NCBI RefSeq assembly: GCF_020711235.1
Contig: NZ_JAJFAV010000006.1
Coordinates: 62,001-126,000 of the forward strand
DNA: 64,000 nucleotides
Direction of reading: 5' to 3'
DNA from: Hymenobacter sp. 15J16-1T3B
Lineage (GTDB): Bacteria; Bacteroidota; Bacteroidia; Cytophagales; Hymenobacteraceae
How positions within the stretch are numbered: the stretch's first letter is position 1; every line of letters starts with the position of its first letter. A program made the translations under genes and the position numbers. This document shows positions 1-64,000 of the stretch, one piece after another. The notes under the pieces are model-generated. The model was given only the letters and a program-made list of their open reading frames with translations. It ran no database searches and was not told the origin of the DNA.

Positions 1-779
1 TGGATGATGGTCTGGCCGGCAAACAGGCGCGAGCTAATCACCGAAAACTGCTGCTGGTAGCTGTCCAGCTCGTCCTTGCGGATGGTGCGGCGCCAGATCT
101 GCCCGCGCATTTCCTCAATGGCGCGCAGCGGGTCGCCGGTATAGAGCACCTGCCCCTTGTTGATGATGGCAAACTGCCGGCACAAATCCGACACGTCCGA
201 CACGATGTGCGTGCTCAGAATCACAATGCGGTCCTCGCCGATTTCGGCCAGCAGGTTGTGGAAGCGGTTGCGCTCCGTCGGGTCGAGGCCGGCGGTGGGT
301 TCGTCCACAATGATCAGGCGCGGGTTGCCCAGCAGGGCCTGGGCAATGCCGAAGCGCTGCTTCATGCCGCCGGAGTAGCCGCCCAGGTTCTTGTTGCGCA
401 CGTTGTAGAGGTTGGTCTGCTGCAGCAGCGCGTCGACCATTTGCTTGCGCTCGGCCTTGTTGCTGAGGCCCTTGAGCACGGCAAAGTGGTCGAGCAGCTC
501 GGCGGCCGTCACCTTCGGGTACACCCCAAACTCCTGCGGCAAGTAGCCCAGCACCTGCCGCACCCGCTCGGGCTGGCGCAGCACATCGATGTCGCCGAGC
601 TGAATCGAGCCTGCGTCGGCCTGCTGCAGGGTGGAGATGGTGCGCATCAGCGAGGACTTGCCGGCGCCGTTGGGGCCCAGCAGCCCGAACATGCCCGGCT
701 CAATGCGCAGGCTCACGTCGTTGAGGGCCTTGGTGCCGTTGGGGTAGGTTTTGGAGAGGTGTTCGATCAGCAGTTCCAT
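1..779 (-). CDS. ABC transporter ATP-binding protein, C-terminus cut by window edge
   Basis: This is the cytoplasmic ATPase subunit of an ABC transporter, probably an exporter partnered with a permease encoded beyond the left edge. The visible 259 residues read from the ATG at 779 and contain a Walker A (GPNGAGKS, about residues 35-42), the signature YSGGMKQR, Walker B with LIIVDEPTAGLD, and the H-loop histidine in ILSTH. The order and spacing match the ABC-2/CcmA-type ATPases such as NatA or DrrA. No stop codon lies in the window, so the C-terminus is missing and the substrate cannot be inferred. Confidence in the family is high. Confidence 0.93.
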   Translation of the reverse strand, partial: MELLIEHLSKTYPNGTKALNDVSLRIEPGMFGLLGPNGAGKSSLMRTISTLQQADAGSIQLGDIDVLRQPERVRQVLGYLPQEFGVYPKVTAAELLDHFAVLKGLSNKAERKQMVDALLQQTNLYNVRNKNLGGYSGGMKQRFGIAQALLGNPRLIIVDEPTAGLDPTERNRFHNLLAEIGEDRIVILSTHIVSDVSDLCRQFAIINKGQVLYTGDPLRAIEEMRGQIWRRTIRKDELDSYQQQFSVISSRLFAGQTII

Positions 780-886
780 GCACGCAAAGAGGTTGGAGGT
801 AGAAGAGGCATTGAAAGAATCGGGGATAAGATAGCAGATCGGGCAGCGGCGTTGTCCGGATATCCGCATTTCATTTCCCTTCAGGG

Positions 887-3490
887 CTACAGGTCGCGCC
901 AGAGCCGCACCCGCAGGCCCGTTTCGCGGGGTTGGGTGGTGCGCAGCGTGGTTACCACATCGGCCCGGGCGTGAAGCAGCAAAAAGTCGCGCTGCAGGCC
1001 CGCGCCCACTTCGGCGTACTGGCCCAGGGCGGGCGTGTGCAGGTAGTGCAGCGTGAGCATTTCCTGGAGCTTGAGCTGGCGCAGCAGGGGTGCCTTGTTG
1101 AGCAGAAAGCCCTGGAAGCCGTGCTGCCAGTGGGCCTCCACGAAGCGCTGCCGGGTGCTGAAGCGGTAGTAGTCGAGCAGCTGGAACTGCGCGAAGACGG
1201 AGGTGAGCAGCAGGCGGTTGCCGGCGAAGTGACGGTAGTCCATAAACTGCAGCCGACTTGCCCACACAAAGCCGCCGGCGGTGGCCGTCAGGGTGCTCTG
1301 GCCCAGCAGGCCCAGGCGCTGGGTGTGGCGCAGCCCGGCTTCGGCCAGCAGGTAGCGCACGTCGGCCCCGAGCACGGGCAGCGCCTGGCGGGCGTGCAGC
1401 TGCAGGGTGGGGTAGCGCGAGCCGAACACCACTTTGCGGTCGGGCAGGGTGAGGTAGCGCTGCCCGGGCTGCCAGTTCAGCGTGGCTTCGGCCAGCAAGG
1501 CCTGGCTACGGGTGATGGGGGCGAGGTTCAGCTCCACGCTGACGGGCTCGTTGGGGGTGAAGCGGCGGCCCGGCACGTCCAACATGAGGCGGTCGGTGTG
1601 GTTGCGTAGGGGCTGGCGGTCGGCATAGCTCAAGTCAGCCCGCAGCGTGAGGCCGCGCGCCAGCTCCCCGCTCAGGCCGGCGGCCACGGCGTCCTGCTGG
1701 TAGAGCTTGGCGTAGTTTTCGTTGCGCCAGAGCGTGTAATAGGTGTTGTAGGCCGGCGTGAGCTGGGTACGGTCGTTGAAGTCGAGGATGCTGCGGCCGG
1801 CGGCGAAGTGCAGCGTGCGCAGCCGCTGGGGCTGCCACAGGTACTGGCCGGCCAGGCGCGGGCTCAGCAGTCGGGCCGCCGCCCCGTAGCGCAGCGTGGG
1901 CGTCAGCATCAGGCGGCGGCCCCCGGCGTAGCGCTGCTGGTAGGTGCCGCTGGCGTGGAGCACCACGCCTTCCACCGTGTTGTACTGCAGCAACTGGTCG
2001 AGGGGCAGGGTGGCGAAGTCGTGCTGGCGGCGGGTGCGGCGGTAGCGGTAGCCCCCGCCCGCAGCCGTCAGCGGGCGGAAGCGGTTGAAGACGCGGTCCA
2101 GCGAATCCTGGTAGGCCGGCAACTGGCGGCGCTGCTCCAAGCTGTCCTGGCTGCGGTGGTGGCGCTGCTCATCGGCCGTGAGGGGCACCGGGCGCAGCTC
2201 GTCCCAGTAGGCGGCACTTCGTTCATTGGCGCCCGTTTCCACCCGCCGCACCTCGCCGGGGCGCAGGGCGTCGGCATCGGAGGCGGCCGGTCGGGCGGCC
2301 TGGCGGGTCAGCCGCCGCAGGGCGGCGCGGCGGGGCGCGGCGGCGAATTGCGCGGGCGTTTCAGCCGTGACTGCGCCGGAGGCGGCAGCGACCGGGGCGG
2401 GCTGAGCGCGCGGGAAGGCGGGCACCACGTCGCGGTAGCTCAGGTACACGCCGTGAAAGGTGCCCTGCACTTTGAAGCCGAACACCGAAAGGCCGAAGGT
2501 GAGCTTTTGCGACTGGCGCACCCACACCTCGGGGGCGCCGGGCGCGGGCATGAACTGCTGCTCCACGTGCAGGCTTTCCAGGTCCTTGAGCACGCTCCGG
2601 TCCAGGCTCAGGGCCACGCTGTGCAGGTGCCAGCTGCCGTCGACCAGGTAGATAAAACCCGAGTAAGCCGGGTCCTGCGGGTGGCGCGGCGCTACCCGGA
2701 TCTTGTGAATCAGCCGTCCCGCCTCGGTGCTGCTACCCACCAGCTCGTAACGGTAGTGCAGCAGCGCCCCGTCGGCCAGCGGTGAGACGATGCCGCGGGG
2801 AGCGAAGCTGGCCCGTTGCAGGTTCTGGTACAGGTCCATCTGCACCGCCGCCACCCCGCCGCTCCCAAACTCCTGGCTGCGTCCGCTCACCCGCGTCGAA
2901 ATCACCCGCTCCTGCGCCGGGCCCGGCTGCCGGAACCGCAGCTCCGACACCGTTTCCTCCAGGCGCAGCACCCGCGGGTCGAGGCCCGGCGGGGGCGGGG
3001 GCAGCTTGGCGCCGAGCAGCGAGCTGGGCATTTCGGTCAGGCCCACCACGGTTTTGAGGTAGGCGCGGGCCTGGTAGGCGGCCACTTCGCGCTGGTGGTA
3101 GCGGCGCCAGGCAATGGCCTGCTCCATCAGCTCATAAGCCGGGTCGCGGCCTGGGGCGCGCACCACCACCTCGCCCAGCCGGTAATTTTCAGCTGTCAGG
3201 GCCACGTCCAGCGCCAGCACCGAGTCGCCGGCCGGCACGCGCACGGCCTCCAGCCGGGCGGCGTAGCCCACGTACTGAAAGGCGAGGGTGTAGCGGCCAG
3301 CCGGCAGGCGCAGCTGATAGCGGCCCTGCTCGTTGGCCGCGGCGCTGCGGTCGGTGCCGCGGGCGGCCACGTTGGCAAAGCTCAGCGGCTGGCTCTGGGC
3401 ATCGGTCACCCGGCCCTGCACCACCCCGGCCCGGGTTCCCACGGTACTGATCAGCAGCAGGAACGGGAGCAACAGGCGGGACAGGGGCAT
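887..3490 (-). CDS. CarbopepD_reg / DUF5686 outer-membrane protein
   Basis: An 867-residue surface-layer or outer-membrane protein typical of Bacteroidota. Residues 1-20 form a signal peptide. Residues about 22-105 are a carboxypeptidase-regulatory-like beta-sandwich (GRVTDAQSQPLSFANV near its start). The rest matches the DUF5686 family in layout and ends in alternating-hydrophobicity strands that look like a beta-barrel. The start at 3490 was chosen because the frame upstream is GC-biased nonsense, while this ATG begins a clean signal peptide and lies about 26 bases after a TAGGTTTG box. Function of DUF5686 proteins is not established; TonB-like transport or surface assembly is only a guess. 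It is divergent from the lytS-like gene. Confidence 0.88.
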   Translation of the reverse strand: MPLSRLLLPFLLLISTVGTRAGVVQGRVTDAQSQPLSFANVAARGTDRSAAANEQGRYQLRLPAGRYTLAFQYVGYAARLEAVRVPAGDSVLALDVALTAENYRLGEVVVRAPGRDPAYELMEQAIAWRRYHQREVAAYQARAYLKTVVGLTEMPSSLLGAKLPPPPPGLDPRVLRLEETVSELRFRQPGPAQERVISTRVSGRSQEFGSGGVAAVQMDLYQNLQRASFAPRGIVSPLADGALLHYRYELVGSSTEAGRLIHKIRVAPRHPQDPAYSGFIYLVDGSWHLHSVALSLDRSVLKDLESLHVEQQFMPAPGAPEVWVRQSQKLTFGLSVFGFKVQGTFHGVYLSYRDVVPAFPRAQPAPVAAASGAVTAETPAQFAAAPRRAALRRLTRQAARPAASDADALRPGEVRRVETGANERSAAYWDELRPVPLTADEQRHHRSQDSLEQRRQLPAYQDSLDRVFNRFRPLTAAGGGYRYRRTRRQHDFATLPLDQLLQYNTVEGVVLHASGTYQQRYAGGRRLMLTPTLRYGAAARLLSPRLAGQYLWQPQRLRTLHFAAGRSILDFNDRTQLTPAYNTYYTLWRNENYAKLYQQDAVAAGLSGELARGLTLRADLSYADRQPLRNHTDRLMLDVPGRRFTPNEPVSVELNLAPITRSQALLAEATLNWQPGQRYLTLPDRKVVFGSRYPTLQLHARQALPVLGADVRYLLAEAGLRHTQRLGLLGQSTLTATAGGFVWASRLQFMDYRHFAGNRLLLTSVFAQFQLLDYYRFSTRQRFVEAHWQHGFQGFLLNKAPLLRQLKLQEMLTLHYLHTPALGQYAEVGAGLQRDFLLLHARADVVTTLRTTQPRETGLRVRLWRDL

Positions 3491-3516
3491 GGCTGGGGAG
3501 GTGGAGGAAGGATGGG

Positions 3517-3524
3517 CAAACCTA
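3517..3524 (-). promoter_or_regulatory. -7 element TAGGTTTG of the DUF5686 gene
   Basis: On the minus strand this is an exact match to the Bacteroidota -7 consensus TAnnTTTG. It would give a leader of roughly 20 bases ahead of the ATG at 3490. No clear -33 element was identified. Confidence 0.5.
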
Positions 3525-3551
3525 AGCCGGCCCTGCACCCGGGGGCGCCCA

Positions 3552-3672
3552 AATCGACCAACGCCGCCGCCGCCGCCCGCAACGCCACCCCGCGGCGGGC
3601 CCCCGGCGCCGGGGCGGCGTTGCGGGGGCAACCGGGGCGGTTGGCCCCGGCCCCGGCTGCCGTTGGTCGATT
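3552..3672. repeat. nested GC-rich inverted repeats between divergent genes
   Basis: A 12-base arm (AATCGACCAACG, 3552-3563) is perfectly repeated in inverse at 3661-3672. Inside it an 11-base arm (CCCGCAACGCC, 3576-3586) pairs with 3616-3626, and CAACC/GGTTG forms a small hairpin at 3629-3643. The block is extremely GC-rich and lies between the promoters of the DUF5686 gene and the LytS-like kinase. It could be a cruciform, a mobile fold-back remnant or a transcription insulator. Confidence 0.7.
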
Positions 3673-3700
3673 GCCACGGGCGGGTTGCCGGTAGGCTGGC

Positions 3701-3708
3701 TATTTTCG
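3701..3708 (+). promoter_or_regulatory. -7 element TATTTTCG of the LytS-like kinase
   Basis: TATTTTCG matches TAnnTTTG in all but one position. It stands about 54 bases before the chosen ATG at 3762. Confidence 0.4.
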
Positions 3709-3761
3709 TGTACCGCGGCGACCCAGCCTGGGCGTTGGGCGCGGCTTCTTTTGCATTGTCT

Positions 3762-5057
3762 ATGGCTGAATTCATGAAGCGCAGCGCCTCGGCCCTGGCC
3801 GCGTGGTGGCTGCGGCCCACCGCACCGGGCGCCATTCCGCGCGGCATTCACGCGCTGGTGTGGCTGCTGCTGCTTGGCACCAACCTGCTGCGGCTGGGGG
3901 TGCGCTGGGTTATCGACGACCGCGCCGGGTGGTCGTGGCCGCTGATGCTCACCGACCTGGCCCTGACGGTGCTGACCTACGCCGGGCTGTTTTACTTCAC
4001 CTGGAAAGTGGTGGTGCCCCGTCACCTCGACCGCCAAAAGCCCTTGCGCCTGCTGCTGGTGGTGCTGCTGGCCGTGACGGTGACGGGCTTGCTGCGCCTG
4101 ACCACCAACGTGGCCCTGGGGCTGATGCCCTCGGTGGTGCCCAGCAAGGTCGACGTGGCCCCGCACCCCGATTCCGCGTCCGACTCGTTTCTGGCGGGCT
4201 TGCGCGCCGGCTACCGCGAGGGGTACAAGTCGGCGTCGGCGGCGGAGCAAGCCGGGCGGGGCACCAACCGCACCTCGGGCAAAAACATCGTGCCGGCCAC
4301 GCTGCTGGTGATGCTGCTGGGCATTTACCTGCGCCTGGGCCACGACCACCAGCGCGAGCAGCGCCGCCGCCAGCAGGCCGAGCGGCAGCAGCAGGAGCTG
4401 GAGCGGCAGCACCTGGCGGCCGAGCTGAGCTTGCTCAAGGCTCAGATCAACCCGCACTTTCTCTTCAACACGCTCAACAACATCTACTCCCTGGCCACGG
4501 CCCACGACGTGGAAGCCCCCGCCGCTACCGCCGTGCTGCAGCTGGCCGATCTGATGCGCTACCTGCTCTACGAATCGGCCACCGACACCGTGCCGCTGCA
4601 CAAGGAAGTGACGCACCTGCAAAACTTTCTCAGCCTGCAGCTGCTGCGCCTGCCCGGAGCCGGCCCCGAGAGTCTGCCCTTCCGCGTGGCGCCCGAGCTG
4701 GCGGCCTCCAGCCTGCCCGTGGCGCCCATGATGCTGCTGCCGCTGGTGGAAAACGCCTTCAAGCACGGCGACCTGACGGCCCGCCCTCACGCCGTGGAGC
4801 TGGAGCTGGGCCTGCGCGGGCAGGAGCTCACCTTTGCGGTGCACAACCGCCGCCGGGCCCCGCGCCCCGGCCCGGCCCAGCCCGGCGGGGTGGGCCTGAG
4901 CAACCTGCGCCGCCGCCTGCAGCTGCTCTACCCCACGCGCTACGGTCTGCACGTGGAGGAAACGCCCGATACCTACCGCGCCACGCTCACCCTGCTGCTC
5001 ACCCCGGCCGAGGCCGCGTTTGCGCCCCAGCCCACTGCCCAACTAGCTTCCGCCTAG
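3762..5057 (+). CDS. LytS-type sensor histidine kinase
   Basis: A 431-residue membrane kinase that should autophosphorylate on histidine and pass phosphate to the response regulator encoded 16 bases downstream. Four predicted membrane segments lie at about 30-50, 61-83, 96-118 and 176-192. They are followed by a Gln/Arg-rich coiled coil and the His_kinase domain with the box INPHFLFNTLNNI at about 229-241, then an HATPase part with VENAFKHG near 329. The phospho-acceptor is the His in NPHF. The ATG at 3762 is the first after a -7-like box; the open frame extends further upstream, but that part runs through the inverted-repeat region and looks non-coding. The stimulus is unknown. Confidence 0.9.
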   Translation: MAEFMKRSASALAAWWLRPTAPGAIPRGIHALVWLLLLGTNLLRLGVRWVIDDRAGWSWPLMLTDLALTVLTYAGLFYFTWKVVVPRHLDRQKPLRLLLVVLLAVTVTGLLRLTTNVALGLMPSVVPSKVDVAPHPDSASDSFLAGLRAGYREGYKSASAAEQAGRGTNRTSGKNIVPATLLVMLLGIYLRLGHDHQREQRRRQQAERQQQELERQHLAAELSLLKAQINPHFLFNTLNNIYSLATAHDVEAPAATAVLQLADLMRYLLYESATDTVPLHKEVTHLQNFLSLQLLRLPGAGPESLPFRVAPELAASSLPVAPMMLLPLVENAFKHGDLTARPHAVELELGLRGQELTFAVHNRRRAPRPGPAQPGGVGLSNLRRRLQLLYPTRYGLHVEETPDTYRATLTLLLTPAEAAFAPQPTAQLASA

Positions 5058-5073
5058 CCGCCTTTTCTGCCCC

Positions 5074-5865
5074 ATGGAAACCGCCTCTGCCGCCGCTTCG
5101 CCCACCCGCGTGCTCACTTGCGTCGCCGTCGACGACGAGCCGCTGGCCACCGCCGTCATGCAGCGCTACTGCGCTCAGCTGCCGTTTCTGCAGCTGGTGG
5201 CCACCTTCCACGACGCCATGTCGGCCCTGGCTTACCTGCAGACGCACCCCGTCGACGTGGTGTTTCTCGACATCGAAATGCCCGGTCTCACCGGCATTCA
5301 GCTGGCCCAGATTCTGCCGCCCGGGCGTACCCGCGTGGTGCTCACCACCGCCTACGACCAGTACGCCGTGCAGGGCTACGAGCTGGGCGTGGCCGATTAC
5401 CTGGTCAAGCCCATCGGCTTCCAGCGCTTCGTGCAAGCGGCCAACCGCCTCTACCACAGCTTTGTGCCGGCCGATACGCCGGCCGCACCGGCTGAGCCCG
5501 CCTCCGCACCCGTTGCCCACGCGGAAACACCGCCCGCGGCGGCCGATGCCATGTTCGTCAAGAACGAGCACCGGCTGCAGCGCGTGGCCTTCGACGACAT
5601 CCTCTACATCGAAGGCATGAAGGACTACCTGATGATTTACACCGCCGAGAGCGGCAAAATCCTCACCCTACAGTCCTTCCGGCGCGTGGAGGAGGTGCTG
5701 CCCCCGCAGCGCTTCGCCCGCATCCACAAATCCTTTTTGGTGGCGCTGAACCGCATCGAGCACGTGGAGCGCGGCAAGGTGCAGATTGCCGGCCGCCTGC
5801 TCCCCGTCGGCGACGCCTACCGCGACGGGTTCATGGGCTTGATTCGGGCCTACAACCAGCTGTGA
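5074..5865 (+). CDS. LytTR-family response regulator
   Basis: A 263-residue cytoplasmic transcription regulator and the partner of the preceding LytS-type kinase. The receiver domain spans about residues 9-125, with the acidic pair VDDEP near the start, the phospho-acceptor Asp in FLDIEMPG (about residue 66) and the conserved Lys in LVKPIG. An Ala/Pro-rich linker leads to a LytTR DNA-binding domain at about 158-260 (FVKNEHRLQRV, RIHKSFLVALNRIE). The gene follows the kinase by 16 bases, so the two are very likely cotranscribed. Downstream lies a fold-back repeat that may end the transcript. Target genes cannot be told from the window. Confidence 0.93.
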   Translation: METASAAASPTRVLTCVAVDDEPLATAVMQRYCAQLPFLQLVATFHDAMSALAYLQTHPVDVVFLDIEMPGLTGIQLAQILPPGRTRVVLTTAYDQYAVQGYELGVADYLVKPIGFQRFVQAANRLYHSFVPADTPAAPAEPASAPVAHAETPPAAADAMFVKNEHRLQRVAFDDILYIEGMKDYLMIYTAESGKILTLQSFRRVEEVLPPQRFARIHKSFLVALNRIEHVERGKVQIAGRLLPVGDAYRDGFMGLIRAYNQL

Positions 5866-5899
5866 AAAAAGCGTCTGGGGCTACGGCTTCCCAGGAACT

Positions 5900-5999
5900 G
5901 TCATCCTGAGCAAAGCGAAGGACCTTACCGCACCAAAACGATACTCGTTACAACGACTCGTTTCGATGGGATAAGGTCCTTCGCTTTGCTCACGATGAC
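5900..5999. repeat. 100-bp fold-back repeat, family with GTCAT ends
   Basis: The first 28 bases (starting GTCATCCTGAGCAAAGCG) recur in inverse at 5972-5999 with one mismatch, and inner arms AAACGA/TCGTTT extend the pairing. The same end sequence, more or less diverged, occurs at 12302, 13316, 34604, 40151, 43511 and 50134. No protein is encoded. It looks like a small non-autonomous palindromic element, and its position after the lytTR gene could also make it a terminator. Confidence 0.85.
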
Positions 6000-6039
6000 C
6001 AATTTGATCAGTTCACGCTCTTGGCGCAGGCAAGCAGGC

Positions 6040-6621
6040 TTATTTCAACTCCACGCTCTGCATGATGGCCTGCGCCACGGGCTGGTACTGGGCCTGTTCT
6101 TCCACCGGGCAGATAAAGTGAAACACGTACTGCTGGTCGCCCTCGATGGCGTACTGCATCAGTTCGTAGCGGCGCAGCGGTGCCATCATTTCGCGGCCGC
6201 GGCGGTTGTCGGCCAGGGTCGAGACAAACTCCAGCACCATGAAGTCGCGCTTGTTGATGGTTTTGATGTCGCGGGTGATGACGTCGACCTTGGAGTAGGT
6301 GCTCTTGAGCTTCGATTCGTAAATCTTGAGCAGCAGGCCGTAATCCTTGCTGCTGAACGTGGTTTGCCGGGCGGCAATGCTGTAGTCGATGCGGCCGGCC
6401 GGGTTGCTGTACACGGCCAGGGGCTTGCGCACGGCCGGGTACTTGCTGGCAATGGCGTCGTCGGGCAGGGGCTGAAAGTCGGCGGGCAGCCCGACGGTAA
6501 GGTTTTTGGCTACCTGCACCTTTTTCAGCTTGGGCGGGGCAAAGGCGGCCAGCGCCAGCAAAAGCAGGGCTACAAAAAGGGTACGCGGAAATCGGGGCAA
6601 AGCGGTTTTCATGGCAGTCAT
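6040..6621 (-). CDS. secreted protein of unknown function
   Basis: A 193-residue protein that I do not recognise. An N-terminal basic stretch and a Leu/Ala-rich segment (LFVALLLLALAAFAPP) form a signal peptide or membrane anchor. The mature part contains KVQVAKNLTVGLPADF near its start and the pattern IDYSIAARQTTFSSKDYGLL, a layout seen in small periplasmic proteins of about 170 residues that resemble PsbP-like or YceI-sized folds, but this is not enough for assignment. ATG codons at 6621 and 6612 are both possible; the longer frame further upstream reads through repeat DNA and was rejected. A TTACTTTG box lies only seven bases before 6621, which would make that start almost leaderless. Confidence 0.72.
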   Translation of the reverse strand: MTAMKTALPRFPRTLFVALLLLALAAFAPPKLKKVQVAKNLTVGLPADFQPLPDDAIASKYPAVRKPLAVYSNPAGRIDYSIAARQTTFSSKDYGLLLKIYESKLKSTYSKVDVITRDIKTINKRDFMVLEFVSTLADNRRGREMMAPLRRYELMQYAIEGDQQYVFHFICPVEEQAQYQPVAQAIMQSVELK

Positions 6622-6627
6622 CGGCGG

Positions 6628-6635
6628 CAAAGTAA
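6628..6635 (-). promoter_or_regulatory. -7-like element TTACTTTG
   Basis: Seven of eight positions match TAnnTTTG on the minus strand. It lies seven bases upstream of the ATG at 6621, so any transcript from it would have almost no leader before that codon. Confidence 0.3.
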
Positions 6636-6767
6636 CGCAGCCGGCAGCGGGAAAATTTCGGGGTGGGGGAGGTAGCCGGGCAAAACGAGCAGAACGGCAT
6701 GCCGAGCGCAGCCGAGAGTCCGCAGCACGGCGTAGCCGATTGCGCAGGGTGAGGGCTGAGCGAAAAA

Positions 6768-6802
6768 GAACGTCATGCTTCGACAAGCGCAGCATGACGT
6801 TC
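6768..6802. repeat. 12-bp-arm perfect hairpin, related to the GTCAT fold-back family
   Basis: GAACGTCATGCT (6768-6779) is repeated in perfect inverse at 6791-6802 across an 11-base loop. The sequence CGTCATGCT resembles the ends of the dispersed fold-back family, and a diverged copy of the family core (GAGCGCAGCCGAGA) lies at about 6700-6715. It stands between two minus-strand genes and may terminate the upstream one. Confidence 0.7.
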
Positions 6803-6835
6803 AAGGGACGTTCTGATCGATCAGTCCAGAGCCGA

Positions 6836-7306
6836 TTAAAACAGGCCCTTTTTCTTCTTGGTGCTCGACACCGGCGCGGCGGGGTACTTGATGTTCACCT
6901 TCTTCCAGTACAGGTAGTTGTCGATTTTGGCTTCTACCAGGTAGGTGCCGGCCGGAATGTGGCCCAGGTCGACGGGGGCGCCGGTGTGGGTGGCCGGGTC
7001 CAGGGCCGTTTGGTACACCACGGCCTTCTTGTAGTTGGTCATGGTGAGCGTGCCGGGCTTGGTGAACTGCTGGGTGAAGCTCAGCAGCACCGCGTTGGAG
7101 TTGGGCTTGGGAAACACGTCGATGCCCGACAGCGTCTCCACGCGCTTGATGCCGCCGTCGAGCACCAGCGGCTCGGCGCCCGACTTGGATTTAATTTCGG
7201 TGCCGGTCGTCTCCGACTTGGTTTTGGTTTTGACCTTGGTCTGGGCCTGGGCGGCCGAAACGGTGAGCAGGGCGGTGGCGGCGAGCAGGTAAGCAGCGCG
7301 TTTCAT
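6836..7306 (-). CDS. small secreted protein with T9SS-like beta-rich C-terminal part
   Basis: A 156-residue protein with a clear signal peptide (MKRAAYLLAATALLTVSAAQAQ, cleaved after AQA) that I cannot assign to a named family. After a Lys/Thr-rich linker (KVKTKTKSETTGTEIKSKSG) there is a compact domain with the strand pattern VFPKPNSNAVLLSF, LTMTNYKKAVVY and LGHIPAGTYLVEAKI. The last of these resembles the final strands of type IX sorting domains (PAGxYxVxI), although the usual YPNP motif is absent and it ends in KKKKGLF. It is probably a periplasmic or surface protein. The ATG at 7306 was chosen for the signal peptide; a TACCTTTG box lies about 60 bases upstream. Confidence 0.75.
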   Translation of the reverse strand: MKRAAYLLAATALLTVSAAQAQTKVKTKTKSETTGTEIKSKSGAEPLVLDGGIKRVETLSGIDVFPKPNSNAVLLSFTQQFTKPGTLTMTNYKKAVVYQTALDPATHTGAPVDLGHIPAGTYLVEAKIDNYLYWKKVNIKYPAAPVSSTKKKKGLF

Positions 7307-7366
7307 GGGCGGAAAAGGTATTCTGCCGGGGGCAGACAACAAGTGAAATGACAAGGTACGGCCCCG

Positions 7367-7374
7367 CAAAGGTA
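7367..7374 (-). promoter_or_regulatory. -7 element TACCTTTG
   Basis: Exact match to TAnnTTTG on the minus strand, ahead of the small secreted protein gene starting at 7306. A second box, TACCTTGT at 7351-7358, is an alternative. Confidence 0.5.
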
Positions 7375-7451
7375 GGCCGAGCGGCCCGATGCACATTCCG
7401 GGCCAAATTGCACAACGCGCCTTGTACGTGCCAATCGGGCGCGCGGCTTCC

Positions 7452-7459
7452 TATCTTTG
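7452..7459 (+). promoter_or_regulatory. -7 element TATCTTTG of aspS
   Basis: Exact match to TAnnTTTG on the plus strand, about 85 bases before the aspS start codon. The promoters of aspS and the divergent secreted protein gene lie within 100 bases of each other. Confidence 0.55.
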
Positions 7460-7545
7460 CCGGCTCCTGATTTGATTGTCCGGCCGCTGCCGAGCGGCTC
7501 CACCTTGCCCGCCACCGACGCGCGTGCGGGCCTACTGCTTCGATT

Positions 7546-9306
7546 ATGCTCCGAACCCACACCAACGGCGAATTGCGCCAGGAACATGTTGGTCAGCCTG
7601 TCACCCTCTGCGGCTGGGTGCAGCGCACCCGCGACAAGGGCGCCGTGCTCTACCTCGACCTGCGCGACCGGTACGGCATCACGCAGGTGGTGTTTGAGCA
7701 GGGCGTGGAAGCCGAACAACTGCGCGAGCAGGCCCGCGAGCTGGGCCGCGAATTTGTGGTCAGCATCTCGGGCACGGTAGCCGAGCGCTACTCCAAAAAC
7801 CCCAACCTGCCCACCGGCGACATTGAAATTCGCCCCACCGCGCTGACGGTGCTCAACGCGGCCAAGCTGCCGCCCTTCCTCATCGAAGACGACACCGACG
7901 GCGGCGACGAGGCCCGCATGAAGTACCGCTACCTCGATTTGCGCCGCAACCCCGTGCGCCGCAACCTCGAGCTGCGCCACCGCCTCGCGCAGTCGGTGCG
8001 CCGCTACCTCGACGGGCAGGGCTTTCTGGAAGTGGAAACGCCGGTGCTTATCAAGAGCACCCCGGAAGGCGCCCGCGACTTTGTGGTGCCTTCGCGCATG
8101 AACCCCGGCCAGTTTTACGCCCTGCCCCAGTCGCCGCAGACGTTCAAGCAGCTGCTGATGGTGTCGGGCTTTGACCGCTACTTCCAGATCGTGAAGTGCT
8201 TCCGCGACGAGGACCTGCGCGCCGACCGCCAGCCGGAATTCACCCAGATCGACTGCGAAATGGCCTTCGTGGAGCAGGAAGACATTCTCAACACGTTCGA
8301 GGGCCTCACGCGCCAGCTGTTCGTGGAGGTGAAGGGCTTCGACCCGGGCGAGTTTCCGCGCATGACCTACGCCGACGCCATGCGCCTCTACGGCTCCGAC
8401 AAGCCCGACACGCGCTTCGCCATGCAATTCGTGGAGCTCAACGACGTAGCCAAGGGCCAGGGCTTCCCGGTGTTCGACAACGCCGAGCTGGTGGTGGGCA
8501 TCAATGCCTCCACCTGCGCCTCTTTCACCCGCAAGCAGCTCGACGAGCTAACCGACTTCGTGAAACGGCCGCAAGTCGGCGCTACCGGCCTGGTGTACGC
8601 CCGCGTGGAGCCCGACGGCACGGTGAAGTCGTCGGTGGATAAGTTCTACAGCCAGGAAGTACTGCAGCAGTGGAAAGCGGCTTTCGGCGCCCAGTCGGGT
8701 GATTTGCTGCTCATCCTGGCCGGCCCGGCCGACAAGACGCGCAAGGCCCTGAACGAGCTGCGCCTGGAAATGGGCCAGCGCCTCGGACTGCGCAACAAGG
8801 AAGACTTCAACCCGCTGTGGGTGGTCGACTTCCCGCTGCTGGAGTTCAACGAGGAGGACGGCCGCCACTACGCCATGCACCACCCCTTCACCTCGCCCAA
8901 GCCCGAGGACATTCCGTTGCTCGACACCAACCCCGGCCAGGTGCGCGCCAACGCCTACGACTTGGTCATCAACGGCGTGGAAATCGGCGGCGGCTCCATC
9001 CGCATCCACGACCGGGCCGTGCAGGCGCGCATGTTTGAGCTGCTAGGCTTCTCGCCCGAGGAAGCGGAGGCGCAGTTCGGCTTCCTGCTGAATGCATTCG
9101 AGTACGGCGCTCCGCCCCACGGCGGCATTGCCTTCGGCTTCGACCGCCTCTGCTCCATGTTCGGCGGCGCCGACTCGATCCGCGACTTCATTGCCTTCCC
9201 CAAAAACAACTCCGGCCGCGACGTGATGATTGACTCGCCCTCGGAAATTTCGCCGGCTCAGCTCAAGGAGCTCAGCATCGATACCAAAGTGGAAGCGGGC
9301 AAGTAG
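7546..9306 (+). CDS. aspS: aspartate--tRNA ligase
   Basis: A 586-residue class II aminoacyl-tRNA synthetase that charges tRNA(Asp) in the cytoplasm; the length is that of the bacterial AspRS type with an inserted GAD domain. The N-terminal OB fold that binds the anticodon contains [20 protein letters not shown]. Class II motif 1 is around FLEVETPVL, motif 2 is [18 protein letters not shown], and motif 3 is GIAFGFDRL near the C-terminus. The gene stands alone between a divergent secreted protein gene and a convergent sensor gene and ends in a strong bidirectional hairpin. Nothing unusual was seen. From sequence alone a non-discriminating enzyme that also charges tRNA(Asn) cannot be excluded. 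Confidence 0.98.
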
Positions 9307-9327
9307 CAGCCCCAACCAGCTGAAGCC

Positions 9328-9361
9328 ACGAGCGGCGCCTGATGCATCAGGCGCCGCTCGT
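9328..9361. terminator. bidirectional terminator between aspS and the 4HB sensor gene
   Basis: A perfect palindrome of 34 bases, with the arm ACGAGCGGCGCCTGATG meeting its inverse, is followed on the plus strand by GTTTTA. It lies between the stops of two convergent genes. Confidence 0.85.
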
Positions 9362-9400
9362 GTTTTATCGGAAACTACCGCTGATCAAGCTCGGAGGCAA

Positions 9401-10075
9401 CTAGTTCAGCCGGAAATTCTTCGTGCTCTTCGGGAGCAGCGGGTGCCGGTCGAGCAGCAGCGCCTGCAGGATTAGCAGCGTAACGACTACCAGCACCACG
9501 ATTTTCAGGTTGCTGACCAAGCCGGCGTCCACCTCCATGTTTTGGGAGCTTTTGGAAAGCTCCTCGCCGACCCGCTGCTGAATCTGATTGAGGCAGGTCA
9601 GGTCGTTGTGGATGCGCGTGAACTGCTGCTCCAGCCGCCGCGTCTGCGTCGGGTCGGCGGGGCCAGCCGCAGTCAGCAGTTCCCGTTCGAGGGCGTTGTA
9701 GGAGCGCAGCCGCGCCTTGAGGGTGCCGAACACCCGCGTTTCCTCGGCCACGAGGTAAGTGGCTTCGTAGCGGTTGAGAATGGAGTCGACCTCCACGTTG
9801 CGGCCGCCGAGTTGCACCTGCACGTAGTGCTGCCGGGCGGCCGAAGGGCGCGTCAGGTAGCTGGCCAGCAGCTGCTGCTTGGTGTACATCAGGTCGTTGA
9901 GCTGAAACAGGCCGGTGGCCGGCAGCAGCCGGTCTTGGTACAGCGACGCCGCCGACGTGTTCATGGCGTGCATCAGGCGCTTTTCCCAGACGCTGCTGCC
10001 GAGCACGACGAGCAGCACAACCAGAAACAGGGCCGCGGACTTGGCTTTACGGGGTAGGCGCTGGGGGTGAGTCAT
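9401..10075 (-). CDS. four-helix-bundle sensor-like membrane protein without output domain
   Basis: A 224-residue inner-membrane protein with a first membrane segment at about 14-30 (AALFLVVLLVVLGSSVW), a 160-residue helical periplasmic region and a second membrane segment near 190-210. The helical region has the size and heptad spacing of the 4HB_MCP ligand-binding domain of chemoreceptors and kinases (LNDLMYTKQQLLASYL, LEQQFTRIHNDL). After the second membrane segment only about 15 residues follow, so there is no HAMP, methyl-accepting or kinase domain. It may be an orphan sensor or a stress protein of unknown role. The ATG at 10075 gives the most compact N-terminus. Confidence 0.75.
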   Translation of the reverse strand: MTHPQRLPRKAKSAALFLVVLLVVLGSSVWEKRLMHAMNTSAASLYQDRLLPATGLFQLNDLMYTKQQLLASYLTRPSAARQHYVQVQLGGRNVEVDSILNRYEATYLVAEETRVFGTLKARLRSYNALERELLTAAGPADPTQTRRLEQQFTRIHNDLTCLNQIQQRVGEELSKSSQNMEVDAGLVSNLKIVVLVVVTLLILQALLLDRHPLLPKSTKNFRLN

Positions 10076-10144
10076 GGCTGGGGTAAGTAAAGGGAGCACC
10101 TGTAAAGTAAACACAACTGGCCGGACGAGCCCGGCCGGGTCCGG

Positions 10145-11173
10145 TCACAGCCACGCCATGTTTTCCTTGAACTCCACCGGGTACATGTTCAGGTACTGCA
10201 CAATGCGTGGGTAGCGGCCGCGGTTCGGGCTGCTGCCGTGCGGGAGCATGTGGTGCCAGATGACAAAGTCGCCGGCTTCGGCGGCAATGGGCACGGCTTG
10301 CGCGTCGAGGTTGACTTGGCGCGCATCGGTGCCGGCGGGCAGGCTGGCCAGCCAGGGCTCCAGGGTGCGGTGAAAGCCGGGCACGCAGCAGAAGGCGCCC
10401 TGCTCGGCCGGGGTGTCGCAGAGGTAGAGCAGGCCCTGGGTACCGAAGCGGAAGGGCGGCTCCAGGCTCATGTCCCAGTGCAGGTGCGGGCCCTGAAAGG
10501 GAAAGGCCGGCGTTTCGGGCGGGTTGAAGCTCGTGCGGTCGGTGGTTTTCCACAGGTCGGCCGTGTGCCAGAGCTGCGCAAAGGCCTTGTGGATGCGCTT
10601 GGACTCGCGGTTGGCCCGCAGTGTGGGGTGGTGGTAGAACTCCATCATGATGCCCTTGCCGATGGGCTTCTGGTACCACGTGGCCGGGTCCTGCGGATGC
10701 ATACCCAGGGCCTCCCACACGGCTTCTTCGGTGGCGCGGGCCTGCTCTTTCGACACGGCCCCGCGCACAATCACGTAGCCGTGCTCGTCCCAAAACGCCA
10801 GGTCGGCCGGGCTGAGCACGTCGTCCAGTTGCTCGATTTCCTGCAGGCTGCGCTGCAGCGCGTCCGGGTAGGGCTGGCCCGAAAACAGGCTGTTGAGGCG
10901 CGCCACTTGCAGCGGATCGAGTTGTCCGTTGTGCTTGCCGAGCACCCAGTCCTCGAATTCGGCGAAGCTCGGCGCCATCCGCAGCAGGTACTGCACGGTT
11001 TCTTCGAGCGGCAGGCCCAGCCCGTTCAGCAGCACGTTGTCGAAGCGCCAGCTTTGCGCGGTGGACTCGATGTGTGCGCCGCCGCGCCGGGCCAGGGCCC
11101 GCGACCAGTAATGCTTCAGGTACTGGACGCCCAGCGTCCCCGTTTCTTCAATGCTGACCAGATCCTGCGGCAT
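10145..11173 (-). CDS. phytanoyl-CoA dioxygenase (PhyH) family protein
   Basis: A 342-residue predicted Fe(II)/2-oxoglutarate oxygenase. The double-stranded beta-helix fold is indicated by the metal site HxD in LHWDMS (about residue 231-233), the distal His in HMLPHGSSPNRG (about 308-313) and a downstream Arg for 2-oxoglutarate in the same stretch. The N-terminal 110 residues are helical and not part of the core fold. Substrate is unknown: PhyH proteins hydroxylate lipids, amino acids, antibiotics and small ligands. It is transcribed away from ureD, with a TACCTTGC promoter box about 60 bases upstream, and shows no obvious link to urease. Confidence 0.88.
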   Translation of the reverse strand: MPQDLVSIEETGTLGVQYLKHYWSRALARRGGAHIESTAQSWRFDNVLLNGLGLPLEETVQYLLRMAPSFAEFEDWVLGKHNGQLDPLQVARLNSLFSGQPYPDALQRSLQEIEQLDDVLSPADLAFWDEHGYVIVRGAVSKEQARATEEAVWEALGMHPQDPATWYQKPIGKGIMMEFYHHPTLRANRESKRIHKAFAQLWHTADLWKTTDRTSFNPPETPAFPFQGPHLHWDMSLEPPFRFGTQGLLYLCDTPAEQGAFCCVPGFHRTLEPWLASLPAGTDARQVNLDAQAVPIAAEAGDFVIWHHMLPHGSSPNRGRYPRIVQYLNMYPVEFKENMAWL

Positions 11174-11233
11174 GCGTAGTTGCGTTCAAATAGTACATAA
11201 ACCCCGGCCGGTGGCACCGACCGGCCAACCGCG

Positions 11234-11241
11234 GCAAGGTA
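11234..11241 (-). promoter_or_regulatory. -7 element TACCTTGC of the PhyH gene
   Basis: TACCTTGC on the minus strand is a variant of TAnnTTTG that recurs in this window before several genes. It lies in the 185-base region between the PhyH gene and ureD. Confidence 0.4.
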
Positions 11242-11358
11242 AAAGGAATACCCGCAACGCGGCAACTGCTGGCCCAGGCGCGCAACGGCACGGCGGCCGG
11301 CCAGGCCGCGCCCCGCCGGCCGCGCATTCTGCGCCGGAAAACCGGATATTCGCTGCTC

Positions 11359-12249
11359 ATGATGCCATCAACCCCACTTGCGCCGCCAACGGTGCCAACC
11401 CGCGAAACGTGGAGCCTGATCGAGGTGGCGCTGGTGCGCGGGCACTCGCGCCTGGTGCGCAGCCGCAGCGTGCAGCCGCTGAAGCTGCTCAACCCACGCG
11501 CCGCGGGCGGCAGCTGCCACGTCATGCTCTCCAGCTACGGCGGCGGCATGCTGGCCGGCGACGCCATTCGGCTGCGGGTACGCGCCGCGGCCGGTGCCCG
11601 CCTGTTCGTGGGCACCCAGGCCAGCACCAAAGTGTATAAGTCGCCCGATGGGATGGTGGCCGAGCAGCTGATAGAGGGCGAGCTGGCCGCCGGGGCCGTG
11701 GCCGTGGTATTTCCCGATCCGGTGGTGCCGCAGGCCGGCAGCCGCTACCGGCAGGCGCAAAGCTGGCAGCTGGCCACCGACGCCCTGCTGCTGCTGGCCG
11801 ACTGGTTTACGGCCGGCCGCACCGACGCCGGGGAGCGGTTTGCCTTCGGGGCTTACCACGCCGAGCTGCGCATCCGCCGCGCCGACCGCCTGCGCGTGCT
11901 CGACCGGTTTAGCTTCGAGCCCGCGGCCCACGTGGCCGCCTCGCCGGCCAATTTTCAGCAGTACCAGACCACGCTGTCGGTGTACTTGGTGGGCACGCCC
12001 GGCGAAGCGCGGTTTGAGCGCCTGGGGGCGGCCCTGCTGGCCCTGCAGATGCCCACCCGCCAGGAGCTGGGCTTTCACCTGCCCGCGCACGCCTGCGTCC
12101 TGACGGTGGTGGCGGCCCGCCCCGACGTGTACGTGCTGCGCGCCGCCGCCCGCTCCCGCCTCGACCTGCAGCCGTTGTGCGAGGCCCTCATGCAGCTGGT
12201 TGCCGCCGACGACGTGCTCGGCCACAACCCCTGGACGCGCAAGTATTAG
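11359..12249 (+). CDS. ureD: urease accessory protein UreD
   Basis: A 296-residue cytoplasmic scaffold that binds apo-urease and, with UreF and UreG, lets nickel and CO2 reach the active site. Typical UreD signatures are present: SYGGGMLAGDAIRLRV, GARLFVGTQASTKVYKS, VVFPDPVVPQAGSRYRQ and the Arg-rich C-terminal third. Length is as usual for the family (270-300). Two ATG codons stand in tandem at 11359 and 11362. Unlike the other urease genes it lies on the plus strand and converges on ureG, so it has its own promoter and could be expressed separately; most urease clusters carry ureD in the same operon. Identity is well supported. Confidence 0.93.
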   Translation: MMPSTPLAPPTVPTRETWSLIEVALVRGHSRLVRSRSVQPLKLLNPRAAGGSCHVMLSSYGGGMLAGDAIRLRVRAAAGARLFVGTQASTKVYKSPDGMVAEQLIEGELAAGAVAVVFPDPVVPQAGSRYRQAQSWQLATDALLLLADWFTAGRTDAGERFAFGAYHAELRIRRADRLRVLDRFSFEPAAHVAASPANFQQYQTTLSVYLVGTPGEARFERLGAALLALQMPTRQELGFHLPAHACVLTVVAARPDVYVLRAAARSRLDLQPLCEALMQLVAADDVLGHNPWTRKY

Positions 12250-12301
12250 CCCGTGCCGGCACTTGCTGTCATTGCCAGGACGTAGAACGGCAGCCCCCGC
12301 C

Positions 12302-12503
12302 GTCATTGCAAGCGAAGCGCAGCAACCGTTCCTCTAGTAGCACTGCCGCTACAATCCCTACTACCTGAAAGCGGCAGCGCCCGAGACTGTAGCATTCAGT
12401 TTCGGGCGCTGCCGGTTTTAGCTTTTGCCAGCGGGGCCGTCGTGCCGCTGGCCGGAGGATTGGCTATGCCTTCCTTCGGTTGCCACGCTTCGCTCGCAAC
12501 GTC
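12302..12503. repeat. fold-back repeat spanning the ureD/ureG spacer
   Basis: GTCATTGCAAGCGAAGCGCA and the following seven bases (12302-12328) recur in inverse at 12477-12503 with about five mismatches. The arms belong to the dispersed GTCAT family. The interior holds the ureD terminator hairpin, so the element surrounds it. Confidence 0.65.
12372..12418 (+). terminator. terminator of ureD
   Basis: A 13-base stem (CGGCAGCGCCCGA at 12372-12384, inverse at 12402-12414), possibly lengthened by inner ACTG/CAGT pairing, is followed by GTTTTA. Confidence 0.75.
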
Positions 12504-12534
12504 GCCCAACCGGGCCGCTGCTGGCAATGCCGTG

Positions 12535-13287
12535 CTAGCGGCGGTCTTCGCGCACGGACGCCAGGGCGCGGGCCTTGGCCTGGTGAATGTGCTCGATGAT
12601 GACGTCCAGGTTGTGGCCGTCGAGGGCGCGGGCGAAGACGAAGGGCCCCTCGCCGCGCATCTTGCGGGCGTCGCGGTCCATCACCGAGAGGTCGGCGCGC
12701 ACCAGCTCGGCCAGGTCAATTTTGTTGATGACCAGCAAATCCGACTGCGTGATGCCGGGCCCGCCCTTGCGCGGTACTTTGTCGCCGCCGGCCACGTCGA
12801 TGACGTAGATGGAATAATCGACCAGCTCGCGACTGAAGTGGGCGGCGAGGTTGTCGCCACCGCTTTCCACGAACAGGTAATCGAGTTGCCCGAAGCGCTG
12901 CATGAGGCCCTCCAGCGCGTCCATGTTCAGGGAAATATCCTCGCGGATGGCCGCGTGGGGGCAGCCCCCGGTTTCCACCCCCACGATGCGCTCGGGCGGC
13001 AGGGCGTTGTGGCGGGTAAGAAACTCGGCGTCTTCGCGGGTGAAAATGTCGTTGGTGACCACGCCCAGCTCGAAGTCGGCGCGCAGCCGCTCGCACAGGG
13101 CGCGTAGCAGGGCCGTTTTGCCAGTGCCTACCGGCCCGCCAATGCCCACGGTGAAGGCGCGCTTGCGGAAGTTGCGGTAGGAGGGGAGCTGGCGGGTGTC
13201 GCGGGCGTGAAAGTCTCCGGGCGAGGCGTAGTATTCGTGCGGGTTGTGGCCGTGGAGTAGAAGGGCGAGTTTGTCGACGAAGGCCAT
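12535..13287 (-). CDS. ureG: urease accessory GTPase UreG with His-containing N-terminal extension
   Basis: A 250-residue GTPase that delivers nickel to urease in a UreD-UreF-UreG complex. The P-loop GPVGTGKT is at residues 51-58, the nickel-binding CPH triad at 109-111 ([14 protein letters not shown]), and the NKID base-recognition motif follows. Usual UreG proteins of about 205 residues begin some 10 residues before the P-loop. Here about 40 extra residues precede it and include HGHNPH at 12-17 and another His at 27. As no ureE is seen nearby, this extension could help hold nickel; that is inference. It is the last gene of the minus-strand urease operon. Confidence 0.95.
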
Positions 13288-13315
13288 TGGAGGAAAGACT
13301 TAGGAAAAGGCGGTC

Positions 13316-13398
13316 GTGTCGAGCGCCGCCGAGGCATCTTATTGGGTCTACGATCAGACATCAACCCGCGAGAAGTCTCGACAAGCTCGACATGACGG
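13316..13398. repeat. diverged fold-back repeat between ureF and ureG
   Basis: The left arm TGTCGAGCGCCGCCGAGGCA (from about 13317) pairs imperfectly with the right arm ending CGACATGACGG at 13398. It lies inside the urease operon and would be transcribed as a stem-loop between ureF and ureG. Confidence 0.6.
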
Positions 13399-13404
13399 GC
13401 ACCG

Positions 13405-14076
13405 TTAGTTCTGAAACAGCTTGGAGTAAATGTCGTCGTGCAGGCTCTGGGCCGTGTCGAGCAGAAAGGCTGAGCGGGTGGCTTGCTGGTAGCCCCGGCC
13501 GGCGCTGCTGGCCAGCAGTTCGTCGAACACCGCGTAGAAATCGTGCTGCAGGCGGTGGCCCTCCATCGGGCCGATGACGCCCAGGCGAATGGCCGCGCTG
13601 ATTTGGTCACGCAGGGCCATGTGCAGGTACATGGCCTGGATGTCGGGGGCGGGAAAGTCCAGGCGCGTCAGGGCCAGGCCGAACGCGGGGACGAAGTGCA
13701 GGGGCAATTCGGTCTCGCGGAACCAAGCGCCGATGGCGTCCAGCGCGGCCTCGGGGTAGAAGGATTCGAGCAGGCGCAGCCAGTTTTTGCCCTGGGCGAG
13801 GCTGGCGCGGTGCAGCGCGGGCACCAGCAGCAGCGCGTCGTACTCCTCGGCCACGGGGCGCAGGCCCGCGTCGAGGCTGGCGTGGTGGCTGCACGAGAGC
13901 AGAAACGGCAGCTCCAGGCTGGCCGCCTGCTGCAAAAACGAGTACAGGTAATGGCGCAGCTCGAAGCCCGAGCGAATCAGCCCGAACGTAACGCTGCTCT
14001 CCAGCCCGTACGAGTAGGCGAAGGAGCCCGTCGGAATGGCCGAGTCCACAAGGTGCAGCAGGCGAGCGAAGTGCAT
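13405..14076 (-). CDS. ureF: urease accessory protein UreF
   Basis: A 223-residue all-helical cytoplasmic protein that works with UreD and UreG in urease activation. The N-terminal motif LVDSAIPTGSFAYSYGLES is diagnostic of UreF, and the C-terminal region (GRGYQQATRSAFLLDTAQ) fits. The ATG at 14076 was preferred over an upstream one because this start aligns with the family N-terminus. Downstream comes ureG after a repeat-bearing 117-base spacer. Upstream a 125-base spacer to ureC is rich in GGTTGGTG-like words and their complements (14077-14201) and contains no gene. Function is inferred from family membership. Confidence 0.93.
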   Translation of the reverse strand: MHFARLLHLVDSAIPTGSFAYSYGLESSVTFGLIRSGFELRHYLYSFLQQAASLELPFLLSCSHHASLDAGLRPVAEEYDALLLVPALHRASLAQGKNWLRLLESFYPEAALDAIGAWFRETELPLHFVPAFGLALTRLDFPAPDIQAMYLHMALRDQISAAIRLGVIGPMEGHRLQHDFYAVFDELLASSAGRGYQQATRSAFLLDTAQSLHDDIYSKLFQN

Positions 14077-14201
14077 GGTTGGTGCGTGGTTGGTGGCGCT
14101 TCGTGCTGGGTGATGTTCAAGGGGAAGAGTATGGCGAAGGCGGAAAGTATGGGAACCGAAAGGCCACCAAAAACCAATCACCTGGCACTACCCACCAAGC
14201 A

Positions 14202-15917
<1,716 letters not shown>

Positions 15918-15920
15918 AGG

Positions 15921-16418
15921 CTACTTCGACAGAAAAAGGGCCGGCGACTGGTAAAAGGCGTGAATGGTGGCCAGCAGCGGCGCCAGTGGTTTGTGCTGGA
16001 CTAGGCAGTTGTAGAACTGGTTGTTCACGGAGTAAGCAAGAACCTGCCCGTCGACAATCTTGAGCAGGTACGGAAAGCCTTTGCGCTCCTGAACGCCGGC
16101 CAGCATCCGGGAAATGAAGGCTTTGTCCGCACCGGCTCTAACCGCGCTGCCCTCCACGAACACGACGCGCACCGCCGGTTCCAGCAGCGGCACTATCTGT
16201 TCTTGAGCAAAAGCCACGCTACTTTTGCGGTTGTTGTAGCAGAAGAACTCCGTGCCATTGGCGGCCAGCAGGAAACGTTGGTAGCGCCGTTGGAACTGCC
16301 GCTCTTCCAGGTAATTGTAAGCCAGGAGGAACGGAATAAACGGAAGCGCCAGCAATAGAAAGCTACCCAGCACCAAAGCGGCCACCGCAAATCCTAACGC
16401 CTCCTTCAGTCTTTCCAT
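15921..16418 (-). CDS. unknown membrane-anchored protein between ureAB and ureC
   Basis: A 165-residue protein that I do not recognise. Residues about 9-34 form a long hydrophobic helix (VAALVLGSFLLLALPFIPFLLA), followed by an Arg/Gln-rich stretch (LEERQFQRRYQRFLL) and a soluble domain of about 110 residues that looks mixed alpha/beta. Two or three Cys (FFCYNN, NCLVQH) and a few His are present but no nickel-site pattern. It starts 25 bases after ureAB and stops three bases before ureC, so it is almost certainly translated from the urease mRNA. No urease accessory family I know fits it. It could be a lineage-specific partner or an accidental insertion. Confidence 0.8.
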   Translation of the reverse strand: MERLKEALGFAVAALVLGSFLLLALPFIPFLLAYNYLEERQFQRRYQRFLLAANGTEFFCYNNRKSSVAFAQEQIVPLLEPAVRVVFVEGSAVRAGADKAFISRMLAGVQERKGFPYLLKIVDGQVLAYSVNNQFYNCLVQHKPLAPLLATIHAFYQSPALFLSK

Positions 16419-16443
16419 GGTAGTACGCAGAGTTGCAGACGGC

Positions 16444-17181
16444 TTAGCGGGGAAGCTTGGCTAAGGCCGCTTCCCGGGCCCCGGTCGCTTCCAGCGCCCC
16501 GTCAATCCACCCATTCCCGCCGTACACCACCCGCTCCCCGGCCAGCGCCACCAGCGTCACGCGTTTCCGCTCGCCGGGCTCGAAGCGCACAGCCGTGCCT
16601 GCCGGGATGTTGAGCCGGTAGCCATAGGCGGCGGCGCGGTCGAACTGCAGGCGGGCATTGGTTTCGAAGAAGGGGTAGTGCGAGCCTACCTGCACCGGCC
16701 GGTCACCCAGGTTGGTCACCTCAATTTCCACGGTGGCGCGGCCTTCGTTCAAGGTCAGCGGCGCCTCGGCCAGCAGGTACTCGCCGGGCGCGGCGTTGAT
16801 GAGCGTGTCGGGCGAGGCCGTCTGTTCCCGGCGCGTGAGGCCCGAGCCGTAGAGGGCCAGCTCGGCCGAGCCGGTTTCGCGGCAGATGGGTTCGTGCACG
16901 GTTACGAGCTTGGTGCCGTCGGGGAAGGTGCCTTCCACCTGCACCTCGGGCAGCAGCGCGGCCACGCCTTCCAGCACGTCCTGCAAGCCCAGAATCTGCT
17001 TGCCCTTGTCCATGAGCCCGGCCACCGATTCCCCGTCGCGGATAAACTCCAGCAGCTGCGTGGCCAGCAGGGCCACGGCTTCGGGGTAGTTCAGGCGCAG
17101 GCCGCGGGCGTAGCGTTTCTGGGCCACGAAGCCGGCTTGGTGCAGCACCAGCTTATCGAGGTCTTTGGGCGAGAGGTGCAT
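16444..17181 (-). CDS. ureAB: fused urease gamma-beta subunit
   Basis: A 245-residue structural subunit joining UreA (residues about 1-100) and UreB (about 130-240). The gamma part has [20 protein letters not shown] and [11 protein letters not shown]. The beta part has [50 protein letters not shown] and ends after [12 protein letters not shown]. Such a fusion is known from Helicobacter UreA and from some Bacteroidota and other bacteria. It forms the trimeric frame around UreC. It follows the UreH-like transporter by 82 bases in the same direction. Confidence 0.95.
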
Positions 17182-17263
17182 GGGAAGAACTGGGCAAAGA
17201 GGGTGAATGGCTGGGCTGATGGCGCGGAAGGGGATGGGGCAGCAGTAAAGCGGGGGGTGGCAG

Positions 17264-17899
17264 TCAGCTGGTTAGCAGGTGGGCCATTTGCCCATTGAGC
17301 CAGAGGTTTTGGTAGACCATCCAGCCGCCGTAGGCTATGCTGATGAGCGACGACACGGCTACCACCGAGCCGGTGAGGGCGCGGCTCAGGCGCATGCGCC
17401 GGGTGAAGGGCACGTGCATCAGCCCGGCCGCTCCGAACATGCCCACCACCGAGCCCAGCCCAAACACCAGCACGTAGGCCAGGGCCAGCCAAGGGCTGCG
17501 CAGCTCCCCGAGCACGGCCAGCACCAGCACCCCGCTGCCCGCCAGCCCGTGCAGCAGCCCAATGGCGTAGGCCCAGGCGTGCGGGTTGCGGGCGGCGCGC
17601 GTCGGCACGAAGTTGGCCCGGTTGGTAAGCCGGCCGATGCCCAGGCCAACGAGCACCAGCCCCACCAGCGCTTCGAAATAGCCGCCCGCCGGCAGCGTAA
17701 GCTTGCCGAACAAGATGATGCTGCCCAGCACCACCAGCATGGTGGTGTGGCCCAGCCCCCAGTACAGGCCGTCTTTCACCGCCAGCAGCGTGCTCTCGCG
17801 CCGGGCCACCAGCTGGCTGACGGCAATCAGGTGGTCGGGCTCAAAGGCGTGGCCCAGGCCCATGACGGCGGCAAATAAGATGGGCAGAAGTACGTGCAT
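17264..17899 (-). CDS. ureH: UreH-like nickel permease
   Basis: A 211-residue inner-membrane protein with about six hydrophobic segments and the nickel-permease signature H-x4-D-H at residues 17-23 ([12 protein letters not shown]), as in NiCoT and UreH proteins. A second His motif ([12 protein letters not shown]) and [16 protein letters not shown] follow. It should bring nickel into the cell for urease, or take part in its delivery. The ATG at 17899 was chosen over one 54 bases upstream because it starts directly before the first membrane helix and lies downstream of a TATATTGC box. It heads the urease operon. Confidence 0.88.
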
Positions 17900-17919
17900 G
17901 CAGCCTTCGGGGTGAAGGG

Positions 17920-17927
17920 GCAATATA
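17920..17927 (-). promoter_or_regulatory. -7 element TATATTGC of the urease operon
   Basis: TATATTGC on the minus strand, about 20 bases before the ureH start. It is the only promoter-like box upstream of the six-gene operon that I could find. Confidence 0.4.
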
Positions 17928-18026
17928 GCGTGAGCATGCAATATGCCAGTCAAGGGCCCTTAAAAATGCGGGGTCGTGCGCGAATTCGCGTGTGTTTCTG
18001 TGCTGCCAAGCCTCTGATTTGATAGG

Positions 18027-18090
18027 CTAAATATTTAACCCGCAGGTCTTGGTTGTTTGTGTAAGTAATTAGATGTTTGTCTAAATATTT
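18027..18090 (+). promoter_or_regulatory. candidate SdpR operator region
   Basis: An AT-rich stretch in otherwise GC-rich DNA. CTAAATATTT occurs at 18027-18036 (inside the palindrome TAAATATTTA) and again at 18081-18090. TGTTTGTnTAA occurs twice, 20 bases apart (18054 and 18074). TTAGA-tgtttg-TCTAA (18069-18084) is an inverted repeat. The last copy ends 11 bases before the regulator start. ArsR-type autorepressors usually bind such sites. Confidence 0.55.
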
Positions 18091-18101
18091 TACGCTGCTT
18101 T

Positions 18102-18368
18102 TTGAACGCCCTTTTCAAAGCCCTAAACGACCCCACCCGGCGCGCCATTCTTGAGCACCTGCGCGAACGGCCGCTGACCGCCGGCGAAATAGCCGACCGC
18201 TTTGCCATGTCCAAGCCCAGCATCTCGCACCACCTCGACCTGCTCCGGCAGGCCGACCTGGTGACCAGCCAGAAGCAGGGCCAGTTTATCACCTATACCC
18301 TCAACATGACGGTGTTTGACGAAGTCATCAGCTGGCTGCTGCAGTTCAAACCCGCCGATAATGCCTGA
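18102..18368 (+). CDS. sdpR: SdpR-like ArsR-family autorepressor
   Basis: An 88-residue winged-helix repressor. It aligns through its whole length with the SdpR pattern: FKALNDPTRRAILEHL, then LTAGEIADRFAMSKPSISHH as the recognition helix, then LVTSQKQGQFITYTLN. The start codon is TTG at 18102; no in-frame ATG is available, and the TTG gives exactly the N-terminus expected for the family. The SdpI-like gene begins six bases after its stop, so the pair is an operon like sdpRI of Bacillus subtilis, in which SdpI at the membrane sequesters SdpR. No sdpABC-like toxin genes are seen here. Confidence 0.9.
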   Translation: MNALFKALNDPTRRAILEHLRERPLTAGEIADRFAMSKPSISHHLDLLRQADLVTSQKQGQFITYTLNMTVFDEVISWLLQFKPADNA

Positions 18369-18374
18369 TTTCGC

Positions 18375-19019
18375 ATGAAAAAGTATCTATGGTTCATCGT
18401 CGCCGGCGCCATGACCTTGGTGCCGGTAGTGGATTTGGCCCTGATTTGGCCGCAACTGCCCGCTCAGGTGCCCATTCATTTCAACCTGGCCGGTGAGCCC
18501 GACCGCATGGGCAGCCCGAGCATCCTGTGGCTGCTGGCGGGCATGCCGGTGCCAACGTTCCTGTTTCTGCTCCTGGTGCCGTACATCGACCCCAAGAAGC
18601 AGCTGGCCATCAACAGCAACTACCAGAAGCTGGTCTTGGCGGTGATGGCGGGGTTGGCCGCCATTGGTATTTCGGTTACCCACGCCACGGTGGTCGGCCA
18701 CGCGGATTTGCGCCTGACGCTGCTGGTGCTGTGCGGCATGTGGGTCCTGCTCGGTAACTACATCGTCACGGTGCCCCCCAACTATTTCGCCGGCATCCGC
18801 ACGCCCTGGACGCTGGAAGACCCCGTGGTGTGGCAGCACACGCACCGGGTGGCGGGCCGCGCCATGGTGGTGGCCGGGCTGCTGGGGCTGCCGCTGAGCT
18901 GGCTGCTGCCGGCAGCTTGGGGGTTTCCGGTGGTGCTGGCGTTGCTGGTAACGGCCACCCTCGGCCCGACGCTGTATTCCTACCGGCTGTGGCGGCAGCG
19001 AGCCAACGTGCCCGGCTAA
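18375..19019 (+). CDS. sdpI: SdpI-family membrane protein
   Basis: A 214-residue inner-membrane protein with about six hydrophobic helices. The N-terminal DUF1648 motif is visible as WPQLPAQVPIHFNLAGEPDR, and the SdpI part follows with NYFAGIRTPWTLEDPVVWQ and THRVAGRAMVVAG. In Bacillus the homologue gives immunity to the SdpC killing peptide and also acts as receptor that binds the SdpR repressor. Here it lies directly after the sdpR-like gene, which supports the signalling role; whether any toxin is involved cannot be told. The ATG at 18375 is the only reasonable start. Confidence 0.9.
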   Translation: MKKYLWFIVAGAMTLVPVVDLALIWPQLPAQVPIHFNLAGEPDRMGSPSILWLLAGMPVPTFLFLLLVPYIDPKKQLAINSNYQKLVLAVMAGLAAIGISVTHATVVGHADLRLTLLVLCGMWVLLGNYIVTVPPNYFAGIRTPWTLEDPVVWQHTHRVAGRAMVVAGLLGLPLSWLLPAAWGFPVVLALLVTATLGPTLYSYRLWRQRANVPG

Positions 19020-19036
19020 GCCGCGGCCGGAAAATT

Positions 19037-19047
19037 ATGTGATTGAC
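19037..19047 (+). promoter_or_regulatory. ATGTGATTGAC motif upstream of the Reg_prop kinase
   Basis: The 11-mer ATGTGATTGAC is found here, 33 bases before the kinase start codon, and again at 23058-23068 after the response regulator gene, where it forms the right arm of a palindrome. It may be a binding site of the regulator encoded at 22306. Confidence 0.35.
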
Positions 19048-19066
19048 AAGCTGCCTGCGGGGCGCT

Positions 19067-19074
19067 TACCTTGC
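19067..19074 (+). promoter_or_regulatory. -7-like element TACCTTGC
   Basis: Variant of TAnnTTTG only five bases before the ATG at 19080. If used, the kinase mRNA would be nearly leaderless. Confidence 0.35.
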
Positions 19075-19079
19075 AAGGG

Positions 19080-22000
19080 ATGAGTTCCGTACCGCGCCGG
19101 CAGCGCTTCTGGCTGCCCCTGCTTGTAATCTTGCTGGCCGGCTGGCTGCCCCTGCCCGCCCGGGCCCAGAACCTGACGTTTCGGACCCTGTCGGCGCAGG
19201 TGGGGTTGTCGGAAAACAGCGTGTCTTCCCTGGCCCAGGACCGCGCCGGTTTCCTGTGGATGGGCACCCAGGACGGGCTGAACCGCTACGATGGCGCGTC
19301 GTTTCGCGTGTTCCGCGGCGACCCGCAACGGCCCGGCACCTTGCCCAGCAACTTTATCCAAGACATTGCCGCCGACCCGCGCGGCGGCGTGTGGGTGGGC
19401 TCGGGCGGCGGCGGGCTGTCCTACTACAACCCGTTGACGGAATCTTTCGACAACTACCGGGAGGGCGACATTGCCGACGGGTTCGTGTGGGCAGTATTTT
19501 GCGACCGGCAGGGCCGGGTGTGGGCCGGCTCCGAAACGGCCCTCAACCTGTTTGACCCCAAAACCAAGCGCGTGCGGCAGTTTCGCCACGTGCAGTCGGT
19601 GAGCGGCAACGTGCACCGCAACTCCATCCGCACCATCACCCAAACCTCGGACGGCCGCGTGTGGGTGGGCACCGGCGAGGGCCGCATCAGCGCCGTCGAC
19701 TTGCAAACGGGTACGCTCGTGCCCCTGGCCGACTGGGCCCCCGGCAGCGCCATCAAGGACCTGGCCGCTACGCCCCGCGGCGGGCTGTGGGTGGCCGCCG
19801 CCGACGGTGGCGGGCTGTGCTTCATCGACCTGAACACCAACCAGAAAACCCACTTCCGGCACGAGCCCAGCCGTGTGGGCAGCCTGCCCAGCAACGAAAT
19901 CAACGCCGTGCTGGTGGATCAGCAGGAGCGCGTGTGGGTGGGCACTTCCCGGGGCCTGTGCCGCTACGATGCCGCCGCCAATTTCTTTACCGTGTGGCAG
20001 CACCAGCCCAACCAGCGCAGCCTGCCCGCCGACAAGGTGGTCAGCCTGTTTCAGGACCGCTCGGGGCTGCTCTGGGCCGGTACCGACCAGGGCGTGGCCA
20101 GCTTCGAGCCCCGGCCCAACGCCTTTACCCAGCCCATTCCGGTGCGCTTCACCGGTCCGGTGTGGGCCATTGCCCAGGACGCGGCCCAGAACCTGTGGGT
20201 GGGCTCCGAAACCAACGGGCTGATCCGCCACGACCCGCTGACGGGCCGCCTGACCACTTACCGCGCCAATCCCGCCGACCCGCAGGCCCTGCCCGAGGAC
20301 TTCATCCGGGCCGTGCTGCCAGACCGCGCCGGCCGCATCTGGGTGGGCACGCGCAGCAAGGGCCTGACCTACCTCGACCCGGCCACCGGGCGCTTCCGCC
20401 GCTTCCGCCACAACCCCGCCGACCCCACCAGCCTCTCCGACGACAACGTGCGCTGCGTGTACCAGGACCGGCAGGGGCGCATTTGGGTGGGCACCGAGGG
20501 CGGGTTGAACCTGATCGATCCGGTGAGCGGCCGCTGCGCCGTGTACCGCCACAACCCGCTCGACTCGCTCAGCATCAGCAGCAACTACGTGCGCTGCGTG
20601 TACCAGGACCGGCGTGGCCGCCTCTGGATTGGCGTGGGCGGGGGCGGGCTCAGCCAGTTCGACTCGCGCACCGGCCACTGCCGCTCCTTCCGGGCCCGCC
20701 GCGACGACCCGCACAGCATCTCGACCGATTTTGTGCGCTGCATGCTCGAGGACGAGCAGGGCCGCCTGTGGCTCGGTACCGAGGGCGGCGGGCTCTCCTG
20801 CCTGGTAGACGCCGACAAAGGCCGCTTTGTGAGCTACGGGGAGTCCGACGGGCTGCCCAACAACGTCATCTACGGCATGGCGGCCGACGACCAGGGCCAC
20901 CTGTGGCTGGCTACCAACAAAGGCATTGCCCGCTTCACGCCGCGCACCAAGGAGTTTCGCACCTACGACTCGCGCGACGGGTTGCCCCAGGACGAGCACA
21001 ACGCCGGCGCCTACTGGCGCAGCCCCGACGGCCGCCTCTTTTTCGGGGGCGGCAACGGCATTGTGGCTTTTCAGCCCACTGCCGTGCGCTTCAACGCCGT
21101 GCCCCCGCCCGTGGTGCTGACGGGCTTCCGCAAGTTCAACCGGTGGGCCACCCTCGACACCAGCATCACGGCCAGCCGGGTGGTCACCATTCACCCGCGC
21201 GACAATTTCTTCTCCATTGAGTTTGCGGCCCTGAACTACCGGCTGTCCGACAAAAACCGCTTTGCCTACAAGCTGGAGAACTTCAACGACAAGTGGATTG
21301 ACGCGGGCACGCAGCGGCAGGCCACCTACACCAACCTTGACCCGGGCACCTACATCTTCCGGGTGCGGGCCGCCAACAACGACGGCGTGTGGAACAACGA
21401 GGGCGCCTCGCTGCGCCTGGTGGTGGAGCCGCCGTGGTACCAAACGTGGTGGTTCCGTATCCTGGCCAGCTGGCTGGTATTCGGGTTGCTCTTCTTGGCC
21501 TACCGCGTGCGCGTGAGCCAGCTGCTGGCCCTGGAGCGCGTGCGCCACAACATTGCCCGCGACCTGCACGACGACATGGGCTCCACGCTCTCCTCCATCA
21601 GCATCCTGAGCCAGCTGGCGCGCACCCACCAGCAACGCGGCAACGCGGAGCAGTCCTCGCAGCTGCTGGAGCAAATCGGCGACTCCTCCCGCCGCATGCT
21701 CGACAGCATGGACGACATCGTGTGGGCCATCAACCCCGCGCACGACTCCATGGAGTCCGTCACCTCGCGCATGCGCTCCTTCGCCTCCGACGTGCTCGAA
21801 GCCCGCGGCATCGACTTCATTTTCAAGGTGGCGCCCGAAGTCACCGAGCACCGCCTGCCCATGCGCGCCCGGCGGGAGTTTTTCCTGATGTTCAAGGAGG
21901 CCGTCAACAACCTGGCGAAGTACTCCAAGGCCGAATTTGCCCGCATCACCCTCGACTACGACAACCGCAGCCTGGTGCTGCGCGTGCAGGACGACGGCGT

Positions 22001-22148
22001 GGGCTTCGACCCCAAAGCCCCGGCCCAAGGCGGCGGCAACGGCATGACCAACATGCGCAGCCGCGCCGCCGCCATCAAAGCCCAACTCACCATCGACACC
22101 GCGCCCGGCGAGGGCACCCGGCTGGAGCTGCGCGTGCCGCTGAAATAG
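19080..22148 (+). CDS. Reg_prop two-component sensor histidine kinase
   Basis: A 1022-residue sensor kinase. A signal peptide (to about residue 25, ending ARAQ) is followed by some 12 or more beta-propeller repeats of the type GRVWVGT..GL.RYD (about 30-690), a Y_Y_Y domain (about 717-782), one membrane helix (about 790-810), a HisKA_3 dimerisation domain with the phospho-acceptor His in ARDLHDDMGS (about residue 830), and an HATPase domain to the end. The propeller should lie in the periplasm and sense a ligand, in Bacteroides often a glycan. The ATG at 19080 gives the signal peptide. Unlike hybrid two-component systems it has no receiver or AraC domain, and its partner is the LuxR-type regulator 157 bases downstream. 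Confidence 0.93.
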   Translation: MSSVPRRQRFWLPLLVILLAGWLPLPARAQNLTFRTLSAQVGLSENSVSSLAQDRAGFLWMGTQDGLNRYDGASFRVFRGDPQRPGTLPSNFIQDIAADPRGGVWVGSGGGGLSYYNPLTESFDNYREGDIADGFVWAVFCDRQGRVWAGSETALNLFDPKTKRVRQFRHVQSVSGNVHRNSIRTITQTSDGRVWVGTGEGRISAVDLQTGTLVPLADWAPGSAIKDLAATPRGGLWVAAADGGGLCFIDLNTNQKTHFRHEPSRVGSLPSNEINAVLVDQQERVWVGTSRGLCRYDAAANFFTVWQHQPNQRSLPADKVVSLFQDRSGLLWAGTDQGVASFEPRPNAFTQPIPVRFTGPVWAIAQDAAQNLWVGSETNGLIRHDPLTGRLTTYRANPADPQALPEDFIRAVLPDRAGRIWVGTRSKGLTYLDPATGRFRRFRHNPADPTSLSDDNVRCVYQDRQGRIWVGTEGGLNLIDPVSGRCAVYRHNPLDSLSISSNYVRCVYQDRRGRLWIGVGGGGLSQFDSRTGHCRSFRARRDDPHSISTDFVRCMLEDEQGRLWLGTEGGGLSCLVDADKGRFVSYGESDGLPNNVIYGMAADDQGHLWLATNKGIARFTPRTKEFRTYDSRDGLPQDEHNAGAYWRSPDGRLFFGGGNGIVAFQPTAVRFNAVPPPVVLTGFRKFNRWATLDTSITASRVVTIHPRDNFFSIEFAALNYRLSDKNRFAYKLENFNDKWIDAGTQRQATYTNLDPGTYIFRVRAANNDGVWNNEGASLRLVVEPPWYQTWWFRILASWLVFGLLFLAYRVRVSQLLALERVRHNIARDLHDDMGSTLSSISILSQLARTHQQRGNAEQSSQLLEQIGDSSRRMLDSMDDIVWAINPAHDSMESVTSRMRSFASDVLEARGIDFIFKVAPEVTEHRLPMRARREFFLMFKEAVNNLAKYSKAEFARITLDYDNRSLVLRVQDDGVGFDPKAPAQGGGNGMTNMRSRAAAIKAQLTIDTAPGEGTRLELRVPLK

Positions 22149-22217
22149 GGCGTATCCGCGCCGGTCGAACCGTGGCTGGTCGTGCTGCATACGTGCAGCG
22201 CCGCGGCTGCTACGGCC

Positions 22218-22233
22218 TCACATCATTATGCGA
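22218..22233. promoter_or_regulatory. imperfect palindrome TCACAT-CATT-ATGCGA
   Basis: The left arm and spacer equal those of the perfect palindrome TCACAT-CATC-ATGTGA at 23048-23063, and the right arm differs at one base. It is 24 bases upstream of the -7 box of the response regulator gene, a suitable place for an activator site. Confidence 0.4.
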
Positions 22234-22256
22234 CAGCGCCGCGCGTGCGCGTGCTG

Positions 22257-22264
22257 TACCTTCG
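22257..22264 (+). promoter_or_regulatory. -7 element TACCTTCG of the LuxR-type regulator
   Basis: TACCTTCG, one base off TAnnTTTG, about 42 bases before the ATG at 22306. Confidence 0.4.
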
Positions 22265-22305
22265 CAGCATTCTGATTCGCACTCCTTTACCACCGTTCAT
22301 TGCCC

Positions 22306-22959
22306 ATGGAAACCGCCGACACCCGCGTCCTGATTTACGAAGACAACCCTGACCTGCGCCTGAGCCTGAGCCACTTGCTGGGCGGCACGCCGGGCCTGGA
22401 GCTGGTGGGCGCCCTGGGCAACTGCCAGCAGGTCGAAACCGATATTCCGCGCCTCAAGCCCGACGTGGTGCTCATGGACATCGACATGCCCGGCATCAAC
22501 GGCATCGAGGGCCTGAAGCGCATCAAGGCCAACTCGCCCAAGGTGAGCGTGGTGATGCTCACTGTGTTTGAGGACAACGACCGGGTGTTCCAGGCCGTGT
22601 GCGCCGGCGCCGACGGCTACCTGCTCAAGAAAACCCCGCCCGCCAAGCTGCTCGACGCCATCGGCGAAGTGCGGGCCGGCGGCGCCCCCATGACGCCCGC
22701 CATTGCCCGGCAGGTGCTGCGCCTGTTTCCCAAGCCCGTGGCCCCGCGCCAGCAGGAAGACTCGCCGGCCAACCTCAGCGCCCGGGAGCAGGAAATCCTC
22801 GGCCTGCTGGTGGAAGGCTACAGCTACAAAATGATTGCCCACGACCGCGGCATCTCGCTCGATACGGTTCGTTCGCACATCAAGAAAATCTACGAGAAGC
22901 TGCACGTGCGCTCCATGACGGAAGCCGTGAGCAAGGCCCTGCGCCAAGGCCTGACCTAA
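22306..22959 (+). CDS. NarL/LuxR-family response regulator
   Basis: A 217-residue transcription regulator. The receiver domain (about 5-125) has the acidic pair YEDNP, the phospho-acceptor Asp in VVLMDIDMPGINGIEG, and the conserved Lys in GYLLKKTPP. The DNA-binding LuxR-type HTH (about 150-212) contains NLSAREQEILGLLVEGYSYK and DTVRSHIKKIYEKLHV. Together with the HisKA_3 kinase upstream it forms a classical NarL-type pair. The ATG at 22306 was chosen over a TTG six bases earlier. A terminator hairpin follows 16 bases after the stop. Its targets may carry the TCACAT-N4-ATGTGA palindrome found near both genes. Confidence 0.95.
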   Translation: METADTRVLIYEDNPDLRLSLSHLLGGTPGLELVGALGNCQQVETDIPRLKPDVVLMDIDMPGINGIEGLKRIKANSPKVSVVMLTVFEDNDRVFQAVCAGADGYLLKKTPPAKLLDAIGEVRAGGAPMTPAIARQVLRLFPKPVAPRQQEDSPANLSAREQEILGLLVEGYSYKMIAHDRGISLDTVRSHIKKIYEKLHVRSMTEAVSKALRQGLT

Positions 22960-22975
22960 TAGACCGCAGCGCATC

Positions 22976-22998
22976 CGCGGATAAACCGCGCTTTTTTT
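22976..22998 (+). terminator. terminator of the LuxR-type regulator gene
   Basis: Stem CGCGG/CCGCG with loop ATAAA followed by C and seven T. The sequence after it (TCGCCCGA) also follows the terminator at 23234. Confidence 0.75.
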
Positions 22999-23047
22999 CG
23001 CCCGAAAATGGTCTTAGCCGGCGGTAGTGGGCGCCTCACATTGGGTA

Positions 23048-23068
23048 TCACATCATCATGTGATTGAC
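23048..23068. promoter_or_regulatory. palindrome TCACAT-CATC-ATGTGA plus TTGAC
   Basis: Six-base perfect arms with a four-base spacer at 23048-23063, overlapping the 11-mer ATGTGATTGAC that also precedes the kinase gene. It lies about 90 bases before the mini-ORF at 23156, in a 497-base stretch (22960-23456) that otherwise holds only two terminators and that ORF. Confidence 0.45.
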
Positions 23069-23155
23069 CGGCGCCGGCCGATTGCCGAATTTGTTGACGA
23101 GCCCTCCCCCTGCGGGATTCGGCTGATATGCTCCACTCTTCACCGCCGTCCGCTC

Positions 23156-23233
23156 ATGTCTGCGAAATCCCGTCGGCAGCTGCTGATTTCCATGCTGGGC
23201 CTGTGGCTTACCGGCAGCCCGGCCCTGGCGTAG
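23156..23233 (+). CDS. 25-residue signal-peptide-like mini-ORF
   Basis: ATG at 23156 opens a 25-codon frame: a basic start (MSAKSRRQ), a hydrophobic core (LLISMLGLWL) and TGSPALA, then TAG. It has every part of a signal peptide, with the stop exactly where cleavage after ALA would occur. An intrinsic terminator starts at the next base. The N-terminus resembles that of the nearby kinase (both begin MS and have RRQ). It may be the stump of a lost secreted-protein gene, a small membrane peptide, or chance. I do not recognise it. Confidence 0.35.
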   Translation: MSAKSRRQLLISMLGLWLTGSPALA

Positions 23234-23253
23234 CGCGGCGCAGCCGCGTTTTT
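23234..23253 (+). terminator. terminator after the mini-ORF
   Basis: CGCGGC-gca-GCCGCG followed by five T, beginning directly after the TAG of the 25-codon frame. Its presence suggests that something in 22999-23233 is transcribed. Confidence 0.7.
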
Positions 23254-23422
23254 CGCCCGACACACCTATTGCCTTTCCGGTAGCAGCGGCCGCGGCCGAG
23301 CTGAAGCATACCACGAGTGCGCCCGACTGATATTGGATCAGCCGGGCGTATTTCTTGGGGGCGGCGGGCCGCGGCGCGCCAAAACAAACGGCCCCGGCTT
23401 GGCGTTTGCCCCGGTGGTGGCC

Positions 23423-23430
23423 TATCTTCG
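23423..23430 (+). promoter_or_regulatory. -7 element TATCTTCG of the exonuclease gene
   Basis: One base off TAnnTTTG, about 27 bases before the ATG at 23457. Confidence 0.45.
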
Positions 23431-23456
23431 TTACCGACCCTCCGCCCGGCGTGCCC

Positions 23457-24257
23457 ATGCAACTGCTCCGTAACCTCAAGCTGACCGACGTTTTCGTACT
23501 CGACATCGAGACGGTGCCCTGCGTAGGCTGCCACGAGGAGCTGGACGACATGCTGCGCCACCTCTGGGAACACAAGGCCCAGAGCCTGCGCCGGCAGCAG
23601 GGCTTCCCGACCTGGGGCGCCGAGGAAATCGAGCCCATGCCCGACCGGCTGTCGGCGGCAGCTCTGTTTGCCCAGGCCGGTATCTATGCCGAGTTCGGGC
23701 GGGTCATCTGCATCTCGGTTGGCTACTTCTACTACGACGCCCTGGAGCAGCTGCGCTTCAAGGTGAAAAGCTTTGCCGGCGACGACGAGGCGGAGCTGCT
23801 GCAGGACTTCGTGCGTGCCCTCAGCAAGCGGCCCAACTTTACTCTCTGCGCCCACAACGGCAAAGAGTTCGATTTCCCTTACCTCTCGCGCCGCATGCTC
23901 ATCAACGGCGTGCAGCTGCCCCCGCAGCTCGACGTGGCCGGCAAAAAGCCCTGGGAAATCAACCACCTCGACACCATGGAGCTGTGGAAGTTCGGGGACC
24001 GGAAATCCTTTACTTCGCTGGCCCTGCTGGCCGCTATGTTCGGTATTCCCACGCCCAAGGACGACATCAACGGCGCCGACGTGGCCCGCGTGTACTACGA
24101 GGACCGGGATTTGCCGCGCATCGTGAAGTATTGCCAGAAAGACATCATCACCACCGCCCGTCTGCTGCTCAAGTTCCGCGGCGACGAGCCCTTCGACGAC
24201 GACGCGGTGGTGTACGCCGACCAGCCCGCGCCGATGATGGTTCTGCGCGGGGCCTAG
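23457..24257 (+). CDS. PolB-like 3'-5' exonuclease (DEDDy type)
   Basis: A 266-residue predicted nuclease of the ribonuclease H fold (predicted PolB-like exonuclease family). The DEDD residues are visible: Exo I in VFVLDIETVPC (Asp and Glu, about residues 14-18), Exo II in CAHNGKEFDFPYLSRR, and Exo III in IVKYCQKDIITTARL, where Tyr four residues before the Asp marks the DEDDy subclass. There is no polymerase domain. It probably trims DNA or RNA 3' ends in the cytoplasm; the exact substrate is unknown. The ATG at 23457 was chosen because the upstream frame has no protein-like content and a promoter box lies between. It stands as a single gene with its own terminator. Confidence 0.88.
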   Translation: MQLLRNLKLTDVFVLDIETVPCVGCHEELDDMLRHLWEHKAQSLRRQQGFPTWGAEEIEPMPDRLSAAALFAQAGIYAEFGRVICISVGYFYYDALEQLRFKVKSFAGDDEAELLQDFVRALSKRPNFTLCAHNGKEFDFPYLSRRMLINGVQLPPQLDVAGKKPWEINHLDTMELWKFGDRKSFTSLALLAAMFGIPTPKDDINGADVARVYYEDRDLPRIVKYCQKDIITTARLLLKFRGDEPFDDDAVVYADQPAPMMVLRGA

Positions 24258-24318
24258 GGCTGCTAGGCGGTGGGCATGCCGACGCCAGTGCGGCGGGGCA
24301 AGGTGCTTGATAGTAACA

Positions 24319-24342
24319 AGCGGCAGTGATGCCGCTTTTTTT
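24319..24342 (+). terminator. terminator of the exonuclease gene
   Basis: Stem AGCGGCA/TGCCGCT with loop GTGA and a run of seven T. It is followed by a strikingly AT-rich stretch (about 24350-24425) that probably holds the promoter of the next gene. Confidence 0.85.
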
Positions 24343-24436
24343 GTGCTTGGTAAGTATCAATCAGAAGTCTTTATTTGAAATATGTTAATAATTATTTGTA
24401 TTATTATTTATGTTGTAACGTGTAAACCCTACAGTC

Positions 24437-25753
24437 ATGGCGCAGAATGTGTTGGAGGAAGTGTCGGCTTGTTTCACGGCTCCGGCCGTCAGCCAAGCCA
24501 GTGCGGTGGTGGGTGAGAGCGAAGCCAATGTGCGCAAAGCCCTGCCCAAGGTAGTGCCGCTGGTGCTCAGTAGCCTGATTAAGCTCACCGAGCAAGTAGG
24601 CGGCACGGACGTCGTCTGGCTCATGGCCCGCGACGCGCACGAAGCCGGTACCCGCGCCGACGTGCTGGCGGCGCAGGCGCCCAAAGGGCAGGAGCTCATG
24701 CGCGCCCTGCTTACCGACCACTACAGCGGCCGTATCGCCTCGGTGGCTTCCGAAAGCGGCATCCGGACCGAATCCGTGGAAGGTCTGCTAGGGCTGGCAG
24801 CGCCCGTGATGCTCGGCGTACTGGGCGAACATGCCGCCGCCGACCACCTCGACGCTTCGGCGCTGGGCCGCTGGCTACAAAGCCAGCGCAGCAGCGTGAC
24901 GGGCCTGCTGCTGGCCGATGCGGCGGCTACCAAAAGCGGCAATGGACACAGCCACGGACCCGAGCCGGCCGTGGTGGCGCATCCCCACGCAGCGCCGCTG
25001 CCCGCGTACGACGACACCGGCCGCCCCGACCGCCGGCTGCTGCAATGGCTGCTGCCGGCCCTGGTCGTTCTGGGGGCGCTGGTGGTGGGCTATTGGTTGG
25101 GGACAGGCGGCGCCCCGCGGCCGGCGGCCCCCGGCTCCCCGGCCCTGGCTAGTGCGGCGCCGGCCAGCATCAGCACGAGCCAGTCGGAACCGGCAGCGGC
25201 AACGGCTGCGGCCGCAGAAGCGCCCGTCACGGCCATCAGCGGCCGCTACGACGCCGGCACCGAAAACTACATTTACGACACCGGCCGGCCGGTGCGGCTG
25301 ACGCTGGTCGACGGCACAATGCTGACGGTGGGGACCAACTCCACCGAAAACAAGCTCTACACCTTCCTGGCCGACGCCACCCAGCAAGTAGACCCGGTAA
25401 ACCGCACCAAGGGCTGGATCAACTTCGACCGCGTGTACTTCGACGCCCGCAAAGCCACGCTCACCGACGAATCGACGGCGCAGCTGGGCAACGTGGCCAG
25501 CATCCTGAAAAGCTTCCCCACGGCGCACGTCAAAATCGGCGGCTACACCGACAGCACCGGCTACTTTAAGGACAACCTGCGCCTGAGCGAGCAGCGGGCC
25601 ACGGCGGCCATGGCGGCACTGGTCGACATGGGCATCAGCGCCAACCGCATCGAGGCCAAGGGCTACGGGCAGAAGCACAACGTGGCCAGCAACGAAACGC
25701 CGGTGGGCCGGGCGCTCAACCGGCGCATCAGCGTGCGCGTGACGCAGAAATAA
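24437..25753 (+). CDS. DUF937 - TM - OmpA-like protein, copy 1
   Basis: A 438-residue protein of three parts. Residues 1-about 130 are a DUF937 (YidB-like) helical domain with no signal peptide (SQASAVVGESEANVRKALP, LLGLAAPVMLGVLGEHAAA). A single membrane helix lies at about 205-221. The end, about 325-436, is an OmpA-like peptidoglycan-binding domain (VYFDARKATLTDES, GGYTDSTGYFKDNLRLSEQRA, NRRISVRV). The likely topology is DUF937 in the cytoplasm and OmpA in the periplasm, tying the inner membrane to the cell wall. Between helix and OmpA is a short conserved block (GRYDAGTENYIYDTG). A paralogue follows 89 bases downstream. Function is unknown. Confidence 0.9.
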   Translation: MAQNVLEEVSACFTAPAVSQASAVVGESEANVRKALPKVVPLVLSSLIKLTEQVGGTDVVWLMARDAHEAGTRADVLAAQAPKGQELMRALLTDHYSGRIASVASESGIRTESVEGLLGLAAPVMLGVLGEHAAADHLDASALGRWLQSQRSSVTGLLLADAAATKSGNGHSHGPEPAVVAHPHAAPLPAYDDTGRPDRRLLQWLLPALVVLGALVVGYWLGTGGAPRPAAPGSPALASAAPASISTSQSEPAAATAAAAEAPVTAISGRYDAGTENYIYDTGRPVRLTLVDGTMLTVGTNSTENKLYTFLADATQQVDPVNRTKGWINFDRVYFDARKATLTDESTAQLGNVASILKSFPTAHVKIGGYTDSTGYFKDNLRLSEQRATAAMAALVDMGISANRIEAKGYGQKHNVASNETPVGRALNRRISVRVTQK

Positions 25754-25842
25754 GCCGGGTAATAGACAACCCGAAGGGGTGGGAGTCGTTGAATTTTCAC
25801 ATTCGCTCTTTCCTTTCACGCTTGCCTAGCCCTTCTAAAGCC

Positions 25843-27135
25843 ATGAGCCAAAACATCATTGACGAAGTGCGGAGTTATTTCTCCGATGGCGTAGTGCAAC
25901 AAACCAGCACGGCGCTGGGCGAAGACAGCAGCCGCATCCGTTCGGCGCTGATGGGGCTTGCGCCTCTGGTGTTGGGCGGCGTGCTGCGCCGCGCCGAGCA
26001 GCCCGGCGGTTCGGCGGAGGTGTTTGACATGGCGCAGCAGGCTCATTCCAGTGGCCTGCTCGACCAAGTAGGCAACCTACTCACCGGTGACGGCGGCGGG
26101 TGGGCCAGCCGCGGCACCGAGTTTTTGCGCTCATCCCTGGGCGCCCAGTACCAGCCCGCTACCGAGACCATTGCCACCGGCAGCGGCGCCAACAGCGGCA
26201 TCGTGAGCCGGCTGGCTGGCGTGGCGGTGCCCGTGGTGCTGGGGCTGCTCGGCCGGCACGCAGCGCAAAACAACCTCGACGCCAGTGGCCTGAGCAGCTG
26301 GCTGACTTCGCAGCGCGCCTCGATCCTTGGGGCCCTGCCGTTCGGCCTGGGCAGCTTGCTCGGGGGCGTAGGCGGAGCCGCCAGCGTCGCTGGCGCCGTG
26401 CGCGACACCGGCTACGCCGCCCGCAGCGTAGCCACCGAAACCGCCCCCGCCGCGGTGCGCGCCAGCCGCCCGTGGTGGCCCTGGTTGCTCTTGCTGCTGC
26501 TCGGGGCCGGCCTGCTCTACTACCTGTTCGGGCGCAACCGAGCAGAAGAACCCACCACCGCGACGACCACCACTACCGTGGACACGACCACGACGGCGGC
26601 CGCGCCGGTGCCGGCGGCTCCCACCGGCCGCTACGACGAGGCCACCGGCAACTACATCTACGACACCGGCGCCAACACCGACGTGAAGCTGCCCGACGGC
26701 ACGGTGCTCCAGGTGGGCAGCAACTCGACGGAAGCCCGCTTGTTCAATTTCCTGAACGACGCCAGCCAGACCGTGAGCGACGACAAAACCCAGGGCTGGA
26801 TGAGTCTTGACCGGGTGTATTTCGACACCGGCAAGGCCACGCTCACGGCGGCGTCGCAGCAGCAGCTGCAAAACATTGCCGCCATACTGAAGGCCTTCCC
26901 GAACGCGGCCATCAAGCTCGGCGGCTACACCGACAACCAAGGCCGTGCCGACGCCAACTTGACCCTGAGCGCCGACCGGGCCAACGCCGCCCGCAAGGCC
27001 GTCATGACCAACGGCATCGACGCGGGCCGCGTAGCTGCCGAGGGCTACGGGCAGGAGCACCCGCTGGCCTCCAACGACACGCCCGAAGGCCGCGCGCAAA
27101 ACCGTCGGGTCGACGTGCGCGTGACGAAAAAGTAA
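25843..27135 (+). CDS. DUF937 - TM - OmpA-like protein, copy 2
   Basis: A 430-residue paralogue of the preceding protein with the same order: DUF937 domain (MSQNIIDEVRSYFSDGVVQQ at the start, VAVPVVLGLLGRHAAQNNLD), membrane helix at about 209-231 (WWPWLLLLLLGAGLLYYLFG), Thr-rich linker, the block GRYDEATGNYIYDTG, and the OmpA domain with VYFDTGKATLTAAS and NRRVDVRVTKK. The start at 25843 aligns with copy 1. The block and OmpA domains are closely similar, while the DUF937 parts and linkers have diverged, pointing to an older tandem duplication. The copies may form hetero-oligomers; this is inference. Confidence 0.9.
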   Translation: MSQNIIDEVRSYFSDGVVQQTSTALGEDSSRIRSALMGLAPLVLGGVLRRAEQPGGSAEVFDMAQQAHSSGLLDQVGNLLTGDGGGWASRGTEFLRSSLGAQYQPATETIATGSGANSGIVSRLAGVAVPVVLGLLGRHAAQNNLDASGLSSWLTSQRASILGALPFGLGSLLGGVGGAASVAGAVRDTGYAARSVATETAPAAVRASRPWWPWLLLLLLGAGLLYYLFGRNRAEEPTTATTTTTVDTTTTAAAPVPAAPTGRYDEATGNYIYDTGANTDVKLPDGTVLQVGSNSTEARLFNFLNDASQTVSDDKTQGWMSLDRVYFDTGKATLTAASQQQLQNIAAILKAFPNAAIKLGGYTDNQGRADANLTLSADRANAARKAVMTNGIDAGRVAAEGYGQEHPLASNDTPEGRAQNRRVDVRVTKK

Positions 27136-27169
27136 CCGTCCGCGGTCTGCTACGATAACTCACTTCAAA

Positions 27170-27206
27170 CAGCGCCTGCCGGAGTACAGCTCTCCGGCAG
27201 GCGCTG
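27170..27206 (+). terminator. hairpin after the OmpA-like pair
   Basis: A 15-base perfect stem (CAGCGCCTGCCGGAG and its inverse) with a 7-base loop. Only a weak T tract (CCTTT) follows, so it may be a processing stem as well as a terminator. Confidence 0.65.
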
Positions 27207-27251
27207 TCGCCTTTCTGGCGTGCGGCTATGCCTAGCTGATTTAAAGACGGT

Positions 27252-27259
27252 TATCTTCC
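27252..27259 (+). promoter_or_regulatory. -7-like element TATCTTCC
   Basis: Matches the TAnnTT core and lies four bases before the amidohydrolase ATG at 27264, so a transcript from it would be leaderless. Confidence 0.35.
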
Positions 27260-27263
27260 TGGC

Positions 27264-28907
27264 ATGAAGATGCTTCTCACTGTGTCGACCTGGGTGCTGG
27301 CGGGGCAGGTAGCCGCGGCCCAAACCCCGGCGCCCGACATCATCCTGACGGGCGGCAAGGTCTTCACCGCCGACGCCCGGCAGCCCTACGCCGAGGCCGT
27401 GGCCGTGCGCGGGGAGCGGGTGGTAGCCGTGGGCACCACCGCGGCCATCAGCCGGCTGGCCGGACCGCGCACCCGGCGCATCGAGTTGCGGGGGCGCACC
27501 GTGGTGCCGGGCTTCAACGACGCCCACGACCACCTGCCGCACACCGTGCCCACCGGCCGGCACTTCGCCTTTCCGGCCGCGCCGCTGGTGCCGGGGCCCG
27601 GGCCGCAGCAAGTGCTCGATACCCTGGCTCGGCTGGTGCAGCGCACGCCGGCCGGTACCTGGTTGCAGGGCGACATCGGCTTGCTGGCGCTAACGGACCC
27701 TGCGTTTCGGCGCGCGGCGCTGGACCGCGTCGCGCCCGAACACCCGGTCATGCTCAAACCACCGTGGGGCCACGGCAATATTCTCAACTCGAAGGCCCTG
27801 CAGCTGCTCGGCATCCCGGACGATGCCCCCGACCCGGTGGGCGGCCGTTACGAGCGGCTGCCGGGCACCCAGCGGCTCAGCGGTCTGCTCTCCGAGTACG
27901 CCGACTGGAACGCTCGCCGGCAGTGGCACGCCACCCTGCCCGACGCCGACTGGGCGCGGGAACTGCAGCAGTACGGCGCCGAAGCATTGGCGCTGGGCAT
28001 TACCAGCGTACAGGACATGGCCGGCGAGCTGCCGCCCGCTCAGATGCTGCGGGTGGTGCAAGCCGCCAAACTACCCCTGCGGCACCGCATCATGCCGCTG
28101 CCCATGACCACCGCGGCCGGCATCCGCTACGAGGAGTGGAGCGGCGTGAGCCCGCAGCCGGCGTCGCTAACCCGGGTAACGGGCCGCAAGTACATCCTGG
28201 ACGCTACGCCCCTGGAAGGCGGCGCGCTGATGCGCAAGCCCTACCCGGGCCGGCCGGGCTGGTACGGTCGCCTGAACTTTCCCCTCGACACCGTGCGGCG
28301 GATGCTGCGCCGGGCCCTGACCGGCCCCGAGCCGCTGATGCTGCACGTGTCGGGCGACAGCACGGCCAAGCTGGTGCTGACGCTGATGAGCGAGCTGGCC
28401 GACGACGCCACCTGGCGGCGCAAGCGGGTGCGCTTCGAGCACGGCGACGGGCTGGCGGCCGATTTGCAGCCGCGGGCCAAGGCGCTGGGCATCGTGGTGG
28501 TGCAGAATCCCTCGCACTTTATCAACCCGGCCCTGAGCGGCGCGCCCAACGGTATTGCCTTTGTGCCGCCGTTTCGCTCGCTGCTGGCGGCCGGCATCCC
28601 CTTTGCCCTGGGCTCCGACGGGCCGATGAATCCGTTTCTGAACATCATGTTCGCCACCACCCTGGCCGACCCCAAGGAGGCGTTGACCCGGGAGCAGGCC
28701 GTGACGGCCTACACCGCCGGCTCGGCCTACGCCGAGTTTGCCGAGCAGGACAAAGGCACCCTTGCGCCCGGCAAGCTAGCCGACCTGGCGGTGCTGTCCC
28801 AGGATATTTTCACCGTGCCCGCGCCTGCCCTACCCGGCACCGTCAGCGAGCTGACCATGGTGGGTGGGAAGGTGGTATACGAAACCAAGGCCACCGGCAA
28901 ACACTGA
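27264..28907 (+). CDS. secreted amidohydrolase, YtcJ-like
   Basis: A 547-residue metal-dependent hydrolase of the amidohydrolase 3 group. Residues 1-20 are a signal peptide (ending AAAQT), so it acts in the periplasm or beyond. The composite beta-sandwich starts with IILTGGKVFTADARQPYAEA, and the metal-binding HxH is in PGFNDAHDHLPH (about 86-92). Later motifs are LMLHVSGDST, VRFEHGDGL, VVQNPSHF and ALGSDGPMNPF, which carry the further His and Asp ligands. The substrate class (amide, ester or deaminated ring) cannot be told. A second ATG at 27270 would still leave a signal peptide. It ends in a strong bidirectional terminator against nuoN. Confidence 0.88.
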   Translation: MKMLLTVSTWVLAGQVAAAQTPAPDIILTGGKVFTADARQPYAEAVAVRGERVVAVGTTAAISRLAGPRTRRIELRGRTVVPGFNDAHDHLPHTVPTGRHFAFPAAPLVPGPGPQQVLDTLARLVQRTPAGTWLQGDIGLLALTDPAFRRAALDRVAPEHPVMLKPPWGHGNILNSKALQLLGIPDDAPDPVGGRYERLPGTQRLSGLLSEYADWNARRQWHATLPDADWARELQQYGAEALALGITSVQDMAGELPPAQMLRVVQAAKLPLRHRIMPLPMTTAAGIRYEEWSGVSPQPASLTRVTGRKYILDATPLEGGALMRKPYPGRPGWYGRLNFPLDTVRRMLRRALTGPEPLMLHVSGDSTAKLVLTLMSELADDATWRRKRVRFEHGDGLAADLQPRAKALGIVVVQNPSHFINPALSGAPNGIAFVPPFRSLLAAGIPFALGSDGPMNPFLNIMFATTLADPKEALTREQAVTAYTAGSAYAEFAEQDKGTLAPGKLADLAVLSQDIFTVPAPALPGTVSELTMVGGKVVYETKATGKH

Positions 28908-28925
28908 CGTTCGGGCAAGGCCCAG

Positions 28926-28963
28926 AAACAACAAGAGCGGCCCGAGAGCCGCTCTTGTTGTTT
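28926..28963. terminator. bidirectional terminator between amidohydrolase and nuoN
   Basis: A perfect 16-base stem (AAACAACAAGAGCGGC and its inverse) with a 6-base loop; T runs on both sides serve both strands. Confidence 0.88.
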
Positions 28964-28976
28964 AATCGGAATGCTG

Positions 28977-30419
28977 TTACTGCTGCGCGTTCAGCACGCC
29001 GTCGAGCAGGCCGGGCAGCACACCCAGCAGCACCGTCAGGCCCATCAGCACCACCAGCACGGCCGATTGCAGCAGCGTCACGGGCACCGGGGCTTCGGCG
29101 CCTTCTTCGGCCGGCTTCATGTACATGGCAATGATGGGGCGCAGGTAGTAGTAGATACCGATGGCCGACATCACCACGGCAAACACGATCAGGCCGATGT
29201 AGTGTTCTTGGGCGGCGGCGTTGAACAGCTGGAACTTGCCGAAGAAGCCCGCCGTCAGCGGAATGCCGGCCAACGACAGCATGGAAATGGTCATGGCCAG
29301 GGCCAGCAGCGGGTTGGTGCGGGCCAGGCCGTTGAGGCCGTCGTAATCTTCGCGCTGGCGCTGGTTGTATACCAGCTGCAGCACGCCGAAGGCGGCCACC
29401 GTGGCCAGCGAGTAAGCCAGCGAGTAGAAGAAAATGGCCGAGGCCGACAGCGCGCCGGTGCGCAGGGCCACCAGGGCCAGCAGCAGGTAGCCCGCGTGCG
29501 AGATGCTGGAGTAGGCCAGCATGCGCTTGGCGCTTTTCTGAGCTACCGCGCCCACGTTGCCGATGAGCAGGGTCAGCACAAGCATGGTGGTGAGCGTGGG
29601 CAGCCAGAACGGAATGGTGTCGCCACCGAAGGCCACCACCAGCAGCTTGAAGAAGCCCGCCACGCCGGCCGTTTTCACCACCGTGCTCATGAAGCCGGTG
29701 AAAACCGTCGGGGCGCCTTCGTACACGTCGGGCGTCCAGAAGTGGAAGGGCGCGGCCGAAATCTTGAAGCCGATGCCGATGAGCATGAGCAGGATGCCGA
29801 TGTACATCATCGGGGTCAGCGTGGCGTCGGCGGCGGGTAGGGCGCGGATGGCGGTGCCCATCTGCGTCAGGTCGAAGGTGCCGGTGGCGCCGTAGAGCAG
29901 GGCCACGCCGAACAGCAGGATGCCGGTGGCGAAGGAGCCCATCAGAAAGTACTTCAGGGCCGCTTCGTTGGAGCGCAGGTTGCTCTTATCCGAGCCGGCC
30001 AGCACGTACATGGCAATGCTGAGCGTCTCGATGCCGAGGAACAGGATCAGGATGTTGGTGTAGCTCACCATCATGATGGCGCCCACCAGCGAAAACAGGA
30101 TGATGCTGTAGAATTCGGCCAGATTGGGGTTGTCGTCCTGCACGAACTTTTGCGAGAAGGGCAGCAGCAGCAGGGCCGTCAGCACGATGACGCCGGTGAA
30201 GACGCGGGCGTACTGGTCGAACTGCAGCATGCTGCGTAGGTAATCGACGCGGGCCCACTCGGCTATGGCCGCCGAGCTGTTGTCGACGTCGAAGATGTTG
30301 ATGGCCAGCACGGCGGCCAGCACCAGCATCACCGCCGGCAGAATGGCGCGGTTGGAGCGCAGGAAGCCCAGGAACAGATTGGCCAGCCCGGAAACGGAAA
30401 GCAGAATAATCGAGAGCAT
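28977..30419 (-). CDS. nuoN: NADH-quinone oxidoreductase subunit N
   Basis: A 480-residue antiporter-like membrane subunit of complex I with about 14 helices; it forms one of the proton channels. Typical are the Glu in LFLGIETLSIAMYVL, the Lys in EAALKYFLMGSF and the half-channel segment FKISAAPFHFWTPDVYEGAP. Length is usual (470-490). It is the last gene of the nuoKLMN unit, 12 bases after nuoM, and ends at a bidirectional terminator. Confidence 0.97.
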   Translation of the reverse strand: MLSIILLSVSGLANLFLGFLRSNRAILPAVMLVLAAVLAINIFDVDNSSAAIAEWARVDYLRSMLQFDQYARVFTGVIVLTALLLLPFSQKFVQDDNPNLAEFYSIILFSLVGAIMMVSYTNILILFLGIETLSIAMYVLAGSDKSNLRSNEAALKYFLMGSFATGILLFGVALLYGATGTFDLTQMGTAIRALPAADATLTPMMYIGILLMLIGIGFKISAAPFHFWTPDVYEGAPTVFTGFMSTVVKTAGVAGFFKLLVVAFGGDTIPFWLPTLTTMLVLTLLIGNVGAVAQKSAKRMLAYSSISHAGYLLLALVALRTGALSASAIFFYSLAYSLATVAAFGVLQLVYNQRQREDYDGLNGLARTNPLLALAMTISMLSLAGIPLTAGFFGKFQLFNAAAQEHYIGLIVFAVVMSAIGIYYYLRPIIAMYMKPAEEGAEAPVPVTLLQSAVLVVLMGLTVLLGVLPGLLDGVLNAQQ

Positions 30420-30431
30420 GGGGCGGGAGGC

Positions 30432-31892
30432 TTAGCGGTTGATGAGCACCAGCAGCTTGTTCACGGCCGGCTCCGAAATGTGCATGAACGTGCCCGGGAA
30501 CAGCCCGATCCAGAACACCATCACGACCAGCGGCACCAGCACGGCCAGCTCGGCGCCCGTCAGGTCGCGGATGACGGCGCTGAACGAGGAATCCGGGCCC
30601 AGCATCACGCGCTGGAACATACGCAGCAGGTACACCGCGCCGAACACGATGGTCAGGCCCGCTACGGCGCCCAGCCAGGGGTTGAACTGGTACACGCCCA
30701 TCAGCAGCAGGAACTCGCCCACGAAGCCGTTGGTGAGCGGCAGGGCCACGGTGCCGAGCAGAATCACGAGGAAGGTCACCGACAGCAGCGGCGTGGCGCG
30801 CGTCAGGCCGCCCAGCTCCGGAATCTGCCGGGTGCCGGTGCGCCGCTCAATGATGTCGGCAATGAAGAACATGCCGACCACGTTCACGCCGTGGGCCAGC
30901 ATCTGAATCACGGTGCCCTGCAGGCCCACGGCCGTCAGCGAGAACATGCCGGCAATCATCAGGCCCACGTGGGACAGCGAGGAAAAGGCAATCAGGCGCT
31001 TCATGTCGCGCTGGCGGATGGCAATGAGGGCGCCGTAGATGACGCCGATAACGGCCAGCACCATAATCAGCCCCACCCAGCGGCTCACGCCCAAGGGCAC
31101 GACGGGCATCAGCCAGCGCAGCGTGCCGTAGATACCCATCTTGAGCATGATGCCCGAGAGCAGCATGGTGGCCGGGGCCGGGGCTTCGGCGTAGGTGTCG
31201 GGCTGCCAAGAGTGCAGCGGAAACAGCGGCATCTTGATGGCAAAAGCCGCGAAGATGAGCAGGAACACCCAGGACTGCTCCTCGGTGCTCAGGTTCAGGT
31301 TGTAGAACGCGGAGAGGTCGGAGCTGCGGGCGGCGCCGGTGGCCCCGGTCATGTAGTACAGGTACACGAAGCCGGCCAGCATCAGCAGCGAGCCGACCAC
31401 GGTGTAGATGAAGAACTTCAGCGTGACTTGCACGCGCCGCTCCCCGCCCCACACGCCGGCCAGGAAGTAAATCGGAATCAGGGCCACTTCCCAGAAGAAG
31501 TAGAACACGAAGGCGTCGAGGGCCACGAACACCCCGATCAGGCCGCTCTGCATGAACAGCACCAGGGCGTAGAACACCGAGGGGTTTTCGTACTCGTGGC
31601 GAAACGAGGCCAGCAGAATCAGCGGCACCAGAAAGGCCGTGAGCAGCACCAGCAGCAGGCTCAGCCCATCCATCCCGATGTGGAAATGGATGCCGGCCGA
31701 GGCCAGCCAAGCGTAGTCCAGCTCGAAGTGCGGCAGGGAGTAGTCAGTCTGGAACTGGAAGGCCGCGTAAATGGCCAGCACCAGCTCGACCAGCGAAGCA
31801 CCAAAGGCCAGCGCCCGCGCCGCGGAACCGCGCACGAAGTGCAGCAGCAGGGCGGCGGCCACGGGCCAGATAAGCAGAAGGGCAGTCAGCAT
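30432..31892 (-). CDS. nuoM: NADH-quinone oxidoreductase subunit M
   Basis: A 486-residue antiporter-like membrane subunit of complex I. The Glu-containing FFWEVALIPIYFLAGVWGG, the Lys in VTLKFFIYTVVGSLLML, and KMPLFPLHSWQPDTYAEAP are diagnostic for NuoM, as is LIAFSSLSHVGLM. It pumps protons in the membrane arm. It is separated from nuoL by 120 bases that carry a strong hairpin and is nearly contiguous with nuoN. No defect seen. Confidence 0.97.
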   Translation of the reverse strand: MLTALLLIWPVAAALLLHFVRGSAARALAFGASLVELVLAIYAAFQFQTDYSLPHFELDYAWLASAGIHFHIGMDGLSLLLVLLTAFLVPLILLASFRHEYENPSVFYALVLFMQSGLIGVFVALDAFVFYFFWEVALIPIYFLAGVWGGERRVQVTLKFFIYTVVGSLLMLAGFVYLYYMTGATGAARSSDLSAFYNLNLSTEEQSWVFLLIFAAFAIKMPLFPLHSWQPDTYAEAPAPATMLLSGIMLKMGIYGTLRWLMPVVPLGVSRWVGLIMVLAVIGVIYGALIAIRQRDMKRLIAFSSLSHVGLMIAGMFSLTAVGLQGTVIQMLAHGVNVVGMFFIADIIERRTGTRQIPELGGLTRATPLLSVTFLVILLGTVALPLTNGFVGEFLLLMGVYQFNPWLGAVAGLTIVFGAVYLLRMFQRVMLGPDSSFSAVIRDLTGAELAVLVPLVVMVFWIGLFPGTFMHISEPAVNKLLVLINR

Positions 31893-31974
31893 TTTGTCTC
31901 AGAAAGCGGCGGCGCGGCGTAAGCTCGTGGCACCACTGGGTTTAGGCTGCAAGTATCTTCTCGGGGTAAAACGA

Positions 31975-32008
31975 CGTGGTGCTCCGACGTTGGGGTCGGG
32001 GCACCACG
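31975..32008. terminator. intra-operon hairpin between nuoL and nuoM
   Basis: Arms CGTGGTGC and CCGAC (31975-31988, one mismatch pair) match their inverse at 31995-32008 around a 6-base loop. On the minus strand TCGTTTTACC follows, so it could end part of the transcripts after nuoL or act as an mRNA-stabilising 3' stem. Confidence 0.65.
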
Positions 32009-32012
32009 CGTT

Positions 32013-33962
<1,950 letters not shown>

Positions 33963-33969
33963 TAGTGTA

Positions 33970-34049
33970 AGGTGCTAATGTGATGATAATGTGCTGATAT
34001 GCTACTATGGAATGCAGTGCCGCTTAGTGCATTAGCACCTCAGCACATT
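33970..34049. repeat. interleaved inverted repeats between nuoK and nuoL
   Basis: AGGTGCTAATG (33970-33980) is perfectly inverted at 34030-34040, and AATGTGCTGA (33988-33997) at 34040-34049. The order A-B-A'-B' cannot fold as nested hairpins; it would give a pseudoknot or two alternative stems in the nuoK-nuoL mRNA. Confidence 0.7.
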
Positions 34050-34073
34050 TCCACAGTGGCACATGCAACGCCA

Positions 34074-34406
34074 CTACCACTTGAGCCTGTCGAGCAGGTT
34101 GACGTCGGTGTTCTGAATGTTGCGGTAGATCATCACGATAATGCCCAGGCCCACGGCAACTTCCGCGGCGGCTACGGCCATGATGAAAAACACGAAGACC
34201 TGCCCATTCGGATCGGCGCGGTAGGCCGAAAATGCCGCGAGCAGGACGTTGACGGCGTTGAGCATCAGCTCCACGCACATGAAAATGATGATGGCATTGC
34301 GCCGCGTGAGCACGCCCAACACGCCAATGCTGAACAGAGCAGCGGCGAAGAAGACGTAGTGTTGGAGCGGAACGGTGCGAATGACTTCCGGTATCGTCGA
34401 TTCCAT
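34074..34406 (-). CDS. nuoK: NADH-quinone oxidoreductase subunit K
   Basis: A 110-residue membrane subunit of complex I with three helices. The two buried Glu of the family are in FMCVELMLNAVNVLL and AAAEVAVGLGIIV. Length is usual (100-110). It is the first gene of the separate nuoKLMN unit: upstream lies an exact TACCTTTG box at 34463-34470 and then a fold-back repeat, the ECF sigma gene and the cupin gene, instead of nuoJ. Confidence 0.97.
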   Translation of the reverse strand: MESTIPEVIRTVPLQHYVFFAAALFSIGVLGVLTRRNAIIIFMCVELMLNAVNVLLAAFSAYRADPNGQVFVFFIMAVAAAEVAVGLGIIVMIYRNIQNTDVNLLDRLKW

Positions 34407-34462
34407 TCAGGACGGGGTAACGGCGGAAAAAAGCCCACAACATACTGGGGCCAATTAGCGGG

Positions 34463-34470
34463 CAAAGGTA
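34463..34470 (-). promoter_or_regulatory. -7 element TACCTTTG of the nuoKLMN unit
   Basis: Exact TAnnTTTG on the minus strand, 57 bases before the nuoK start. It supports a separate transcript for nuoK-N. Confidence 0.55.
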
Positions 34471-34603
34471 GCCCGAAACTTGGGAAAACCACGCGGAAAA
34501 CTGGCCTTATTGTCCGGCTGCCGCCCCGTCTTGCCTATGGCAAATGCGCAAACAAGCGTTCGGCTAGCAGTCGGCGCAAACGGCTGCCCCGGCTCACCCC
34601 GCC

Positions 34604-34786
34604 GTCATTGCAGGGAGCGGCCGAAGCAATCTTTCCTCACGCGGCTTGCCTGCTCTACAGGCACAGATGCGAAACGCTGCTGCCCGAAACTTGCGTTGGC
34701 AAGCTCAGGCCGTGTTTTCGGGTCGTAAGCAGTGTGCCGGCATTGCTACTAAAGGAAGGATTGCTTCGGCTGCGCCTCGCAATGAC
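34604..34786. repeat. 183-bp fold-back repeat in the nuoK/sigma spacer
   Basis: The outer 34 bases (left arm begins GTCATTGCAGGGAGCGG) recur in inverse at 34753-34786 with about six differences. The interior contains smaller hairpins such as GCCTG-ctcta-CAGGC. It fills most of the 487-base stretch between nuoK and the sigma gene (34407-34893), in which I see no gene. Confidence 0.8.
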
Positions 34787-34860
34787 AGCCAGTGCTGATG
34801 GCCGCACCGGCCAAAGTGTGCCTTGACCACCTTCCCAAAAATTTTCTATTCCGGGTAAAG

Positions 34861-34868
34861 TAATTTTC
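34861..34868 (+). promoter_or_regulatory. -7-like element TAATTTTC
   Basis: One base off TAnnTTTG, 26 bases before the sigma-factor ATG at 34894, in a locally AT-rich stretch. Confidence 0.3.
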
Positions 34869-34893
34869 CGGCGCCTGCGTCCTCCCTAGCAGA

Positions 34894-35496
34894 ATGGAAC
34901 AGGCCTTGACCATACTTCCCACCAGCGCGGCCATGACCGAGCAAAACGACCGGCTGCAGCAGGCCGTGCGCGAGCAGCGCGGCAAGCTGCTCTCGTTCAT
35001 CCGCCGCCGCATCCCCGACGAGGACGATGCCGAAGACGTACTGCAGGACGTCTTCTACGAGCTGGTGCAAACCTACCGCCTCGTCAAGCCCGTGGAGCAG
35101 ATGGCCGCCTGGCTGTTCCGCGTGGCTCGCAACAAGATCATCGACCGGTACCGCCGCCCCAAAACCGCCTCCCTGGAGGACGCGGCCGCCTACCACTCCG
35201 CCGCCGATTCCGACGAGCCCCTGCTGCTGGCCGACATCCTGCCCGCCCCGGACGACTCCACCGAAACGGCCATGGCCCGCGAAACCATCATGGAAGCCAT
35301 CCTGGATGCATTGGAGGAGCTACCCGCCGCTCAGCGTGAGGTGTTCGTCTGGCACGAGTTCGAGGGCAAGACCTTCAAGCAGATGGCCGAGGAAACCGGT
35401 GTGCCGCTCAAAACCCTGATTTCGCGCAAACACTACGCCGTGCAGCAACTGCGCGTGAAGCTGCAAGCCTTGTACGACGACCTTTTTCTGGATTAG
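34894..35496 (+). CDS. ECF-type RNA polymerase sigma factor
   Basis: A 200-residue sigma-70 family factor with regions 2 and 4 only. Region 2 (about 28-98) has DEDDAEDVLQDVFYELVQTY and WLFRVARNKIIDRYRR; region 4 (about 140-195) has LPAAQREVFVWHEFEGKTFK and a helix-turn-helix GVPLKTLISRKHYAV. An acidic linker joins them. Such factors redirect RNA polymerase in response to envelope or other stress. No classical anti-sigma gene is adjacent; the next gene, 128 bases downstream, encodes a small membrane protein that could play this role. A later ATG at 34933 is possible. The gene sits, in opposite direction, between the two halves of the nuo cluster. Confidence 0.92.
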   Translation: MEQALTILPTSAAMTEQNDRLQQAVREQRGKLLSFIRRRIPDEDDAEDVLQDVFYELVQTYRLVKPVEQMAAWLFRVARNKIIDRYRRPKTASLEDAAAYHSAADSDEPLLLADILPAPDDSTETAMARETIMEAILDALEELPAAQREVFVWHEFEGKTFKQMAEETGVPLKTLISRKHYAVQQLRVKLQALYDDLFLD

Positions 35497-35624
35497 GAAT
35501 GCATGTGGGCGAAATGTGAGCAAGGTGTTCGATTAATCGGCACAACCTGATTTTCCACATTTTCACATTACCCACATTCCTGCACCTTCCCCTTCATTTC
35601 CCACACTCGCACATTCACTTCATC

Positions 35625-36005
35625 ATGGACCGCAAATTCTGGTTTCTCCGCGGCCTGCGCATCATACTCGCCGTTGCTTTTTTCGTCGCCCTGGCCGGCT
35701 TCGTGGTCATGTCGCTCTGGAATTGGCTAATGCCCTACCTGTTCCACTTGCCCACGGTTTCCTTTGCCCAGGCCTTGGGCCTGTTTATCCTCAGCAAGCT
35801 GCTGCTCGGCGGCTTCCGCGGCGGCCCCGGCGCCGCTTGGAAGGCCAAAGCCCAGCAGCACTGGCGCCAGAAAATGGCCAGCCGCATGCAAGGCATGAGT
35901 GAGGAAGAGCGGGAGAAGTTCCGCCAACGGATGCGCAACTGCGGCCCCTGGGGCCGCATGGCCGAAGCGCGCCAAGCGGCGCCGCCTACCGCCACTGCCG
36001 ACTAA
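35625..36005 (+). CDS. small two-helix membrane protein downstream of the ECF sigma gene
   Basis: A 126-residue protein that I do not recognise. Two hydrophobic segments lie at about 11-33 (LRIILAVAFFVALAGFVVM) and 48-62 (ALGLFILSKLLLGGF). They are followed by a basic, helical cytoplasmic tail with KAKAQQHWRQKMASRMQGM and SEEEREKFRQRMRNCGPWGR. No anti-sigma zinc-finger or FecR pattern is seen, yet its position after a sigma gene suggests a regulatory or stress link. The intergenic DNA before it repeats the word CACATT several times. Its stop codon lies inside a 52-base perfect hairpin. Confidence 0.75.
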   Translation: MDRKFWFLRGLRIILAVAFFVALAGFVVMSLWNWLMPYLFHLPTVSFAQALGLFILSKLLLGGFRGGPGAAWKAKAQQHWRQKMASRMQGMSEEEREKFRQRMRNCGPWGRMAEARQAAPPTATAD

Positions 36006-36052
36006 ACGCCAACGCGGCCCCCAAGCAATTGGGGGCCGCGTTGGCGTTTAGT
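36001..36052. terminator. perfect 24-bp hairpin with GCAA loop
   Basis: Arm 36001-36024 (ACTAAACGCCAACGCGGCCC...) is perfectly inverted at 36029-36052 around the loop GCAA, a GNRA-type tetraloop. The TAA stop of the preceding gene is inside the left arm. It separates convergent genes, but neither side has a T run, so it is unusual as an intrinsic terminator. Confidence 0.75.
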
Positions 36053-36079
36053 CGGGTGCGCAGCCGCTACGGGCAGCCC

Positions 36080-36391
36080 CTAGCGAAATATCAGCAGCTT
36101 GGCATCGGCTAGGCAGCGGAGCGCGTGTGGGGCTGCCGCCGGAATGATGAGGTAGTCGCCGGCTTCGAGCAGGGTGGTGGTGCCGTCCAGCGCGAGTTCT
36201 AGGCGGCCGGCCAAGCAGGTTACCAGTACCTCCTCGGCCGAGTGGTGCGTGGGCATCAGTTCCCCGGCGCGGAAGGTTTTGTAGAGCACTTTTTGCCCAT
36301 TGCGGCTGAAGAGTACCAAGCCTTTTTGCTCGCCAACGGGCGTATGGTGGCCGGCCAGCAGGCTGCCGCTTTGGGTGGGAGAGGGGTTCAT
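36080..36391 (-). CDS. small cupin-domain protein
   Basis: A 103-residue single-domain cupin (six-stranded jelly-roll barrel). Motif 1 is in MPTHHSAEEVLVTCLAGRLE (the His pair and Glu) and motif 2 in LLEAGDYLIIPAAAPHAL (the distal His), so a metal site is likely. It could be a small dioxygenase, isomerase or binding protein; no substrate is suggested. The ATG at 36391 was preferred; an upstream ATG would add 24 residues of little sense. The gene lies downstream of the nuoJ terminator on the same strand. Confidence 0.85.
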   Translation of the reverse strand: MNPSPTQSGSLLAGHHTPVGEQKGLVLFSRNGQKVLYKTFRAGELMPTHHSAEEVLVTCLAGRLELALDGTTTLLEAGDYLIIPAAAPHALRCLADAKLLIFR

Positions 36392-36515
36392 GCGTTTCGC
36401 GTTCAACAGGTGAATGATGCAGGCGAAAGTCGCACAAGCAGCGGTCCGGTCAGCTGAATACAATCACCCGCTGCGCTGACGATTATCAGCCCGCCGCGCG
36501 AAGAAATGGTCCTAT

Positions 36516-36559
36516 AAAAAACGAGCGTGGCGCCCGACAACTGGGCGCCACGCTCGTTT
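36516..36559 (-). terminator. terminator of the nuoA-J operon
   Basis: A 17-base perfect stem (AAACGAGCGTGGCGCCC and its inverse, 7-base loop) starts 18 bases after the nuoJ stop and, read on the minus strand, runs into six T. This cuts nuoA-J off from the genes downstream. Confidence 0.88.
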
Positions 36560-36576
36560 GACAAAGGGTCGGTTGC

Positions 36577-37083
36577 TTAGAAGTGTCGCTCCCCGGCTTC
36601 GCGCTTGCCCAGCATCACCGAGCCCACCATGGCTACCAAGAACAGCACCGAGGCCAGTTCGAAGGGCAACAGGTACTGCTGGTAGAGCACCAGGCCCAGA
36701 CGGTTGACCATGCCAATCTGCGAATCGAAGGTATCCAGGTCGGCCCCGGTGGGGTTTACGTTGCGCAGCGCGGCAATGAGCACCAGCAGCAGCAGGCCAC
36801 CGGCAATGGCGCCGGCCACCTTCGCCAGCGCCGATTTGTTGGGCTCCGTGTCGGCGTTCAGGTTCAGGAACATCACCACGAAGAGGAACAGCACCATGAT
36901 GGCGCCGGCGTACACGATGATGTTGACGGCGGCCAGGAACTGCGCGTTCAGCAGCAGATAGTGCCCCGAAATGGCGAAGAACGTGAGCACCAAGAAGAGC
37001 ACCGAGTGCATCGGGTTTTTGGCAAACACCACGCCCAGGGCTGCCAGCAGCGCAACGAACGTCAGGAAATAGAAGAGGGACAT
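36577..37083 (-). CDS. nuoJ: NADH-quinone oxidoreductase subunit J
   Basis: A 168-residue membrane subunit of complex I with five helices, including the family signature NIIVYAGAIMVLFLFVVMFL. It lies next to NuoK and NuoH in the E-channel of the membrane arm. Length is normal. It is the last gene of the first nuo unit; nuoK, its usual direct neighbour, is 2.2 kb away. The 90-base spacer to nuoI contains ATGGTCAA in tandem (37091-37109) and no clear stem. Confidence 0.96.
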   Translation of the reverse strand: MSLFYFLTFVALLAALGVVFAKNPMHSVLFLVLTFFAISGHYLLLNAQFLAAVNIIVYAGAIMVLFLFVVMFLNLNADTEPNKSALAKVAGAIAGGLLLLVLIAALRNVNPTGADLDTFDSQIGMVNRLGLVLYQQYLLPFELASVLFLVAMVGSVMLGKREAGERHF

Positions 37084-37173
37084 GAGACTTTGATGGTCAA
37101 ATGGTCAAATGGCTTCGTTGGCAAATGGCGGTACTCGAACGACCAGCCGTTTGGCAGCTCGGCTATTTGGCAA

Positions 37174-37746
37174 TTACTCAATGCCAGCCATGCGGCGGGC
37201 CAGGGCTTCGGCTTGCTCGGCGGTAAGCTGAATGCCGCGCTTCGAGCGGGCGTTCGGGTCGACGGGTTCCACCAGGCGGTCCTTGCCGTAGATGAACTCG
37301 TCGCGCTCGAAACGGGGCGGGGCCATCTTGTCGGCCTGTAGATAGATGGCTGCTTTGGGGCAGGCTTCCTCGCAGAGGCCGCAGAAGATGCAGCGCAACA
37401 TGTTGATTTCGTAGCTGACGGCGTACTTCTCCTCGCGGTAGAGGTTCTGCTCACCCTTTTTCCGCTCACCGGCTACCATGGTAATGGCTTCGGCCGGGCA
37501 GGCCACGGCGCAGAGGCCGCAGGCCGTGCACCGCTCCCGGCCGGCTTCGTCGCGCTTGAGCACGTGCAGGCCGCGGAACGTCGGCGCAATAGGGCGCAGC
37601 TCCTCGGGGTAACGGATGGTGGCTTTTTTCGAGAAGAAGTGCTTGAGCGTGATGCCCATGCCCGTGAGAATGGCCGGCAGGTAAGCCCGCTCCGCCAGGG
37701 TCATCGGCTTCTTTTCGAGGTGCTTGGATCTATTAGTCAGTTTCAT
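37174..37746 (-). CDS. nuoI: NADH-quinone oxidoreductase subunit I
   Basis: A 190-residue peripheral-arm subunit with two [4Fe-4S] clusters, N6a and N6b, near the quinone site. The two motifs are ERCTACGLCAVACPAEAI and RCIFCGLCEEACPKAAI. All eight Cys are present. It lies between nuoH and nuoJ in the usual order. The N-terminal 20 residues are basic and would sit on the membrane surface. Confidence 0.97.
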   Translation of the reverse strand: MKLTNRSKHLEKKPMTLAERAYLPAILTGMGITLKHFFSKKATIRYPEELRPIAPTFRGLHVLKRDEAGRERCTACGLCAVACPAEAITMVAGERKKGEQNLYREEKYAVSYEINMLRCIFCGLCEEACPKAAIYLQADKMAPPRFERDEFIYGKDRLVEPVDPNARSKRGIQLTAEQAEALARRMAGIE

Positions 37747-37825
37747 CGGGAGGTCGAATGTAGCGCGAACTGGCAGGTCGCGTATTTCGGGCGGTTGTCG
37801 TTGAACAACAATTGCGTGCTAGAGG

Positions 37826-37844
37826 CGCGAAGGCAAACTTCGCG
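37826..37844. repeat. small hairpin between nuoH and nuoI
   Basis: CGCGAAG-gcaaa-CTTCGCG, a perfect 7-base stem in the 109-base spacer. It may be a processing or stability stem in the nuo mRNA. Confidence 0.5.
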
Positions 37845-37855
37845 GTAGGGCCGTA

Positions 37856-38998
37856 TTAGCGGCGCGCTACCGTGCGAACTTCCGTAGGCACAGCCTCTTT
37901 GGATATTTCCCGCTTGGGCTCCTTGCTGCCGAAGAACAGGATGAAGGCACCCGTCAGCAGGATGTTCAGGATGGCAATGGGGAAGAGCATGGTCCAGCCC
38001 AGGCGCATCAGCTGGTCGTAGCGGAAGCGCGGCAGTGTCCAGCGCACCCACATAAAGAAGAAGATGAAGAAGAAAATCTTCGCGAACAGCACCACCGTGC
38101 CGAGGATGGTCACCACGTTGTGGGCAAACAGCTCGCCCTGCGAGGAGGTCAGCGAATTGTAGAGCAGGTGCTCACCCGGGAAGCTGAAGCCACCGAAGTA
38201 CAGCGTGCTCATCACGGCCGAGGCCACAAACACGTTGATGTACTCAGCGAAGAGGTACAGGCCCATCTTCATCGAGCTATACTCGGTGTGGTAGCCGCCC
38301 ACCAGTTCGGTTTCGCACTCGGGCAGGTCGAAGGGCGTGCGGTTCGTTTCTGCGAAAGCGCACACGATGAAGATGATGAAGCCCAGCGGCTGGTACACGA
38401 TGTTCCAGAGGCCGTCGTACTGCTGCAGGGCAATTTCGCGCAGGCTCAGGGTGCCCGTTACCATCAGCAGGGCAATCAGGGCCATGCCCATGGCTAGTTC
38501 GTAGCTCACGGCTTGGGCGGCGGCGCGGATGGCACCGAGCAGGGAGAACTTGTTGTTCGAGGCCCAGCCGCCAATCATCAGCCCGTACACGCCCAGCGAC
38601 ACCACGCCGAACACGTAGAGCATGCCGATGTTGACTTCAATGGCCTGCAGGCGCACCACTTCGCCGTTGTTCAGCAGCAGGGTGTTGCCGAAGGGAATAA
38701 CGGCCGAGGCCATCAGGGCCGTGGTCATGGCCAGGCAGGGCCCGAACACGAACAGGCCGCGGTTGGCGCCGGCGGGGAAGAATTCTTCCTTGGTGAAGAG
38801 CTTTACGGCGTCGGCCAGGGGCTGCAGCAGGCCGTAGGGGCCGGCGCGGTCGGGGCCGACGCGGTCCTGCAGAAAGGCCGCCACCACGCGCTCGGCGTAG
38901 GTGGAGTAGGTGGCAATCAGCAGCGTAATGCCGAAGACGGCCAGGATGACGAGGCTCTGCCAGGAGATGACGACAGACGTCAGGGCGGAAATATCCAT
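37856..38998 (-). CDS. nuoH: NADH-quinone oxidoreductase subunit H
   Basis: A 380-residue membrane subunit that builds the quinone chamber with NuoB and NuoD. Signature segments are QDRVGPDRAGPYGLLQPLAD and CAFAETNRTPFDLPECETEL, with the conserved Glu and Arg. About eight helices are predicted. The C-terminal tail (SKEPKREISKEAVPTEVRTV) is longer than in Escherichia coli. It follows nuoG after a spacer that holds a 17-base inverted repeat. Confidence 0.97.
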   Translation of the reverse strand: MDISALTSVVISWQSLVILAVFGITLLIATYSTYAERVVAAFLQDRVGPDRAGPYGLLQPLADAVKLFTKEEFFPAGANRGLFVFGPCLAMTTALMASAVIPFGNTLLLNNGEVVRLQAIEVNIGMLYVFGVVSLGVYGLMIGGWASNNKFSLLGAIRAAAQAVSYELAMGMALIALLMVTGTLSLREIALQQYDGLWNIVYQPLGFIIFIVCAFAETNRTPFDLPECETELVGGYHTEYSSMKMGLYLFAEYINVFVASAVMSTLYFGGFSFPGEHLLYNSLTSSQGELFAHNVVTILGTVVLFAKIFFFIFFFMWVRWTLPRFRYDQLMRLGWTMLFPIAILNILLTGAFILFFGSKEPKREISKEAVPTEVRTVARR

Positions 38999-39002
38999 TG
39001 GG

Positions 39003-39082
39003 AGTTGTCAGTTGCGAGTTGTCCGTTGTCAGTCAGCTGCGGAGGTAGTTAGGGGTTTCCCAACCACTCGCAACTGACAACT
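39003..39082. repeat. 17-bp inverted repeat between nuoG and nuoH
   Basis: AGTTGTCAGTTGCGAGT (39003-39019) is perfectly inverted at 39066-39082. The arms and flanks are built from repeated words (AGTTGTC, GACAACT). The stem would fill the whole spacer, from six bases after the nuoG stop to four bases before the nuoH ATG. Confidence 0.75.
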
Positions 39083-39087
39083 GACAA

Positions 39088-40095
39088 CTATCTACCTAAC
39101 TTCAGCGGCGGGTTGTTTTCCAGGTCGCGGACCGAGCTTTCGGGCAGGTCGGCAATGACTTGCGGGTTTACCACCGGCAGTTCGTAGTGGTTAGCCGAGA
39201 TAACCGAAGTACGCTGAATGTGCGAGGGGCCCTCGATGGTCCAGTCCGAGGTTTCCTTCTTCTCGAAGCGGCAGGTATTGCAAATCCACTCCTTCACCTC
39301 GCCGTACTCGTCCTTGCGGGCGGTTACGCGCAGCACGTCCTTGCCCTTGTACCAGAGCACCACGTTGCCCGAGCACTTCGGGTTTTCGCAGTTGCGGTGG
39401 GCGTTTACCGGCTTGGTAAACCACACGCGCTGCTTGAAGCGGAAGGTCTTGTCGGTCAGGGCACCCACCGGGCACACGTCGATGACGTTGCCGGAGAAAT
39501 CCTGGTCGATGATGTTGTCGATGTAGGTGCCAATTTCGGCGGCGTCGCCGCGGCCCAGCACGCCGTGCACGCGGCGCTCGGTCAGCTGGTCGGCCGTGTA
39601 CACGCAGCGGTAGCACAGGATGCAGCGCGTCATGTGCAGCTGGATGTAGGGGCCGATGTCGATTTTCTCGAAGGTGCGGCGCTCCTCTTCGTAGCGGGTA
39701 GTGGCCACGCCGTGCTCGAAGGCAAAGTTCTGCAAATCACACTCGCCGGCCTGGTCGCACACCGGGCAATCGAGCGGGTGGTTGATAAGCAGCATCTCCA
39801 CGATGCCCTTGCGCACGTCGAGCACCGATTGGTTGGTCGTATTCTCGACCACCATGCCGTCCTGCACCGTGGTGATGCACGAGGGCACCAGCTTGGGCAT
39901 GGGGCGCGGGTCCTTGGCCGAGCCGGCCGCCACCTTCACCAGGCAGGCGCGGCATTTGCCGCCCGTGCCCTTGATGGGGGTGTAGTAGCACATGGCCGGC
40001 GGCACGATGTTGCCCCCAATTTTGCGGGCTGCATTCAGGATAGTGGTACCGTCTGGTACTTCTACCTCAATGCCGTCGAAGGTTATTTTAGCCAT
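39088..40095 (-). CDS. nuoG: short NuoG: 2Fe-2S/4Fe-4S subunit of complex I
   Basis: A 335-residue peripheral-arm subunit carrying the iron-sulfur relay. The N-terminal 2Fe-2S domain has CYYTPIKGTGGKCRACLVKV, the His-Cys [4Fe-4S] site is HPLDCPVCDQAGECDLQ, and the N4 site includes CILCYRCV and DVCPVGAL. A further four-Cys set (CENPKC, CNTC) follows. The large molybdopterin-oxidoreductase-like domain of Escherichia coli NuoG (about 900 residues) is missing. Such short NuoG proteins occur in other Bacteroidota, so this is probably the native form and not a truncation; the frame ends cleanly. Confidence 0.93.
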   Translation of the reverse strand: MAKITFDGIEVEVPDGTTILNAARKIGGNIVPPAMCYYTPIKGTGGKCRACLVKVAAGSAKDPRPMPKLVPSCITTVQDGMVVENTTNQSVLDVRKGIVEMLLINHPLDCPVCDQAGECDLQNFAFEHGVATTRYEEERRTFEKIDIGPYIQLHMTRCILCYRCVYTADQLTERRVHGVLGRGDAAEIGTYIDNIIDQDFSGNVIDVCPVGALTDKTFRFKQRVWFTKPVNAHRNCENPKCSGNVVLWYKGKDVLRVTARKDEYGEVKEWICNTCRFEKKETSDWTIEGPSHIQRTSVISANHYELPVVNPQVIADLPESSVRDLENNPPLKLGR

Positions 40096-40150
40096 TTCTG
40101 TGAGAGTCGTTTTTCAGTGCGTCTGCCGTTGGTATTTCGTCTCGTCAGGC

Positions 40151-40263
40151 CGTCATTCCGAGCGAAGTCGAGGAATCTCGCGTGTTTAGTTCGATAGTAA
40201 ATTCTTCGTTCAACGAGAAGATTACTACCCGAGCGAGATGTCTCGGCTGCGCTCGACATGACG
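40151..40263. repeat. 113-bp fold-back repeat between nuoF and nuoG
   Basis: Outer arms of 30 bases (left begins CGTCATTCCGAGCGAAGTCG) pair with 40234-40263 at 24 of 30 positions, and inner arms TTCTTCGTT/AACGAGAA continue the fold almost to the centre. It is the best-preserved copy of the family inside an operon and would form a long stem in the nuo mRNA. Confidence 0.85.
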
Positions 40264-40304
40264 TTCTTGTAGGTCGAGTCGCGGTAGACGTTCAAAGTTA
40301 AGCC

Positions 40305-41648
40305 TTAGGCGACTACCGCCGCTTTCGACGAGTAGTAGGCGCCGGGGCGGGTGGCTTCGGCGGGGTTGGTCACGTGCCACTCAAACTCGTGGCGGAAGTG
40401 GCGCACGGCGGCAGCCACCGGCCAGGCAGCAGCTTCGCCGAGCGGGCAGATGGTGTTGCCCTCGATTTGCTTGGCTACGCTCACCAGCAGGTCGATGTCG
40501 TGCATGTGGCCGTGGCCGTGCTCTAGGCGGTGCAGCACCTTCTCCATCCAGCCGGTACCCTCGCGGCAGGGCGAGCATTGCCCGCACGACTCGTGGTGGT
40601 AGAAGCGGGAGAAGCTCCAGGTGTTGCGCACGATACAGGTCGTCTCGTCCATGGCAATGAAGCCGCCCGAGCCCAGCATGGTGCCGGTCACGAAGCCACC
40701 GTCGGAGAGGGACTCGTAGGTCATCAGGCGGTTTTCACCGGCGGCCGTCTTCAGAATCAGCTCCTTGGGCAGAATCGGCACCGACGAGCCGCCGGCTACC
40801 ACAGCCTTCAGGTCGCGGCCCTTCCAGATACCGCCGCAGTACTCGTCGGAGTAGATAAACTCCTCCACGGGCACGCCCAACTCGATTTCGTAGATGCCGG
40901 GCTTGTTGAGGTGGCCACAGGCCGAAATCAGCTTGGTGCCAGTGCTCTTGCCCACGCCCAGCTTGGCGTATTCCTCGCCGCCGTCGTTCACAATCGGAAC
41001 TACCGCGGCAATGGATTCCACGTTGTTCACCACCGTGGGGCGGGCGTAAAGGCCCTGCACGGCCGGGAACGGGGGCTTATTGCGTGGGTTGCCGCGCTTG
41101 CCTTCCAGCGACTCCAGCAGGGCGGTTTCTTCGCCGCAGATGTAGGCGCCGCCGCCGGGGTGCACGTGCAGGTCCAGGTCGTAGCCCGAGCCCAGGATGT
41201 TCTTGCCTAGGAAGCCGTTGGCGTAGGCCTCGGCAATGGCTTTTTCCAGGATGCGCAGCACGTACAACAGCTCGCCGCGGATGTAGATGTACGAGGTGTT
41301 GGCGCCCAGCGCGTACGAGCTCGTAATCATGCCCTCGATGAGCAGGTGGGGCAGCTTGGTCATCAGGTGCCGGTCCTTGAAGGTACCGGGCTCCGATTCG
41401 TCGGCGTTGCACACCAAGTGGCGCGGCACGCCCTCCGGCTTGGCCAAGAAGCTCCACTTCATGCCTGTGGGGAAGCCGGCGCCGCCGCGGCCGCGCAGGC
41501 CCGACTTCTTCACCTCTTCCACCACCTCGTCGGGGGTCATCGTCTTCAGGGCCTTCTCCACCGAGCGGTAGCCGCCGTGTTTGCGGTATACCTCGAAGGA
41601 GTCGATGCCGGGGACGTTAATATGTTCGGTCAGTAGCTTGCGGCCCAT
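40305..41648 (-). CDS. nuoF: NADH-quinone oxidoreductase subunit F
   Basis: A 447-residue NADH-oxidising subunit with FMN and [4Fe-4S] cluster N3. The NADH/FMN motifs GLRGRGGAGFPTGMKW and VCNADESEPGTFKDR are clear; the cluster motif is ESCGQCSPCREG plus the later Cys in GNTICPLGEAAAW. The ATG at 41648 was chosen; upstream in-frame sequence overlaps nuoE and is not protein-like. It follows nuoE by 17 bases. Electrons enter here and go to NuoE and NuoG clusters. Confidence 0.97.
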   Translation of the reverse strand: MGRKLLTEHINVPGIDSFEVYRKHGGYRSVEKALKTMTPDEVVEEVKKSGLRGRGGAGFPTGMKWSFLAKPEGVPRHLVCNADESEPGTFKDRHLMTKLPHLLIEGMITSSYALGANTSYIYIRGELLYVLRILEKAIAEAYANGFLGKNILGSGYDLDLHVHPGGGAYICGEETALLESLEGKRGNPRNKPPFPAVQGLYARPTVVNNVESIAAVVPIVNDGGEEYAKLGVGKSTGTKLISACGHLNKPGIYEIELGVPVEEFIYSDEYCGGIWKGRDLKAVVAGGSSVPILPKELILKTAAGENRLMTYESLSDGGFVTGTMLGSGGFIAMDETTCIVRNTWSFSRFYHHESCGQCSPCREGTGWMEKVLHRLEHGHGHMHDIDLLVSVAKQIEGNTICPLGEAAAWPVAAAVRHFRHEFEWHVTNPAEATRPGAYYSSKAAVVA

Positions 41649-41665
41649 GACGGTAGGTTCTAAGG

Positions 41666-42232
41666 TTATTGTTGCGAGTGCTGCAGGCCGGTCTCTTCCC
41701 ACGGCAGCAGCGGGCGGTGCACCAGGTTGCGCAGTTCGTTGAGCATGGCATCCACCGCTTCCGGCGTGTCCAGCTGCTCGTAGTACTTCTCGCGCACCTG
41801 CACGATGGGGGCCGTGCCGCAGGCGGCCAGGCACTCCACTTCTTTCAGCGTAAACAGGCCGTCCGGTGAGGTTTCACCGACTTTGGCGCCGGTGATGCGC
41901 TCCAACTGAGCCGTCAGCTCGTCTGAGCCGCGCAGCATGCAGGGACCCGTGCGGCAGATTTCCAGCACGTGCTTGCCCACCGGCTTGAGGTTGAACATCG
42001 TGTAGAACGAGGACACCTCGTACACCTCGATGGGCAGGATGCCGATGGTTTCGGCCACTAAATCCTGCACCTCGGGGCTTACCCAGCCGCCAAACTCCGC
42101 CTGCGCAATGTGCAGGATGGGGAGCAGGGCCGACTTGCGGCGCTCGGCGGGGTAGTGCTCAAACAGACGGGCAATTTCGGCCTTCGCGGCTGCGGAGAAT
42201 TGCGGCTTTACGGTCGCGGTTGTCGATTCCAT
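41666..42232 (-). CDS. nuoE: NADH-quinone oxidoreductase subunit E
   Basis: A 188-residue thioredoxin-like [2Fe-2S] subunit (cluster N1a). The Cys pairs are in CRTGPCMLRG and VECLAACGTAP, spaced as in the family. The N-terminal helical part has EVQDLVAETIGILPIEVYEV. The ATG at 42232 leaves a 10-base gap to the nuoD stop; an upstream ATG would overlap nuoD. It works with NuoF at the electron entry. Confidence 0.96.
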   Translation of the reverse strand: MESTTATVKPQFSAAAKAEIARLFEHYPAERRKSALLPILHIAQAEFGGWVSPEVQDLVAETIGILPIEVYEVSSFYTMFNLKPVGKHVLEICRTGPCMLRGSDELTAQLERITGAKVGETSPDGLFTLKEVECLAACGTAPIVQVREKYYEQLDTPEAVDAMLNELRNLVHRPLLPWEETGLQHSQQ

Positions 42233-42242
42233 GCGCGGCAGG

Positions 42243-43505
42243 TTAAGCGTCCAGTTCGCCAGCAATGACGTTCATGGAGCTCAGGGTAATGATGGCGTCG
42301 GAGAGGGTCGAGCCTACCACCATTTCGGGGTAAGCCTGGTAGTAGATGTAGCAGGGCCGGCGGAAGTGCAGGCGGTAGGGCGTGCGCCCGCCGTCCGAAA
42401 TCAGGTAAAAGCCCAACTCGCCGTTGCCGCCTTCCACGGAGTGGTACACTTCACCAGCCGGGGCGTCGATTTCGCCCATGATGATCTTGAAGTGGTAGAT
42501 CAGGGCCTCCATGTTGCGGTACACCTCCTGCTTGGGGGGGAGGTAGTAGTGCGGGGCGTCGGCGTGGTAGGGGCCTTCCGGCAGGTTTTCCAGGGCCTGG
42601 TTGATGATGCGCAGGCTCTGCCAGATTTCCTCGTTGCGCACCAGGTACCGGTCGTAGGTGTCGCCGTTGGTGCCCACCGGAATTTCGAAGTCGAAGTCCT
42701 GGTACGAAGAGTAGGGGTTCATCACCCGCACGTCGTAGTCGACGCCGGCGGCGCGCAGGTTCGGGCCGGTGAAGCCGTAGTTCAAGGCGCGCTCGGCGGT
42801 AATCGGACCCACGTTGATGGTGCGGTCCATGAAGATGCGGTTGCGGTCGAACAGGTTCTGGAACTCGCGCATCACCGCCGGGAAACGCTTCAGCCAGGTG
42901 CGCAGCTTCTCCAGCGCCACCGGCGAGAGGTCCCGCTCCATGCCGCCCACGCGGCCCATGTTGGTGGTCAGGCGGGAGCCGCAGACCTCCTCGTAGATTT
43001 CGTAGATGTTTTCGCGCTCCTCAAACAAGTAGAGGAAGCCCGAAAACGCACCGGTGTCCACGCCCAGGATGCCGTTGCAGACCAGGTGGTCGGCAATGCG
43101 GGCCAGCTCCATCATGATGACGCGGATGTACTGGGCGCGCTTGGGCACCTCGATGCCCAGCAGCTTTTCCACCGTCATGTGCCAGCCCATGTTGTTGATG
43201 GGGCTGGAGCAGTAGTTCATCCGGTCCGTCAGCGGCGTAATCTGGTAGAAGGGACGCCGCTCGGCAATCTTCTCGAAAGCCCGGTGGATGTAGCCGATGG
43301 TGGGCACGCCGGAAATGATTTTCTCGCCATCCATTTGCAGGATGTTCTGGAAAATGCCGTGCGTAGCCGGGTGGGTCGGCCCGAGGTTCAGCGTGGTGAG
43401 GTCGGTACCGAAGTCCTCGGTTTTAGTGACCATCACGCCGCGCTGCTGTTGGGCAGCCTCGTGGTGTATATGTCCCGTCGCGGTCAGTGCGTCGTTCGTT
43501 GCCAT
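42243..43505 (-). CDS. nuoD: NADH-quinone oxidoreductase subunit D
   Basis: A 420-residue 49-kDa-type subunit that shapes the quinone-binding site with NuoB. Signature stretches are LGPTHPATHGIFQNILQMDG, YIHRAFEKIAERR and the Asp/His-bearing region around ELARIADHLVCNGILG. NuoC and NuoD are separate proteins here. The ATG at 43505 was chosen because upstream in-frame codons are the translation of the fold-back repeat. It is followed by nuoE. Confidence 0.97.
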   Translation of the reverse strand: MATNDALTATGHIHHEAAQQQRGVMVTKTEDFGTDLTTLNLGPTHPATHGIFQNILQMDGEKIISGVPTIGYIHRAFEKIAERRPFYQITPLTDRMNYCSSPINNMGWHMTVEKLLGIEVPKRAQYIRVIMMELARIADHLVCNGILGVDTGAFSGFLYLFEERENIYEIYEEVCGSRLTTNMGRVGGMERDLSPVALEKLRTWLKRFPAVMREFQNLFDRNRIFMDRTINVGPITAERALNYGFTGPNLRAAGVDYDVRVMNPYSSYQDFDFEIPVGTNGDTYDRYLVRNEEIWQSLRIINQALENLPEGPYHADAPHYYLPPKQEVYRNMEALIYHFKIIMGEIDAPAGEVYHSVEGGNGELGFYLISDGGRTPYRLHFRRPCYIYYQAYPEMVVGSTLSDAIITLSSMNVIAGELDA

Positions 43506-43510
43506 TGTTG

Positions 43511-43624
43511 ATTTTGTCATCCTGAGCAGAGCGAAGGACCTTGTCACGTCCGCGCCAGCTGCTGATTTACTTTTTCTGACAAAGGCAGCGGGGATAAGTT
43601 GCTTCCTTCGTCAGCATGACAAAT
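43511..43624. repeat. fold-back repeat between nuoC and nuoD
   Basis: The left end (ATTTTGTCATCCTGAGCAGA...) pairs with the right end (TCCTTCGTCAGCATGACAAA) imperfectly. It belongs to the same family as the repeat at 5900. Its right arm reaches the nuoC stop and its left arm ends six bases before the nuoD start. Confidence 0.75.
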
Positions 43625-43630
43625 GGATGA

Positions 43631-44200
43631 TTACCGGCCGAAGAACAGGTCGGTTTTGTCTTCGCGGGTGCCGTCTTCCAACGGGTACTCCTTGCGCATG
43701 GGGTGGTAATCCATGTCTTCCACATTCAGGATGCGGATGAGGTTGGGGTGCCCGGTGAAGATGATGCCGTAGAAGTCGAAGGCTTCGCGCTCCATCCAGT
43801 TGGCGGTGGCGTACACGTCCGTGAGGGTGGGCACGACCGGGTCCTGAATGGGGAAGAAGATTTTCAGGCGCAGCCGGATGTTGTTGACCAGGCTGTGCAG
43901 CTGGTACACCACGCTCAGCTCCTTGCCTTCGTTGTCGGGCCAGTGCACGCCGCACATGGTGGTGAGGAAGTTGAGCTGCAGCTGCTCCTCGCCGTGGAGC
44001 ACGTCGATGATTTCGTGAATCTTCTCGCGGCTAACGGTGGCGGTGAGCAGGCCGTACTGCTCCTCCACGTCCGAGAACGTGTCGGCGCCAAACAGCTCCT
44101 GCAAGCGGGCCAGTATCTGCTCGTTGCCGATGGCTGCGTGGGCTTTCACATAGTCAGCCGCCTTTTGCTGAGCCGCCGGCGAGGTATTGAGTTCAGACAT
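43631..44200 (-). CDS. nuoC: NADH-quinone oxidoreductase subunit C
   Basis: A 189-residue 30-kDa-type subunit of the peripheral arm. The family signature is visible as WMEREAFDFYGIIFTGHPNL and ILNVEDMDYHPMRKEYPLE. The N-terminal 45 residues are an Ala/Gln-rich helix. It lies between nuoB and nuoD in the canonical order, with a hairpin on one side and a fold-back repeat on the other. Confidence 0.96.
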   Translation of the reverse strand: MSELNTSPAAQQKAADYVKAHAAIGNEQILARLQELFGADTFSDVEEQYGLLTATVSREKIHEIIDVLHGEEQLQLNFLTTMCGVHWPDNEGKELSVVYQLHSLVNNIRLRLKIFFPIQDPVVPTLTDVYATANWMEREAFDFYGIIFTGHPNLIRILNVEDMDYHPMRKEYPLEDGTREDKTDLFFGR

Positions 44201-44225
44201 ACAGTCTACTGAAGCAAAGCAAGGA

Positions 44226-44260
44226 AGCGGAGCCGCTGGCCACTAGCCGACGGCTCCGCT
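44226..44260. repeat. hairpin between nuoB and nuoC
   Basis: AGCGGAGCCG (44226-44235) is perfectly inverted at 44251-44260, with GGC/GCC pairing in the loop. No T run follows on the minus strand, so it is more likely a processing or stability element than a terminator. Confidence 0.55.
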
Positions 44261-44266
44261 CGGGAG

Positions 44267-44824
44267 TTACTTGATGTTGTAGGACTCGAGCAGCGCCTGG
44301 TACTCGGGCGAGTTGCGGCGGCGGATCGACTCGTTTTTGGCCAGCTCCTGCACGCGCATCAGGCCTTCCAGCACCTGCTCGGGGCGGGGCGGGCAGCCGG
44401 GCACGTACACGTCGACCGGGATGATGCGGTCGATGCCCTGCAGCACGGAGTAGCTGTCGAAGATGCCGCCCGAGCAGGCGCAAGCGCCCATGGCCAGCAC
44501 CCAGCGGGGCTCGGCCATCTGCTCGTACACCTGCTTCACGATGGGGGCCATCTTCTTGGCAATGGTGCCCATCACCATCAGCAGGTCGGCTTGGCGCGGC
44601 GAAAACGACGGACGTTCCGAGCCGAAGCGCGAAATGTCGTAGTGGGCGCCCATGGTGGCCATGAACTCGATGCCGCAGCAGGAGGTGGCGAAGGGCAGGG
44701 GCCACAGGGAGTTGGCGCGGGCAATGCCCACCACCTTGTCCAGCGACGTGGCGAAGAAACCGGCGCCTTCGATGCCCTCGGGGGCGGCTACGGTTTTGAT
44801 TTCAGGAACGCGGTTATCACTCAT
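44267..44824 (-). CDS. nuoB: NADH-quinone oxidoreductase subunit B
   Basis: A 185-residue subunit with the terminal [4Fe-4S] cluster N2, which reduces quinone. The tandem Cys pair is in [13 protein letters not shown], and the other two are in [12 protein letters not shown] and [16 protein letters not shown]. Its C-terminal helix is slightly extended. It lies 91 bases after nuoA. Confidence 0.97.
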
Positions 44825-44915
44825 GACGAATGTCTCTCTGGTAGGGAAGTAAGCGGGGCGGCAACCACAATATTCCGAACACCAGCCCGGAAATAAAGGT
44901 TTGGCAGCCTTTCGC

Positions 44916-45302
44916 TTAGTTCTGCCACTTCAGGATGCCTTTCTTGATGATGTAGTAGAAGCCGGCCAGCAGCAGGCCCATGAACATCAGCATCTCTACG
45001 AAGCCGAAGGTGCCCAGCTCACGGAAATTCACGGCCCAGGGGTACATGAAGATGACTTCCACGTCGAAGAGCACGAAGAGAATGGCCGTCAGGAAGTACT
45101 TCACCGAAATCGGGGTGCGGGCGTTGCCCACCGACTCGATACCGCACTCAAACGAGGCGTCCTTCACCTTGGAGTGGCGCTTGGGCCCCACGAGGTGGGA
45201 CACCACCATCGAGAAGGCGACGAAGGCCAGCGCAAGGCCAAATTGAATCAGAATCGGCAGATAATCCGCCGGTTGGTAGGCAACAGGGGTGGCTAACAGC
45301 AT
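44916..45302 (-). CDS. nuoA: NADH-quinone oxidoreductase subunit A
   Basis: A 128-residue three-helix membrane subunit of complex I. The family motif [20 protein letters not shown] contains the functional Cys of the loop, and [20 protein letters not shown] follows. I chose the ATG at 45302 because homologues begin close to [13 protein letters not shown], and because the TACCTTTG box at 45345-45352 then leaves a leader of about 37 bases. An ATG at 45338 would add 12 residues and be leaderless. It is the first gene of the nuoA-J operon. Confidence 0.94.
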
Positions 45303-45344
45303 GGCAGCAGGAACGGTTGTGCTGTTGAAAAAAGGCATTGGCGG

Positions 45345-45352
45345 CAAAGGTA
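45345..45352 (-). promoter_or_regulatory. -7 element TACCTTTG of the nuoA-J operon
   Basis: Exact TAnnTTTG on the minus strand upstream of nuoA. The same box stands before nuoK, so both nuo units could be read by the primary sigma factor. Confidence 0.55.
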
Positions 45353-45486
45353 GGACGAAAACCGGGGGGGTGCAACGAAACCCAGATACCGCGGGGCGTA
45401 TCTTTAGAGAAACTGCGCGGCATGGTGGATAACTCCGCCGTTCATCAACAAATTCCGCCAGTTTCCCAGAAGGTATTTAGCAATGA

Positions 45487-45518
45487 AAAAGCCGCCCCGG
45501 TCACTCGGGGCGGCTTTT
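45487..45518. terminator. bidirectional terminator after pruA
   Basis: AAAAGCCGCCCCG-gtcact-CGGGGCGGCTTTT, a 13-base perfect stem; the minus strand ends in TTTTTC after pruA, and the plus strand has TTTT as well. Confidence 0.88.
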
Positions 45519-45539
45519 CGTTGTTGCTAGCCGGGCTGC

Positions 45540-47210
<1,671 letters not shown>

Positions 47211-47243
47211 AGCGGGGAATGTCGATGGTTCAGGGTTGAGCGG

Positions 47244-47251
47244 CAAAGGTA
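47244..47251 (-). promoter_or_regulatory. -7 element TACCTTTG of pruA
   Basis: Exact TAnnTTTG on the minus strand, giving a leader of about 25-30 bases. Confidence 0.55.
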
Positions 47252-47275
47252 GCCGCTAGGTTGAAACTGATTTGA

Positions 47276-47743
47276 TCAGGCAAGCTTTTGCTCGTGTTGC
47301 CGCCAGCGCTGCCAACGGACACGGCCGGCGGCGTAGAGGCCCATGGCCACCAGCAAGGCGCCGGCATTGCGCAGGCGCAGCCAGGAGTCCGAGGCCAGCA
47401 GCGCATCCGCCGGGTGGTCGGCTCGGTACCGAATAGCCACCCAGTCGCCTTTCCGCAGGTTAGCAAAGTGGGACTCGTTGACTAACAGCTCGACCCAATA
47501 AGGGACGTTGCCGGAATCGACGAAATCGGCCCCGATATAGTAGGAAACGCGCCCTTGGTGCCGCTGCTGGTAGATGCTCGCCACGCGGGCCTGGGTTTCG
47601 GGGCCGTGCAAAATCCGCCAGCGGTTGATAGAATCGTAGGTGGCAACGGACAGTAAAAAGGCCGCGCCGCACCAGCAACTCAAGGCCATGCCGTATAGGC
47701 GCGGCTGATGTTTTCGGATGCTGGCGCTTGCCCTACGAGCCAT
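47276..47743 (-). CDS. DUF3592-like membrane protein
   Basis: A 155-residue protein with a membrane helix near each end: about 17-35 (YGMALSCWCGAAFLLSVATY) and about 123-140 (AGALLVAMGLYAAG). The part between has the pattern PETQARVASIYQQR, YWVELLVNE and LRKGDWVAIRYRADHPADAL, which resembles the DUF3592 beta-domain of small envelope proteins. Function unknown. It starts six bases after the yjjG-like gene and so may share its transcript. The start codon choice (47743) is tentative. Confidence 0.7.
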   Translation of the reverse strand: MARRASASIRKHQPRLYGMALSCWCGAAFLLSVATYDSINRWRILHGPETQARVASIYQQRHQGRVSYYIGADFVDSGNVPYWVELLVNESHFANLRKGDWVAIRYRADHPADALLASDSWLRLRNAGALLVAMGLYAAGRVRWQRWRQHEQKLA

Positions 47744-47749
47744 GAGCAA

Positions 47750-48442
47750 TTACAAAAAGCCCTTCAGCTCGCTCAGGCAGCTGATTTCGTAGGTTACTTC
47801 GGCCGAGTGGCGGCGCTTGTCGGGGTTGAAGTAGACTTGGTCGATGCCAGCGTTATAGGCGCCCAGCACGTCGCACTCCAAGTTGTCGCCGATCATCAGG
47901 CTCTCGGCGGCCGTGGTGCCGGCGCGCTGCAGGGCGTGCTCGAAGATGCGGCGGTCGGGCTTCAGGCAACCGATGTGCTCGGATGTCACCACTTCCTGGA
48001 AGTAATCGGTGAGCTGCGACGAGGCCAGCTTGAGGTGCTGCACGTCCTGGAAACCGTTGGTGATGAGGTGCAGGGTGTATTTGCCCTGCAGGTAGTCGAG
48101 CACCTCGTAGCAGTAGGGAAATACGGCCGACTTCTGGGGCAGGATGTCGGTGAACTGGGCGGAAATTTCCGCGGGCACTTCGTTTTCCGGCACGCCCAGC
48201 TTCATCAGGCTGCGCACGAAGCGAATGTCGCGCAGCTCCTTCTGGCTGATCTTGTTGGCTTGGTACATGCGCCAGAGCGCGTGATTCACCTCGCTGTAAC
48301 GGGTAATAAATTCCTCGACCGTGAAGCCGTAGCGGGCAAAATCGTGCAGCGCGTAAAGGTGGCGCAGGGTTTCGTCGGCGTTTTTCTCGAAGTCCCAGAG
48401 CGTGTGGTCGAGGTCGAAGAAGAGGTGGCGGTAGGTTTTCAA
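47750..48442 (-). CDS. YjjG-family HAD nucleotidase
   Basis: A 230-residue haloacid-dehalogenase-type phosphatase. Motif I is FFDLDHTLWDF with the nucleophile Asp10 and acid/base Asp12; motif II is LITNGFQ; motif III Lys is in GCLKPDRRIF; motif IV is MIGDNLECDVLGA. The sequence pattern DHTLWDFEKNADETL and the cap region match YjjG, a pyrimidine nucleoside 5'-monophosphatase that removes non-canonical nucleotides. Substrate is inferred from the family only. It lies 45 bases after a ferredoxin gene. Confidence 0.88.
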   Translation of the reverse strand: MKTYRHLFFDLDHTLWDFEKNADETLRHLYALHDFARYGFTVEEFITRYSEVNHALWRMYQANKISQKELRDIRFVRSLMKLGVPENEVPAEISAQFTDILPQKSAVFPYCYEVLDYLQGKYTLHLITNGFQDVQHLKLASSQLTDYFQEVVTSEHIGCLKPDRRIFEHALQRAGTTAAESLMIGDNLECDVLGAYNAGIDQVYFNPDKRRHSAEVTYEISCLSELKGFL

Positions 48443-48486
48443 CTAAAAAACTGAGAATGAATTAAAAATGCGTGGGGCGGGAGTGG

Positions 48487-48807
48487 TTACGGCTCCAGCT
48501 GTAACCGCTTCACGGGCTTGTTGTTGCCTAAGTGCTCGGCCACGATGTCGCCGGCGTCCTTGGGCTGCACGTCGCCGTACCAGATGCCTTCGGGATACAC
48601 CACCAGCGCCGCGCCGTTTCCCTTCTTGCAGTGCTTGCACACGTCGAGGCAGCTGCTGGTCTGCACGCGGTTTTTGCGCTTTTTGCCGCCGAGCAGCAGG
48701 CTTTTCAAGTCCTGCTTTTTCAGCTCCTTCTTGAGGGCCTTGGCCACGTCCTTGCCGACCTCGCTTTTCTGGTTGGTGCAAACGAACAGGTGATGCTGGT
48801 ACTTCAT
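48487..48807 (-). CDS. thioredoxin-like [2Fe-2S] ferredoxin
   Basis: A 106-residue protein of the thioredoxin-like ferredoxin family. Four Cys are present at 10, 53, 57 and 60 (LFVCTNQK and SSCLDVCKHC), enough for one [2Fe-2S] cluster. A Lys-rich region (KALKKELKKQDLK, GGKKRKNRV) lies between. The end GIWYGDVQPKDAGDIVAEHL is typical. It could serve as electron carrier for an unknown enzyme. It sits 15 bases downstream of the ArsR-like gene. Confidence 0.85.
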   Translation of the reverse strand: MKYQHHLFVCTNQKSEVGKDVAKALKKELKKQDLKSLLLGGKKRKNRVQTSSCLDVCKHCKKGNGAALVVYPEGIWYGDVQPKDAGDIVAEHLGNNKPVKRLQLEP

Positions 48808-48822
48808 GGGGCTGGGAGCCGC

Positions 48823-49218
48823 CTACGGCCGCGGCGTGCCGGTCCAGTGGCGGTTTTGCAGCTTATACGCGGCCAGCTCGCGGTTCGACCAGAGCGTCTG
48901 GTAGGTCTTCTGGTCCTTCACCAGCTGCGCGTCGCGCTCCATGTAGCCCAGGTGTTGCTGCAGCAGCTCGGCGTATTCGTCCTTGATGAAATAGAACATC
49001 CAGTTGTCGAGGCGGCGAAAATTCACCAAACCTGCATTCTTCAGGCTGGATAATTGCCGGCTGACTTTCGTTTGGGTGAAATCCAGCACCTGTTCCAGGT
49101 CGGAAATGCACATTTCCTGGTTGCGCCAGAGCAAATGCAGGATTCTCACCCGCGACTCGTCGCCCAGGGCTTTATATAAGCCGAGCCCGAATGCAACGGA
49201 AAAGTGTTTGAGACGCAT
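48823..49218 (-). CDS. ArsR-like winged-helix regulator
   Basis: A 131-residue DNA-binding protein. The winged helix-turn-helix is plain: YKALGDESRVRILHLLWRN, then CISDLEQVLDFTQTKVSRQL and LKNAGLVNFRRLDNWMFYFI. A single Cys lies in the first part (EMCISDL), not the CxC of metal-sensing ArsR. The C-terminal 40 residues (LQNRHWTGTPRP) extend beyond the usual domain. It may control the ferredoxin and yjjG-like genes downstream on the same strand, as the first gene of their operon. Confidence 0.85.
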   Translation of the reverse strand: MRLKHFSVAFGLGLYKALGDESRVRILHLLWRNQEMCISDLEQVLDFTQTKVSRQLSSLKNAGLVNFRRLDNWMFYFIKDEYAELLQQHLGYMERDAQLVKDQKTYQTLWSNRELAAYKLQNRHWTGTPRP

Positions 49219-49262
49219 CTTTTGCCTAACCGCCGGGTTATGTAGCCGGCGGCCCTTGGCGA

Positions 49263-49270
49263 CGAAGGTA
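49263..49270 (-). promoter_or_regulatory. -7 element TACCTTCG of the ArsR-like gene
   Basis: One base off TAnnTTTG on the minus strand, about 45 bases before the start at 49218. It lies within 50 bases of the divergent box at 49305. Confidence 0.42.
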
Positions 49271-49304
49271 CGTCAAGGCCACCCGAAGCCCGGCGAAACC
49301 GCCG

Positions 49305-49312
49305 TATCTTTG
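49305..49312 (+). promoter_or_regulatory. -7 element TATCTTTG
   Basis: Exact TAnnTTTG on the plus strand, 22 bases before the ATG at 49335. Confidence 0.55.
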
Positions 49313-49334
49313 CTTACCCCCGCAACCCGCTGAC

Positions 49335-50012
49335 ATGCCCCTGATTGCCCGTTTTCACCTCCTGTTGTTGTCGTCGCTGCTCGTGCTGGCCGCCGCACTG
49401 CTGCCCGCCCGCAGTGCCCGGGCGCAGGGCCAGCGGCAGGTAGTCCAGTTTTCCGGCATCATTGCCACCGGCGACTCCCTGCTGGGCGTGCCCGGGGCGG
49501 CGGTGTTCGTGCCCAAGGCCGGCCGCGGCACCACCACCAACGCCTACGGCTACTTCTCGCTGCCCGTCCTGGCCGGCGACTCCATCGTGGTCCGCTCCCT
49601 GGGCTACCGCAACCAGTACGTGGTCATTCCGCCCGACTACCCGCGGCAGAGCTACTCGGTGATTGTGCAGCTCAAGGAAGACGCCACGGTGCTGCCCGAG
49701 GTGCGCATCTTCCCCTACGTGACCGAAAAGGACTTCAAGCGCGCCTTCCTGGCCCTGAAGCTGCCGCAGGAGCGGGGCACGGCCACCGCCGAAAACCTCA
49801 ACGAGCAAATCATGCGGCGCATTTTCATGAACGCGCCCGTCACCAGCATGGCCAACTACCGCCAGACCATGCAGATGCAGCAGCTCGACCAGCAGCGCAA
49901 GTACGGCACCGCTCCGAACCCGTATTCCAACAACCCGCTGCTGAACCCCTTCAGCTGGCTGCAGCTGATCAACCAGATCAAAAACGGCGACTTCAAGAAG
50001 AAGGACGAATAG
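49335..50012 (+). CDS. secreted CarbopepD_reg-like protein
   Basis: A 225-residue protein with a signal peptide (to about residue 30, ending ARAQG). Residues about 35-115 form a carboxypeptidase-regulatory-like beta-sandwich, recognised by FSGIIATGDSLLGVPGAAVF, TTTNAYGYFSLPVLAGDSIVV and SLGYRNQYVVIPPDYP. The C-terminal half is polar, rich in Gln and Asn, and ends NGDFKKKDE. Such proteins are common in Bacteroidota envelopes and often precede TonB receptors, but no receptor follows here. Function unknown. The gene ends in one of the strongest terminators of the window. Confidence 0.85.
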   Translation: MPLIARFHLLLLSSLLVLAAALLPARSARAQGQRQVVQFSGIIATGDSLLGVPGAAVFVPKAGRGTTTNAYGYFSLPVLAGDSIVVRSLGYRNQYVVIPPDYPRQSYSVIVQLKEDATVLPEVRIFPYVTEKDFKRAFLALKLPQERGTATAENLNEQIMRRIFMNAPVTSMANYRQTMQMQQLDQQRKYGTAPNPYSNNPLLNPFSWLQLINQIKNGDFKKKDE

Positions 50013-50041
50013 CCAATCCTTCGCACCGCCGACGCAATACC

Positions 50042-50085
50042 CACTGCCCGAAACCGGCAACGCCGGTTTCGGGCAGTGTTTTTTT
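50042..50085 (+). terminator. terminator of the CarbopepD_reg-like gene
   Basis: A 17-base perfect stem (CACTGCCCGAAACCGGC and its inverse), loop AAC, followed by seven T. Confidence 0.92.
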
Positions 50086-50133
50086 GTTCGGAGGGGTTTT
50101 CGGTTTCTGCCAGCGGTACCGTGGTGCGGTGGG

Positions 50134-50169
50134 AGGACGGATTGTTTTGGCTGCGCCTCGCAATGACGG
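50134..50169. repeat. single arm of the GTCAT repeat family
   Basis: AGGACGGATTGTTTTGGCTG and the next 16 bases match the right arm of the repeat at 34753-34786 (core GGCTGCGCCTCGCAATGAC identical). No left arm was found. It lies in the 353-base gap 50013-50365, which otherwise holds only the terminator and a possible TTACTTTG box at 50332-50339. Confidence 0.7.
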
Positions 50170-50365
50170 CCAGCGAACCGGCGGGCCGCCGCGCCGTAGC
50201 GGCCAGTGCAGCCCGCGTTGTGCCTTCTTGCTAAGTCGGCTGATACCACGTGGCCCGGCACCGGTGCGCTTCGTAACCACCGACCCCCTTTTCCGGTAAA
50301 GCCTGACAGGCCGCAATGTGCCACCGCGGGTTTACTTTGGCCCGCCTCAATATCAGGTTTGCCAT

Positions 50366-51742
50366 ATGGACACGAACCTTCCCAAATCCGCGCACCCGCG
50401 CTTGGTCATCATCGGCTGCGGCTTTGCCGGCCTGCGCCTGGCCCAGCAGCTCAAGCACGACCCGGTGCAAATCGTGGTCATCGACCGCCACAACTACCAC
50501 AACTTCCAGCCGCTGCTCTACCAGGTAGCCACCGGCGCGCTGGAAGCCGACAGCATTGCTTACCCCATCCGGAAGATCTTCGCCGGGCAGAAAAACTTCT
50601 TTTTCCGCCTCGCCGACGTGGAACACGTGGATACGGCCGGCAAAACGGTGCACACCAACATCGGCGACATCGGCTACGATTACCTCGTCATTGCCACCGG
50701 CTCGCTGACCAATTTCTTCGGCATCGAGAGCATTGAGCGCAATGCCATGCAGATCAAGAGCATTCCGAATGCCCTGAACCTGCGCAGCTACATCTTCCAG
50801 AACTTTGAAAAAGCGCTGCTCAAGGAAGACCCCGAGCAGCGGCAGGCCCTCCTCAACATCGTGGTGGTGGGCGGCGGTCCGACCGGCGTGGAAATCAGCG
50901 GCTCCCTGGCCGAAATGCGCCGCACGGTGCTGCCCAAGGACTATCCCGAGCTAGACCTCTCGCAGATGAAAATCATCCTGGTGGAGGCCGGACCGGCCCT
51001 GCTCGGACCGATGTCGAAAAAGTCGCAGGACGACGCGCTGCGCTACCTGCAGAAGCTGGGCGTGGAAGTGCGCCTGAACACCGGCATCAAGCGCTTCGAA
51101 GACTGCCGGGCCTACTACTCCGACACCGACTACATCCCGACGGAAAACCTGATTTGGGCGGCCGGCGTGAACGGCGCCGCGCTTCCGGGCCTGCCCGAAA
51201 GCACCGTCACGCGCAACAAGCGCATCAACGTGAACCGCTGGAACGAGGTGGAGGGCCTACCGGGCGTATTCGCCATCGGCGACGTGGCCAACATGGTGAC
51301 CGAGGACATGCCCAAGGGCTTGCCCATGCTGGCCCCGGTGGCCCAGCAGCAAGCCGACCACCTGGCCCACAACCTGCGCCGCCTCGCCAAGGGCCAGCAG
51401 CCCGAGCCGTTCAACTACTTTAATAAGGGCGTTATGGCCATCGTGGCCCGCAACAAGGCCGTGGTCGACCTGCCCAAGGACGTGCATTTTAACGGCTTCT
51501 TCGGCTGGCTGACCTGGCTGTTCGTGCACCTGATGACGCTGGTGGGCTTCCGCAACAAGGTGGTGGCCTTTATCGACTGGGCCTTCAGCTACTGGAATTC
51601 CGACAAGGCCCTGCGCCTCATCATCCGCCCCTTCAACCGCCGCGACATGAAGGACGACAAAGGCAAGCGCGCCGCCGAGCATCAGGTAGCCACGGCCCAG
51701 TACAATCCCACGCCGCCCGCCATCCAGACGCCCGCGGCCTAG
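50366..51742 (+). CDS. type II NADH dehydrogenase (NDH-2)
   Basis: A 458-residue FAD protein that oxidises NADH and reduces quinone without proton pumping. The FAD-binding motif VIIGCGFAGLRLA is at about 14-26 and the NADH motif IVVVGGGPTGVEISG at about 165-180. Further fingerprints are HNYHNFQPLLYQVATGALEA, GVFAIGDVANM and the quinone-site Gln pair in LAPVAQQQADHLA. The C-terminus has an amphipathic membrane-anchoring part (GWLTWLFVHLMTLVGF). The ATG at 50366 was preferred to one 48 bases upstream. It offers the cell an alternative to complex I, whose genes are also in this window. Confidence 0.92.
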   Translation: MDTNLPKSAHPRLVIIGCGFAGLRLAQQLKHDPVQIVVIDRHNYHNFQPLLYQVATGALEADSIAYPIRKIFAGQKNFFFRLADVEHVDTAGKTVHTNIGDIGYDYLVIATGSLTNFFGIESIERNAMQIKSIPNALNLRSYIFQNFEKALLKEDPEQRQALLNIVVVGGGPTGVEISGSLAEMRRTVLPKDYPELDLSQMKIILVEAGPALLGPMSKKSQDDALRYLQKLGVEVRLNTGIKRFEDCRAYYSDTDYIPTENLIWAAGVNGAALPGLPESTVTRNKRINVNRWNEVEGLPGVFAIGDVANMVTEDMPKGLPMLAPVAQQQADHLAHNLRRLAKGQQPEPFNYFNKGVMAIVARNKAVVDLPKDVHFNGFFGWLTWLFVHLMTLVGFRNKVVAFIDWAFSYWNSDKALRLIIRPFNRRDMKDDKGKRAAEHQVATAQYNPTPPAIQTPAA

Positions 51743-51750
51743 GGCAAGGG

Positions 51751-52410
51751 CTACGCGGGACCGGCGGGGCGCTGCAGCGCCTGCAGCAACTGCGCTACCT
51801 GCGCCGTCAGGGCCCCGGCATCTTGAGTGAGCAGGAGGCGGGCGTCGATGCCGACGCAGGTGGCGCCGGCCCGTTGCCATTCGGTGACCTGCGGCACCGT
51901 GGGCTGAATGCCGCCGGTGGCCATGATGGGCACGTGGGGCAGCGGGCCGCGCAGAATCTGCAGGTACGCCGGCGTGAGGTAGGCCGAGGGAAACAGCTTA
52001 ACCAGCGTGGCCCCGAGGCGGTGGGCTTCGTAGACCTCGTTGATGGTCTGGGCGCCGGGCAACCACGCCAGATCGTAGCGGCGGCACACGGCGGCCACGT
52101 CCGGGCTCATGACGGGCTGGATGATAAAATCGGCCCCGGCGTCGATGAACCGCCGGGCTTCGGCGGGCGTGAAAATGGTGCCGGCGCCCAGCAGCAAGTC
52201 GGGAAACTCGGCTTCTACGTGCCGCTGCAGGCGGGCAAAGATGTGGTAGGCCTCCGGGCCGCGGTTGGTAAACTCAAACAGGCGCACCCCGGCCCGGTAG
52301 CAGGCCCGCAGCACGTGGCGGGCGTAGTCTTCGGCAGCGTGGTAAAACACCGGAATCAGCGGGGTGCGCCGGGCCTGGGCCAGGGTATAAGCACTGGTAA
52401 AACGAGCCAT
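51751..52410 (-). CDS. eda: KDPG/KHG-type aldolase
   Basis: A 219-residue TIM-barrel class I aldolase that splits 2-keto-3-deoxy-6-phosphogluconate or 4-hydroxy-2-oxoglutarate to pyruvate. The Glu base is in GVRLFEFTNRG, the Schiff-base Lys in GATLVKLFPSAYL (about 137), and phosphate-binding loops are GAGTIFTPAEA and PIMATGGIQPT. No edd or uronate genes are adjacent, so the in vivo substrate is open. It converges on the NDH-2 gene with only eight bases between stops. The ATG at 52410 was preferred over one 15 bases upstream. Confidence 0.9.
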   Translation of the reverse strand: MARFTSAYTLAQARRTPLIPVFYHAAEDYARHVLRACYRAGVRLFEFTNRGPEAYHIFARLQRHVEAEFPDLLLGAGTIFTPAEARRFIDAGADFIIQPVMSPDVAAVCRRYDLAWLPGAQTINEVYEAHRLGATLVKLFPSAYLTPAYLQILRGPLPHVPIMATGGIQPTVPQVTEWQRAGATCVGIDARLLLTQDAGALTAQVAQLLQALQRPAGPA

Positions 52411-52642
52411 GCGGGCAAGCGGCAAGAGGATGAAAAAATGCGTACGAACAGCGTCAACGTTCTGCCCATACGCAATTCTTCACCCGGCTAGCTGCCTTGC
52501 CGCGCATACCCGCGGGGTAGCCGTCCGAGGTGGGGCCGATGTTAAGCTTGCTCCGGCCGCTGCGGAAAGAGGGTAGGAGTGGTTCGGCCGCCCCGCAGAT
52601 TTAGATTCCAAAACTCCGCACGTTCTATTGGCCACTACCCAA

Positions 52643-52672
52643 ACGGCCCGCCAATGTTGGTTGGCGGGCCGT
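52643..52672 (-). terminator. hairpin after the lipoprotein gene
   Basis: ACGGCCCGCCAA with its perfect inverse across a 6-base loop; on the minus strand it is followed by TTTGGG, a weak T tract. The rest of 52411-52693 shows no gene. Confidence 0.65.
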
Positions 52673-52693
52673 CGGGCTTAGAACAGCTAGCGT

Positions 52694-53116
52694 CTAGTCG
52701 TGCTGGGTGTGCACTTGGTCGTCGCAGGCTATGGTCGAGATGTTGCTGAGCGTGTACTTCGGAATGCCCGAGGGCGCGTCGTAGGCCAAGCACTGCAACT
52801 CGGGGCCGGTACCGCCGCGCGTCAGGCTGAAGTGCAGCTTGGTGCCCGGCTGCGTGAGGGCGTCCAGCTCCGTATAAGTCGATATCACGTGGTGGTAGGT
52901 TTTGACCCCGGTGCCGTCGAAGTCGAACTGAATGGTCTGGCCTTCCCGGGAATTGTCGAGCTGAATGAGGGTGCCAGCCATGCAGGTTTCGCGCAGCACT
53001 GTGCCCGAGGTACAGGCCGGCTGCGGGGGCTTCTCGCAGGTGGTCGAAGTCATGTCGCAGCCCGCGGTGAGCAGGGTGAGGGCTGCCAGCGGGGCCAGGA
53101 GTAGGTTGGTTTTCAT
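52694..53116 (-). CDS. small lipoprotein of unknown function
   Basis: A 140-residue protein with a lipoprotein signal peptide: basic start (MKTNLLLAPLAAL) and lipobox LTAGC with the Cys at about residue 20. The mature part has five further Cys (TCEKPPQPACTSG, ETCMAG, LQCLAYD, IACDDQ), which may form disulfides, and a beta-rich middle (GQTIQFDFDGTGVKTYHHV). I do not recognise the family. It is probably anchored in the outer or inner membrane facing the periplasm. The start at 53116 is fixed by the lipobox distance. Confidence 0.78.
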   Translation of the reverse strand: MKTNLLLAPLAALTLLTAGCDMTSTTCEKPPQPACTSGTVLRETCMAGTLIQLDNSREGQTIQFDFDGTGVKTYHHVISTYTELDALTQPGTKLHFSLTRGGTGPELQCLAYDAPSGIPKYTLSNISTIACDDQVHTQHD

Positions 53117-53250
53117 TGGAATAAGTGGGTTGGTGAGGGATGTGCCAAAAAGAGCCGCCACCCACCCGCTTTCGTTGCACCCATCACATGAAAAGGTGAG
53201 GCCGTGCCGGCCGGGACCACAACTCACCGCCCTCCGCCGCTGCCCCTTGC

Positions 53251-53625
53251 TCACAGTGCGTACTCGGCCAGGGCGCGGCTGATGTCGAGGATGTTCTGGT
53301 CGTTGCGGAAGGTTTTGCTGATGGGCTCAGTGGCCCCACGAATCCAGATTTTCAATTCTGCGTCGAGGTCAAAGTGGCCGGTGGTTTCCATCGAAAACCG
53401 CTCTACGCTGCGGTAGGGCACGCTCAGGTACTCCTTTTTCTTGCCGGTCACGCCCTGTTTGTCTACCAGAATCAGGCGCTTGTTGGTGAAGATAATTTGG
53501 TCGCGGATGATGGCGTAGGCTTTTTCCACCCGCTCGTCGGAAGCCAGGATGCGGGCCAGCTCCTGCTGGGTGTCCTGGGTGTCGTTTTCGGAGGCGTTGC
53601 CGAGGAGGCCGTCGAAGATGCTCAT
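53251..53625 (-). CDS. bacterial PH-domain protein
   Basis: A 124-residue soluble protein of the bacterial pleckstrin-homology family. Typical elements are the short N-terminal helix (SIFDGLLGNASEND), the strand pair IIFTNKRLILVDKQG, KKKEYLSVPYRSVERFSMET and FDLDAELKIWIRGA, and the C-terminal helix with LDISRALAEYAL. The length is that of the YvbH/DUF-type single PH proteins, which form rings and are found in many bacteria without a clear role. It lies 77 bases downstream of the SLATT-type gene, with its own promoter box. Confidence 0.88.
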   Translation of the reverse strand: MSIFDGLLGNASENDTQDTQQELARILASDERVEKAYAIIRDQIIFTNKRLILVDKQGVTGKKKEYLSVPYRSVERFSMETTGHFDLDAELKIWIRGATEPISKTFRNDQNILDISRALAEYAL

Positions 53626-53652
53626 GGTTGGGGCGGGGTTGGTGTAACGTCA

Positions 53653-53660
53653 GCAAGATA
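53653..53660 (-). promoter_or_regulatory. -7 element TATCTTGC of the PH-domain gene
   Basis: Variant of TAnnTTTG on the minus strand, about 28 bases before the start at 53625. The same octamer stands before the M1 peptidase and the gene at 59607. Confidence 0.42.
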
Positions 53661-53702
53661 AGCGCCTCGTCGTGGGATGAGGGCGGCACTTTGCTGCAGG
53701 TG

Positions 53703-54143
53703 CTATTTGCGTTTGGAATGAAAGTCCATTTCCCCCCGGCGCGCTTCGGCAATTAATTCATCCAAGCGCGACTCGTAATTGCTCGCGGCCGTCAGATCCA
53801 ACGGCGAAGACTTCTTGATTTCTTTTTTCAGGAAATGCAGCTGGGTGCAGATGCCTTTGTAGTGCGTCCAGCGGGAGGAGAAGCTAAAGAAGGTATCAAT
53901 CGAATTCATGATGGAAATGAGCGCGCCGCAAACCAAGGCAAGGTTTTTCATCCATTCCAGCGAGGCATCATTCACTTTCCAACCCAGCAAGACTGCTACC
54001 GCCGCACCCAACGCGGCCGTGGTAACCCGGATGCCAACCGCAAAAGCCCGGTTCACATCCTTGCGCTGGTCATACTTGTCCAGCTGGTCGTTGACTTGTT
54101 CCAACAAGGTTAACTGATCTTGGCTGGTAAGGGTAGCAGGCAT
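53703..54143 (-). CDS. SLATT/DUF4231-like two-TM protein
   Basis: A 146-residue protein with two membrane helices at about 35-56 and 65-85 and a helical C-terminal cytoplasmic part. The second helix runs into NSIDTFFSFSSRWTHYKGIC, a Trp/Tyr pattern typical of SLATT domains, followed by KKEIKKSSPL and SRLDELIAEARRGEMDF. SLATT proteins are predicted pore-forming effectors that in other genomes are paired with nucleotide-signal synthases or SLOG sensors. No such partner is visible here; the nearest gene on the same strand encodes a PH-domain protein. Membership is judged by layout and motif, so moderate confidence. The ATG at 54143 was preferred. Confidence 0.72.
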   Translation of the reverse strand: MPATLTSQDQLTLLEQVNDQLDKYDQRKDVNRAFAVGIRVTTAALGAAVAVLLGWKVNDASLEWMKNLALVCGALISIMNSIDTFFSFSSRWTHYKGICTQLHFLKKEIKKSSPLDLTAASNYESRLDELIAEARRGEMDFHSKRK

Positions 54144-54171
54144 AATACAACGGGGAAGAGGTTGGCGTCCG

Positions 54172-54179
54172 ACAAGATA
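54172..54179 (-). promoter_or_regulatory. -7 element TATCTTGT of the SLATT-like gene
   Basis: Matches the TAnnTT core on the minus strand, 29 bases before the ATG at 54143. Confidence 0.38.
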
Positions 54180-54328
54180 TAGCTTGTTCAAGGCACCGGG
54201 AAATAGAAAGAAGGAGGTGCTGGCAGGTGCCGGTGCGGAGCGGGCGGGTCAACGTTTCCGGCATTGACGTACGCCTTGGGTAAAGCCGAATAGTCCGCCG
54301 CTGGGACGGCGCAGAGGCCGCAAAACAA

Positions 54329-54358
54329 AATCAGCCGGACCCTGCGGCCCGGCTGATT
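54329..54358 (-). terminator. terminator of the M1 peptidase gene
   Basis: AATCAGCCGG is inverted at 54349-54358; on the minus strand TTTTGTTTTG follows. The rest of 54180-54384 shows no gene. Confidence 0.8.
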
Positions 54359-54384
54359 GGTCACGAACTAAAAACGAATTGGGT

Positions 54385-56754
54385 TTACCGCCCACCGCCG
54401 GTGCTGCCCCCGCTCGACTGCGGCTGCTGCGACGACACGTTGCGCTGCTGCATGGGGTTGGGCGTGGCCTGTTGTTGCTGCTGAAACAGCTCGAAGCGTG
54501 AGGGCGCCAGCTTACGCGGGAAGGCGTTGTTCGACAGGTCCGTGTCGGCCGTCTGCAAGTAGGGGTCGAGGGTGAAGGCGGCTACCGGCTTCTCGGTCAC
54601 GAACACCTTGGTCACCTCGGCGTTGTTCTTGCGCCAGATTTCGGCCGGGATGTTTACCACTTCCTGCGAGCCGTCGTTGTAGGTCATTTGCACCACCACG
54701 GGCATCACCAGGCCGCCCAGGTTTTTGAGGTTCACCTGGTAGAAGTTGAGTCCTTTCTTCAGCGTTTCCTGCTGCTCGGGCGAGAGCGTAGCCACGTACT
54801 TCTGGTACTTCGCCTTGTCGGTGTCCGACACGGCCAGCTGGTCGTAGCTGTTGTAGAAGTCCTTCAGCTCGGGCCGCTCGTCCACCAGCGTTTTCGGAAT
54901 GTCCTGCAGGTTGCGCTGCTGCGAAAGGGTCTGCGGGGCGGCGTTTAGCTCCTCGCGGCGGCGGGAGTTTTCCACCTCCGGGTTTTTCGAGTCCACCTTG
55001 TACCAGCTCACGCCCTCGATGCTCAGGTCGGTGTGCTCGGTGCCGTAGAACCAGCCGCGCCAGAACCAGTCGAGGTCCACGCCCGAGGCGTCTTCCATGG
55101 TGCGGAAGAAGTCGGCCGGGGTGGGGTGCTTATAGGCCCAGCGCTGGGCGTAGGTTTTGAAGGCGTAGTCAAACAGCTCGCGGCCCATCACCGTCTCGCG
55201 CAGGATGTTCAGTGCCGTGGCGGGCTTGGCGTAGGCGTTGTTGCCCAGCTGCAGCACCGACTCGGAGTTGGTCATGATGGGGTTTTGCAGCTTGGGGTCC
55301 AGGACCATGTAGGGCACAATCTGGCTCGGCTCGCCGCGGCGCGAGGGGTAGCCCCGTTCCCATTCCTGCTCGGCCAAGTACTGGCAGAAGGTGTTCAGGC
55401 CCTCGTCCATCCACGTCCACTGCCGCTCGTCGGAGTTGACAATCATGGGGAAGAAGTTGTGGCCCACTTCGTGGATGACCACCGAAATCAGTCCATACTT
55501 GGTCGCGGCCGAGTAGGTGCCGTCTTTCTCCGGGCGGTAGCCGTTGAAGCAAAGCATGGGGTATTCCATGCCGCCGATGGAGCCGTGCACCGAAATGGCT
55601 ACCGGGTACTGGTAGGGCACGGTGCGCTTGGAGTAGGAGCGGATGGTGTGCGCCACCGACTGCGTGCTGTACTGCCCCCACAGCGGGTTGGCCTCCTTGG
55701 GGTAGTATGACATAGCCACCACCGGCTTGCCTTCGATGCTCAGGCCCATGGCGTCCCAGATAAACTTGCGGGACGAGGCCCAGGCGAAGTCGCGCACGTT
55801 TTTGGCCGCGTACACCCAGGTTTTGGTGTTCTTGGCGCGGCCCTGCTCGGCCTTGGTCGCCTCGTCCTGCGTCACGATGACCACGGGCTTCGCGGCAGTT
55901 TTAGCCTGCGCTAGGCGCTGGCGCTGCGCGGCCGTGAGCACCTGCTCGGCGTTTTGCAGGGTGCCGGTGGCCCCCACCACGTGGTCGGCCGGGGCGGTGA
56001 TGCTCACGCGGTAGTCGCCGAAGGGCAGGGTAAACTCGCCGGTGCCCAGGAACTGCTTGTGCTGCCAGCCGTTCACGTCGTCGTAGACGGCCATGCGCGG
56101 GTAGAACTGGGCAATTTCGTAGAGGTAGTTTTTGTCCTCTGGGAAGTACTCGTAGCCCGAGCGGCCGCCCAGCTTGGTCTGGTCGTTTACCGTGTAGTGC
56201 CACTTCACCGTGAAGGTCACGGCCTGCTTGGGGGCCAGGGGCCGGGGCAGGTCCACGCGCATCATGGTGTAGTTGATGGTGTGCGGGAGTTGGCTGCTGC
56301 CGCCCTTCATGCGGATGTCGTCAATCTTAAACGAGCCGTCGAAGCCGGTGCGCTGAATGTACTCCAGCGCCCCGAACGACATCCGGTCGCGCAGCTCGGC
56401 GGTCTGCGTCAAGGCCGTCATCGAGTTCGGCGCGTAGATGTTCGCGTCGAGCTGCAGCCAGAGGTAGCTGAGCTTGTCGGGCGAGAGGTTGGTGTAGGTG
56501 ATGTCCTCCGAGCCGGTAATGCTCTGGTTGTCGTCGTTGAGCGTGACGCGGATGTTGTAGTCGGCCCGCTGTTGCCAGTAATCCTTGCCGGGGGCGCCGG
56601 AGGCGGTGCGGAAGGAGTTGGGCGTGGGCAGCTCCGTGCCGAGCTGGGCAAATTTGTCGGTGCCGGAGTGCATCGGCATGGACGGCTGCTGCGCCAGCGC
56701 CGGGAGGGCTAGCGCGGCGCCCAGGCCGGCGGCGAGAAGGTTGCGAAAACGCAT
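54385..56754 (-). CDS. M1-family metallopeptidase
   Basis: A 789-residue secreted zinc aminopeptidase-like protein. Residues 1-20 are a signal peptide (ending ALAQQ). The gluzincin site is HEVGH at 428-432 with the third ligand Glu at 451 (WMDEG), exactly the HEXXH-x18-E spacing of family M1. An N-terminal beta-sandwich (about 60-330) precedes the catalytic domain. The exopeptidase GAMEN motif is replaced by GGMEYP, as in several bacterial M1 proteins. The C-terminal 30 residues are a Gln/Ser/Gly-rich tail. It probably degrades peptides in the periplasm. The ATG at 56754 gives the signal peptide and follows a TATCTTGC box. Confidence 0.9.
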   Translation of the reverse strand: MRFRNLLAAGLGAALALPALAQQPSMPMHSGTDKFAQLGTELPTPNSFRTASGAPGKDYWQQRADYNIRVTLNDDNQSITGSEDITYTNLSPDKLSYLWLQLDANIYAPNSMTALTQTAELRDRMSFGALEYIQRTGFDGSFKIDDIRMKGGSSQLPHTINYTMMRVDLPRPLAPKQAVTFTVKWHYTVNDQTKLGGRSGYEYFPEDKNYLYEIAQFYPRMAVYDDVNGWQHKQFLGTGEFTLPFGDYRVSITAPADHVVGATGTLQNAEQVLTAAQRQRLAQAKTAAKPVVIVTQDEATKAEQGRAKNTKTWVYAAKNVRDFAWASSRKFIWDAMGLSIEGKPVVAMSYYPKEANPLWGQYSTQSVAHTIRSYSKRTVPYQYPVAISVHGSIGGMEYPMLCFNGYRPEKDGTYSAATKYGLISVVIHEVGHNFFPMIVNSDERQWTWMDEGLNTFCQYLAEQEWERGYPSRRGEPSQIVPYMVLDPKLQNPIMTNSESVLQLGNNAYAKPATALNILRETVMGRELFDYAFKTYAQRWAYKHPTPADFFRTMEDASGVDLDWFWRGWFYGTEHTDLSIEGVSWYKVDSKNPEVENSRRREELNAAPQTLSQQRNLQDIPKTLVDERPELKDFYNSYDQLAVSDTDKAKYQKYVATLSPEQQETLKKGLNFYQVNLKNLGGLVMPVVVQMTYNDGSQEVVNIPAEIWRKNNAEVTKVFVTEKPVAAFTLDPYLQTADTDLSNNAFPRKLAPSRFELFQQQQQATPNPMQQRNVSSQQPQSSGGSTGGGR

Positions 56755-56783
56755 ACGGTGGAAAAAGGGCGAAAAAGGAATCA

Positions 56784-56791
56784 GCAAGATA
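56784..56791 (-). promoter_or_regulatory. -7 element TATCTTGC of the M1 peptidase gene
   Basis: Variant of TAnnTTTG, 30 bases before the ATG at 56754. The 292-base region 56755-57046 separates the two divergent genes. Confidence 0.42.
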
Positions 56792-57010
56792 ACGCGCCGC
56801 CCCGCAACATCCGGTGAAGAACCCTGCAACCGGACGGCTTGGCGGAAGCCAAGGACGCCGGCAAAGTGCCAAGGCTGCGCGGCGGGAACTAGGTAAAGTA
56901 ATCCGGGCAAGAAAAGGTGCCGACGCGGACTGGCCCGCCACCGTGCACCAGCGGCCTGGCCTGCCGGAATGAAATGCGGCGGCCCGCGAAACAAAAAGGA
57001 TAGGCTCCTA

Positions 57011-57018
57011 TATATTCA
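57011..57018 (+). promoter_or_regulatory. -7-like element TATATTCA
   Basis: TAnnTT core in an AT-rich stretch, 29 bases before the ATG at 57047. Confidence 0.3.
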
Positions 57019-57046
57019 CCCCCGCATCCTTTTTTACCGCATCCTT

Positions 57047-58819
57047 ATGAACGCAATTCTACTTACGGGGGCTCGGCCCCTGACGCAGGCCGGCTTCGCG
57101 GCGGCGCTGTTGCTGCACGGCGCGGCGCTGGCGCAAGGACCCACGATAGTAAGCACCTCCCCGGTGCGCAACGCCATCCACGTGCCCGCCGGCGCGGGCG
57201 TGGGCCTCACCTTCTCGCAGGCCGTCAGCGCCGGCTCCGCCGCCAACGTGCGCGTGTTTGGCGACCAGCGCCGCGGGCTGCGGCCGGCCGCCGTCAGCGG
57301 CGGGGGCACCAGCAGCCTGCTGGTGCAGCCCCAGCAGCCGTTTGCACCCGGCGAAGAAATCAGCGTGACGGTGCCGGCGGCGGTGCAGGGCACCAGCGGC
57401 GCCGCGGCGACGCCCTACGTGTACCGTTTCACCGCGGCGGTGAGCGGGGGCTCCACGTCCTTCAACGGCACGGCCAACCCGCACATGCCCGGCTACTACC
57501 GCAGCATGCGCTTGGCCGACTTCAACCAGGACGGCAACCTCGACCTGCTGACCGCCGATGCGCAGGGCGCTAGCTTGGTGCTGAGTGCCGGCGACGGGCG
57601 CGGCAACTTCGGCAACGTCAGCAGCCCCGTGTCCGTCACGGTGGGCACCAACCCCGACTACGTCGTGCCGGCCGACATGAACAACGACGGGAAGCTCGAC
57701 GCGGTGGTGACCTGTAGCGGCGGCGCCAACCGCACCATCGTGGTGCGCCTGGGCAACGGCATGGGTGGCTTCAGCAACACCCAGACCACGTCCATCATTC
57801 CGACGGCCACTCCGGCCATTGGTCTGGCCGTGGCCGACGTCAACGGCGACGGCAACCTGGACGTGCTCACGACCAACGGGGCGGCGCTGCCCACCACCGT
57901 GGCAACGCGCACGGTGAGCGTGCGCCTGGGCGACGGCGCCGGCAACCTGACCGGCACCACGGACCTGCCCATCGGCCCGAACAACTGCGCCCTGGCCGTG
58001 GGCGACGTTAATAACGACGGCAAGATGGACCTGGTGCTGGCCGATCTGGTGCTGAACACTCTGCAGGCCCGCCTGGGCGACGGCAGCGGGGACTTTGCCC
58101 CAGCCGGTACGCCCGTGGCCGTTGGGGGCCGGCCGGTGAGCTTGGTGCTGACCGACTTCAACAGCGACGGGCTGCTGGACGTGGCCACGGCCAATGGCGC
58201 GGATAACACCGTCAGCGTGAGCCTGGGCAACGGCACGGGCAGCTTTGCGGCGGCCACCACACTGCCCCTGGTGGGGCGCACCCCCGTCAAGCTAGTGGCC
58301 GCCGATGTGGACGGCGACGGCGACATGGACCTGCTGGTGGCCAACAACGGCTCGACCGGGACGGGGCCCACGGTCAACGACGGCGTGAACGTGCTGGTGA
58401 ACAGCGGCACGGGCAGCTTCACGGCGGCGCCGGCCGTGGGCATCGACCGGGGGCCAATTGAAATGGCCGTGGGCGACGTGAACAACGACGGCGCCCTGGA
58501 TTTTGTCACGAGCAACACCTACAACTTCAGCATGAGCATCCGCTTCAACCTGCGCGTGCTGGCCACGCGCGCGGCCCGGCCGGAGCTGGCCGTGGCGGTG
58601 TACCCCAACCCGGCCCGCGACGAGTTTCGGCTGGACGTGCCCGCGGCGGCTGGTGCGGTATCGGTGCAGCTGCTAAACGGCCTGGGCCAGGTGGTGCGCA
58701 GCTACGCGCCGGCCCCCGGCAACCGCCCGCTGACGCTGGCCGGCCTGCCCGCGGGCCTGTACGCCGTGCGCGTAAGCAGCCCCGCGGGCGTAGCCACCCG
58801 CCAGCTCGTGGTGCGTTAG
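57047..58819 (+). CDS. FG-GAP/VCBS repeat protein with T9SS sorting domain
   Basis: A 590-residue secreted protein. After a signal peptide (to about residue 30, ALAQG) comes an Ig-like bacterial domain (SBP-type, about 32-135: STSPVRNAIHVPAGAGVGLT). Then seven or so FG-GAP/VCBS repeats follow (about 140-500), each with a calcium-binding-like DxNxDGxxD loop such as DFNQDGNLDL, DMNNDGKLDA, DVNGDGNLDV and DVDGDGDMDL; together they should form a beta-propeller. The end is a type IX sorting domain with VAVYPNPARDEF, LLNGLGQVVRSY and LPAGLYAVRVSS. It is thus exported by T9SS and attached to or released from the cell surface. Ligand unknown. Confidence 0.9.
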   Translation: MNAILLTGARPLTQAGFAAALLLHGAALAQGPTIVSTSPVRNAIHVPAGAGVGLTFSQAVSAGSAANVRVFGDQRRGLRPAAVSGGGTSSLLVQPQQPFAPGEEISVTVPAAVQGTSGAAATPYVYRFTAAVSGGSTSFNGTANPHMPGYYRSMRLADFNQDGNLDLLTADAQGASLVLSAGDGRGNFGNVSSPVSVTVGTNPDYVVPADMNNDGKLDAVVTCSGGANRTIVVRLGNGMGGFSNTQTTSIIPTATPAIGLAVADVNGDGNLDVLTTNGAALPTTVATRTVSVRLGDGAGNLTGTTDLPIGPNNCALAVGDVNNDGKMDLVLADLVLNTLQARLGDGSGDFAPAGTPVAVGGRPVSLVLTDFNSDGLLDVATANGADNTVSVSLGNGTGSFAAATTLPLVGRTPVKLVAADVDGDGDMDLLVANNGSTGTGPTVNDGVNVLVNSGTGSFTAAPAVGIDRGPIEMAVGDVNNDGALDFVTSNTYNFSMSIRFNLRVLATRAARPELAVAVYPNPARDEFRLDVPAAAGAVSVQLLNGLGQVVRSYAPAPGNRPLTLAGLPAGLYAVRVSSPAGVATRQLVVR

Positions 58820-58837
58820 CCTGCGCAGTTCCAAGGC

Positions 58838-58887
58838 CCCGGCCCGGCGGCGCTGACCCGTTCAGCGCCGCCGGGCCGGGCTTTTTT
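58838..58887. terminator. terminator between the FG-GAP and HupE-like genes
   Basis: A 19-base perfect stem (CCCGGCCCGGCGGCGCTGA and its inverse), loop CCCGT, followed by C and six T on the plus strand. Confidence 0.9.
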
Positions 58888-59502
58888 CTAGGCGGCGGTG
58901 AACTGATTCAGCAGCAGCACGGCTGCAATGCCCGCGGCAGCGCCGCTGACCACCAGCAGCCAGTCGCGGCGCGGGGTACCCAGGCCGCGCAGCACCAGAA
59001 AGCCCACGAGCAGGATCAGCCCGACGATGAGCAGCTGCCCGATTTCCACGCCTACGTTGAAGCTCAGCAGTTCCAGCACCGGGCGGCTTTGCGGGCCCAG
59101 CAGCTCGCGTAGGTAGTTGGAGAAGCCCAGGCCGTGAACCAGCCCGAAACCGGCCGCCAGTGCGTTGGCCGGGGCCCAGAGCACCGACTCGGGCCGGCGG
59201 CGGGCGGGGCGGCTCAGGCCCGCCCGGCCGGCTTGGCGCAAGTTGGCCGCGCAGGTCAGCAGAATGGTCACCGGAATCAGGGCTTCGATGACGGCGGGCG
59301 GGAAGCTCACCACGCCCAGCGTGGCCAGGGCCAGCGTGAGGGAGTGGCCCACGGTGAAGCTGGTAACCAGGGCCACCACGCGGCGCCAGTCGCTGAGCAC
59401 GTAGGGGGCGCAGAGGGCCAGCAGAAACACGAGGTGGTCGTAGGCCCGCAGGTTGAAGATGTGGAAGAACCCAAGCTGGAGGTAGGTCTGAAACACCGAC
59501 AT
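58888..59502 (-). CDS. HupE/UreJ-like membrane protein
   Basis: A 204-residue protein with about six membrane helices. The HupE/UreJ family pattern is seen in FHIFNLRAYDHLVFLLALC (His and Asp-His near the start), TSFTVGHSLTLALATLG and GFGLVHGLGFSNYL. Members are suspected nickel or cobalt permeases linked to hydrogenase and urease. It lies over 40 kb from the urease genes here and next to unrelated genes, so its metal is open. It has no signal peptide. A TAGCTTTG box ends five bases before the ATG, suggesting a leaderless mRNA, and no alternative Met exists close by. Confidence 0.85.
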   Translation of the reverse strand: MSVFQTYLQLGFFHIFNLRAYDHLVFLLALCAPYVLSDWRRVVALVTSFTVGHSLTLALATLGVVSFPPAVIEALIPVTILLTCAANLRQAGRAGLSRPARRRPESVLWAPANALAAGFGLVHGLGFSNYLRELLGPQSRPVLELLSFNVGVEIGQLLIVGLILLVGFLVLRGLGTPRRDWLLVVSGAAAGIAAVLLLNQFTAA

Positions 59503-59506
59503 GCCG

Positions 59507-59514
59507 CAAAGCTA
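59507..59514 (-). promoter_or_regulatory. -7 element TAGCTTTG of the HupE-like gene
   Basis: Exact TAnnTTTG on the minus strand, four bases from the start codon, so the first transcribed base should be at or near the ATG. Confidence 0.5.
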
Positions 59515-59575
59515 GCCTGCTGCCCGCTAACGCGGCGGCCACCGGCGGGGCGCATCGGCAAGTGGCGCGGCCGCG

Positions 59576-59583
59576 TATCTTGC
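59576..59583 (+). promoter_or_regulatory. -7 element TATCTTGC
   Basis: Variant of TAnnTTTG, 23 bases before the ATG at 59607. Confidence 0.42.
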
Positions 59584-59606
59584 GCTGCTAACCCGCCCGA
59601 CCACCT

Positions 59607-60029
59607 ATGCGCAAGCAACTCTTCGTGACCGGGGCCCTGCTGCTGGCTGCTTTCGGCGCCTACGCCCAGGATGCGCCCGCGCTGCCCGCCGTGCCCCAGC
59701 CCCCGCCCGACCCCACGCTCGTCAACCCCGCCACCGACTCGGCGCAGGCCGTGCGCAACCTCTTTCGCAAGCGCCGCAACGGCGGCACAGCCTACACCAG
59801 CGTAGGTGGCCTGGTGCTGGCCACCGGGGTGCTGGCCGGGCCGTTTTCCCTCGGTACCACCGAATCGGTGGCTATATCAGTGCCGTTTTTGGCCGTGGGC
59901 ATCGGCAAGCTGGTGCGTTTCGGGCACAAAAAGGAAAACGCCATCGTCAAGCAATACCAGGCCGGCAAGCCCCTGCCGGCGGCCGTGCGCAAGCGGCTGC
60001 GGCAGGAGCACTTTGCCCCGGCCCGCTAA
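59607..60029 (+). CDS. small secreted protein with one hydrophobic segment
   Basis: A 140-residue protein that I do not recognise. A signal peptide (to about residue 20, AYAQD) is followed by a Pro-rich stretch (PAVPQPPPDPTLVNP), a region with Arg-rich NLFRKRRNGG, and a hydrophobic Gly-rich stretch at about 65-95 (SVGGLVLATGVLAGPFS, SVPFLAVGIGKLV) that could be one or two membrane passes. The tail is basic (RKRLRQEHFAPAR). It may sit in the outer membrane or inner membrane. It ends at a bidirectional terminator against the pectinesterase gene. Confidence 0.78.
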   Translation: MRKQLFVTGALLLAAFGAYAQDAPALPAVPQPPPDPTLVNPATDSAQAVRNLFRKRRNGGTAYTSVGGLVLATGVLAGPFSLGTTESVAISVPFLAVGIGKLVRFGHKKENAIVKQYQAGKPLPAAVRKRLRQEHFAPAR

Positions 60030-60052
60030 GCCAGCTCACAGTTTTGCAACAC

Positions 60053-60089
60053 AAAAAAGCCCCGCCGGCAGTGCCGGCGGGGCTTTTTT
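60053..60089. terminator. bidirectional terminator between the 59607 and pectinesterase genes
   Basis: AAAAAAGCCCCGCCGGCA meets its perfect inverse; six T follow on each strand. Confidence 0.92.
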
Positions 60090-60110
60090 CATGCCAGAGG
60101 CAAAGACGCG

Positions 60111-63100
60111 TTACTCGCGCACGATGCGGCGCAGGTCGGAGCCCCCGTCGGTGCTCACGCGTAGCAGGTACACGCCGGCGGGCTGCGTGGTCAGGTCCAC
60201 GGTCACCTTGCTCTGGCCGGCAGCCACGGCTTGCTCGCGCACCACCTGGCCCAGGGCGTTAACCACCGTCAGGCGGGCAGCTTTGGCGTAGCCCGTCAGT
60301 TCCAGCGTCAAGCGGCCGTCGTGGGTCGGGTTCGGGTACACGTTCAGCGCGGAGCCCGGCAGCGGCTTGCTCGTGGCCGTCACCGTCAGCGCCGTCGAGG
60401 GAGCCGACGAGCAGCCGGCGGCGTTGGTGGCCACCAGGGTGTAGTTGCCGTACTGGGCCGCCGAGTTGATGACGTAGGTCTGGCCCGTGGCCCCCAGAAT
60501 GGGGCTGCCGTTGAGTAGCCACTGGTTGCCCGTGCTCTGGCTGGACACCAGCGTGGTGGTCGTGCCGTTGTACTGCACCGTGAAGGTGGGCGTGGCCGGA
60601 CGCGGGTTTACCACGAAAGTGGCCGTGGCAGTTACCGCGGCGCAGCCACCGGCGGCGGCCACCGTGTTGGTCACGGTGTAGGTGCCGGCCGTGGAGGTAG
60701 CCAGCGTAATGACGCCCGTGGTCGGGTTGATGGTCAGGCCCGTCGGGGCCGCGCTGAAGGTGCCGGCGGTGGCGCCGGTCGTCAGCGTCGGCGTAACCAC
60801 GACGGCCGAACCGGCGCAGTAGCTGGCCGTGCCGGCAAAGCTGAAGCCCGCCGTAGCCGGGGCCGTGATGGTCACCGTGGCCGTCGACGTAACAGCGGCG
60901 CAGCCACCAGCGGCGGCTACCGTGTTGGTCACGGTGTACGTGCCCGGCGTCGAGGTCGAGGGCGTAATGGCGCCCGTCGTAGCGTTAATGGTCAGGCCCG
61001 TGGTCGACGAGAACGTGCCGGCCGTAGCGCCGGTGCCCAGCGTGGGCGCGGCCGCGGCCGTGGCCGAAGTGCAGTACGAGGCGTTGGCGTAGCTAAACAC
61101 CGCCGTGGCCGGCGCCGTGATGGTCACCGTGGTCGTGCTGTTGCAGGTGCCCGAAGCGGCGTAGGTCACGGTGTAGGTGCCGGGCGTCGACGCGCTCAGG
61201 TTGATGGCGCCGGTGGTGGCGTTGAGGCTCAGGCCGGTGGTCGAGCTGAACGTGCCGCCGGTGGTGCCGGTAACGGTGGGCGAGGGGTTCGTGGCCGACT
61301 GGCAGAAGGTGGTGGCCGCGTAGCTGAAGGCCGCGTTGCAGGCCGCCGGGGTGATGTCCTGGCCGGTCACGTACACGTTCTTGAGCATGGCGTAGCGGCC
61401 GGTGCTAGTGCTGCCGCAGCTGTAGTAGAGGCGGAAGGTCAGCGTCTGGCCGGCCGTCAGCGTCACGCCGGGCGCACCGGCGAAGGAGAGGCGGTAGGTG
61501 TTGCTCGGGCCAGCCGTCTGGTTGGCCAGCAGAATGGGCGTGGCGAAGGCGCCGTTGGCCGTGCTCTGCAGCCCGCCCGCCGGGCCGCGCCCGCCGATAA
61601 CGTCGGCCGAGTCGGTGGCGAAGCCGCTGCGCGACCAGACCACTGCCAGCTTGGTGTTGCTGCTGGTGTTGTAGAAGGCCGTCGTGAGCACCAGCGAGTC
61701 GAGGCGGATGGTTTTGCCGGCCGCCGCCGTTACCGTGAACTGCTCCGAGAAGCGGCGGTTCAGGTTGCCGCCCGGGCCGCCCACGGCCGTGCCCCACGAC
61801 CCGTCGCCGTTGGTGCTGGCGCCGAAGGCTTGGCCGTACACGTTGGAGTAGGCCCGGATGGCGGGCAGCGTCGTGCCGTTCGATACAAAGAGGTTGCGCA
61901 GCGTGGAGGTGCTGGCCGTCACGCCGGGCACGCGCACGGCGGTGCTGTCCTGGTTGTTCACTTTCAGCGGCCACCACTGCAGCGGCACCGATACCGGGGC
62001 GGTACCCGTCACCGAGTTGCCCGTCACGGCCACCGTTTGGGCGGTGGCGCCGGTGCTGGTGTGGTTGATGGTGCCGGCGTAGGCGCCGGGCGCGCTGGCG
62101 TTCAGGCGCACGCTGATGGTGGTGCTAGCCAGGGTGTTGGCGGTGGGCGTCAGCACCAGCGGCGAGGCCGTGGTGTACCAGTTGGTGCCGCCGTTAGCCG
62201 ATACTTCGTAGCCCGCCGGCGGGGTCACCGTCACGTTGTCGGTCAGGTTCACGCCGCTCAGGGTGTAGCTCTGCACGGCCGAGGGGCCGCCCGCGTACTG
62301 CGTAAAGGCGCCCAGCGTGCCGGTTACGCTGATGGTTTGCACGCTCGATACCTGAATGGTTTCGGTGGTGTGCGTGGCCGAGCCGGTTTTGGAGGCGCGC
62401 AGGTAGTAGTAGTACGCCGTGCCGGAGGCCGGCAGCGCGTCGGTGGTCGAGAAGTTGATGGTCGAGTCGTTCTGCGCCGTCACCTCGTAGATTTTGCTGA
62501 AGGTGGTGTTGTCGGCCGAGCGGAACAGCTCGTACTTGATCTGGCTCATGGCCCAGCTGATATTCCAGCTCAGCGTGGCCTGCGAGGCGCCCTTCACGGC
62601 GCGGAAGTTCGACACGGCAATGTCCGGGGCGGTGCCGGTGCAGAAGCCGGTGGCCACGGCGCACGGGTCCCAGGTGCCGAAGAGGCTGGCGCGGCTGTAG
62701 GCCGCCGTGTCGGCCGCGGTCAGCTGCTGCGACCAGCTCACGCGCTGCGTCGTGGGTACCAGCGTGCCCGAGTAGTACTTGCTGCGGAACTCGGCGTAGG
62801 TAATCAGGCTGGTGTTGGTGCCCGAGTCCCAGGTGCTCCAGCCGGTCGGCTGAATCTGGTTGGCACCCACCGTGCTGTTGATAAACACGGTTTTGTTGTT
62901 AGCCAGGGGCGAAGTGCCGGTCGAATTCTGCCAGGGGCGGCCCAGGTAATACAGCGTGCCGCCGGTGTTGGCCGGTAGCTTGGTTTTCTTGAACACGTAG
63001 CCGTAGGTCTGGCCGGCGGGCGTGTTGGCCGCGGTGATGTAAGAGCTGCTGGTGCTCGGGCGCGCCTTGGCGTACACCACGCAGTTCTCGAACAACGCCA

Positions 63101-63701
63101 CCGACGAGCCGAAAATGAAGTCTACGTTGCCGTCGATGTAGCAGTCTTTGAAGTAGTGGCGCGGCGTGCCGTTGCCCTTGGTGTAGAGCGTGTCCTGGTT
63201 GCCCAGGAAACGGCAGTTTTTAAAGGCGGCGCGGTCGGCATTGACCAGCACGGCCACCGCCTGCGACCCGTCACCGAAGGAGTTTTCGAAGGTGATGTTC
63301 AGGGCCGAGAAGTCGTCGGCGCCGATGCTGAAGCTGGCCGAGTTCTGGGTGCCCAGCGTGCCGCCGCCGGGGGCGGCCGTGCTGGCCCCGTCGTCGTAGG
63401 TCAGGATGGTATTGGCCACGCTCTCACCCACCAGCTGCAGGAAGGGCTTGGTGCTCGGTACCGATATTTTCTCCCGGTAGCGGCCGTTTTTGATGAAGAT
63501 GGTATACGCCGTGGTGCGGCCCGTCGGGGCGGCGTTGATAGCGGCCTGCACGGTAGTGTAGTTGCCACTGCCGTCTTTGGCCACCACCACGTCGTAGGCC
63601 AGCAGCCGGGAGCTGAGTCCCGAGAGCAGTAGCAGACATAGGGTTAGCCACGACCAGCGCAGGGCGGTGTTTTGCCTAGGCAGGGTAAAAGGTTGGGGCA
63701 T
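60111..63701 (-). CDS. multidomain pectinesterase (CE8) with T9SS sorting domain
   Basis: A 1196-residue secreted protein. After a signal peptide (to about 35) comes a carbohydrate esterase 8 domain (about 36-335) with the pectin methylesterase signatures GNQDTLYTKG, DFIFGSS and YLGRPWQ; both catalytic Asp are in these motifs. A fibronectin-III-like region (about 365-460), a domain with AGYEVSANGGTNW (about 470-580), a jelly-roll-like segment (about 585-790), three related repeats of about 86 residues (about 800-1030) and an Ig-like domain follow. The T9SS domain closes it (LNVYPNPTHDG, PAGVYLLRVST). It should remove methyl groups from pectin outside the cell. No other pectin genes are seen nearby. 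Confidence 0.9.
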   Translation of the reverse strand: MPQPFTLPRQNTALRWSWLTLCLLLLSGLSSRLLAYDVVVAKDGSGNYTTVQAAINAAPTGRTTAYTIFIKNGRYREKISVPSTKPFLQLVGESVANTILTYDDGASTAAPGGGTLGTQNSASFSIGADDFSALNITFENSFGDGSQAVAVLVNADRAAFKNCRFLGNQDTLYTKGNGTPRHYFKDCYIDGNVDFIFGSSVALFENCVVYAKARPSTSSSYITAANTPAGQTYGYVFKKTKLPANTGGTLYYLGRPWQNSTGTSPLANNKTVFINSTVGANQIQPTGWSTWDSGTNTSLITYAEFRSKYYSGTLVPTTQRVSWSQQLTAADTAAYSRASLFGTWDPCAVATGFCTGTAPDIAVSNFRAVKGASQATLSWNISWAMSQIKYELFRSADNTTFSKIYEVTAQNDSTINFSTTDALPASGTAYYYYLRASKTGSATHTTETIQVSSVQTISVTGTLGAFTQYAGGPSAVQSYTLSGVNLTDNVTVTPPAGYEVSANGGTNWYTTASPLVLTPTANTLASTTISVRLNASAPGAYAGTINHTSTGATAQTVAVTGNSVTGTAPVSVPLQWWPLKVNNQDSTAVRVPGVTASTSTLRNLFVSNGTTLPAIRAYSNVYGQAFGASTNGDGSWGTAVGGPGGNLNRRFSEQFTVTAAAGKTIRLDSLVLTTAFYNTSSNTKLAVVWSRSGFATDSADVIGGRGPAGGLQSTANGAFATPILLANQTAGPSNTYRLSFAGAPGVTLTAGQTLTFRLYYSCGSTSTGRYAMLKNVYVTGQDITPAACNAAFSYAATTFCQSATNPSPTVTGTTGGTFSSTTGLSLNATTGAINLSASTPGTYTVTYAASGTCNSTTTVTITAPATAVFSYANASYCTSATAAAAPTLGTGATAGTFSSTTGLTINATTGAITPSTSTPGTYTVTNTVAAAGGCAAVTSTATVTITAPATAGFSFAGTASYCAGSAVVVTPTLTTGATAGTFSAAPTGLTINPTTGVITLATSTAGTYTVTNTVAAAGGCAAVTATATFVVNPRPATPTFTVQYNGTTTTLVSSQSTGNQWLLNGSPILGATGQTYVINSAAQYGNYTLVATNAAGCSSAPSTALTVTATSKPLPGSALNVYPNPTHDGRLTLELTGYAKAARLTVVNALGQVVREQAVAAGQSKVTVDLTTQPAGVYLLRVSTDGGSDLRRIVRE
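60637..61152 (-). repeat. 258-bp internal tandem repeat in the pectinesterase gene
   Basis: The segment beginning GCGGCGCAGCCACC at 60637 recurs at 60895, a period of 258 bases (86 codons), with near-identical stretches such as ACCGTGTTGGTCACGGTGTA. A third, more diverged copy continues to about 61330. The period is a whole number of codons, so copy number can change without frameshift. Confidence 0.75.
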
Positions 63702-64000
63702 GTAAGAAGCGGGTTAAGGTGAGAATCACCTGAATATTAGCCCCTGAAGAGCTGGCTTCGCGCATGCGCGGCAATCCTTTATTTGCGCAAACGATGTCGG
63801 GAACGTTGCCGGAACCGGACTTTTGCGCCCCGCCATGGGTGAGTGCTTACTATTGTGCCCCAAACGTTTTCGGGAGCTGGCCTCGTTCAACGTCAAAACA
63901 CCGCCCCACAGGCCCCGGCCAACCCACCGCGCTACGCTCCCGACTGGCGGTAGGAGCACGGTGCACCCCGCCCGCTCCCCACGACAAAATTTCGCGCCGC
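63702..64000. other. upstream region of the pectinesterase gene, no gene seen
   Basis: The last 299 bases of the window. A small hairpin AGGTGA-gaa-TCACCT lies at 63717-63731, 16 bases before the pectinesterase start, and could be an operator. A 77-codon open frame on the minus strand shows no protein-like features. No clear -7 box was found. Confidence 0.5.

Follow-up and report, generated by a model that had tools for sequence, protein, structure and literature searches.

In the general scheme, an ECF sigma factor is paired with a cognate membrane anti-sigma factor. In the Bacteroidetes, a class I anti-sigma factor is reported to be encoded nearby for only 6% of the ECF sigma factors (PMC7406223). 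The SM6 ECF promoters of Flavobacterium psychrophilum have a conserved CGT in the -10 region, and the targets named in the sections of that study drawn on here include a sigma/anti-sigma pair as well as T9SS and Band-7 (flotillin-like) genes (PMC9723704). The primary-sigma promoters of the Bacteroidota are described, in the excerpts consulted, as carrying the -7 box TAnnTTTG (PMC7366714; PMC9723704). Among the papers listed by our literature searches, we saw no description of an ECF system with the promoter TAAAGTA-N15-CGTCTG, and there was no work joining Hymenobacter with nuoK, or with nuo and complex I, while a search for Hymenobacter and ECF sigma factor returned nothing related, judged by title. 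Here, we analyze a complex I locus of Hymenobacter that is interrupted between nuoJ and nuoK, and consider it likely from comparative sequence analysis that this interval is the junction of two independent units around a self-contained ECF module.

The window, i.e. the whole stretch of 64,000 nucleotides that was analyzed, contains the 14 core subunit genes of complex I (NDH-1) in canonical order, as a first, sequence-only reading had stated and Pfam searches confirmed. Profiles identify subunits A to I and N as well as NuoJ and NuoK, and the genes for L, M, and N give three antiporter-type matches (PF00361), with nuoN recognized by a further Pfam search as well. All lie on the minus strand, with nuoI to nuoA (37174–45302) and nuoJ (36577–37083; PF00499, E 1.1e-42) forming an A-J block that nuoJ closes, and nuoK (34074–34406; PF00420, E 2.7e-30) opening a block K-L-M-N that continues through nuoL, nuoM, and nuoN (28977–33962). 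The nuoG gene encodes a short form of 335 amino acids. Instead of the contiguity found in most relatives, nuoJ and nuoK are separated here by 2.2 kb with genes on both strands: an ECF sigma factor gene (34894–35496, plus strand; start codon uncertain), a gene for a membrane protein of 126 amino acids (35625–36005, plus strand), and a cupin gene (36080–36391, minus strand; PF07883, Cupin_2, E 4.8e-11). The coordinates and content reported earlier for this interval hold, with the correction that among 11 full nuoJ-nuoK intervals of sigma-bearing genomes only that of the window contains the cupin gene. The contents of these intervals vary between species. The interval also contains two inverted repeats. 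One is REP-like and lies in the gap between the sigma gene and nuoK (34601–34789), with 37-nt arms (34601–34637 and 34753–34789) that are 84% complementary; strings resembling it can be seen by eye upstream of the sigma gene in some relatives. The other, a perfect 27-bp repeat between the membrane protein ORF and the cupin gene (35998–36055; -64.6 kcal/mol, z -10.3), is a possible bidirectional terminator.

The REP-like repeat, the genome-private cupin gene and the differing interval contents would fit a recent insertion of a mobile element that broke the operon in this strain. We regard this as extremely improbable, because the three genes identified in the interval encode a sigma factor, a membrane protein, and a cupin, and because the age of the split contradicts it: none of the 122 genomes scored in the window's genus and its sister genus has nuoJ next to nuoK (in 26 of these they are on different contigs). 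The split is therefore no local event but is, by sequence comparison, common to two genera. It is not ancestral to most Bacteroidota either, a possibility that the earlier reading had allowed for, since 27 of 29 loci sampled phylum-wide from other Bacteroidota have nuoJ less than 100 nt from nuoK. One derived clade has gone further and carries three blocks, A-J, K-L, and M-N. In all 12 relocated genomes that were fetched, K-L has no M-N downstream, while K-L-M-N are together in 18 of 18 other genomes; M-N was not found in two (G032 and G144) of four genomes searched in part. On the tree, the relocation of K-L is a single event, plus G003, the two genes of which are on two contigs.

Both sides of the break carry sequence signals of separate transcription. 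A terminator-like hairpin with a perfect 17-bp stem followed by a T-run is located after nuoJ (36519–36559, minus strand), where it folds at -39.2 kcal/mol (z -7.5), in agreement with the strong minus-strand terminator noted before. Of 18 loci, 15 have a hairpin with T-run 3' of nuoJ (14 according to the T count of the script, plus L092, whose T-run was counted inside the stem); L094, L095, and L103 do not. When the nuo region was scanned for terminators in general, it gave 16 sites vs. 14.8 in shuffled sequences, i.e. no excess, so that a lone hairpin proves little and the evidence lies in the length of the stem and its recurrence. On the other side, an exact match to the Bacteroidota -7 box, TACCTTTG, precedes nuoK (34463–34470, minus strand), bearing out the claim that this side has a box of its own. 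All 80 genomes examined have a TAnnTTTG box upstream of nuoK (2.2 expected from shuffles), 48–76 nt before the start of the nuoK match in 78 of them and 25 nt in the other two. The identical box TACCTTTG stands upstream of nuoA (45345–45352, minus strand), and with the same box before nuoA and nuoK both blocks look housekeeping-driven. The detached nuoM likewise has a TAnnTTTG box in both genomes where it was found. Together, the nuoJ hairpin and the nuoK box suggest separate transcription units, and the proposed uncoupling of K-N from A-J stands in this restricted sense, as a prediction at the level of sequence signals.

Among 124 genomes of the two genera, 117 have a close orthologue of the sigma gene, the matches in the sister genus often beginning near residues 4–16. 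The protein has Sigma70_r2 (PF04542) and r4_2 (PF08281) with an overlapping r4 and no other sigma-70 domains in Pfam, which identifies it as an ECF sigma factor, and it matches TIGR02937 (sigma70-ECF) with 87.8 bits vs. a cut-off of 42.9. Upstream lies an ECF-type promoter, GTAAAGTA-N15-CGTCCT (34855–34883, plus strand), which has the best matrix score of the 64-kb window (22.3), this site being itself among the 80 from which the matrix was built. The motif TAAAGTA-N15-CGTCTG precedes the sigma gene in 80 of 80 genomes, in 78 with identical spacing, and a stricter pattern is found in 71 of the 80 vs. 0.3 expected; phylum-wide, the motif occurs before 78 of 104 sigma genes vs. 0.55 expected. 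The promoter, with CGTC in its -10 element, is a candidate for autoregulation, and TAAAGTA-N15-CGTCTG is most likely the sequence that the sigma factor recognizes.

Two further candidate targets, ftsH and a membrane metallophosphoesterase gene, were chosen by scanning genomes of the genus to which the window belongs. The strict motif precedes ftsH in 17 of 23 sigma-bearing genomes and the metallophosphoesterase gene in 13 of 22, and in both cases it is absent from all seven sigma-less genomes; since the choice came from that genus, the three rows tested per gene are not independent. Six of the sigma-bearing genomes have no strict motif before ftsH (G091 and G113 have nothing resembling it), and neither have nine before the metallophosphoesterase gene, five of which score below 4. 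The sigma factor most likely runs a set of envelope-type genes including itself, ftsH, and the membrane metallophosphoesterase gene.

The membrane protein gene lies 3' of the sigma gene in 80 of 80 loci, and phylum-wide the sigma gene is directly upstream of it in 104 of 107 loci, with nuoJ, nuoK, or nuoL near the pair in none of the 107. Its product probably has two transmembrane helices and a cytoplasmic helical C-terminal part; a structure model has five helices (pLDDT 80.5, pTM 0.35). Searches with the protein gave no Pfam or NCBIfam family at E 0.001, no Pfam model above a cut-off at E 0.1, and no relative in the PDB by structure or sequence. Of 18 family members, one matches an NCBIfam model weakly (MAG0920_fam, E 4.4e-5), and no Pfam or NCBIfam model of the class I anti-sigma domain (ASDI) was detected in the window protein or 17 relatives. 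Judged by gene adjacency, this protein probably serves to keep the sigma factor inactive, which makes it a candidate anti-sigma factor of a new class. More tentatively, and with slightly less than even confidence, we propose that such two-TM proteins found a Bacteroidota-wide anti-sigma class, that with the sigma factor they form an ancient envelope-stress system controlling ftsH via TAAAGTA-N15-CGTCTG, and that the settling of this system in the complex I cluster of one lineage started the stepwise break-up there.

The position of the sigma gene invites the idea that it directly controls the K-N block and ties part of complex I to stress, as the sequence-only reading implied in placing a stress-type sigma factor in the middle of the cluster. 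The sigma gene is indeed the divergent upstream neighbor of nuoK in all 115 genomes with both on one contig, also where K-L is relocated, and is within 1 kb in 94 of these; one of 80 nuoK upstream regions scored 10.7 on the ECF matrix, a value that sites accepted as targets also have. However, the promoter pattern of the sigma gene was found before nuoK in 0 of 80 genomes, against 80 of 80 for TAnnTTTG, and nuoK upstream regions score like the median of shuffled sequences on the ECF matrix. Moreover, the nuoK promoter is retained in all seven genomes of group g5, in which there is no sigma match at E 1e-30. These seven species are one clade (support 100), so that the loss is one event and the natural knock-out has n = 1. 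In G061, a MaoC-like gene intervenes between the sigma gene and nuoK, and it is still there, with the sigma gene gone, in the sigma-less clade. Direct control is thus very unlikely, and nuoK is most likely not among the genes that the sigma factor drives. Among the other nuo genes, a single window site (14.9) lies before nuoC, which was rejected as a target since none of 24 loci from relatives reaches 10.

The persistent divergence of the sigma gene and nuoK could still mean a functional tie. The two promoters may be coupled through their common gap independently of sigma specificity, by competition, supercoiling, or a shared regulator, and the short gap, which is also kept in 43 of 51 unlinked genomes of the relocated clade, is consistent with this. 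Yet the gap ranges from 147 nt to 20 kb, a gene is interposed in G061, and the relocation, as one event, is no proof of selection for linkage; nor can repeated separations of nuoJ and nuoK serve as proof of a bond between the sigma gene and nuoK, because the tree requires one relocation, plus G003. We regard such coupling as unlikely and retain the view of two independent units with an ECF module at their junction.

In this scenario, a self-contained ECF module, consisting of the sigma gene and the small membrane protein gene with their own ECF promoter, would have arrived between nuoJ and nuoK in the common ancestor of the genus and its large sister genus. Complex I would thereby have become two transcription units, A-J, ending at an intrinsic terminator, and K-N, starting from its own TAnnTTTG promoter, and in a later clade a second break would have led to A-J, K-L, and M-N. 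The predicted regulon comprises the sigma gene itself, ftsH, the membrane metallophosphoesterase gene, and other envelope-type genes, leaving nuoK outside, and the membrane protein would keep the sigma factor inactive. A core respiratory operon thus appears to have been dismantled stepwise, each block examined being preceded by a housekeeping box, and about 120 species allow one to trace how an operon for a large complex was broken up. The locus also cautions that the place of a regulator inside an operon does not equal regulation, the regulator-less clade serving as a natural control, and for an ECF system of the Bacteroidota it yields a testable promoter motif together with candidates for its targets and its anti-sigma protein.

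Compared with the general ECF/anti-sigma scheme, the module shares regions 2 and 4 of the sigma factor, a membrane gene directly 3', and CGTC in the -10 element, but differs in that the membrane protein of the window has no Pfam or NCBIfam match at E 0.001 and no PDB relative. At the level of promoters and targets it resembles the SM6 promoters, which also have CGT in the -10 region and a sigma/anti-sigma pair among their targets, whereas the targets named in the sections of that study used here include T9SS and Band-7 genes. The upstream regions of nuoA, nuoK, and the detached nuoM share with primary-sigma promoters of the Bacteroidota the -7 box, the element compared. Finally, the window has in common with other Bacteroidota nuo clusters all 14 subunit genes in canonical order, but the cluster is broken after nuoJ in the scored genomes of two genera and, in 12 of 12 genomes fetched from one clade, after nuoL as well.

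The sequence comparisons are best read as a complex I that would be driven by housekeeping promoters as two transcription units, three in one clade, with an autonomous ECF module situated between them. The module is a pair of genes, one for an ECF sigma factor (34894-35496, plus strand) and one for a 126-aa membrane protein (35625-36005, plus strand); we infer the transcription units from hairpins and promoter boxes. The window lies on G000:C39 of its own 6.33-Mb genome, where the nuoJ-nuoK interval holds, in plus-strand order, nuoK (minus), a gap, the sigma gene (plus), the membrane ORF (plus), a 27-bp inverted repeat, a cupin gene (minus), a hairpin and nuoJ (minus), and the gene identities are borne out by Pfam. 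The hairpin 3' of nuoJ folds at -39.2 kcal/mol (z -7.5), the box TACCTTTG stands upstream of nuoK on the minus strand (34463-34470), and the perfect inverted repeat (35998-36055) extends over the membrane ORF's stop codon and may terminate transcription from either side. The sequence-only reading had described split, gene content, hairpin and box correctly, with two corrections: the cupin is not general (found in just 1 of 11 intervals compared) and the break is far older than the strain. Extra ORFs between nuoJ and the sigma pair differ between species (loci L108, L110, L111), so this site appears to acquire genes. In G003, of the same genus as the window, nuoJ and nuoK lie near the ends of two contigs (G003:C22 and G003:C9), so that the assembly seems to break in the interval, perhaps at a repeat.

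Searches for nuoJ and nuoK in 200 genomes of the family placed both genes in eight genomes of the window's genus (g1) and in 114 of 116 of a large sister genus (g5), with not a single case of nuoJ-nuoK adjacency. Seven g1 genomes have 1.8-3.1 kb between the two genes; in G003 they are on separate contigs. Within g5 they share a strand at 0.8-12 kb in 64 genomes, share a contig but not a strand, at 76-223 kb, in 20, lie on different contigs in 25, and on one strand separated by 22 kb to 2.6 Mb in five. Of the 26 two-contig genomes, 25 carry the sigma gene upstream of nuoK on the same contig as nuoK; the remaining one, G071, has more than 20 kb of contig downstream of nuoJ without nuoK. Among the matches listed for four other genera, seven were scorable, six with nuoJ and nuoK 155-317 nt apart; in G034, from these genera and with three copies, the distance is 10.9 kb. 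A phylum-wide search found nuoK in 56 of 61 genomes, and at the 29 loci scored (the window's own excluded) nuoJ lay within 100 nt upstream of nuoK in 27, the exceptions being one at 578 nt and one without a nuoJ match. Because the split runs throughout g1 and g5 but the genes are close in nearly all of these phylum loci, the most likely origin of the break is the stem lineage of the two genera.

A further break separates nuoM-N from nuoK-L in the relocated genomes, the g5 clade with nuoJ and nuoK far apart. All 12 fetched (L341-L348, L390-L393) have nuoK followed by nuoL, and nuoM and nuoN are absent from the 2.7-5 kb seen; nuoK-L-M-N stay together in the window and in 18/18 non-relocated genomes. 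The detached nuoM-N was found in two of four genomes searched in part, G055 (L359, about 4.288-4.291 Mb) and G011 (L365, about 707-710 kb), each time between A-J and K-L, so that complex I falls into three blocks, at least there. Both carry TAAGTTTG upstream of nuoM, and no such box occurs in 16 contiguous nuoL-nuoM gaps, some of just 61-65 nt.

Promoters were compared in 80 of 103 eligible sigma-nuoK regions. TAnnTTTG, the -7 box of the Bacteroidota primary sigma factor according to PMC9723704 and PMC7366714, lies within 140 nt upstream of nuoK in 80/80, against 2.2 expected from shuffling. By eye, a longer string, TTTTCC-N-ATTTTCAGGATACCTTTGCC, is common to many, and one subclade has the box alone. 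Counting both strands, 11 TAnnTTTG boxes occur in the 64-kb window. The nuo region accounts for four on its minus strand: one precedes nuoA, one precedes nuoK, one falls in the nuoF-nuoG gap and one within the sigma gene. The nuoF-nuoG gap (40100-40300) contains REP-like strings and a TAACTTTG box, possibly an internal promoter; nuoG (39088-40095) encodes just 335 aa with N-terminal iron-sulfur domains and without a molybdopterin-type domain in Pfam. The nuoB-nuoC gap of many relatives (L394-L413) shows, by eye, imperfect inverted repeats, TAGCTATTGGCTGTTGGC-like or CTCCTAGCTCC-like, varying by species.

The sigma promoter, TTAAAGTATTTTC-N10-CGTCTG, is distinct from that of nuoK. AAGTA or AAATA and CGTC keep the same spacing in 78/80 regions, with one extra base in two, and a stricter ECF pattern precedes the sigma gene in 71/80 against 0.3 expected. 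On the nuoK strand this stricter pattern is found in 0/80, and the ECF matrix scores before nuoK (median -11.2, single outlier 10.7) are at the level of shuffled sequence (-10.7). A link of the sigma factor to nuoK, raised by the sequence-only reading, is therefore unsupported, the nuoK promoter also being intact in 7/7 genomes that lack the sigma gene; uncoupling of K-N from A-J is plausible from hairpins and boxes.

A close sigma orthologue is present in 117 of 124 g1 and g5 genomes, three of which have a second match (41-45% identity), and two genomes of another genus of the family (g4) have a homologue at 46%; the membrane ORF occurs in 116 g1 and g5 genomes and the same two of g4. Sigma gene and nuoK are listed on one contig in 115/117 genomes, divergent in every one, at less than 1 kb in 94, 1-2.5 kb in 7 and more than 2.5 kb in 14. 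The first impression of strong selection for this bond, with 43 of 51 genomes with unlinked nuoJ and nuoK retaining the sigma gene within 1 kb of nuoK, was not borne out by a tree of sigma and membrane protein from 80 genomes, on which two changes suffice for the separation, one being G003, and the relocation is a single event inherited by 34/80.

Seven g5 genomes (G107, G115, G133, G143, G156, G158, G169) have no sigma match at E 1e-30 and no membrane protein match at E 0.001. A tree built from FtsH and a membrane metallophosphoesterase of 30 genomes groups them as one clade with support 100, hence one loss. A MaoC-like gene still lies between nuoJ and nuoK in this clade, and G061 has a gene matching it between sigma gene and nuoK.

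Across the eight genomes of g1, the pattern AAAGTAWN14CGTCY occurs at 47 sites and its reversal, as a control, at 13. At the 30 sites with loci, downstream genes recurring in at least two genomes include those for the phosphoesterase, FtsH, a TetR-type regulator, a DUF5686 protein, an ABC transporter and an acyl-carrier-like protein; several further sites fall within ORFs or precede unrelated genes, in line with the control count. Among 30 genomes, 23 with and 7 without the sigma gene, the strict motif precedes ftsH in 17/23 against 0/7, and the phosphoesterase gene in 13/22 against 0/7 (G188 left out, its locus being cut). Both targets were chosen from g1, and without the three g1 rows among the genomes tested the counts are 14/20 and 10/19. 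Of six sigma-bearing failures at ftsH, four are near matches (10.8-15.2) and G091 and G113 have nothing; five of nine at the phosphoesterase score below 4. For ftsH and phosphoesterase, respectively, the sigma-less genomes score at most 6.1 and -1.1, and shuffled sequence reaches 9.6 and 2.6. The joint absence of gene and motif, a single event, points to this motif as the specificity of the sigma factor. The best matrix site in the window is the sigma gene's own (22.3, in the training set); second comes a site before nuoC (14.9) that has no counterpart in 24 loci of relatives, and nuoC was rejected as a target.

With a profile built from the membrane protein, 44/247 phylum genomes gave a match (weakest about E 4e-4), and the matches listed in a scan of named genomes include Chryseobacterium, Spirosoma, Salegentibacter, Chitinophagaceae and others, as well as one Acidobacterium and one Ignavibacteriales assembly. 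We compared 107 loci, 27 from phylum genomes, with three g1 and g5 loci of that search excluded, and the best 80 among the matches listed for named genomes. The sigma gene is directly upstream of the membrane gene in 104 (two without it, one at a contig edge), preceded by the ECF motif in 78/104 (12/25 and 66/79) against 0.55 expected from dinucleotide shuffles; nuoJ, nuoK or nuoL is near the module in 0/107 (with about 1.5 kb of flanking sequence at the 27 phylum loci and as much as 4 kb at the other 80). The g4 pairs likewise carry the motif. As pair and motif recur phylum-wide at loci without these nuo genes, the module probably predates its position next to nuoK. Four Burkholderiaceae megaplasmids also carry sigma homologues (46-52% identity), matching without a listed gene, the collection's gene table being incomplete.

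The membrane protein conserves LWN, Q..GL and E.F; conservation of a C-terminal Cys extends over g1, g5 and g4, but the residue falls outside the columns invariant phylum-wide. Its model has five helices (pLDDT 80.5, pTM 0.35), and structure and sequence searches gave no PDB match. Pfam Metal_resist weakly resembles 3/18 members (best E 0.0014), and NCBIfam MAG0920_fam matches one (E 4.4e-5). Its adjacency to the sigma gene and likely topology are what suggest an anti-sigma role. Since class I anti-sigma factors are nearby in only 6% of Bacteroidetes ECFs, according to PMC7406223, it is a fair guess that the protein represents a new anti-sigma class.
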